A stretch of 26,159 bases of DNA from a virus: positions 1-26,159 of the IMG/VR virus record IMGVR_UViG_3300033571_010254; one strand, written 5' to 3'. The notes below the pieces were generated by a model that was not told the DNA's origin, made no database searches, and worked only from the letters and a program-made list of their open reading frames with translations. The translations under genes were made by a program, and so were the position numbers. Of the stretch, positions 1-26,159 are shown one piece after another. How positions within the stretch are numbered: the stretch's first letter is position 1; each line of letters starts with the position of its first letter.

Positions 1-347
1 CTAGAGCCCGCGATCGGTGGCGGCTTTACCGCGTACAGCGAAGTGGCTCTCTTGGTGATCGCGGAGTCAGAGATTTGTATGAAGCCAGTTGCCCTCTGGG
101 AAGGCTTTCTCGTCAGACCGTAGTCTGCAGCTCTGGAGTCCAAGTCTTGGTTGCGGATAGCGTCGATGTTGAGGGTCTCTAGGACGCTCAGTATGGAAGT
201 AGAGTTGTCGAAGTCATTAGCTGCTACTGCTTCAAGCAGGGTAAGCAACACGGAACCCGTAGCGAGGTCGTTGACCGAGGTGTCGGCAATGATCTTACGG
301 ACCAGTTGGCCCAAAATTTCGTTGTACGTCTTTAATTCTACTGCCAT
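1..347 (-). CDS. Baseplate J-like protein, N-terminal part (partial)
   Basis: This reading frame runs off the left window edge, so about 115 N-terminal residues are visible. It starts at the ATG read from 347, with GAGG about 7 nt upstream. The protein begins MAVELKTYNEILGQLVRKII and continues with the segments GSVLLTLLEAVAANDFDN and NIDAIRNQDLDSRAADYGL. A short helical N-terminus followed by 'GS..L.tllea.A' and 'LD.rA..yGl.R' is typical of the baseplate J / T4 gp6-gp47 wedge family, which links the hub to the tail fibre network. It begins 7 nt after the stop of the LysM/gp25-like gene, so it belongs to the same operon. The family call rests on pattern and position; only the N-terminus can be judged. 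Confidence 0.72.
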   Translation of the reverse strand, partial: MAVELKTYNEILGQLVRKIIADTSVNDLATGSVLLTLLEAVAANDFDNSTSILSVLETLNIDAIRNQDLDSRAADYGLTRKPSQRATGFIQISDSAITKRATSLYAVKPPPIAGS

Positions 348-354
348 TTTTGCC

Positions 355-1950
355 TCAATCTACTTGGGTGTTGACGGAGAATGAGATCGGTATAACAGAC
401 TGACCACCAGCCAAGACCACCTCTACGAACACCTTGTATCCACTTGCCCCATCTAGTAATTCTACTGTCAAAGTCTTAAGGCGGTCGAACCTTCTGTCAC
501 GAAGTATCTGATCTCCCACGGCTTCTGCCAACTTCTGGCGGGTAATTGCTGCGTTGGTATTCTTGTCGCCGATGTTGTAGGCCACACCATACTCTGGGTG
601 TCTAGCGAGCGAGGCTGCCTCAGTGCTCAGAAGTATCAGTAATGCCTGCATACCGTTGGCTGCGCCGTAGCTCAGCTGAACATCGCCGGCCGGCGTGAAC
701 GACAGATCTCCGTCGTCGCCAATATAGAGATCCACGCCTGCCTGGCGCTCGTCCTCGCTCTTACTCCTGAGAAACCAAGGTGTTGTCTTCTGGATCTGGT
801 TTGGATCCGGAGGTGTCCCAGATGGAATCAAGACGAAGAAGCTAGAGTTGATCGTCTGCGCTGCAAACACCCGTATGTACGCAGAGTCCGCCAAAGCGTA
901 TTTGTCCAGATCCTCGTCTCCAGAGAGCTCTAGCACCAACTCCCCAGATACTGGGATCTCGGTGATGGACCTTATGACCCTTTGGTCTGGGACTCGCTCA
1001 GTGTTGGACTGTAATAGTATGATTTGATTCAAATAGAATCTGTCACGATTGAGTACGTTGTTGGGGCCGATCTGGGCGATGTTGACTCGGTTGCCGTTAC
1101 CGTTGCTGATCAGAGACACTTGGACTCCGATCTCATCTACGTACGGTGGTTTCAGCCCGTTGGCGATAGCGATGTCGTACCAAAGATCCGGGTTACCCAA
1201 GGTGCGCTGTGCCAGCTGCTGCAGAGTCTCGCCGTACTGCATGCGAACCAACCTGCCTGAGGCATACTGACCGATATTGAAGTCTGGGTTGTTTGCGTTA
1301 GAACGAGCAAACGCGAAGGGATCAATAGCTGCATCACCCTTGATGATCTGCTCGTTGGCCAGGATAGTGTCGACTAGGTAGACACCTTGCTGAAACTGTG
1401 ACGACAGCTGTATCTCGTCTATGCCCTTGTTTAGAGTCTGGCGCACTGGACTTCTGTTGTACACGCGGTTGTAGTCTGGGTCAGTGCCTCCGATGTTGTC
1501 GGCGACTTGATCCCTAGCCACAACGAGATCCGCTCGGATCTTGAGAAACGTAGTTTTCGTGAAGGTCTCTACTCGCTTGGTCTCGGAGTCAACGATTACT
1601 GACTCTGGCTTCGTGAGAACTACTTCTTCTATTGTCAGCGCGTCGAACACCGAGTAATATCTGGATAGAAGCCTGGTCTCAGATGGAGTAGTGGTTGCGC
1701 CAGCCAGCTGAGCCTTGACCAGTGAGTCAAAGGTGCCGATCTCACGCTGTAAACGGTATGGGTCCTGATAACTGTCTAGACGCTGTAGTAGTGAGTCTTT
1801 GACTATACCCCAGTTCTCAACGATATACGGGTAGCGTATCTTGATGATGGCAGGGATGTCGGCGAGCGTGAAGGTCTCACTCAGCTTGTTCTTCAGCCAG
1901 AGGTTTAGGTCTGACATCTGTGAGAAGCCAGTCTCGATCGCACTAGTCAT
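355..1950 (-). CDS. Baseplate protein with LysM-like and gp25-like segments
   Basis: A 531-residue protein. Residues about 233-280 (RLVRMQYGETLQQLAQRTLG, then NPDLWYDIAIANGLKPP) read as a LysM-like module, common in myophage baseplate proteins next to the hub. The C-terminal 125 residues (from about 405, including LLILLSTEAASLARHPEYGV and the final beta-rich stretch) resemble the gp25/GPW wedge family. The N-terminal half is alpha/beta with no motif I can name. In many phages the LysM protein and the gp25-like protein are separate genes, so this looks like a fusion. It starts at ATG 1950, 3 nt after the stop of the preceding gene, which implies translational coupling. The role as a baseplate wedge or hub adaptor is inferred from the two segments and the neighbours. 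Confidence 0.7.
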   Translation of the reverse strand: MTSAIETGFSQMSDLNLWLKNKLSETFTLADIPAIIKIRYPYIVENWGIVKDSLLQRLDSYQDPYRLQREIGTFDSLVKAQLAGATTTPSETRLLSRYYSVFDALTIEEVVLTKPESVIVDSETKRVETFTKTTFLKIRADLVVARDQVADNIGGTDPDYNRVYNRSPVRQTLNKGIDEIQLSSQFQQGVYLVDTILANEQIIKGDAAIDPFAFARSNANNPDFNIGQYASGRLVRMQYGETLQQLAQRTLGNPDLWYDIAIANGLKPPYVDEIGVQVSLISNGNGNRVNIAQIGPNNVLNRDRFYLNQIILLQSNTERVPDQRVIRSITEIPVSGELVLELSGDEDLDKYALADSAYIRVFAAQTINSSFFVLIPSGTPPDPNQIQKTTPWFLRSKSEDERQAGVDLYIGDDGDLSFTPAGDVQLSYGAANGMQALLILLSTEAASLARHPEYGVAYNIGDKNTNAAITRQKLAEAVGDQILRDRRFDRLKTLTVELLDGASGYKVFVEVVLAGGQSVIPISFSVNTQVD

Positions 1951-1953
1951 CGG

Positions 1954-2895
1954 TTACCTACCAAACGATTTAAAGGCGCCAGACACTGCAGCTATTCCTG
2001 CCTTCGCACCCGATATTTTGTTCTTAAAACTAGAGAGCGTAGAAGAGTCACCACCCAAGCCAAGTACTTGTAGACGCAAGTTTCCCAGCTCCTTAAAATC
2101 GCTAAAACCAGTGCTGCTAAGGCTGTAAGCCCTAAGCTGTATATTGTAGTTGTAGAGCATTGGGTTGTCCGCTGAGCGAATCAGCTCAAAGCGCAAAATT
2201 GCACACTTATACTCTTGGTTGTCTTTGTACGAAAGGAACCTAAGTGGTTGCGCCTTGCTAGATGAGCCAAACCCAGCAATAGAAGAGCCGCCGCCTGACA
2301 GCTGGTTCTTGTTTGCTAGTAAGAATTTATAGAAATTGTGGAACGCTGCGTACCCACTAGACGCAGCTGCAACTCCAGACTCGTGCTTCTTAGATCCGCC
2401 AAGAATGTCACGTGCTTTATTTAGAGCGTTATCCAACTGTCCAGTAGTCTTGGCGAAGAACCCACCAGTTAGCGCACCTAGATTGAACTCTGGCGTATAG
2501 GCTGTTCTGCCATCGATCGCCGTGTTAGGCCTAGACACTACCGGCGACTCCTCGATGTGCTGAGGAGCTATACCGGTCGTGCCAGATATCGAGATATCGA
2601 AGTAGCGCTGTGGCGCATGCTCTTCTACGGTCCCACCGATGGTTGCAATAACGTTGGTGGCAAAATGCGTAGTTATACTGATGTTGTTGGGGTTTAGTGG
2701 GAGGTTGAATGATTTTTGTGCGCCACTAGAGTCAGTAGCAATAAAGGCATACGGGAGCGACTTATACCAGTTCTCTACTATTGGCTCGTATGGGCTTTTT
2801 CTGGAATTAATAGATTTTGCAATAGAAGTTACTAGCCCTCCTAATTGTGCTTGTGCAGCATCATTTACGGCTTTACTTGCTTCTCTTATTGGCAT
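1954..2895 (-). CDS. Baseplate/tail protein, hub-proximal
   Basis: A 313-residue protein with no signal peptide. The centre (about residues 60-110: FNLPLNPNNISITTHFATNV, then RYFDISISGTTG) and the part near residues 220-260 (LRFLSYKDNQEYKCAILRFE) are beta-rich. They resemble the tail proteins that in other myophages sit between the tape measure or hub and the LysM baseplate protein. A Gly/Ser-rich linker lies between them at about residues 200-215. The C-terminus is Gly/Ser/Lys-rich. The gene lies 20 nt downstream of the spike gene and 3 nt upstream of the LysM/gp25-like gene. I do not recognise a precise family; the baseplate assignment is from operon position. Confidence 0.55.
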   Translation of the reverse strand: MPIREASKAVNDAAQAQLGGLVTSIAKSINSRKSPYEPIVENWYKSLPYAFIATDSSGAQKSFNLPLNPNNISITTHFATNVIATIGGTVEEHAPQRYFDISISGTTGIAPQHIEESPVVSRPNTAIDGRTAYTPEFNLGALTGGFFAKTTGQLDNALNKARDILGGSKKHESGVAAASSGYAAFHNFYKFLLANKNQLSGGGSSIAGFGSSSKAQPLRFLSYKDNQEYKCAILRFELIRSADNPMLYNYNIQLRAYSLSSTGFSDFKELGNLRLQVLGLGGDSSTLSSFKNKISGAKAGIAAVSGAFKSFGR

Positions 2896-2915
2896 CTACA
2901 ACACCCCCTCGACTA

Positions 2916-3914
2916 TTATAGACTGCCTTTGATCAGGGATAGTTTAACCTTCAGTGCCAGTATCTGCGCCCACGTAGGAGAGGCAGACACAGGTGAGCAG
3001 GGACCCAAGTGGTGTGGTATGACCAAAAGGCCAATGTTGTCGATTAGTTGTATGATAGAGTCGATGAGCTCGACGCCACCGAAGCCAATGGCTATCTTGG
3101 CACCCTTGATCTTTACTCCAGCAAGGCCAGACATCTCGAGCTGAGTTGTATCTATCTTCACTGACTTCTTCGCAGATATTGCAGCGTCGATACAAGACAC
3201 ATCTATCTTCTGAGTCTTCTTGTCGATCGCTATAGTCACCAAGCCAGAGGTGATAGTAGTTGTGCCGCCAGCTTTGTCGATCTTGATGCTCTGCGGCAAG
3301 ACGACGGAGGCATCAGTAACCTCGTAGCCACCCTTCTCGTCGAAACCAAAGCTACTACCCGATATGAGCGGGTTATATGCTAATGCGTCTGGTAGGGTTG
3401 GCGTCATGATTGGTAGCTTTAGTTGCGCATCAACTGTGGGCAACGGCTTGCCTTGAAAGGTAATTTTGTAGCTACCATCTTTCTTTATCTGGGTCTTAAT
3501 GCCATTGTAGCAAGACTCGTAGCCAACGTCATCGGCTGGCACTTGGCTTTTACGCTTAGGGTGTTTGACAGCGCCGAGTATCACCCCCTCAGAGCCAGAC
3601 AACTGAGCAACTATAACTGTGTCCCCAGATTTTAAACCGTAGTCTAGTGGGTTGACATCAGGCAAAGCCGGAGGGATTATGTTCTCCATCTTGGTGTAAG
3701 TGTACTGCTCGTAGTTGTACGGGCTACCGAAGCGAACCATTTGAATGCATTGTATCTGATAGCGTCTACCATTAGATGCCACATCGACAAAGTATCTGAC
3801 GCTACCGAGCTCTTTATCGTCCGTTTTATCCACTACAACCCCAGTAACAATAGGGTTGTTCGGCACTACTGCGATACTGCTTATATCACGCCATATGGAG
3901 GAGTCTTTTATCAC
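2916..3914 (-). CDS. Baseplate spike protein, OB-fold plus beta-helix repeats
   Basis: A 332-residue protein. Residues about 20-120 fit the OB-fold seen in gpV/gp5-type spikes: NPIVTGVVVDKTDDKELGSV, then a stretch ending SGDTVIVAQLSGSEGVILGA. Residues about 195-275 are short alternating Val/Ile/Lys strands (SIKIDKAGGTTTITSG, DKKTQKIDVSCIDAAISAKK), as expected for a triple-stranded beta-helix. The C-terminal tail (VELIDSIIQLIDNIGLLVIP and the end ALKVKLSLIKGSL) matches the usual ending of myophage spike or baseplate-assembly proteins. Its ATG overlaps the stop of the hub gene by 4 nt, so the two are translationally coupled, and hub-spike pairing is the rule in contractile tails. There is no lysozyme domain such as that in T4 gp5. 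Confidence 0.7.
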   Translation of the reverse strand: MIKDSSIWRDISSIAVVPNNPIVTGVVVDKTDDKELGSVRYFVDVASNGRRYQIQCIQMVRFGSPYNYEQYTYTKMENIIPPALPDVNPLDYGLKSGDTVIVAQLSGSEGVILGAVKHPKRKSQVPADDVGYESCYNGIKTQIKKDGSYKITFQGKPLPTVDAQLKLPIMTPTLPDALAYNPLISGSSFGFDEKGGYEVTDASVVLPQSIKIDKAGGTTTITSGLVTIAIDKKTQKIDVSCIDAAISAKKSVKIDTTQLEMSGLAGVKIKGAKIAIGFGGVELIDSIIQLIDNIGLLVIPHHLGPCSPVSASPTWAQILALKVKLSLIKGSL

Positions 3915-5638
3915 TTAGTCACCAAGACATTTTTGTTGTTTTTAGGATCGCTCGGCGCCTTTGAATCAACTCCAAAACCACTGTTTCCGCTCGCTATCTT
4001 AGAAGACCCTTCATTGTCGACAATAATACCTCTAACGAACTGAACCGTAGTTGTGTAGTTTAGTGCACCATTTGGGTTCTTTTCTACTGAGTGGGAAACG
4101 CTCTCTACGTGGGCCAAGATGTGCGGATCATTACCGCTTCCAAAATTAGGTATCCCACTAGTCGATACGAAGCTAGCATCCGATATAGAGTTTGCTGAAA
4201 ACAAGATGTTGTTTCCAACGGATATGTAGCCACTCTGACCAGAGAATACAACAGTACCATTTAACATTTTATGCGTGTCGAAGTACCACTCTTGTAGCAC
4301 TTCGAGCCAATCTCTGATTCCTACTATGTCAGGAGCTCCGTCGCTCTTTAGTGGGAACATAGTGACTTCTATGCGTATAGGTTTAAAACCACTGATTGTA
4401 TAGCTGGGTATACTGTAGATAGCGTTATTGCCCTTGAATACCGCCTTAGGTACTTCTAAGCTTGGCCACAGCGATAGAACCGGCATTACCTCAATAAAGT
4501 TAATCACATCACCCCAGTTGCCGCCGACGTCAACGTAAAGGATGTTCGCGGTATCTATGTAGGTCTTAGGCAGTAGGAAGAAGGAGGATGTTATTTCAGA
4601 TTTGTGATCAGATCCAAGCACAGACACAGATGGCGAAGAAAAAGGCAGCAAAGAAGAAAGCGACAACCCTTCTCTTTTCAGAGAGAACGGCCTGATCCGC
4701 TTAAATATGGTCATGTTTGGTGACCCATCTGAAAAATCAAGATCAGCGAGTATTTCGTTGATACCGCCAACAGTAGTGGTAGCGTTAAGAACCTGCCATA
4801 TGGAGTTCACGCCTAATATGGTCGTGTAGTCAAATGCCCCAGCCGCTTCCACATTATTCTCGTACTCACCTTCTCTAACGAGCTTACCGTACTTGCGCTC
4901 AACAATAGATGACAGGCGAAACTCTGGTGTCTTACCCATGTATAGTGGGATGCTACCCGGTAGGTAAAATGGGGCGAATGGCATAAAGCGCTCTGCCATC
5001 TCTGCGCTTAGGCTAGATGTTATATTGAAAGCGCTTCCTTGCTTGCCCCATATATCCAACAGCATCTCTGCGATGTCGCTTGAACTTACGACGCCCTTGT
5101 TGTACAGACCTCTAACCTTATCGTCAAAAACAAAACGAGTAGCCTGACCAACACCAGAGTTGCCCGGTGCAGCCGCCAATGCCTTTGGAGACTCTGAGGC
5201 AATAGTATCGATGTATATCATTGCTTCTAAGGCAGAAGCCCAGTCTCTACCAGATATGGTGTAGGTCGTTATCCACGCACCCGTGGTTTGATCGACTTGA
5301 CGAGTTGCTCTAACCGTATCTATGCGCCCAATCCATTTAAGTGAGTCTTGCTCCCATTGGACAAGAGAGAGGTCTGGGATTTGTTTCTCGTCAATAAAAA
5401 TAGAGATCCAGCTACCGACGCTTATCAGCGATACCCAGTTGCTGGATGAGTCGAGTTGTATGGCAAATGTGCCGGATGCGGAAGACTTGGCTTTACTTGT
5501 TTTTACAGATATCACATTAGAACTGATATCTATCTCGGTAGACCCGATTGGCGCTACTGCAGAATTTTTTAAATTAGAGCCCTCTCTCTCATCGAGATTA
5601 AAAACTATAACTCTACAGTCTGGTTGTTTAATAGTCAT
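3911..5638 (-). CDS. Baseplate hub protein (gpD/gp27-like)
   Basis: A 575-residue protein beginning MTIKQPDCRVIVFN. The N-terminal third (residues about 30-140) holds TEIDISSNVISVKTSKAKSS, then SGTFAIQLDSSSNWVSL, KWIGRIDTVRATRQVDQTTG and TYTISGRDWASAL. This is the 'viS....ks.s...g.f.i.L' to 'GrvD.v' to 'i.GrDwa..L' progression of hub proteins related to late-control gpD and T4 gp27. The middle and C-terminus are beta-rich without a recognised motif. The gene lies directly after the tape measure and overlaps the spike gene by 4 nt, where a hub is expected. Confidence in 'hub' comes equally from motif flow and position. Confidence 0.65.
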   Translation of the reverse strand: MTIKQPDCRVIVFNLDEREGSNLKNSAVAPIGSTEIDISSNVISVKTSKAKSSASGTFAIQLDSSSNWVSLISVGSWISIFIDEKQIPDLSLVQWEQDSLKWIGRIDTVRATRQVDQTTGAWITTYTISGRDWASALEAMIYIDTIASESPKALAAAPGNSGVGQATRFVFDDKVRGLYNKGVVSSSDIAEMLLDIWGKQGSAFNITSSLSAEMAERFMPFAPFYLPGSIPLYMGKTPEFRLSSIVERKYGKLVREGEYENNVEAAGAFDYTTILGVNSIWQVLNATTTVGGINEILADLDFSDGSPNMTIFKRIRPFSLKREGLSLSSLLPFSSPSVSVLGSDHKSEITSSFFLLPKTYIDTANILYVDVGGNWGDVINFIEVMPVLSLWPSLEVPKAVFKGNNAIYSIPSYTISGFKPIRIEVTMFPLKSDGAPDIVGIRDWLEVLQEWYFDTHKMLNGTVVFSGQSGYISVGNNILFSANSISDASFVSTSGIPNFGSGNDPHILAHVESVSHSVEKNPNGALNYTTTVQFVRGIIVDNEGSSKIASGNSGFGVDSKAPSDPKNNKNVLVTK

Positions 5639-5651
5639 TCATGGACCCATC

Positions 5652-8537
5652 TTATTGTAAAGCCTTAGGTGAGCTTTTCCTCATATTCGGCCGAATATCA
5701 CTAGCTGGTTGTACTGTGGTCGTCGATGTTGCCGGTTTTACTGAAGAACCAGGTCCGCCTTTTTCGCCTATAGCTGCGATAAATTTATCCACTGCTGCGG
5801 TAAAGTTGGCGACAGAGCCATCGAATGCTCCTGTATCCAACTTCATCTCGCCTGCGGCTGTAGTAGCTTTAGTCATTGCCTTTAGTGGCTCGAGTGACGT
5901 AGCTATCCTGCTCATCTCCGCTGCTATCTTGCCTAGACCACCACCAACTTCCTCCCCGGCACCAGACATCCTAGCCTTACCGGTAGCTGGAGCTACTTTA
6001 GTGCTCATCTGAGCTGCGGCTGCGTCACCTGTTATTTGTTTCAATTCCTCTTTAGAGAATTCGCCATTACCAAGTGAAGCAAGCCCCTCTCTATTTAAAC
6101 CACTGGCCTTTACTATCGCATCGTCGCCCGGTATTAGATTACCGCTCTTTATTCTTTCAATTTGATCTTTATCGGTCGTCAGCGCTGACAAATTCGACAT
6201 GATCTTAGAGCGTTTCGTCTCTACAAAATCAGAAGCTCTTTTCTGTGCGTCTTCGCGCAGCTCCCCAGATTGATCAAAGAACATCTCTGAGATACCGAGT
6301 CTCTCTGCAGTGGTCTTCGCTAGCTTCGTTTCGCCGGCCTTCAATAGTCCTTGAACGGTCCTTGCTTCCTCTGTACTCACAGCAGCTGCGTTAGCCCTAC
6401 CAGGCATAGACATATCTGAGAACTTATTGGACAGGTCAGCCTGCTCTATCAGAGATGCAAATGTCAGCCCAGTATCGGAGGACATTGCTTTTACAGCTTG
6501 CATGCCTTTCTCTACCGCATTTAAGTTCAATCTCTGATCGAGACCATTGCCTCTAGTAGAGTCCAAACTACGAAGCATGCCTGCGTTAGTGGCTCCGGTA
6601 ACATCTATACCAGATGCAGCTGACGATCCAGATAGTTGAGTTAGGGAGTCTACCATGTCGCCAAATGACTTAGCATCATCTACGCCTCTTGCGACAGCGT
6701 TGGCCAAGATGTCTTCTATCTGCTTATCGCTACCACCAACCTGAGCTACTTGGCCGATTCTAGCGAGGTAATCTTGTCCAGAAGTTACGCCAGAGACTCC
6801 AACCTCAGCAGCTCTACTGACCGCAGCCTGCATGCCTGCTGCGCCGCGTTTCGTGAACACGTCACCCATTGAGCGAGCCGCAGTCTGGTACATCGCTGCT
6901 TGTTCTTCGGTGCTAACTCCTAGACCTGCCATCCCTAGTCTGCTCTTCTGCATCTCAGAGAAAACGTCGCTTCTTCTTTGGCCAAAACCAGAAGACGCAG
7001 CAAAGTTGGTTGCGGACTGATTGTAGAACTCTTGCATCGCAGAGCCCTTGATCTCATTTGTAGCTCTAGATAAATCGTATCGGTTTTGGTAGCCTTCTAT
7101 GCTTGCTTGGTTTACAGAAATGCCTCGAGTCACATCTATGCCTCGCATACCAAGCGCTTCTGCATGCCTTGCGGCTTCTTTTGCGGCCTTAGCAGCAATA
7201 CCTACTGGATTTAAAGTACTACCAGACGCAGCAGATATATCTAGGCCAGCACTAATACCCGCACCTGCTGCGTCTATAGTCTGACCGATTAACATGTCTT
7301 TGCCTTGTTCGTTGCCCTTCTCTGTAGATCGACCTGCGGCTTGCGACTGTACCATTGCCAACGCCATCATGTCGCCTTGGGATGCACCATAGTGCTCCAT
7401 GAATGTCTGGTTTTGTATTCTAGCAAACTGCGCTCTTTGCGCCATCTGTTGATTCTCAGAAGTAACTGCTCCGTAAGTATACAACTTACCCGCTGCTTGT
7501 ATCCCAGCAGATGCCGCGTCAAGGACAGAAATCATGCTTCCACGATTCCCGCTATCCTTGCCTTGCCTATTCATCTCCTTGACGATCTTATTCTGATCAT
7601 CCATGGCTTTGCCAGCATCGACCACTGATTTCTTGAAATCTTCCAGGGCCTCTGGTGACTCGTCGAGCGCGTCGATAAATTTCTGCTGAGCATCTAGAAA
7701 CTTATTGGTTAAATCATTAAGCTTACTAGACTCTTCGTCCATGGTACCAGTCTTACCCTGCGAGACCTTGTATTGTAGAGCTAGATTGTCTCTCTGGGCG
7801 AGTATCTTTTCTCTCTTGGCTTCGCTTGACTTTAGTACGCTCTCGGTATCTAAGCCCTTGCTCTTTATTACTTGCTCTGCGGCCTCTAGCGTTACAGCTC
7901 TTCTCTTAGTTGTCTCTAACTTTTTTGCCTTGCCTAGAAACTCCTTATCAAGCTCATCGGTATTGCTCATATTGCTGATGGTTTCAAACAACGAAGCTCG
8001 CTGAGTATCTGCTTTAGCTGCTAGCTGTTCCTTACCCTCTTGTATCCTTGATTCATTAATACCACCGCTCTCGACCAGGATTTTTGCTCGATGCATGGCG
8101 TGAGCTCTTGCAGCGAAAGGCAAGGACTTTAGCGACATGTCCTTATTGGCATGCTCGCGCACCTGGTTAGCCATACGCTCGCGAAGCATCAGGTCGTGTT
8201 CAGTTAGATTTTGAACATAATTATCGCCAAGAGTAGACACTCTCTCTTTTGTTTGAGTTAGACGATTCTCCATCCTATTTAGAGCGACTCTTTCTTTAGA
8301 GCCTTCTGGAGTGCCTAGTGCGTCTTCGTATATGTGGCCATAGCGTTTTTGAAGTGTATCGTAATATTCCTGCTCTTCGTGCCAGTCGCGCTCTTGGTCT
8401 CTAAGTCCTTTGGTTTCTAGATTTTTCAATCTATTGAACTTATCGACAGCCTCTACATACGGCTTCATGAAGCTGTCGGTGCGCTCGTTGATATGCTTCT
8501 TGTCTTTACGGCTATTGATATCGTCGTTGTCAGCCAT
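5652..8537 (-). CDS. Tail tape measure protein
   Basis: A 961-residue protein, the longest in the tail operon. The first ~330 residues are highly charged and helical, rich in Glu/Lys/Arg (for example QERDWHEEQEYYDTLQKRYG), and look like coiled coil. Residues ~340-560 are Ala/Gly/Ser/Met-rich with weakly hydrophobic stretches (ISVLDAASAGIQAAGKLYTY; GAGISAGLDISAASGSTL), as in tape measure regions that may later insert into membrane. The rest is helical with repeated Ala/Met-rich turns. Its ATG overlaps the stop of the frameshift product G-T (8530-8532), the standard chaperone-to-tape-measure junction. Length usually scales with tail length: at roughly 1.5 Å per residue, 961 residues would suggest a tail near 140 nm (rule of thumb, inference). 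Confidence 0.9.
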   Translation of the reverse strand: MADNDDINSRKDKKHINERTDSFMKPYVEAVDKFNRLKNLETKGLRDQERDWHEEQEYYDTLQKRYGHIYEDALGTPEGSKERVALNRMENRLTQTKERVSTLGDNYVQNLTEHDLMLRERMANQVREHANKDMSLKSLPFAARAHAMHRAKILVESGGINESRIQEGKEQLAAKADTQRASLFETISNMSNTDELDKEFLGKAKKLETTKRRAVTLEAAEQVIKSKGLDTESVLKSSEAKREKILAQRDNLALQYKVSQGKTGTMDEESSKLNDLTNKFLDAQQKFIDALDESPEALEDFKKSVVDAGKAMDDQNKIVKEMNRQGKDSGNRGSMISVLDAASAGIQAAGKLYTYGAVTSENQQMAQRAQFARIQNQTFMEHYGASQGDMMALAMVQSQAAGRSTEKGNEQGKDMLIGQTIDAAGAGISAGLDISAASGSTLNPVGIAAKAAKEAARHAEALGMRGIDVTRGISVNQASIEGYQNRYDLSRATNEIKGSAMQEFYNQSATNFAASSGFGQRRSDVFSEMQKSRLGMAGLGVSTEEQAAMYQTAARSMGDVFTKRGAAGMQAAVSRAAEVGVSGVTSGQDYLARIGQVAQVGGSDKQIEDILANAVARGVDDAKSFGDMVDSLTQLSGSSAASGIDVTGATNAGMLRSLDSTRGNGLDQRLNLNAVEKGMQAVKAMSSDTGLTFASLIEQADLSNKFSDMSMPGRANAAAVSTEEARTVQGLLKAGETKLAKTTAERLGISEMFFDQSGELREDAQKRASDFVETKRSKIMSNLSALTTDKDQIERIKSGNLIPGDDAIVKASGLNREGLASLGNGEFSKEELKQITGDAAAAQMSTKVAPATGKARMSGAGEEVGGGLGKIAAEMSRIATSLEPLKAMTKATTAAGEMKLDTGAFDGSVANFTAAVDKFIAAIGEKGGPGSSVKPATSTTTVQPASDIRPNMRKSSPKALQ

Positions 8538-9371
8538 CGAAGTCCTCTACTATATCTTCGCCAAAGTCTTCACCGTAGATAGCCTTAGCCTGCTCGAGCT
8601 GGTCCTCCATCCAGGCCTTGTCGTCCTCAGATAAGGTGTCGGTGTCAGTTGGCTCCTGAGCTAGCGCTTCTTGCTCTCTCAGCTCTTCCTCTTCCGCCCA
8701 AGCCATGGCTTCGTCTATCTTCTTCTGTTCTATATTATCAGTAGCTTCTTCAGAGGCTTCTTGAGCAGCCTCTTCGCGCTCAACCTTGTCCCTGTACTCG
8801 TAATACAGGTCTTCTAGCGTATACTCTTGTAATAGCGGATCTTTTAATGGACGATTATAGTACTTAGACCACCAGGAGCGTAGGAATAATAGTTGTGATT
8901 GCTCGGTGCTTAGAGCAGCACGAGCTATGTTGTAGGTGAGTTTATCTATGGCTTCTAAAGCGGAGAGGGAATCATCTTCCCTATCCGCGTCTAGTTTCCC
9001 ACTTGCTCTTCTTTTTTATCTGTCTTAGAGGCGTTCTTAGACACCTCTTTGCGCCACTCGTCGGTGGTGTCCATAATCTTAATATATAGTTCAGCAAGTG
9101 CAGAGTCGTCTTCTAAAAGACCTCTAGTCTGCTTAAACCACTCGGGGGCATCGATAACATGTACGCGGCACGTCGCAAGGCATAGTGCCAGGGACTGTAG
9201 TTCCCTGGTTGGGTTGGTTGAATCCCCAAGTAGCCTAGAGATCTCGTTCTCTCTAGAAATTTTCTCTGCTGTATTCAGCCTACACTTAATAGTGAAGTGA
9301 CCCTCATACCTAAAGCCAGATTCACCTGTGTGATCAAAGTAGAAAGTCTTCTCGCGTGATGGTAGTTCCAT
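8530..9371 (-). CDS. Tail assembly chaperone G-T, -1 ribosomal frameshift product
   Basis: The small upstream frame (126 codons, stop TAG at 8993-8991) is followed in the -1 frame by 154 open codons with no suitable start codon, ending at TGA 8532-8530 inside the first codons of the tape measure gene. Ribosomes can enter this frame at G_GGA_AAC (9000-8994), giving a fusion of about 280 residues. The T part begins LDADREDDSLSALEAIDKLT, contains a Trp/Tyr-rich patch (FLRSWWSKYYNRPL), and then is strongly acidic and helical. This matches lambda gpG/gpGT, where the T part recruits tube subunits to the tape measure-chaperone complex. Gene order (tube, G/GT, tape measure) is identical. It would be missed by any caller that demands a start codon. 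The frameshift itself is inferred, not measured. Confidence 0.88.
8960..9000 (-). promoter_or_regulatory. Programmed -1 frameshift signal (slippery heptamer plus hairpin)
   Basis: Read on the minus strand, the heptamer GGGAAAC (9000-8994) is in phase as G_GGA_AAC, an X_XXY_YYZ slippery site, and is followed at once by TAG. After a 5-nt gap (TAGAC) comes a stem-loop: GCGGA (8988-8984) pairs with TCCGC (8964-8960), and GGGAA (8981-8977) pairs with TTCCC (8971-8967), with a small internal loop and the loop GATGA. Spacer and hairpin size fit known stimulators of bacterial -1 frameshifting. Confidence 0.87.
8991..9371 (-). CDS. Tail assembly chaperone G (unshifted product)
   Basis: A 126-residue protein with start ATG 9371 preceded by GGAGG. 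It begins MELPSREKTFYFDHTGESGF and ends in a Lys/Glu-rich tail (ASKTDKKEEQVGN). It is the zero-frame product and should be the abundant form, with a minority of ribosomes shifting at the last sense codons to make G-T. Together G and G-T are expected to coat the tape measure protein during tail assembly and leave before the mature tail forms. A TATAAT box at 9396-9391 just upstream may give this gene and the downstream baseplate operon its own promoter. The name rests on position, size and the frameshift signal rather than on sequence similarity that I can recall. Confidence 0.85.
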   Translation of the reverse strand: MELPSREKTFYFDHTGESGFRYEGHFTIKCRLNTAEKISRENEISRLLGDSTNPTRELQSLALCLATCRVHVIDAPEWFKQTRGLLEDDSALAELYIKIMDTTDEWRKEVSKNASKTDKKEEQVGN

Positions 9372-9390
9372 GATTATCCTCCATCAATGG

Positions 9391-9396
9391 ATTATA
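9391..9396 (-). promoter_or_regulatory. Candidate -10 box upstream of tail chaperone gene
   Basis: TATAAT read on the minus strand, in the 25-nt gap between a tube-like gene and the chaperone gene, in the context TTTTAGTATAATCCATTG. No clear -35 box sits at 16-18 nt; that region lies inside the upstream gene. Other gaps in this operon also hold TATAAT, which supports it. Confidence 0.4.
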
Positions 9397-9978
9397 CTAA
9401 AAGCCCAAAGTTTTAGCGAAATTCTTAACACCAGAGACTAGTCTATCGCCACCGGATTCGGTGGGCTCTTCTGGGGCAAACTCATGTTGCCAACCGATTG
9501 CCTTCCAGGTTAGCTGTGTCACAGACATCTGCTCTGACTGAATGCTGGTCGACTGTCCAGTTATGACCGCCTTGTTAGTCTTGAATAACAGGGTGCCAGT
9601 AGCAGAGTCTGAGATCTCTATGGTGATGTATTTGTTTTGCATAAAAGACAACGCGTTAGACTGTAGTCGCTCTGAAGTAGCACTACGGCCCGGTATAACA
9701 AACGTCCCCATTGTCCCACTTACAGAGACCATGCTGGGCGCTAGCTCTACTGGTAGATACTCATCTATGGTGCGTATCTCTTGGTTCTCTGTTTGGATAG
9801 ACCAGGATACTGAGAATGCAAAACCGACTAGTACACCATTCACCTTAACTACACACCGCGCACCCGTGTGGTACTTAGCTTCAGGCTTGGTTGATATGTT
9901 GCCTATATTAGAGAGTAGGTTATTGGCAACCCTATCTACTATTTTGCCGCCGCTTCTATCAAAACCAGATCTAGACAT
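9397..9978 (-). CDS. Tail tube-like protein, third paralogue
   Basis: A 193-residue protein starting MSRSGFDRSGGKIVDRVANN. After about 40 residues it shows ARCVVKVNGVLVGFAFSVSW, then VSVSGTMGTFVI and NKYITIEISDS. This is the same layout as the two upstream tube-like proteins (a KINGVTLAYATD-type strand pair, then 'GsFtvvry', then a 'diEiyqk'-like strand), but more diverged. The tube fold forms the inner channel of the tail, and a diverged copy beside the chaperone genes may be a tube initiator or terminator ring, or a baseplate-proximal tube subunit. It starts 9 nt after the stop of the previous paralogue and ends 25 nt before the chaperone gene. The paralogy is read from the sequences; the specialised role is inference. 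Confidence 0.6.
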   Translation of the reverse strand: MSRSGFDRSGGKIVDRVANNLLSNIGNISTKPEAKYHTGARCVVKVNGVLVGFAFSVSWSIQTENQEIRTIDEYLPVELAPSMVSVSGTMGTFVIPGRSATSERLQSNALSFMQNKYITIEISDSATGTLLFKTNKAVITGQSTSIQSEQMSVTQLTWKAIGWQHEFAPEEPTESGGDRLVSGVKNFAKTLGF

Positions 9979-9987
9979 TAGATATCC

Positions 9988-10578
9988 TTACGCCGTAGTT
10001 TGACCAACGCCCGATGAGTTTGCAATAAAGGAGTCTTCATCTACTGCATTCGCGATAAACGTGAAGGTCTGGGTCATGAGACCTCGCTTACCCACTTGGG
10101 ACTCGGCACTGGTAATTTTACAGTTGCGTATGCGAGCCACGCCGGTTTGGCCGTTGCCGATCTTCTGATAGAACTCTATATCGAACCACGTAGAGTTTTG
10201 GAATGTGCTCGGATCTAAAGCTTCATTGGCGCGACCGTCATTGAACTGACCCGCCTTAAGTCTACCAATAGCTGTGCTCGAACCCCTAGTCCAGCTGCCA
10301 ACACCGTTACCGGCATTGCTGGCACCGTTGGGTACTGCTTGACGTTTGTCTTTGGCTCTCTTGACCATGCCCTCTACGTAACGGATTATAGTAAAGCTTC
10401 CGTCTACGTCGTAAGACATAGGTTCTGCTGTGTCATGTTCGTACACGCCGAGTATTCTGACATCTGTATGATTGATCTTAATAGAGTATTTGAAATCGGT
10501 AACATACGCTAAGGTTACGCCGTTTACGCGTAACTTCGCATTTCCACCACTAATGAAGAATGGAGCTTTGTTGGCCAT
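9988..10578 (-). CDS. Tail tube protein, second paralogue
   Basis: A 196-residue protein. I chose ATG 10578 (MANKAPFFISGGNAKLRVNG) over a TTG four codons upstream because GGGAGG lies just before the ATG and the paralogue upstream starts at the equivalent point. NAKLRVNGVTLAYVTDFKYS aligns with NAKIKINGVTLAYATDVSFD of the first copy. Both then have 'GSF[ST][VI][VI]RY', a Gly/Asn-rich loop, a 'DIE[FI]YQK' strand, and 'KRG[IL][ML]T[EQ][ST][YF][QT]F' near the C-terminus. The two are clear duplicates, probably the main tube proteins that stack inside the sheath. A long hairpin immediately upstream covers part of the ribosome binding site, so this copy may be translated at a different level from its neighbour. 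Confidence 0.75.
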   Translation of the reverse strand: MANKAPFFISGGNAKLRVNGVTLAYVTDFKYSIKINHTDVRILGVYEHDTAEPMSYDVDGSFTIIRYVEGMVKRAKDKRQAVPNGASNAGNGVGSWTRGSSTAIGRLKAGQFNDGRANEALDPSTFQNSTWFDIEFYQKIGNGQTGVARIRNCKITSAESQVGKRGLMTQTFTFIANAVDEDSFIANSSGVGQTTA

Positions 10579-10585
10579 GAAACCT

Positions 10586-10631
10586 CCCAATATAGCCTAT
10601 TCTACTCTACGTAGTGATAGGCTATATTGGG
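10586..10631 (-). promoter_or_regulatory. 15-bp hairpin overlapping a ribosome binding site
   Basis: The arms at 10617-10631 and 10586-10600 form a perfect 15-bp stem (CCCAATATAGCCTAT with its complement) around a 16-nt loop that itself contains CTACGTAG. On the minus-strand mRNA the final GGG of the stem is the first half of GGGAGG, the ribosome binding site of the second tube gene. It lies in the only gap between the first two tube paralogues. It could act as an RNA processing or stability element, an attenuator or a translational brake; there is no U-run for a classical terminator. Confidence 0.6.
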
Positions 10632-10643
10632 CTGTAAGCGAAC

Positions 10644-11222
10644 TTAGTTACTGAGGTCTTCCTCACCAGAGATCTTCTGTGTGAAGCTGTCGTCATCCGC
10701 GAGCTCGCCAACAAACTGATAGGATTCTGTAAGGATTCCGCGCTTGTTTACAGAGCCAGACTGTCTGGTTACTCGGCAGTCCGTAAGACGCTTAAATCTA
10801 GTCTGACCAGTTGGGTCGTTAGGATCGTTTACAAACTTCTGATAGATCTCGATATCTACAGTTGTCGATGTCAAGATGTCACCAGGGTTTACATGCGTAG
10901 ACATACCGCTGTTTTGACCAGCAATTGCACCGCCTTCGCCACCAGCTCGAGTTCCCCAGCGACCAATACCGTTCCCGTTTGCAGCAGCACCTGAGATGTT
11001 GTTTGCCTTAGCGCGATTAGTGTATCGAACCACCGAGAAAGAACCCTGAACTGTAGTAGCAATTGGCTCATTGCTCAGAACTTCGTAGCGACCCATTGTC
11101 TCTACTGGGATGGTTTGGACTGTTACGTCAAAACTCACATCGGTTGCATAAGCCAACGTAACGCCATTGATCTTGATCTTGGCGTTACTGCCTGTAATTA
11201 AAGAGGTTTTCTTCCCTGCCAT
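10644..11222 (-). CDS. Tail tube protein, first paralogue
   Basis: A 192-residue protein starting MAGKKTSLITGSNAKIKING at ATG 11222, with GGGAG 8 nt upstream. Its features are NGVTLAYATDVSFDVTVQTI, VQGSFSVVRYTNR, a Gly/Asn/Ala-rich loop, TTVDIEIYQKF and a C-terminal KRGILTESYQFVGELADDDS. The layout (N-terminal beta-hairpin, central strand, C-terminal sheet) and position just after the sheath are those of a contractile tail tube protein. It is most similar to the gene directly downstream and more distantly related to the third copy. It is separated from the sheath gene by a terminator-like palindrome, so it probably has its own promoter in the 147-nt gap, where CTAAGTATTATGG and GATACAATATG are the AT-rich candidates. 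Confidence 0.75.
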   Translation of the reverse strand: MAGKKTSLITGSNAKIKINGVTLAYATDVSFDVTVQTIPVETMGRYEVLSNEPIATTVQGSFSVVRYTNRAKANNISGAAANGNGIGRWGTRAGGEGGAIAGQNSGMSTHVNPGDILTSTTVDIEIYQKFVNDPNDPTGQTRFKRLTDCRVTRQSGSVNKRGILTESYQFVGELADDDSFTQKISGEEDLSN

Positions 11223-11314
11223 TGTATAATCTCCCTTGGGACTCTAGAACCCATAATACTTAGAGTGAAGGCCACAATGGCACATCACTTTCATATTGTA
11301 TCACGCATAAAGTA

Positions 11315-11342
11315 AAACCCCATATCCTAGGATATGGGGTTT
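11315..11342 (-). terminator. Perfect palindrome, likely terminator after the sheath gene
   Basis: A 28-nt perfect inverted repeat with arms AAACCCCATATCCT and their complement. It begins 26 nt past the sheath stop in the direction of transcription and is followed on the minus strand by the T-rich sequence TTTTACTTT. As RNA it forms a strong hairpin with a T-tract, a good intrinsic terminator. It would limit read-through from the sheath gene into the tube genes. Confidence 0.75.
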
Positions 11343-11368
11343 AACTCACCTACTGTTTAGGTTGGCTA

Positions 11369-13927
11369 TTAGGCTTGCTGAGTAGCTCTCTGGAGAGTGA
11401 TGTCGTTGAGTACGAAGTCAATTCCTTCGACCAACTTCACGGTTACCGTGATGTAGATCGTATTGCCTTCAATACGTACGCTCATATCGCGGAAGCCTTG
11501 AGGGGCATCATTCGTACTAACTGTGATCCCTTGAGCCAAGAACGTAGCCATTACGGATTCAGCAGTCGATTTGACTTCAGAAGCCCTAACAGTATTCTTA
11601 ACACCTACGTAGCGCGATTCCATCGCATTACGGAAGTTGAACTCAATGATGTCAGCAGCATACAGAACGTTGGCACGATTGTATACCCAGTTGTTGTCGA
11701 TGCCGTAAGTTGTGTTATCAACAACTACGCGGAATCCGCCAGTCTGAGGAGCTTCCAAGAAGGTGATACCGCTTTGGATTGCGTCATCATACTGGACATC
11801 TGGATCGAAGTCGACTACGATATCTGCTTCTGCAGTCGTCATAGGTTGAGCTGTCTGACGGATACCAGAGAGGTTCAAGAACTTGAACGTCAGAGGTAGA
11901 CCGATAGGAGCTCCACCACGAGCGCCAGCGACCAAGCAGGCAAGAGCCCATGGTTGGAACCACTTGATGTTACCAGCTGCATCGATCTGACGAGCATCTT
12001 GGATTACCAACTGGAGTCTGGCATCTGCAAGTGTCCCAGCAGAAGTCTTACAGTCATCGTAGCTCTTCTTGAGTGAGAGAACGCCTTGGCGCTCACTGCG
12101 TCTCTTAGTTGTCTTCATCAAAGAGATGTGTGTCTTAACCGCTTGGTGAATACCGTCGATCGTGTATGTAGATCCAGCGTCAGTAAGGCTGTCAGCAATA
12201 TCAGCAGTAGCGTCGCGGCTAAAGAGAGGAACAACGAAGTTAACGTGGAACTTCTCGAACTTAGCTAGACCGTCAACGATGTCGCTAGAGAGCGATGCGC
12301 CCTTTGCTCCGCCAGCAAGGAATGTTTCAATCAGAGCCTCTGGAAGACCAGTTACGGATTGTCCGACGGCTTCAACGCTTTGGGATTGAGCGAAGAACTG
12401 AGCAACTTCAAACGCATCTTTCTTGATACGAGCAGGCTTAGCGCCAGCAGCTGTCTTAAGAGCGCCGACAGTAGAAACTACGTCAAGTACGGAAAGAGGT
12501 AGGGAGTTGTACACAGTGTTCGAAACAGCAGCTTCCCAACCAGGAAGAAGCTCAACTGCATCAGCTAGCTGCTTAACGGTTGTGAATGCAGCCTTGTCAA
12601 AAGACTCAGATCCAAGGTTCGTAGTGATAGTAACCTGGCTTGCTGTCACAGACACGCTTGCAGAAGTTACACCGCCAGAGCCGTCGTGACCAAAAGTAAG
12701 AACTGCGTTTCCGCCGAGAGTAGACTCTTCGACGAGCAGGTCGCGCTTCTGGTCGATCTTGATGCTAGCGCGTGGCTCAGCAGAAGGAAGCTTGAGACCA
12801 GCAGTTTGACCAAGAGCAGCCAAATCACCAGCAGTAGAGTCAACGAGCTCGAAGGTCTCAGAGAAACCGTCGCGATGCTTGTTGGCAACAGCGATTGACT
12901 TAAATACGATTGTTTGACCAGATACGGATGCAACCAAGTCGCCGTTAAATGCTGGAAGAGCATTTAGTTCACTTGCGATCTCAGCGAGTGTGTCATGGTT
13001 CGCTTCTGCACCAGAAAGCGTTACTGGTCCTACGACTGATCCGCCGTTTGCTCTGAAAGAGAAAGACCTAGAGTTGAGCCAATGACCGCTGCCAGAATCA
13101 GTAGAGATACTTGCTGTAGCTGGGATGGTGCCGATACTCGATGGAAGCAGAGCTGCACCGAACGACCTAATCTTGATGAAGATATGGGTCCCATTGATGG
13201 TTGCCCAGAATGGATTTCCACTTAAGCCTTCAAGAGCAGCCTTAAGTGCAGTAAGAACTTGAGCAGTTGTATCAGATGGCCCAACAACAACTTGAACAAG
13301 AGTCTTACTCGCAGCAGCAGGAGCGGTCTGTGAACCAGCATCGAACCACACTCTGTAGTTGGTGGTTGCAGAAGAAACGTCGAAGTAGTAACCAGTAGGA
13401 GGAACTGCAAGAACAGATCCGTCGACTGGCGTGCCGCCGCCGAGTTGGAGCTCTTCAGCGTTAAAGTTGAGTGCTGCGCTTGCCGCTTCTGCCTGACCTG
13501 CACCAGAGAGCGTTACGCGAGCAGTAACCCTGTTACCACCAACGCCCCATTCGCGAGCCCTTGCTGTGCCGTAGCTATTTGCTAAAGCAAGCGATGCTCT
13601 GCTAGAGGAGTTCGTCTTGTAAACCCAAACTACCTGGGCACCATTTGGGATGGCGCCGTCAGATGCAGGCGAGAACAAGAAGTTGAGAGCGTCGAGAATC
13701 GGACCCGACCTATACTTGTCGCGAGCAACAGAGATAGAGTCTGCGGTGAAGAAATTGTCCTTGATGTCAACCTCTGCATCACCTGGCGTACCAGCATCTG
13801 CTTCCCCGAGGATAGCGATAAGACCAGCAGGTCCGAGTGGCAGGTTTCCGCCTAAGTCGATGAAACGACGAGAATATGCGCCCGGCTTAAAAATCGTCGC
13901 ACCGTTGAAACTTACACTAATAGCCAT
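11369..13927 (-). CDS. Tail sheath protein
   Basis: An 852-residue protein starting MAISVSFNGATIFKPGAYSR, with GGAGG upstream of ATG 13927. The N-terminus (FIDLGGNLPLGPAGLIAILG then EADAGTPGDA) and the C-terminus are typical of phage sheath proteins: QYDDAIQSGITFLE, then WVYNRANVLYAADIIEFNFR and an end with IEGNTIYITVTVKLVEGIDF. A long variable Ala/Ser/Thr-rich region between about residues 130 and 480 makes it larger than T4 gp18 (659 residues); such insertions usually lie on the outer sheath surface. It contracts around the tube during infection. The gene has a TATAAT box upstream (13973-13968) and a strong terminator downstream, so it may be a monocistronic high-expression unit. Confidence 0.9.
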   Translation of the reverse strand: MAISVSFNGATIFKPGAYSRRFIDLGGNLPLGPAGLIAILGEADAGTPGDAEVDIKDNFFTADSISVARDKYRSGPILDALNFLFSPASDGAIPNGAQVVWVYKTNSSSRASLALANSYGTARAREWGVGGNRVTARVTLSGAGQAEAASAALNFNAEELQLGGGTPVDGSVLAVPPTGYYFDVSSATTNYRVWFDAGSQTAPAAASKTLVQVVVGPSDTTAQVLTALKAALEGLSGNPFWATINGTHIFIKIRSFGAALLPSSIGTIPATASISTDSGSGHWLNSRSFSFRANGGSVVGPVTLSGAEANHDTLAEIASELNALPAFNGDLVASVSGQTIVFKSIAVANKHRDGFSETFELVDSTAGDLAALGQTAGLKLPSAEPRASIKIDQKRDLLVEESTLGGNAVLTFGHDGSGGVTSASVSVTASQVTITTNLGSESFDKAAFTTVKQLADAVELLPGWEAAVSNTVYNSLPLSVLDVVSTVGALKTAAGAKPARIKKDAFEVAQFFAQSQSVEAVGQSVTGLPEALIETFLAGGAKGASLSSDIVDGLAKFEKFHVNFVVPLFSRDATADIADSLTDAGSTYTIDGIHQAVKTHISLMKTTKRRSERQGVLSLKKSYDDCKTSAGTLADARLQLVIQDARQIDAAGNIKWFQPWALACLVAGARGGAPIGLPLTFKFLNLSGIRQTAQPMTTAEADIVVDFDPDVQYDDAIQSGITFLEAPQTGGFRVVVDNTTYGIDNNWVYNRANVLYAADIIEFNFRNAMESRYVGVKNTVRASEVKSTAESVMATFLAQGITVSTNDAPQGFRDMSVRIEGNTIYITVTVKLVEGIDFVLNDITLQRATQQA

Positions 13928-13967
13928 TTATTTGACCTCCAATCCTAGTCCTAAAAGATCACTCTTC

Positions 13968-13973
13968 ATTATA
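13968..13973 (-). promoter_or_regulatory. Candidate -10 box of the sheath gene promoter
   Basis: TATAAT on the minus strand in the context ACATAGGTTATAATGAAGAG, 41 nt before the sheath start codon and inside the 94-nt gap after the 104-aa gene. No good TTGACA-like hexamer lies 16-18 nt upstream, so a phage-modified or activator-dependent promoter is possible. Confidence 0.45.
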
Positions 13974-14021
13974 ACCTATGTGGGTAGTTGAGGATTATCT
14001 AACTCAAAAACCCTACTTAGC

Positions 14022-14336
14022 TCACCACTTAAGTCCAAACTGCTTACCAGCCCAGTCCCACCGCTCAAGCGGCTCTTTCTTACTCAGGCCGCGGGCATTG
14101 AAGTCAGCCTTGAGTATCTCTTTATAATGGCCGGGCTTATTGATGAGGACTTCGCGGAGTAACCACCAGTCTTCAAACGATAAAGCCTCTGGCTCACTGC
14201 TTACGATTGGCTCAATCTTTCTAGCGGCTTCTAGAGCCTGCTTCTCTAGAGCGGCAATAGCAGCCCAATCAACCACTGCAGGCTCTGGACTCACTGGTGC
14301 AGGTTGCGGGTTATTCTTCTGTGTTTTCTTGCTCAT
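14022..14336 (-). CDS. Small conserved-position protein upstream of sheath, function unknown
   Basis: A 104-residue protein. The first ~20 residues are Lys/Asn/Pro-rich (KKTQKNNPQPAPVSPEPAVV) and likely disordered. The rest is helical with many Trp (DWAAIAALEKQALEAARKIE; SFEDWWLLREVLINKP; ERWDWAGKQFGLKW). Start ATG 14336 has AAAGG 8 nt upstream and overlaps the end of the preceding gene by 26 nt. I do not recognise the family. Its position between the tail-completion-type gene and the sheath suggests a structural or assembly role, but nothing in the sequence proves it. Confidence 0.6.
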   Translation of the reverse strand: MSKKTQKNNPQPAPVSPEPAVVDWAAIAALEKQALEAARKIEPIVSSEPEALSFEDWWLLREVLINKPGHYKEILKADFNARGLSKKEPLERWDWAGKQFGLKW

Positions 14337-14961
14337 TGTTAAGCCTTTCTACGTCTAATTCTATTTCCAAATCGTAAGGTCCTGAGAACCTATCTCCTAT
14401 TAGTGTATCCCATGATTTTACTCGCATTCTTACCCATCTAGTGTAGATGTTCTCTGGGGTCTTGCCGTTTTCCCTAGCCCAGTCTGATGCTGTAGCTGTC
14501 TGTAGCTCCAAACCCATTGATTCTGCATACCTTTTATTTTTAAACAGAAGGTATGAAAGTATGTAGTAAAGCCAAAGTACTTGATCTGGGGATTTACTTG
14601 CGTGACACCCTATATCAAGATTCACTATCTTTGGGTATACAAGTAGCTCGCTGCACTCAGCGTCACCATAGTAGTCGCTCAGAGCTGCCGTAGACTCATC
14701 TTCAACCTCAGAAGATAGAGTTATAGAGTAGCATGGCACGCTCTGCATATTTAGAGACCAGCCCTGAATAACCCTTATTTTATCGGTGTTAAACCATTCC
14801 CACAACCTATCTACGTAGGCTGGTCCGTAAGCATCGATCATAAATGGGTCGTGACTTAAGTAGCAAAAAAGATCTCTAAAGGATTCTTCGTCCGCCCTAA
14901 GTTGTTGTAATCCATGGCTTATTAACTTAGAGACAGCTATCTCAGGCATTGCGAATGGCAT
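14311..14961 (-). CDS. Probable tail completion/terminator protein
   Basis: A 216-residue protein. I use ATG 14961 because GGAG lies 7 nt upstream; an internal ATG at 14949 is possible and would reduce the overlap with the preceding gene (now 20 nt). The protein is mixed alpha/beta with Trp/Tyr-rich stretches (AYVDRLWEWFNTDKIRVIQG; SPDQVLWLYYILSYLLFKNK) and ends in an acidic tail (VERLNNEQENTEE). No signal peptide or catalytic motif is seen. Lying between the neck genes and the sheath, it is where tail terminator proteins (gpU, T4 gp15-like) are usually found. The role is inferred from order alone. Confidence 0.5.
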   Translation of the reverse strand: MPFAMPEIAVSKLISHGLQQLRADEESFRDLFCYLSHDPFMIDAYGPAYVDRLWEWFNTDKIRVIQGWSLNMQSVPCYSITLSSEVEDESTAALSDYYGDAECSELLVYPKIVNLDIGCHASKSPDQVLWLYYILSYLLFKNKRYAESMGLELQTATASDWARENGKTPENIYTRWVRMRVKSWDTLIGDRFSGPYDLEIELDVERLNNEQENTEE

Positions 14962-15652
14962 AGTCTATCTCCATCTGGTGCTCTCTAATAGCAGAGTCTA
15001 TTGCGTTTTCTATATCGGCTGCCATCGTTGCATTTATCTCATTCAAGATAGGAGTCATATCAGCATCTATGCCAGGTTGAACCCACTGGGTGTTTCTATC
15101 CTGCTTACTGCTCGCTGTTCTAAATTGTACTTGAGATTGGGGTTTTGACTCCGACGTCTTAATCATAGGTCTAGCACCCAGTCCAAAAGATTGGGCCATG
15201 CTATTAACCGCTTCAGTCAAAGATCTTGGCTTGTCATTGGAGTCCCTTATAGAACTCACACCCGCAGCAACATCCTTAACCACAGTTGTCATATTTTTAT
15301 TATTGGAGCCGATAGGTATGGTCTTATACATAGATCCGTCTTTAGAGACCTTACCCTTAGCGAGCAACCTATCTAGCATTGGAAAGGGTTGTTTACTAAA
15401 ATCATGATTACCACTATCGGTCGTTATCTCCAGACCACTCCCGGTAGGTCTGACGACGATCTCGGATATAAAGCCTTTTGCCCTCATCTCCTCTGCTCTT
15501 TGAGAGGCGGCGAATACATTGTTCTCAAGTATTGAGGCTATCTGACTTTGAGCTGAGGAGTTAATACTATCGATTATGGTCTCGATCGTATCTTGAGAGA
15601 CACCTCTACTCGACAAGTAGAGTCTGAGTTGACTCACCTTGTAGTCTATCAT
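14942..15652 (-). CDS. Neck or head-tail connector protein, function unknown
   Basis: A 236-residue protein starting MIDYKVSQLRLYLSSRGVSQ; its ATG overlaps the stop of the Nudix gene by 4 nt. The N-terminal ~70 residues are helical (IDSINSSAQSQIASILENNV), followed by a beta segment (FISEIVVRPTGSGLEITTDS), a Lys/Gly-rich loop region, and a C-terminal amphipathic helix (TMAADIENAIDSAIREHQME). This helix-sheet-helix layout vaguely recalls HK97 gp10-type neck proteins, but I cannot establish homology by eye. It overlaps the next gene by 20 nt, so expression of the three genes is coupled. Confidence 0.5.
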   Translation of the reverse strand: MIDYKVSQLRLYLSSRGVSQDTIETIIDSINSSAQSQIASILENNVFAASQRAEEMRAKGFISEIVVRPTGSGLEITTDSGNHDFSKQPFPMLDRLLAKGKVSKDGSMYKTIPIGSNNKNMTTVVKDVAAGVSSIRDSNDKPRSLTEAVNSMAQSFGLGARPMIKTSESKPQSQVQFRTASSKQDRNTQWVQPGIDADMTPILNEINATMAADIENAIDSAIREHQMEIDYAIRNA

Positions 15653-17109
15653 TTTTTAGCAACTTTCGCCTTCAGATCGGTTAAGAAATTACCCTGATCC
15701 AGGGTTGACCAGTCTGAAGAAAAGGATATCTGAATCCTTCCATTGGGTTCTATCGTCACAGTTGGTTTTGACAGATAGTTGTAAAACGTGTCTAGAACCC
15801 TACCTACATTAGGTGTTTCTTGAGAAACAGCGTTGACAACCGTCTTATCGTCTTTATCGGGCACTTTGCTTCTAAGTTCCCTTAACTTAGATTCCAACTC
15901 GTCTATGTCAGAGCCAAGCTCTCGCGCTAGAGAGTTGTGCTTATCAGACATGTCATCCAACTTAGACTCGAGCTTATCTATGAGCTTGCCAACCCTATCT
16001 TCGATCTGCTGTAGGTCAACCGCAACGCCGTGCCTGACTTCTTGCCTGATTGACTCCATCTCATCGTAGACATCTGCTAAATTGTAGTTTCTATAGTTGT
16101 GGATCATTTTTTCGATACCACTATCTAGGGTATCGTCAGAAAGCTTGTCGTCTTCTTCTATCTCTTCTGGGATATCTTCTGGTAGGTACCACTCGAACAC
16201 GCTCATCAGCTCACCTGTGAGAGCAGGGAGAGATCTGTTTACAAAATTATGGATTGTTTTGTGTCCGTCGCGTATGTGCCCAGAGTACACGTCGTTGACG
16301 TGCTTTCTGACGACCATCGTATATGGTCCCATCTCGATCTCTTTGACTTCATCGTCGCCCATGCCCTTGATGCCATCTCGAAGTATGCGAAATGTTTTAT
16401 TGCCAATCAGCTTTAAGGCATCGCCATGAGTCATCTCGTACACAGCATGAGCTACTTGAGATGAGCGAATAATATTCTTCTCTAGCTTCTCTAGATAAAG
16501 CATGTCGTCGAGCTTCTTAGACTTCTTCATTTGCTCTGACACAAATCTGCTAAGCCCAGGGATACAGCATTCCCTTAGTTTGTGCCAGGGGATATCCTTA
16601 ACGGATACGAACTTGGCATCAACCATCTCTTTAGTATCTTTTAGTGAACCAGAAAACTTCCTAACCAGAAACACCGCGCCATATTCGTCAGCGTCTAATT
16701 CTTTGGCCTCTTGAGCCTCTAAGCCAGACTCTTCAGATAGCTCTCTAATAGCTGCTTCCATCGGAAGCTCGCCATCGTCGACACCGCCACCTGGAAGCAT
16801 CTTCTGGCCGTTTTCGGGGTTGGTGCCTATAAGGATAGCACCTTCGTCGTTCTGAACGATGACTCCAACACCCTTGATGTCTGCTTTTTTAAACTTAGCC
16901 TTCTCGGAGTGCTTGGCCTTCTTTTCTTTGTCCCATCGTCCACCCCTGTCTTCTTTACCCTTAGACTCGGTCAGATCTTTGCCGCCCCCAGAGTATTTCT
17001 CAGCTACAGATTTTGGTGGACCACTATCGCCACGCGATGTTTTGCCCTTGCCACCGTGCATGATAGCCATCATCATCCTGTACTGCTTCTTAGACGCGAA
17101 CTGTGGCAT
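15649..17109 (-). CDS. Nudix hydrolase domain fused to a coiled-coil neck-module protein
   Basis: A 486-residue protein. Residues 1-75 are basic and Gly/Lys-rich (MPQFASKKQYRMMMAIMHGG). Residues about 76-200 form a Nudix domain with a complete signature: G108, five residues, E114, seven residues, then R122 E123 L124 x E126 E127 x G129 L130. Nudix enzymes hydrolyse nucleoside diphosphates linked to another group (ADP-ribose, NADH, dNTPs, RNA caps); the substrate cannot be read here. Residues about 300-430 are strongly acidic and heptad-like (DLQQIEDRVGKLIDKLESKL). An intact catalytic box inside a neck/tail structural operon is unusual, so the enzyme may be packaged in or attached to the virion. 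It starts at ATG 17109 with GGAG 8 nt upstream; a TATAAT box with flanking inverted repeat precedes it. Confidence 0.85.
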   Translation of the reverse strand: MPQFASKKQYRMMMAIMHGGKGKTSRGDSGPPKSVAEKYSGGGKDLTESKGKEDRGGRWDKEKKAKHSEKAKFKKADIKGVGVIVQNDEGAILIGTNPENGQKMLPGGGVDDGELPMEAAIRELSEESGLEAQEAKELDADEYGAVFLVRKFSGSLKDTKEMVDAKFVSVKDIPWHKLRECCIPGLSRFVSEQMKKSKKLDDMLYLEKLEKNIIRSSQVAHAVYEMTHGDALKLIGNKTFRILRDGIKGMGDDEVKEIEMGPYTMVVRKHVNDVYSGHIRDGHKTIHNFVNRSLPALTGELMSVFEWYLPEDIPEEIEEDDKLSDDTLDSGIEKMIHNYRNYNLADVYDEMESIRQEVRHGVAVDLQQIEDRVGKLIDKLESKLDDMSDKHNSLARELGSDIDELESKLRELRSKVPDKDDKTVVNAVSQETPNVGRVLDTFYNYLSKPTVTIEPNGRIQISFSSDWSTLDQGNFLTDLKAKVAKK

Positions 17110-17132
17110 TGGCTAATCTCCGTATTCCCTAT

Positions 17133-17149
17133 AGACCATTATACGGTCT
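17133..17149 (-). promoter_or_regulatory. TATAAT box inside an inverted repeat
   Basis: On the minus strand AGACC-GTATAAT-GGTCT: a 5-bp inverted repeat exactly brackets a TATAAT box (17143-17138) in the 48-nt gap before the Nudix gene. It may be a promoter with an overlapping operator, or a small hairpin in read-through RNA. Confidence 0.4.
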
Positions 17150-17157
17150 CAAGGGGC

Positions 17158-17940
17158 TTACTTCAGTGTTTCTGGGCCATTAACAAAGAAGTCCCTACGA
17201 AGAACAACCTGCTGCGGCATTCTCCTAGCTGTCTTCTCCGTTCCTGACATCTCTTGTGTCACCCTTAGTTCTCTCATCGGATTCAGCACTATATACACTG
17301 GCTTACAGTAATAATTAGCAGAGTACACCTGTCCTTCGGGAGGCTGTCTTCCTTGAATCCAGGCTATACTTCCATCAACTATATTAAAGTCTTGTCCCTC
17401 AATGTATTCTTTTCTAGTGGAGTTATTGGCGGCTTCAATCCTAGCTGTTTTAACTATTGGATATCTTAGTTTTTGTATAAGCCCGACCCTAGTCTCAAAC
17501 TCCTTTAGTTCCCATAATCTTACTGTAAAATCAGTAACTTGTACCTTATCGAACATAGAAAAGTCTGCTTCGACGCCATCTGGATACTCAGTTGGGAACG
17601 TGACCACTACGGTACCGATCTCCCAGACGCCTTGTTTCTCGAACTGACGTTCGATTGAATTAGACGAGAAGAAACCAAATATCTCTTTTGTATCGTAGTA
17701 TAGTATGCCGCTTCCATCGCAGTGGGGACAAAGCGGATCGTGGTTGTTGTCACTCAGGCTCTTCATGTTTGAGCACGGGTAAGCCTTAGAGTGAAGGAAC
17801 CTGATCCCTCTGTTCTGTATAAGCTCATTAAAGGAATCCCTCTTTACACTAAAGTCGTGTATATTGGGTGGCATATAACTATTATAGGATTGGGGCGATA
17901 CAGGAGTAGGGGCGTTTGGCTTATCTATTGGGTTCGTCAT
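17158..17940 (-). CDS. Neck/head-tail protein with a CxxC zinc-ribbon-like motif
   Basis: About 260 residues. I choose ATG 17940 (MTNPIDKPNAPTPVSP), which has AGGA a few nt upstream, rather than an upstream ATG at 17973 that would overlap the divergent gene. C-terminal to a Pro-rich start it has SFNELIQNRGIRFLHSKAYP and then LCPHCDGSGILYY. CxxC plus an upstream Cys may bind zinc. The rest is beta-rich (VWEIGTVVVTFPTEYP; VQVTDFTVRLWELKEFETRV; IVLNPMRELRVTQE). This combination is often seen in neck or head-completion proteins of large myophages, and it is the first gene of the late operon in this window. The precise family is not identified. Confidence 0.55.
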   Translation of the reverse strand: MTNPIDKPNAPTPVSPQSYNSYMPPNIHDFSVKRDSFNELIQNRGIRFLHSKAYPCSNMKSLSDNNHDPLCPHCDGSGILYYDTKEIFGFFSSNSIERQFEKQGVWEIGTVVVTFPTEYPDGVEADFSMFDKVQVTDFTVRLWELKEFETRVGLIQKLRYPIVKTARIEAANNSTRKEYIEGQDFNIVDGSIAWIQGRQPPEGQVYSANYYCKPVYIVLNPMRELRVTQEMSGTEKTARRMPQQVVLRRDFFVNGPETLK

Positions 17941-17952
17941 CTCATTTCCTGT

Positions 17953-17958
17953 TATAAT
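17953..17958 (+). promoter_or_regulatory. -10 box in the divergent intergenic region, possible leaderless transcript
   Basis: TATAAT on the plus strand lies 6 nt before the ATG at 17965, so a start 7 nt downstream of the box would begin the mRNA at or next to the start codon. No ribosome binding site is visible before this ATG. On the other strand the same sequence reads GTATTATAAC and could serve the divergent neck gene. Confidence 0.4.
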
Positions 17959-17964
17959 ACAAAC

Positions 17965-18183
17965 ATGGAACACTTATATATCATAGCAGACACGGACTCA
18001 TGCAACAGTTTTTCACAGTCGGTTTGTGAAACCTGCCCTCTAGCAAAGATGAAGAAGAGGGCAGACGGAACTTATACTAGCTGCGCAGACGCGGTTGGTT
18101 TTAAGCGAACCGGGGATGGCTCCTACTCTAGGGCCGCAGTATCTGCCATAATAGATAAGCTAATAGAGGTTGAGCAAAGATGA
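17965..18183 (+). CDS. Small Cys-rich protein upstream of the endolysin, function unknown
   Basis: A 72-residue protein starting MEHLYIIADTDSCNSFSQSV. Four cysteines (residues 13, 21, 24, 40) include CETCPLAKMKK and TSCADAV and could bind a metal. A longer frame upstream overlaps the divergent gene and is probably spurious. The ATG has no Shine-Dalgarno sequence but follows a TATAAT box closely, so a leaderless mRNA is possible. Its stop overlaps the endolysin ATG by 4 nt (ATGA), which implies coupled translation. It has no transmembrane segment, so it is not an obvious holin. Confidence 0.65.
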   Translation: MEHLYIIADTDSCNSFSQSVCETCPLAKMKKRADGTYTSCADAVGFKRTGDGSYSRAAVSAIIDKLIEVEQR

Positions 18184-18779
18184 ACGTATTCGATATGGTG
18201 AAGAATATTATCCCTGAACCTCCAAAAGAAGGAGACGACAAAGTGAGAACTATAACTAAAGAAGGCATGGACTTGATAAAGTCCTACGAGTCTTGCGTCC
18301 TAAAGGCCTATGCGGACCCGGCCTCAGCCCTAGCCCAACAACTAAGAAAGATTTTAAGTAAGAGGGTCAAGGGTTGGGAAAATATGTCAGGCGACCCTTG
18401 GACAGTCGGCTGGGGATCAACCGGCTTAGACTACTTCAACCTAGATGCGCAGGGCAAGCCCACGAAGATCGGACCAAACACGCAGTGGACCCAAGTCCAA
18501 GCGGACCAGAGAAAGACAACAGACCTAGAGAGGTTCTGCAAACAAGTAAATGATCTAGTCACCTCGAACATAAACGACAACCAGTTCTCCGCGCTAGTTA
18601 GCTTCGCATACAATTGCGGCGTCGGTAACTTAAGTGGATCCACCCTACTTAAGCGAGTCAACGAGGGTAAGTTCCAAGAAGCCGCAGATGAGTTCTTAAA
18701 GTGGGATAAAGCAAAAGGCCAAGTGATGGCTGGCCTAACTAGGCGCCGCCAAGCAGAAAGAGCCTTGTTCCTGAAGTAA
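18180..18779 (+). CDS. Endolysin, GH24 lysozyme (muramidase)
   Basis: A 199-residue protein. It cleaves the beta-1,4 bond between N-acetylmuramic acid and N-acetylglucosamine in peptidoglycan for host lysis. The catalytic layout of T4-type lysozymes is visible: E37 in GMDLIKSYESCVLKAYADPA, D46 eight residues later, and T75 in DPWTVGWGSTG. An insertion of about 24 residues (SALAQQLRKILSKRVKGWEN) lies between D46 and T75, where most GH24 enzymes have only about five. Downstream are the usual 'NDNQFSALVSFAYNCGVGNL' and 'GLTRRRQAERALFL' motifs. There is a ~25-residue N-terminal extension and no clear signal peptide or SAR segment, so it should need a holin. The ATG overlaps the stop of the Cys-rich gene. 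Confidence 0.92.
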   Translation: MNVFDMVKNIIPEPPKEGDDKVRTITKEGMDLIKSYESCVLKAYADPASALAQQLRKILSKRVKGWENMSGDPWTVGWGSTGLDYFNLDAQGKPTKIGPNTQWTQVQADQRKTTDLERFCKQVNDLVTSNINDNQFSALVSFAYNCGVGNLSGSTLLKRVNEGKFQEAADEFLKWDKAKGQVMAGLTRRRQAERALFLK

Positions 18780-18850
18780 GTCGATCGGCCCTACCCCCAA
18801 TATTCCCCGATCCCATACCCTCCTCGTCTACGTGATATGAGGAGACAATC

Positions 18851-19513
18851 GTGACAAGACCAAGTGAAGACCCATCCCTATACAAAACAGATCAGAACTC
18901 GTACAAGCGCTACTCGGCTAGGGAGCAAGGCTTCCGCCGCAGCTACACCCTAAAGCTGCTAAAGGCCTTTGACTGCGCCTGTGCCAACTGCGGTGCCAAC
19001 GACAACGGCATGGAGCTAGACCACTTCTTCGTGCCGAAGTGCAACGGCGGTGACTTCGTCCTCGTCGAGACTACCGGCACCAAGCGCCTAAACGTGGTTC
19101 CTTTGTGCATGACCTGCAACCGTGACAAGAACCAGAAGCCTGCATCGGTATGGCTGAGCCAAGACAAGATCGATGCGATCTGGGCCAAGGCTCGTTACCT
19201 AGATGCGGAGATATCCGGTGTCGCCGTTGTGGCAAACGCGGTGCCGCCTAAGCCGGCCGAGCCTAGACCCGACTACAGCGGGATGACGAGAGAAGAGGCA
19301 AAGGCTAAGATGATAGCCGTGGCTCGTGCTAAGGGCGAGGCTAAGTACAGAGAGGCGAGGGAGAGGGAAGCTCGTGAGGTAGCGCTAGAAGTGGAAGCGG
19401 AGAAGGCAAGGCTTAAGGAGTGGCTCAGGAAGCGGGAGATAACTGAGAAGGCATGTAAGGAGCTTGGGGTACCAGTACCCAAGAGTCGTTTTAAGGCTAG
19501 TGGGCGTCTATAG
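18851..19513 (+). CDS. HNH endonuclease-like protein
   Basis: A 220-residue protein with a GTG start at 18851 preceded by GAGGAG. Residues 42-93 form an HNH module with a zinc ribbon: C44xxC47, then LDH (D57, H58), then N81 and C86xxC89N90. HNH proteins nick or cut DNA, as homing endonucleases, packaging nucleases or restriction enzymes. Residues 130-220 are a charged helix rich in Glu/Arg/Ala/Lys (EEAKAKMIAVARAKGEAKYR), unlike a typical homing-enzyme DNA-binding domain. It is free-standing, with no visible intron around it. It could be a selfish element that landed between the lysis gene and the small-gene cluster, or a phage nuclease; the sequence does not decide. Confidence 0.82.
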   Translation: MTRPSEDPSLYKTDQNSYKRYSAREQGFRRSYTLKLLKAFDCACANCGANDNGMELDHFFVPKCNGGDFVLVETTGTKRLNVVPLCMTCNRDKNQKPASVWLSQDKIDAIWAKARYLDAEISGVAVVANAVPPKPAEPRPDYSGMTREEAKAKMIAVARAKGEAKYREAREREAREVALEVEAEKARLKEWLRKREITEKACKELGVPVPKSRFKASGRL

Positions 19514-19731
19514 AGGGTAAGGGCGGTGGGTATGGTTGTTTATCCCTTATGGCAATAGTTGTAAAAGTAGTATGTAGAGAGTGTTTAGGCACCCTCATCG
19601 GTACTTCCGAAACAAGGGGTTCCCTGTAAGCAGAGGCTAGCGGGTATACTTCCCGATATTACCTCCCCTTACTGAAGGAAACGGGTGAGAATAACCTCCC
19701 CGATTCTAACTATCTCTACAAGGAGGATCCG
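19514..19731 (+). other. Structured non-coding leader, possible RNA element
   Basis: No gene in 218 nt. Many local stem-loops are possible: TCGG/CCGA around TACTT, a bulged ACAAGGG/CCCTGT, CGGG/CCCG around a 7-nt loop, and CCTT/AAGG around ACTG. Longer-range pairs AAGGGG/CCCCTT and GTAAGGG/CCCTTAC could close them into one fold that ends just before the 41-aa gene. A TTCCCGAT motif occurs near 19650 and a CCCCGATTC motif near 19698. I cannot match it to a named RNA family. Confidence 0.3.
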
Positions 19732-19857
19732 ATGGAATTGATTTACCTGATCTATCTCTGGCAACTCTCGTGGATGTTGATGGTTGTTCTAGTCGGGGGA
19801 TTCGCAGTTCTGACTGTATCCGATGTGATTAAGGAACTAGTGTTCAAGAAGAAGTGA
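19732..19857 (+). CDS. Small single-pass membrane protein
   Basis: A 41-residue protein, MELIYLIYLWQLSWMLMVVL followed by VGGFAVLTVS and a Lys-rich end. A strong ribosome binding site (AAGGAGG) sits 6 nt before the ATG. One transmembrane helix with a short N-terminus and a basic cytoplasmic tail is predicted by eye. It could be a holin-like, antiholin or host-takeover peptide; the endolysin is about 1 kb upstream. The stop codon directly abuts the first hammerhead ribozyme, so the 3' end of its message would be the ribozyme's stem III hairpin after cleavage. Confidence 0.75.
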   Translation: MELIYLIYLWQLSWMLMVVLVGGFAVLTVSDVIKELVFKKK

Positions 19858-19914
19858 GGACGAAATACCCGATAGCAAGGGTATCTGCAACTAAGTGGTT
19901 GCACTGATGAGTCT
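19858..19914 (+). ncRNA. Type II hammerhead ribozyme 1
   Basis: Order from 5' to 3': GGAC (19858-19861, stem II strand), GAAA (19862-19865), stem III TACCC/GGGTA with loop GATAGCAA, cleavage triplet ATC with the cut after C19885, stem I TGCAAC/GTTGCA with loop TAAGTG, core CTGATGA (19904-19910), and GTCT closing stem II. All conserved hammerhead core bases are present. It starts one base after a stop codon and ends 6 nt before the ribosome binding site of the 149-aa gene. Confidence 0.93.
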
Positions 19915-19932
19915 AACTTTAAGGAGTGTTAC

Positions 19933-20382
19933 ATGAAGCAAGTAGATGCAGTCGTAGCGATCGTGAGTGGGATCGAGGGATTTACTCCCGGAGTTAAGTT
20001 GACCAAGGAGCAGAAAGAAGAGTGCTTGACTCTGATCACACAAGGCTTGGTTGATGGTGAGATTGATATGAGCGCGGGTGCTCGGGCTAAGCACGACACT
20101 CCCGAGAAGATGAGGAGTTACTCGGTGGGACTGCTGGACAACTGGGTACGTAAGTCGCCCGAGTTGAATGGCGGAGTGAAGTACGTAGCTAAGAACCCAG
20201 GCTCACGAAGTGGGAGCAATGAGTACAAGCAAGCGATCGCGCTTAAGAAGTACTTGGCTGAGCAAGGCAAGGAGATTCCTACTGGGCTCCTGATGTTCAT
20301 CGCAGCCAACGCTCCGGTGAAGACCGAGAAGACCGTGGATATCTCAGCGCTTCCCGAGCACCTCCAGAAGTTGGTTGGCTAA
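19933..20382 (+). CDS. Conserved phage protein with GGVK..KNPGSRSGS motif, copy 1
   Basis: A 149-residue protein starting MKQVDAVVAIVSGIEGFTPG, with AAGGAG 6 nt before the ATG. It shares with the gene at 23322 the blocks 'GL[LM][DS]NW[VL]RKSP.LNGGVK', 'KNPGSRSGS.E[FY]KQA[IL]ALK' and a C-terminal 'TVD[IL]SALPEHL..LVG'. The protein is helical and soluble, and the basic central block could contact nucleic acid, but this is only a guess. I recall similar 'NPGSR.GS' blocks in other phage hypothetical proteins of unknown role. It is preceded by hammerhead 1 and followed by a GC-rich hairpin, so its mRNA may be a stand-alone unit. The function is unknown. Confidence 0.85.
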   Translation: MKQVDAVVAIVSGIEGFTPGVKLTKEQKEECLTLITQGLVDGEIDMSAGARAKHDTPEKMRSYSVGLLDNWVRKSPELNGGVKYVAKNPGSRSGSNEYKQAIALKKYLAEQGKEIPTGLLMFIAANAPVKTEKTVDISALPEHLQKLVG

Positions 20383-20389
20383 GTGAGTT

Positions 20390-20414
20390 GGGTGCGGGCG
20401 TGGTGCCCGTACCC
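20390..20414 (+). terminator. GC-rich hairpin after the 149-aa gene
   Basis: GGGTGCGGGC and GCCCGTACCC form a 10-bp stem (one G-U) around loop GTGGT, starting 7 nt after the stop codon. No T-run follows, so it may be an inefficient terminator or an mRNA-stabilising 3' hairpin. Its GGGCGTGGT segment can also pair with GCTACGCCC of the repeat directly downstream, giving an alternative fold. Confidence 0.5.
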
Positions 20415-20415
20415 A

Positions 20416-20434
20416 CTGACACTGCTACGCCCAG
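20416..20434 (+). repeat. GACACTGCTACGCCC intergenic element, copy A
   Basis: CTGACACTGCTACGCCCAG, one of four copies in the small-gene cluster (others at 21675, 22969, 24629). It is followed by a perfect 9-bp inverted repeat ATATAGTTT-CCG-AAACTATAT (20437-20457). CTGACA with TATAGT 16 nt downstream would make a reasonable sigma-70 promoter for the 88-aa gene; copy B has the same arrangement but copies C and D do not. Confidence 0.7.
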
Positions 20435-20436
20435 GG

Positions 20437-20467
20437 ATATAGTTTCCGAAACTATATATTATTAATA
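20437..20467 (+). promoter_or_regulatory. AT-rich element shared by copies A and B
   Basis: The inverted repeat 20437-20457 is followed by AACTATATATTATTAATAA (20450-20468). The same 19 nt recurs after repeat copy B (21711-21729), although the hairpins in between differ in sequence. The conserved block probably contains a promoter -10 region or an origin-like AT-rich segment for the genes that follow. Confidence 0.45.
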
Positions 20468-20547
20468 AATAAATGAGTTGAAAAACTTAAATATTTATTA
20501 GTGTGTTTTCCGATTCTATTAATGTGTGAACAACATGAGGAGAAGTC

Positions 20548-20814
20548 ATGAGTAAGATCACAGTCAGAGAGTTAGAAGAAGCGATCGCCGATGGTAGACT
20601 AACTGCAGGTGAGTTCCTGTCACACGGAGGCGTGAGCACCGGTGTTCACTCCATATACGACTTCGAGGTGTGGGACACTGACGAAGGTTTGAGGTTCATA
20701 TGCACTGAAGACCCCGATGAGATACTAACTTACGACGATGTCAAGCGGTTCTTCGAGGAGGATAAGGAAGACGACACTCTTGATCAGCAGCTGAGTGCAG
20801 TAGGTCTCGCATAA
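20548..20814 (+). CDS. Small acidic protein, tandem duplicate copy 1
   Basis: An 88-residue protein starting MSKITVRELEEAIADGRLTA, with GAGGAG 7 nt before the ATG. It is homologous over its length to the next gene: 'MSK.TV..L', 'TGVH.IY.F.VW.T.EGL.F.C..DPDE...Y.DV.R.F', and an end 'D.L..QLS..GL'. It is strongly acidic (EEDKEDDTLDQQ) and small, properties shared by many phage host-takeover proteins, but no function can be assigned. Its stop TAA provides the last base of stem II of hammerhead 2, so translation termination and ribozyme folding overlap. Confidence 0.85.
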   Translation: MSKITVRELEEAIADGRLTAGEFLSHGGVSTGVHSIYDFEVWDTDEGLRFICTEDPDEILTYDDVKRFFEEDKEDDTLDQQLSAVGLA

Positions 20815-20873
20815 GACGAAACTATCTTCCGAAACGAAGATAGTCTGTGACTAAGAGTCACACTGATGAGTCT
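20814..20873 (+). ncRNA. Type II hammerhead ribozyme 2
   Basis: AGAC (20814-20817) and GTCT (20870-20873) form stem II. GAAA is at 20818-20821. Stem III is an 8-bp CTATCTTC/GAAGATAG stem with loop CGAAAC. The cleavage triplet is GTC with the cut after C20845. Stem I is TGTGAC/GTCACA with loop TAAGA. The core CTGATGA is at 20863-20869. Stems I and III differ in sequence from ribozyme 1 yet pair perfectly. It lies between the two duplicated 88-aa genes. Confidence 0.93.
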
Positions 20874-20890
20874 AACTTTAAGGAGTCACT

Positions 20891-21157
20891 ATGAGTAAGT
20901 TCACAGTCGATCAACTTGTTGCAGAGTTAGAAGCGGGGAAGATGTTCGATGGCTCAATCACTGAACCTGATGGTTACGTAGAGACAGGAGTTCACTGCAT
21001 ATATGAGTTCTCAGTGTGGAAGACAGTCGAAGGACTAGCGTTCGTATGTCACGACGACCCCGATGAACTATGTGATTATGAGGATGTAGTGAGAGTCTTT
21101 GGGTCTAAGAATGATGATTCACTGATGAAGCAACTGAGTGAACAAGGTCTTATATAA
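20891..21157 (+). CDS. Small acidic protein, tandem duplicate copy 2
   Basis: An 88-residue protein starting MSKFTVDQLVAELEAGKMFD; AAGGAG sits 5 nt before the ATG. It is a paralogue of the preceding gene with the same length and the conserved core TGVHCIYEFSVWKT then EGLAFVCHDDPDEL. The copies have diverged enough to suggest an old duplication or selection for different targets. The leader from the ribozyme core to the ribosome binding site (CTGATGAGTCTAACTTTAAG) is identical to that of the 149-aa gene, so ribozyme and leader behave as a mobile cassette. It converges on the minus-strand gene, with only 5 nt between stop codons and no visible terminator. Confidence 0.85.
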   Translation: MSKFTVDQLVAELEAGKMFDGSITEPDGYVETGVHCIYEFSVWKTVEGLAFVCHDDPDELCDYEDVVRVFGSKNDDSLMKQLSEQGLI

Positions 21158-21162
21158 GACGA

Positions 21163-21639
21163 CTAAGAGATCTTGGTCTTAACCTTACCAGCCAGGATCT
21201 TCTTGGCCTCGGCTGCTCCAGAACCAGTAGCTGCTTTATCTGAGTCACTTTCATGAGTCTTTTCGCCGAGGCCCGAAGTCATGACATGAGTAGCCGCAGC
21301 AAACGCAGCGTGATGGTCCAACCCATGCTTGTTCTTGAAGTGATTAACTAACTCGCCGTGTAGTGGGTGATCTTCTACGGTTTTCGGCGGCTCGGTGCGT
21401 CGGCGAACTTCGCCTCTGTCGGCTACATCTTTGTGTGCAGCCGATACTGCGCTCGCTTCTGCTTCTAGGCGTTTCTGCTCCGCTGCTCTAGCCGCGTTTG
21501 CTGCAATACCCTCTTTAGAGGGGACATACTGGTCTCCTCCGTCAAAGGAGTTACCACCACCGAAGTTGCCGTGCTTACTAGTGTCCTTGGCCTTAACTAG
21601 TGTCCACTGCCCGTTGCTATGCTTGATTAGCTTTTCCAT
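21163..21639 (-). CDS. Ala/Lys-rich protein on the opposite strand, function unknown
   Basis: A 158-residue protein starting MEKLIKHSNGQWTLVKAKDT, with AAGGAG 6 nt before the ATG. The N-terminus has a Gly-rich stretch (KHGNFGGGNSFDGG), the middle a charged helix (AANAARAAEQKRLEAEASAV), and the C-terminal half His/Ala-rich helices (HHAAFAAATHVMTSGL). The composition resembles phage virion-associated or scaffold-like proteins. It is the only minus-strand gene in the small-gene cluster and carries its own TATAAT box, like the late structural genes, so it may be expressed with them. Its stop is 5 nt from that of the convergent 88-aa gene. Confidence 0.7.
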   Translation of the reverse strand: MEKLIKHSNGQWTLVKAKDTSKHGNFGGGNSFDGGDQYVPSKEGIAANAARAAEQKRLEAEASAVSAAHKDVADRGEVRRRTEPPKTVEDHPLHGELVNHFKNKHGLDHHAAFAAATHVMTSGLGEKTHESDSDKAATGSGAAEAKKILAGKVKTKIS

Positions 21640-21658
21640 GTGTTCTCCTTAACCTAAG

Positions 21659-21669
21659 GGTATTATACC
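21659..21669 (-). promoter_or_regulatory. TATAAT box in inverted repeat, promoter of the 158-aa gene
   Basis: GGTATAATACC on the minus strand (5-1-5 inverted repeat), 20-30 nt before the start codon. It resembles the AGACC-GTATAAT-GGTCT site at 17133-17149, where the -10 box is also bracketed by an inverted repeat. Confidence 0.45.
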
Positions 21670-21674
21670 ACTAT

Positions 21675-21693
21675 CTGACACTGCTACGCCCAG
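21675..21693 (+). repeat. GACACTGCTACGCCC intergenic element, copy B
   Basis: Identical over 19 nt to copy A. It is followed by GGGAATT-T-AATTCCC (21694-21708) in place of copy A's different inverted repeat, and then the shared AACTATATATTATTAATAA. Lying between divergent genes, it must serve as a transcription start region or DNA signal for the plus-strand genes rather than as a 3' end. Confidence 0.7.
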
Positions 21694-21766
21694 GGGAATT
21701 TAATTCCCGTAACTATATATTATTAATAAGAGAATAACAAAGTTCTCTTACACATTGGAGTTTATT

Positions 21767-21943
21767 ATGTATCAAGTTCAGGTTTGGCACGGCTCAACTG
21801 ATGCACGGTCTTTCATGACTATACACTCATTCTCTGCTTTACAAGAGGCTATGAGATACTTCTCCGATGGCAGAAGGAGAAGAGCGATGATAGTCAATAC
21901 AGCGAGTAGAGTGGTGATTGTAAGAAAGGGTGAGTGGTTCTGA
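21767..21943 (+). CDS. Small basic protein, function unknown
   Basis: A 58-residue protein from ATG 21767 (MYQVQVWHGSTDARSFMTIH); a TTG four codons upstream is not needed, since GGAG lies 6 nt before the ATG. It has a beta-strand start, a central helix (SALQEAMRYFSDGRRRRAM) with an Arg cluster, and a beta-strand end (IVNTASRVVIVRKG). The small alpha/beta pattern with a basic patch would suit nucleic acid or acidic-protein binding; this is only a hint. It is the first gene of a short operon after element copy B. Confidence 0.65.
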   Translation: MYQVQVWHGSTDARSFMTIHSFSALQEAMRYFSDGRRRRAMIVNTASRVVIVRKGEWF

Positions 21944-21987
21944 TAGTCGTATCCGAATCTATATCTATATGTAACTAGGAGGTTATT

Positions 21988-22197
21988 ATGAGTCAACCAA
22001 CGAGCGTCCGACTACATGCTAACTTGGAGCTACTACGGATACTAGAGACCTACTTGAGGACCTATCCCGATATGAGGTTCAGTCAGGCGCTGATAAACCT
22101 GGATATGGTGCAGTTAGATAAGGATGATTTCTATACCGAACCCACAGAGCTACTGAAGCGAGTGTATCAAGCCTTAGAAGAAAGAGGTGGACAATGA
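21988..22197 (+). CDS. Small helical protein, function unknown
   Basis: A 69-residue protein starting MSQPTSVRLHANLELLRILE with AGGAGG 6 nt upstream. Almost wholly helical; ETYLRTYPDMRFSQALINLD is an amphipathic block. The length and composition recall small phage regulators of the ribbon-helix-helix type (strand SVRL, then helices), but the usual turn motif is not clear. The stop overlaps the next ATG (ATGA), so the two are co-translated. Confidence 0.65.
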   Translation: MSQPTSVRLHANLELLRILETYLRTYPDMRFSQALINLDMVQLDKDDFYTEPTELLKRVYQALEERGGQ

Positions 22198-22349
22198 ACG
22201 AACTTACGCTTAGACAGTTAATGCAGTTCGCTTGGGACGAATTCAAGCTGGAATACTACCCAGATGTACCTGATGAGGCACTAGATCAACCTGTTTCCGA
22301 CGAAGTAGTAGAAGAGCTTAACTTTATACTAGACAACTTACCGGGGTGA
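22194..22349 (+). CDS. Very small acidic protein
   Basis: A 51-residue protein starting MNELTLRQLMQFAWDEFKLE and ending VVEELNFILDNLPG. It overlaps the preceding stop by 4 nt and is followed after 3 nt by the next ATG. GGTGG just upstream may act as its ribosome binding site. Acidic and helical, with no motif recognised. The tight packing and continuous reading frame support it being a real gene. Confidence 0.6.
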   Translation: MNELTLRQLMQFAWDEFKLEYYPDVPDEALDQPVSDEVVEELNFILDNLPG

Positions 22350-22352
22350 ACG

Positions 22353-22670
22353 ATGGATTTCGAAGTAGAGCTACACGAACAGATAGCAGAAAAGTTCTCC
22401 GAGTTACTGATGGCTGAGCTTGGTCTAGCCACTATGGTTGATATATGCGAAGCTAACAAGCACAACCATAAGCATGAGTGCGCTTCGCATGACTACGTAG
22501 ACGCTAATATGTTCATGAACGATGCCTTTAAGTTGGTGACTGGCAGGGAGATGAGCATGGATAGCTACGAGGATATCAAGCTGTGGTCCGACGCTTGGGA
22601 TCACGCTAAGGTCGAGGACTTCTACATCGACTGGGGTGACTTGTACTACAAGCAGAACTTGCCGGGGTAA
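22353..22670 (+). CDS. Small His/Asp-rich protein, function unknown
   Basis: A 105-residue protein starting MDFEVELHEQIAEKFSELLM. Its middle is rich in His, Cys and Asp (MVDICEANKHNHKHECASHD), which may bind a metal, followed by a helical segment and a Trp/Tyr/Asp-rich end (HAKVEDFYIDWGDLYYKQNL). GGGG lies 5 nt before the ATG. It is the last gene of the three-gene run 21988-22670 and is followed by a gap with a stable hairpin. I do not recognise the family. Confidence 0.6.
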   Translation: MDFEVELHEQIAEKFSELLMAELGLATMVDICEANKHNHKHECASHDYVDANMFMNDAFKLVTGREMSMDSYEDIKLWSDAWDHAKVEDFYIDWGDLYYKQNLPG

Positions 22671-22702
22671 GGGCAAAGTATAACATACTAGATTTTAGAA
22701 TA

Positions 22703-22723
22703 CCATTCTAGCTATTAGAATGG
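22703..22723 (+). terminator. Perfect 8-bp hairpin in a gene gap
   Basis: CCATTCTA-GCTAT-TAGAATGG, 33 nt after the stop of the His/Asp-rich gene. Only CAGTTT follows, so it is a weak terminator at best; it could equally mark an mRNA 3' end by blocking exonucleases. Confidence 0.4.
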
Positions 22724-22762
22724 CAGTTTAAGTGGGCTTTAAGGTTTATAAGGGGCATTATA

Positions 22763-22945
22763 ATGGGCATCGAACTAGTGGTCTTGTACTGTGTGTACGC
22801 TATCGTGGGCGGAGTTGTAGTCAACACCTCCATCAACGTAGTAGGTGAGATCTCGGTGGCTAACTCCAAGGAAAGCAGCGAGAAGTACGTGGCTTGTCAG
22901 GCCAACGAGAGCAACGACGCTAGCTCCTGCAAGGGTCTGGAGTGA
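22763..22945 (+). CDS. Small membrane protein with Cys-containing tail
   Basis: A 60-residue protein starting MGIELVVLYCVYAIVGGVVV. Residues 3-22 form a hydrophobic segment, followed by a polar Ser/Asn/Glu-rich tail with two cysteines (KYVACQANESNDASSCKGLE). AAGGGG lies 7 nt before the ATG. It may be an uncleaved signal anchor with the tail outside the cytoplasm, where the cysteines could pair. No lipobox fits well. Function unknown. Confidence 0.6.
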   Translation: MGIELVVLYCVYAIVGGVVVNTSINVVGEISVANSKESSEKYVACQANESNDASSCKGLE

Positions 22946-22968
22946 TACCGAGGGTGTCTGCGTGAAGC

Positions 22969-22987
22969 CCGACACTGCTACGCCCAG
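22969..22987 (+). repeat. GACACTGCTACGCCC intergenic element, copy C
   Basis: CCGACACTGCTACGCCCAG, differing from A and B in one base. It lies inside a larger fold: CCGAGG (22948-22953) plus TGT pair with ACA plus CCTCGG (22999-23007), with a single bulged G. An alternative hairpin GTGTC/GACAC (22954-22958 with 22971-22975) would expose GCGT for pairing with ACGC of the element. Confidence 0.65.
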
Positions 22988-23092
22988 CACCCGAACCCAC
23001 ACCTCGGCCCCACGATCCGATGCAGCCCCAGTTTCCCGATACCATATATAACTATCAACCAACCAAGGTTGATTAACCAAGGAGTGCTTCAT

Positions 23093-23242
23093 ATGAGAGG
23101 TTCGCTTCGCACTACGGTGAACATCATCCTCGCTCAGATGATCGCAGCGGGAAACGATGACGTAGACTACTCTTGTGACTCGTGGACTGACGACGAAGTC
23201 TATGACTTCTACTGCAACTACGCCGATCACTACTGTCGGTAA
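23093..23242 (+). CDS. Very small acidic protein
   Basis: A 49-residue protein starting MRGSLRTTVNIILAQMIAAG, followed by an Asp/Tyr/Cys-rich half (DVDYSCDSWTDDEVYDFYCN) ending in YCR. AAGGAG lies about 7 nt upstream of the ATG. Three cysteines and many aspartates suggest metal binding or a compact disulphide-free fold; nothing more can be said. It lies directly upstream of hammerhead 3, whose stem II starts 5 nt after the stop. Confidence 0.65.
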   Translation: MRGSLRTTVNIILAQMIAAGNDDVDYSCDSWTDDEVYDFYCNYADHYCR

Positions 23243-23246
23243 CTTA

Positions 23247-23303
23247 AGACGAAATACCCGATAGCAAGGGTATCTGCCAGTAGGTTCTGGCACTGATGAG
23301 TCT
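23247..23303 (+). ncRNA. Type II hammerhead ribozyme 3
   Basis: AGAC (23247-23250) pairs with GTCT (23300-23303) as stem II. GAAA is at 23251-23254. Stem III TACCC/GGGTA with loop GATAGCAA is identical to ribozyme 1. The cleavage triplet is ATC with the cut after C23274. Stem I TGCCAG/CTGGCA with loop TAGGTT has compensatory changes relative to ribozyme 1. CTGATGA is at 23293-23299. It precedes the paralogue of the gene that follows ribozyme 1. Confidence 0.93.
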
Positions 23304-23321
23304 AATTAAGGAGTGTTACAT

Positions 23322-23768
23322 ATGAAGTCACAATCAAAGGCAGTCGTAGAGATCGTACAGTCAATCGTTGGAGTAACTGCGGAAGCAGTCACCCTAACTA
23401 GTGAGCAACGCAAGGAAGCAATCGGTATGCTCGTAGCGGGACTCATGAACGGAGAGATCAGCTTGAGCAAGGAGTACAGCGAAGCTAAGGCGCGAAGCTA
23501 CGCTTCAGGTCTGCTCAGCAACTGGCTCCGTAAGTCACCTGCCCTCAACGGTGGGGTCAAGCACGAAGTCAAGAACCCTGGTAGCCGATCTGGTAGCCCA
23601 GAGTTCAAGCAAGCTCTAGCTCTCAAAGCGGCTCTGATCGCTAAGGGATCTGAAGTTACAGCTGAGCTCGAAGCGTTCATTGAAGCTAACCGCCCACAGC
23701 CTAAGTCTGCTGCCAAGACTGTGGACCTCTCCGCACTACCCGAGCACTTGAGATCCCTGGTGGGATAA
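23322..23768 (+). CDS. Conserved phage protein with GGVK..KNPGSRSGS motif, copy 2
   Basis: A 148-residue protein from ATG 23322 (MKSQSKAVVEIVQSIVGVTA); a GTG three codons upstream falls in the ribosome binding site AAGGAG and is not the start. It matches the 149-aa protein at 19933 in the middle (LRKSPALNGGVKHEVKNPGS, RSGSPEFKQALALKAAL) and at the end (KTVDLSALPEHLRSLVG). Codons differ considerably from copy 1, so the duplication is old, yet both keep a hammerhead with the same stem III and the same leader GAGTGTTACAT. Ribozyme and gene appear to have been duplicated or transferred as one unit. Function unknown. Confidence 0.85.
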   Translation: MKSQSKAVVEIVQSIVGVTAEAVTLTSEQRKEAIGMLVAGLMNGEISLSKEYSEAKARSYASGLLSNWLRKSPALNGGVKHEVKNPGSRSGSPEFKQALALKAALIAKGSEVTAELEAFIEANRPQPKSAAKTVDLSALPEHLRSLVG

Positions 23769-23774
23769 GTCCGT

Positions 23775-23847
23775 AACCGAGGACGAAACCTAGGACTCGC
23801 TCGAGATCCTAGGTCCATGGCTGATAGCCATGCTGATGAGTCCGGTT
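23775..23847 (+). ncRNA. Type II hammerhead ribozyme 4
   Basis: Stem II GGAC (23781-23784) with GTCC (23840-23843), extended by AACC (23775-23778) with GGTT (23844-23847) across a 2-nt bulge. GAAA is at 23785-23788. Stem III is CCTAGGA/TCCTAGG topped by CTC/GAG. The cleavage triplet is GTC with the cut after C23815. Stem I is CATGGC/GCCATG with loop TGATA. CTGATGA is at 23833-23839. It is the longest and most diverged of the four and ends 35 nt before the next start codon. Confidence 0.92.
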
Positions 23848-23881
23848 TCCGATACCATCCCCTATATAAGGAGGAACGACT

Positions 23882-24097
23882 ATGTTTAAGTCAAGCGGGT
23901 TGAGATTAGCATACTGCGACTATATCACTCATGTGATCACTGCGGCCATACCTAAGGCGACTGAGATAAAGCTCAGGAACGTAGAGATAAAGATGGACTT
24001 AAACGAAGACGGTAGCTTTAGGTCACCTAAGCGCACCATCATAGTGAAGGACCAGTACGACAAGTCCTACACCATAACCGTGGAAGAGACAGAGTGA
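23882..24097 (+). CDS. Small basic protein, function unknown
   Basis: A 71-residue protein starting MFKSSGLRLAYCDYITHVIT with AAGGAGG 6 nt upstream. The N-terminal half is helical; the C-terminal half reads as a three-strand beta sheet (EIKLRNVEIKMDLN; KRTIIVKDQYDKSYTITVEE). No motif is recognised. It follows hammerhead 4 and a TTTCCGATACCAT motif. Its TGA overlaps the ATG of a 23-aa membrane peptide by one base. Confidence 0.65.
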   Translation: MFKSSGLRLAYCDYITHVITAAIPKATEIKLRNVEIKMDLNEDGSFRSPKRTIIVKDQYDKSYTITVEETE

Positions 24098-24168
24098 TGG
24101 ATCCAGGCACAGCGGCTATATTCTTGTTGATAATGACTCTCATCTTCATTAACTTGTCCATTAAGTAA
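24097..24168 (+). CDS. 23-residue membrane peptide
   Basis: MDPGTAAIFLLIMTLIFINL ending SIK: one transmembrane helix with a negatively charged start and a single terminal lysine. It overlaps the preceding stop by one base, which suggests re-initiation by the same ribosomes. The next gene's ribosome binding site follows immediately. Gene status is supported by hydrophobic composition and packing, not by similarity. Confidence 0.5.
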   Translation: MDPGTAAIFLLIMTLIFINLSIK

Positions 24169-24180
24169 GGAGACTATGTT

Positions 24181-24423
24181 ATGCAACCTATTAGGTACTT
24201 CGTGATGTACGACCACTCTACTTTCGACACTATCGTGAAGGTGGATTCCGAAGTCCACAACCTAGTGACGTGGGTAGTTTCCTCTCACTCTGACATGGAC
24301 GAAGCTATGGCTAAGGCTCACGCTATACGCTCTGGCAACTTAGACCTCTTCACAGTCCCAGGACCATGGCACTCCATAGCTCACCTATACGATGAGCCAC
24401 TAGACGAAGAGTATATAGTCTGA
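24181..24423 (+). CDS. Small acidic protein, function unknown
   Basis: An 80-residue protein starting MQPIRYFVMYDHSTFDTIVK with AAGGAG 9 nt before the ATG. Pattern: two beta-strands, a His/Trp-containing turn (NLVTWVVSSHSDMDEAM), a helix (AMAKAHAIRSGNLDLF), and an acidic end (YDEPLDEEYIV). It is the last gene before the long non-coding stretch. No family recognised. Confidence 0.65.
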   Translation: MQPIRYFVMYDHSTFDTIVKVDSEVHNLVTWVVSSHSDMDEAMAKAHAIRSGNLDLFTVPGPWHSIAHLYDEPLDEEYIV

Positions 24424-25453
24424 TTGGGCTACGGGCTTATCATAGCCACCCCCAAACAACTTGAATTCGCACCCTACTTATCCTACTCTCCCAACTACAA
24501 CTCAAGACCACAAAATAAAAGTGTATATAAACCCCCAGCCCTAAGCGCACCAACTCGCGCCACCAAAACACCCGTAACTCACTGATATCATTATCCCACC
24601 CCGTAGCCCAACAACCCCACCAAACCACCTGACACTGCTACGCCCCACACCCGAAGCCCTAAAACGAGCAAAACTCCCTAGGACTTCTCTCACTCCTATC
24701 ATCCCGAAACTAAAATCTCTAGCAATATCAACAAAGCCACCCACCTATCTCATTTTACCCCTAGGGGAAAGCACCATTCCCAACCCAACTACCAAAAAGC
24801 CTAATGATTTCCTCGACACCCGATTTACCCCTAGGACAACACGCAAACCACCCGGGAGGTATCTGTAGGGATAGGGTAGGAGGGAGCAGGATACCCGACC
24901 TGTAAACCTATAGGTGGGCAAAACCGTGGTGATTTGTAACCCTATAGGTTACCGCGGCGTGGCCACAAGTGAGAGATGTTGTTGCGAGAGTAGGGATAGT
25001 TGTGGGCGGAAACAACCTGCCTATAGGCTCGCCCTAGGCTAGTTAAATCACTATAGTTTTTATGTCTTTCCTATAGTAATGGTGAGGATCATTATCACTA
25101 TAACTCTACCAGTCCACTCCCTATCCCTTTCGTGCTACTAACTGGTATAGGTGGTTGGTTGGGAATGGTATGGGGTTAAGGTGATACGTACGTGTTAGTT
25201 ACGGTAGGTTTTGGCACTTAAGTGTATCTAATAGTAGTAGTTACGTAGGGGATTAGGGTATTTGAGGGTATAGGGATTAGTAGGTAGTTATAACTGGGTA
25301 TAGGTGGGTATAGGTTGTTATAAGAGGTTATTTTAGGGGTTTATAAGTTAGTTACGGCGGTTACTATATCTTCCACCCAGGGTTTGGGGAAGGTAAGGTA
25401 TGGGATTCCGAATTGATAATGGATAGTTGTAGGGTAATTGTGGGGAGGGGTTT
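24424..25453. other. 1-kb non-coding region with sharp strand-composition switch
   Basis: No convincing gene on either strand; two overlapping minus-strand frames here have atypical composition. From about 24430 to 24860 the plus strand is rich in C and A and poor in G (the 180 nt from 24481 hold 77 C and 17 G). After about 24860 it turns G/T-rich (25261-25320 has 22 G and 1 C). The junction region holds the palindrome CCTATAGG three times (24907, 24941, 25020), more CTATAG sites, TACCCCTAGG twice (near 24756 and 24824), and TCACTATA twice (25048, 25095). A change from C-rich to G-rich is typical of a bidirectional replication origin. Confidence 0.55.
24629..24645 (+). repeat. GACACTGCTACGCCC intergenic element, copy D
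   Basis: CTGACACTGCTACGCCC, identical to copies A and B over 17 nt, but in the non-coding C-rich region with no gene or AT-rich block just downstream. Upstream ACCACC resembles the ACC.AC before copies A and B. GTAGC at 24603 can pair with its GCTAC. Confidence 0.6.
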
Positions 25454-25663
25454 ATGAAGGTGCTAGTGGTTGGATTGATTGTATTGAGCGGATGTACTTT
25501 TAGGGTATCTGAGCCTAACGTTGATGGAGGTGTTGACGGTGAGTATGGCTTTAGCGAAGCTAAGGCGGTTGGTTTTGGTGTGTACAGACTAGAGAATAGC
25601 GAAGTGATTTGCTATAGATATAACGGCCTGAATAAAGCTGGTTTGAGCTGTAAGTTTAAGTAG
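25454..25663 (+). CDS. Small lipoprotein
   Basis: A 69-residue protein with a lipoprotein signal peptide: MKVLVVGLIVLSGC, lipobox LSGC with Cys14 as the lipidated residue. The mature part has two further cysteines (VICYRYNGLNKAGLSCKFK) that could form a disulphide, so it is probably outside the cytoplasm. GGGGAGGGG lies 6 nt before the ATG. Phage lipoproteins of this size include superinfection-exclusion proteins and outer spanins; it lacks the Pro-rich body of most spanins. The role is not determined. Confidence 0.75.
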   Translation: MKVLVVGLIVLSGCTFRVSEPNVDGGVDGEYGFSEAKAVGFGVYRLENSEVICYRYNGLNKAGLSCKFK

Positions 25664-25734
25664 GGGTGGGAAGTGGGCATCAGACCCTTGAGTTATATTC
25701 CGAAGGTATATGAATCACGATATGGGGAGGGGTT

Positions 25735-25929
25735 ATGCGGCGCTTACTGGCAAGGGTGGTCGTACTGGTGTTGGCTATAGCTGCAGTATGCGGTTTGATG
25801 TCTATCCCCGGCTTCAGAGAGATAGTCGGGATGACCGCTTTGTGGCTATGGTACTTGACTGTTGTTTTGTACTCTGTGGTGCTTTGGGTGTTCTTGGTGG
25901 TGCTAGGCTTCATACTGAGCCTGCTTTAA
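25735..25929 (+). CDS. Small two-helix membrane protein
   Basis: A 64-residue protein starting MRRLLARVVVLVLAIAAVCG, with GGGGAGGGG upstream of the ATG. Two transmembrane segments (residues about 5-22 and 36-62: TALWLWYLTVVLYSVVLWVF) flank a short loop (SIPGFREIVG). Basic N-terminus, so the ends are likely cytoplasmic. A holin-like role is possible by size and topology, but it is about 7 kb from the endolysin and the loop is short. An overlapping frame from 25710 is less hydrophobic and probably a shadow. Confidence 0.6.
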   Translation: MRRLLARVVVLVLAIAAVCGLMSIPGFREIVGMTALWLWYLTVVLYSVVLWVFLVVLGFILSLL

Positions 25930-25942
25930 GGGGATAGGGACT

Positions 25943-26014
25943 ATGGAGATACTAATTGGGGTTTGGGCTGCCATCCTGATAGGGATCTTCGTTCTGTATG
26001 TAGTTGGAGTGTGA
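25943..26014 (+). CDS. 23-residue membrane peptide
   Basis: MEILIGVWAAILIGIFVLYV ending VGV: a single transmembrane helix. It starts 13 nt after the stop of the two-helix membrane gene, with GGGGATAGGGA before the ATG. It resembles in size the 23-aa peptide at 24097, though the sequences are unrelated. The call rests on composition and spacing. Confidence 0.45.
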   Translation: MEILIGVWAAILIGIFVLYVVGV

Positions 26015-26017
26015 GGC

Positions 26018-26159
26018 ATGGGACGAAGCCTGCCAGTCTTTGATGAGGACTTCGGTTCTCAAGGTAATGTTAGACTGTTGTTCGGTGCCCATTTTGCAGG
26101 TACAAGAGACAGGGATACTAAGGGAGACCCCTTCGGAGTGGTGAGATTGAAGTTTGGGA
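26018..26159 (+). CDS. Unknown protein, N-terminal part (partial)
   Basis: An open frame from ATG 26018 to the window end (47 codons visible), starting MGRSLPVFDEDFGSQGNVRL and continuing LFGAHFAGTRDRDTKGDPFG. It starts 3 nt after the stop of the preceding peptide; GAGG of that stop region lies just before the ATG. Glycine and Asp/Arg-rich, no motif recognised in the visible part. Confidence 0.5.
   Translation, partial: MGRSLPVFDEDFGSQGNVRLLFGAHFAGTRDRDTKGDPFGVVRLKFG

Follow-up and report, generated by a model that had tools for sequence, protein, structure and literature searches.

The window analysed here is the whole 26,159-nucleotide stretch of IMG/VR record IMGVR_UViG_3300033571_010254, and belongs to a phage of an uncultured lineage that carries a tail-sheath gene. 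Four complete type II hammerhead motifs are present in the window, all on the plus strand and between plus-strand genes, so that several hammerheads flank co-directed phage genes (Table 1). Hammerhead 1 begins directly after a TGA stop codon (19855-19857), which closes a 41-aa reading frame (19732-19857), and the stop codon TAA (20812-20814) ahead of hammerhead 2 contributes its last base as the first base of stem II. The genes on either side of hammerhead 2 are equal in length and have a similar start. The proteins encoded after hammerheads 1 and 3 are paralogous (56% identity) and belong to a family without a Pfam or PHROG match. Against PDB sequences the family gave one match (E = 5), and a structure model (pLDDT 83.9, pTM 0.55) had only Foldseek matches with E-values of 1.1 or higher, so that none of these searches assigns a known function convincingly.

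Table 1. Hammerhead elements, neighbouring genes and predicted RNA product in the window.
Feature	Position	Strand	Predicted cut	Stem I	Remark
Type II hammerhead 1	19858..19914	+	after C19885	TGCAAC/GTTGCA	
149-aa protein, paralog 1 of uncharacterised phage family	19933..20382	+			directly after hammerhead 1
88-aa gene	20548..20814	+			upstream of hammerhead 2
Type II hammerhead 2	20814..20873	+	after C20845	TGTGAC/GTCACA	
88-aa gene	20891..21157	+			downstream of hammerhead 2
49-aa gene	23093..23242	+			upstream of hammerhead 3
Type II hammerhead 3	23247..23303	+	after C23274	TGCCAG/CTGGCA	
Predicted excised single-gene RNA carrying paralog 2	23275-23815				541 nt
148-aa protein, paralog 2	23322..23768	+			bracketed by hammerheads 3 and 4
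Type II hammerhead 4	23781..23843	+	after C23815	CATGGC/GCCATG	
71-aa gene	23882..24097	+			downstream of hammerhead 4

The pattern GACGAAA..TC..CTGATGAGTC has four matches in the window, all on the plus strand, and none in 100 dinucleotide shuffles, confirming the order, the stem I sequences and the predicted cleavage bases given for the four sites in the earlier note. The hammerhead core (CUGANGA, GAAA, the A15.1-U16.1 pair and H17 at the cut) is complete at each site. The elements follow the order GAAA-stem III-UC-stem I-CUGAUGA, with stems I and III looped and stem II open, as in type II; a motif scanner found no type I or type III hammerheads in the window. Stem I has 6-7 pairs, stem II four and stem III 6-9, and the minimum-energy fold equals the hammerhead secondary structure at every site (z-scores of -2.34, -3.18, -2.23 and -3.99 for sites 1-4). 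Loop I, on a six-pair stem, is 5-6 nt long. A pseudoknot between loop I and the 3' tail speeds cleavage of type II hammerheads. With four or more pairs as the criterion, it is clear at site 1 only (four Watson-Crick pairs, AAGU/ACUU), weaker at sites 2 and 3 (scores 3.5 and 3.0) and absent at site 4 (2.0). Among the matches listed, 39 of 179 elements score at least 4, against a shuffled mean of 20.8.

A search with the Rfam type II covariance model (Hammerhead_II, RF02276), which the earlier note had proposed as a check, returned no match in the window at the gathering score of 37 bits; at E-values up to 10 it retrieved site 3 alone, at 29.4 bits and aligned over all 66 model positions. The elements are therefore not filed under RF02276, though their architecture is that of type II. 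We built a second covariance model, R1, from 74 of 75 chosen elements (L104:9901-9960 was removed by hand), out of 86 distinct standard-length elements listed; from the window, hammerhead 1 alone entered it. R1 assigns 54-61 bits to the four elements: 57.9 bits to hammerhead 1, itself a source sequence of the model, 56.8 and 54.5 bits to hammerheads 2 and 4, whose sequences lie outside it, and 61.2 bits to hammerhead 3, also outside but with near copies (1 and 5) inside. The Rfam search covered 11 array loci of at least 120 loci; in these, RF02276 at gathering finds nine elements, seven of them with a long loop I, compared with 56 found by the scanner. Most phage type II hammerheads among the matches listed have a loop I of 5-6 nt, which may be the reason for the Rfam misses. 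We infer that RF02276 favours long-loop elements, and prefer this bias to an absence of ribozymes as the cause of its empty result in the window.

Hammerheads 1 and 3 have a common stem III and are 86% identical over 65 nt. Because their downstream genes are paralogous as well, the two sites are dependent, and the compensated differences in stem I represent covariation after duplication. For these two sites this corrects the covariation claim of the earlier note. In three duplicated copies within one genome, the pairs of stem III are kept and stem I is altered on both sides (TGCAAC, TGCCAG and TGCTGG). Covariation counted over scanner elements arises partly by construction, since the scanner required stems; a pattern free of pairing requirements provides the unselected test. 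Among the matches listed for this pattern, 108 of 129 distinct ones have six pairs in both stems I and III, and in 12 at least one of the two stems is shorter than four pairs, compared with a mean of 0.0 shuffled inserts with six pairs in both.

The elements are placed close to stop codons. In the window, the upstream stop ends 4, 3, 8 and 16 nt before GAAA at sites 1-4, so sites 3 and 4 have no bases in common with it. Among the matches listed, 124 of 162 phage type II elements lie within 5 nt of an upstream stop, compared with 23 of 75 type I and 0 of 20 type III elements, a rough comparison because the 5' ends of types I and III depend on the open-stem length set by the scanner, and one in which the type I/III set was drawn with a pattern whose stem II loop is short. 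These sets hold distinct sequences off locus ends (162 of 175 type II, 75 of 99 type I and 20 of 20 type III elements), and stops and starts are simple calls of frames of at least 30 codons. With a slightly wider locus-end margin, 90 of 161 listed elements have, on the sense strand, both a stop at most 5 nt away and a start 10-40 nt downstream; the antisense control gives 2 of 161. The stop of a frame of at least 30 residues ends 1-12 nt before GAAA in 145 of the 179 elements among the matches listed, and exactly 3 or 4 nt before it in 76 of 179. Where the distance is 3 nt, the stop is TAG in 33 of 41 of the listed cases, and its AG doubles as ribozyme sequence.

Similar arrays occur in other phages. 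The earlier note had regarded four hammerheads in 4 kb as an unusual density; among array phages it is not unusual, as others have 8 in 3.3 kb or 12 in 5.4 kb. A near-identical 151-kb contig (L005) contains six type II hammerheads by R1, with the core intact in all six. At least 120 stretches emerged from the scans for hammerhead types, and the listed counts are neither totals nor relative frequencies of types. Among the matches listed, 41 of 42 multi-copy loci keep all copies on one strand. In 43 of 89 listed pairs of neighbouring copies (the window and L005 are both included), the commonest case, a single reading frame is enclosed; 12 of the 89 enclose none by simple frame calls. The DNA of three arrays has no match among named phages, and a fourth matches Salutena over 121 bases (73.8%) in a hypothetical gene. 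In the regions fetched from Salutena and five relatives, all Streptomyces phages of the Arquatrovirinae type, we found 62 Rfam-grade type II hammerheads (8-13 per phage region), with no entry in the phages' feature tables. By the deposited genes, 55 of the 62 are intergenic, and only 24 lie within 8 nt of a stop. The six phages share one candidate conserved hammerhead position, where orthology rests on the size and order of the genes alone.

The tail sheath of the phage in the window is closest to that of Myxococcus phage Mx1 (27.6% over 58%), in which R1 detects no hammerhead, and among named phages nothing closely matches the window's plus-strand part (17700-26159). Type II hammerheads occur in only 3 of 77 tail-sheath relative loci, partly fragments, this phage being one of the three. 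R1 finds none in 21 relative records (partly fragments), while it is positive in 25 of 25 records known to hold copies. The lineage therefore does not need hammerheads. Nor is there a lineage-wide link with the 148-aa family: with the motif scanner, a hammerhead lies just upstream of the family gene in 3 of 19 loci, partly fragments, namely L131 and L132 (the same phage) and L147, and 16 have none.

From their sequence and predicted structure, their orientation and position, and the compensated pairing, we consider it probable that these four are self-cleaving hammerheads of type II that cut phage mRNA between genes. Once transcribed, each element would fold and cut after C17. The new 3' end of the upstream message, formed by the stem III hairpin and bearing a 2',3'-cyclic phosphate, would then lie 28, 31, 32 or 47 nt past the stop codon, and the downstream message would begin with a 5'-OH stem I hairpin, 47, 45, 47 or 66 nt ahead of the start codon. 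Among the permutations, it is type II that would leave hairpins at both new RNA ends, and these should protect the two messages against exonucleases and 5'-phosphate-dependent decay. Single-gene units could thereby gain lifetimes of their own, with the link to neighbouring genes broken without a host enzyme. The most likely role of the elements would be to split a long message into messages of gene size. No obvious ribosome-site switch appears in the folds of the four downstream leaders predicted here. Between the hammerhead sites lie a promoter-like site at 20416, of a kind that shuffled sequence contains at least as often, and a reading frame on the minus strand (21163-21639), so the four need not share one transcript; a single transcript over all of them appears unlikely. 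In an earlier study, 14 of 18 consensus hammerheads were active in vitro (Perreault et al., 2011; PMC3088659), and a given site here may therefore be inactive.

The closeness to stop codons invites two more specific readings, both of which we regard as rather unlikely. A terminating ribosome could cover stem II and GAAA and block folding, so that mainly untranslated messages would be cut and the ribozyme would act as a translation sensor. The short distances between stop and GAAA, and the rarer stop adjacency of types I and III, fit this gating; genome economy accounts equally well for the closeness, the Streptomyces phage elements are mostly farther from a stop, and sites 3 and 4 share no stop-codon base. 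Alternatively, we speculate that the elements form a distinct intercistronic module of phages, in which some bases of the upstream stop belong to the hammerhead (U-AGGAC-GAAA or UA/UG-AGGAC-GAAA), so that termination competes with folding for them, and in which the type II permutation was selected as the only one with a hairpin cap at both ends. Small genes in a run, in some runs together with anti-defence genes, would in this way be separated into single-gene messages, depending on translation and without host nucleases.

It is improbable that the elements act mainly as mobile or recombination units, in which a ribozyme-plus-gene cassette duplicates and moves between phages and cleavage is incidental. 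The 151-kb contig, with three paralogs that each have an upstream hammerhead and two also a downstream one, and the patchy distribution among relatives would agree with such movement, but covariation of stem I after duplication and the six intact cores need selection on RNA pairing; moreover, hammerhead 2 is not beside a gene of the 148-/149-aa family, and with the scanner 16 of the 19 loci of that family lack a hammerhead. Rejoining or circularisation of the cut RNAs by a ligase, giving spliced or circular RNAs, appears very improbable. Hammerhead ends serve as substrates for RtcB-type ligases. Among 14 records with hammerheads, most of which may be fragments, we found no RtcB (the search was positive in 9 of 14 control genomes) and an RNA ligase in one, which leaves circularisation by phage-encoded enzymes unsupported, though a host ligase could still act; Perreault et al. 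report having detected no products of this kind (PMC3088659). That the sites are DNA palindromes or protein-binding sites merely resembling hammerheads is hardly credible. Stems I and III are indeed inverted repeats in DNA too, but the conserved unpaired bases coincide with the hammerhead core, the copies keep to one strand in 41 of 42 multi-copy loci among the matches listed, and stem II, which pairs bases separated by about 45 nt, shows changes in both of its halves, in elements whose stems were pre-selected by the scanner.

Cutting between genes remains the best reading, given orientation, placement between stop and ribosome site, compensated stems and precedent (PMC3088659); the processing scheme suggested in the earlier note had itself been proposed in 2011. 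The hammerhead type and the idea of processing between genes are thus already known; what look new are how closely the elements abut the stop signal and how abundant such arrays are in other phages. The purpose of bacterial and phage hammerheads is still described as unknown (PMC10085705). The present case is clean, with duplicated copies and compensated stems, and the question is made testable by the stop-codon tendency of type II relative to types I and III in sampled viral contigs, and by the named Streptomyces phages.

The closest known systems are the prophage arrays of Perreault et al. (2011; PMC3088659), whose accessible text describes type II hammerheads clustered around prophage genes, proposes mRNA processing, and reports that three arrays cleave in vitro and that one does so in E. 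coli; neither overlap with stop codons nor a comparison of the permutations figures in that text. Core, topology, copies flanking single genes or short blocks and the processing hypothesis are alike; here the virus has a tail sheath, loop I is 5-6 nt long and, of the four sites, one has a clear pseudoknot. In haloviruses HF1/HF2, as described there, a hammerhead lies 13 nt upstream of an early gene start, with a mapped transcript 5' end at most 3 nt from the cut (PMC3088659). It resembles the present elements as a phage hammerhead ahead of a gene start, but has a variant core and an archaeal host and is not presented as an array in that account. RF02276 has the core in common with the window elements, which score below its gathering threshold. 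The Streptomyces phage arrays likewise consist of type II hammerheads between small genes, but have a longer loop I, scores at or above Rfam gathering and a looser distance to stop codons. In phage T7, host RNase III cuts the polycistronic early mRNA between genes into gene-sized messages that end in hairpins. This would be a functional analogue only, since T7 uses a host enzyme and here the RNA would cut itself. If the arrays cut early mRNAs to gene-sized pieces, annotation at the Rfam gathering score would miss part of such processing, and the arrays would represent an RNA-only counterpart of RNase III processing in T7.

The series of small genes contains four type II hammerhead motifs (see table). 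The core pattern matches four times, always on the plus strand, and never in 100 dinucleotide shuffles, and the hammerhead fold is the predicted minimum-energy structure at all four sites. The motifs reported in the earlier note are thus confirmed, with stems and cut sites exact at each of them.

Features of the window (26,159 bases, a virus record of IMG/VR) and of the third paralog
Feature	Position	Strand	Remark
Structural genes, including tail sheath, baseplate protein and virion proteins		minus	
Endolysin, HNH endonuclease, series of small genes		plus	
Reading frame	21163-21639	minus	breaks up the plus-strand small-gene series
Hammerhead 1	19858-19914	plus	predicted cut after C19885; stop ends 4 nt before GAAA
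Hammerhead 2	20814-20873	plus	predicted cut after C20845; stop ends 3 nt before GAAA
Hammerhead 3	23247-23303	plus	predicted cut after C23274; stop ends 8 nt before GAAA
Hammerhead 4	23781-23843	plus	predicted cut after C23815; stop ends 16 nt before GAAA
Paralog 1, 148-aa family	19933-20382		
Paralog 2, 148-aa family	23322-23768		
Paralog 3, 148-aa family	L005:18751-19257		locus in the 151-kb contig
TGACACTGCTACG	20417, 21676, 24630		
TGACACTGCTACG minus first T	22971		
CCGATAC/CCGATTC motif, then A+T-rich sequence	23849-23856		just past hammerhead 4
Similar motif	20510, 23036		

Over the part retrieved, window positions 13328-26159 are 99.98% identical to a longer contig of the same phage, IMGVR_UViG_3300032308_002092 (151,207 bases). 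This contig holds a fifth hammerhead, found with the core pattern, and a sixth, found with a covariance model and having C as the variable core base N7. Copies 1, 3 and 5 each lie upstream of one of three paralogs of an uncharacterised gene family, and paralogs 2 and 3 have a hammerhead on either side. These duplicated copies retain the pairs of stem III, and their stem I reads TGCAAC, TGCCAG and TGCTGG, with the complement present each time. Such covariation after duplication within one genome suggests selection on RNA pairing, and is the strongest evidence for it here. The 148-aa family, with three paralogs in one phage and homologs in other viral contigs, has a conserved LNGG-K-NPG-R core; the protein model is predicted to be mostly helical, without known fold.

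Viral contigs were scanned with a pattern requiring core bases only, which returned at least 120 stretches. Among the matches listed, 110 of 120 stretches contained type II hammerheads with correct pairing according to our own scanner (196 in total), which found none when the sequence of these loci (1.15 Mb) was reversed. Of the 129 distinct matches listed, for which pairing had not been required, 108 have six pairs each in stems I and III, compared with a mean of 0.0 for shuffled inserts in the same test. R1, a covariance model built here from type II hammerheads, detected 1 to 12 copies in each of 25 records already known to hold them. The densest arrays are those of G007, with 12 copies in 5.4 kb, and G006, with 8 in 3.3 kb, so that four in 4 kb, previously considered unusual, is ordinary for such arrays. 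In 43 of 89 pairs of neighbouring copies, the commonest case, a single reading frame lies between the two (none in 12 pairs, two or more in 34).

In our reading, the window elements are type II hammerheads of a short-loop form, which the curated Rfam model, RF02276, under-detects. At gathering, this model recovers 9 elements in 11 array loci, versus 56 with our scanner. Among the matches listed, stem I has six pairs and a loop of five bases in 102 of 179 elements (the first base being U in 97, the third A in 73 and the fifth G in 66); loop I is six bases long in a further 38 (first base U in 38, second A or G in 37, fifth U in 30, sixth G in 32). A score of at least 4 for pairing of loop I with the tail was reached by 39 of the 179 listed, only modestly above re-dealt partners (mean 20.8, highest 33).

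The position of the elements relative to neighbouring frames was analyzed for those distinct type II elements that are not close to the end of a locus (162 among the matches listed), using simple frame calls of our own rather than curated genes. In this set 124 of 162 start within 5 nt of the upstream stop codon (median distance 0; stop found for 159), and the start codon follows stem II at a median of 24 nt (found for 134). A stop is equally close at 6% of random positions, on the antisense strand of 31 of 161 of the same listed elements, and, in a second scan, at 23 of 75 type I and 0 of 20 type III elements listed, the ends of which are less sharply defined than those of type II. Stop and start occur together in 90 of 161 listed elements in sense orientation, versus 2 of 161 in antisense. 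The stop-codon tendency is looser in six Streptomyces phages, where, by the deposited genes, 55 of 62 elements are intergenic and only 24 of 62 have a stop within 8 nt of GAAA.

The stop codon often extends into the ribozyme. Among the matches listed, the distance from its end to GAAA is 4 nt in 35 elements (22 TAA, 12 TGA, 1 TAG) and 3 nt in 41 others (33 TAG, 4 TAA, 4 TGA), and therefore the ribozyme sequence AGGAC often provides its final one or two bases. From the distances in the table, the stop is shared at sites 1 and 2, not at sites 3 and 4. A bolder idea, which we consider unlikely, is that ribosomes gate cutting through the shared stop codon. The A at position -5 before GAAA (152 of 179 listed elements) is retained in 70 of the 86 listed with the stop elsewhere. 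At position +5 after CTGATGA, 120 of the 179 have A, and 111 have A at both positions, making an A-A mismatch adjoining the four-pair stem II frequent.

Cleavage after C17 would place the stem III hairpin at the end of the upstream message, shortly past the stop codon, and the stem I hairpin at the beginning of the downstream message, ahead of the ribosome site. Both ends would be protected, and message lifetimes uncoupled. From topology, type II is the sole one of the three circular permutations that gives hairpins on either side of the cut, which would explain why, in these samples, it is the form tightly placed between genes. The mRNA processing proposed in the earlier note is partly supported, by motif, predicted fold, strand, position and compensated change; one transcript spanning all four sites is doubtful, because a minus-strand frame and a promoter-like site lie between them. 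Hammerheads 3 and 4 with the intervening gene are the cleanest unit. As one CCGATAC/CCGATTC copy directly follows hammerhead 4, a separate promoter may also serve the gene at 23882; this motif recurs in leaders. TGACACTGCTACG occurs letter-for-letter in 13 of 15 lineage records searched (G001, of the window's own phage, and 12 relative records; 60 copies) and not in the backward-read control. Among 22 copies viewed, several lie downstream of a hairpin that has a run of T, and a CCGATAC-like A+T-rich sequence often follows; TGACACTGCTACG is perhaps part of a phage promoter.

Hammerheads seem to be gained and lost within the lineage. Only 3 of 77 loci of tail-sheath relatives, the window's phage among them, contain type II hammerheads, R1 detected none in 21 relative records, and most loci with the 148-aa family have other leaders (L147 has an unrelated hammerhead); they thus appear to come and go. 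Judged by tail sheath, the closest named phage is Myxococcus phage Mx1, which has no hammerhead according to R1. It has many tRNA genes, a feature annotated as RNA ligase A directly after the tail sheath and, further on, a protein labelled as TROVE-domain. An identical hammerhead sequence in loci labelled Phycicoccus jejuensis (L355), Streptomyces iakyrus (L356) and an Eggerthellaceae assembly (L360) suggests a shared phage or contamination.

Streptomyces phage Salutena came up in a search with one of the arrays; R1 finds 11 elements in it (E up to 0.1), and five related phages have similar arrays. Regions of these six phages (L347, L349-L353) contain 62 type II hammerheads detected by RF02276 at gathering, mostly with a longer loop I; the feature tables of the stretches shown list no ribozyme, and neither 'ribozyme' nor 'hammerhead' occurs in the main text of the Salutena announcement (PMC8407740). 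All six retain a hammerhead ahead of a particular short gene (141-144 nt, equated between phages by size and order alone), and they fall into two groups by its stem I. In Jevington, a hammerhead lies directly upstream of an OCR-like antirestriction gene; Perreault et al. (PMC3088659) describe ardA, a further antirestriction gene, next to hammerheads.

Among the titles and abstract beginnings returned by searches of an open-licence library, none describes stop-codon overlap or Streptomyces phage hammerhead arrays, a silence that is weak evidence of absence. The positional tendency and the short-loop subclass seem worth testing. According to a 2023 study (PMC10085705), hammerhead and twister ribozymes of bacteria show enrichment close to each other and close to certain genes, most strongly Mu-like phage genes, for a biological reason that the study gives as unknown. 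Perreault et al., 2011 (PMC3088659) described type II hammerheads clustering around prophage genes, with a loop I-tail pseudoknot, showed that three arrays cleave in vitro and one does so in E. coli, and proposed that long phage transcripts are cut to operon- or gene-length mRNAs. The window elements are a further case of this already known kind of hammerhead.
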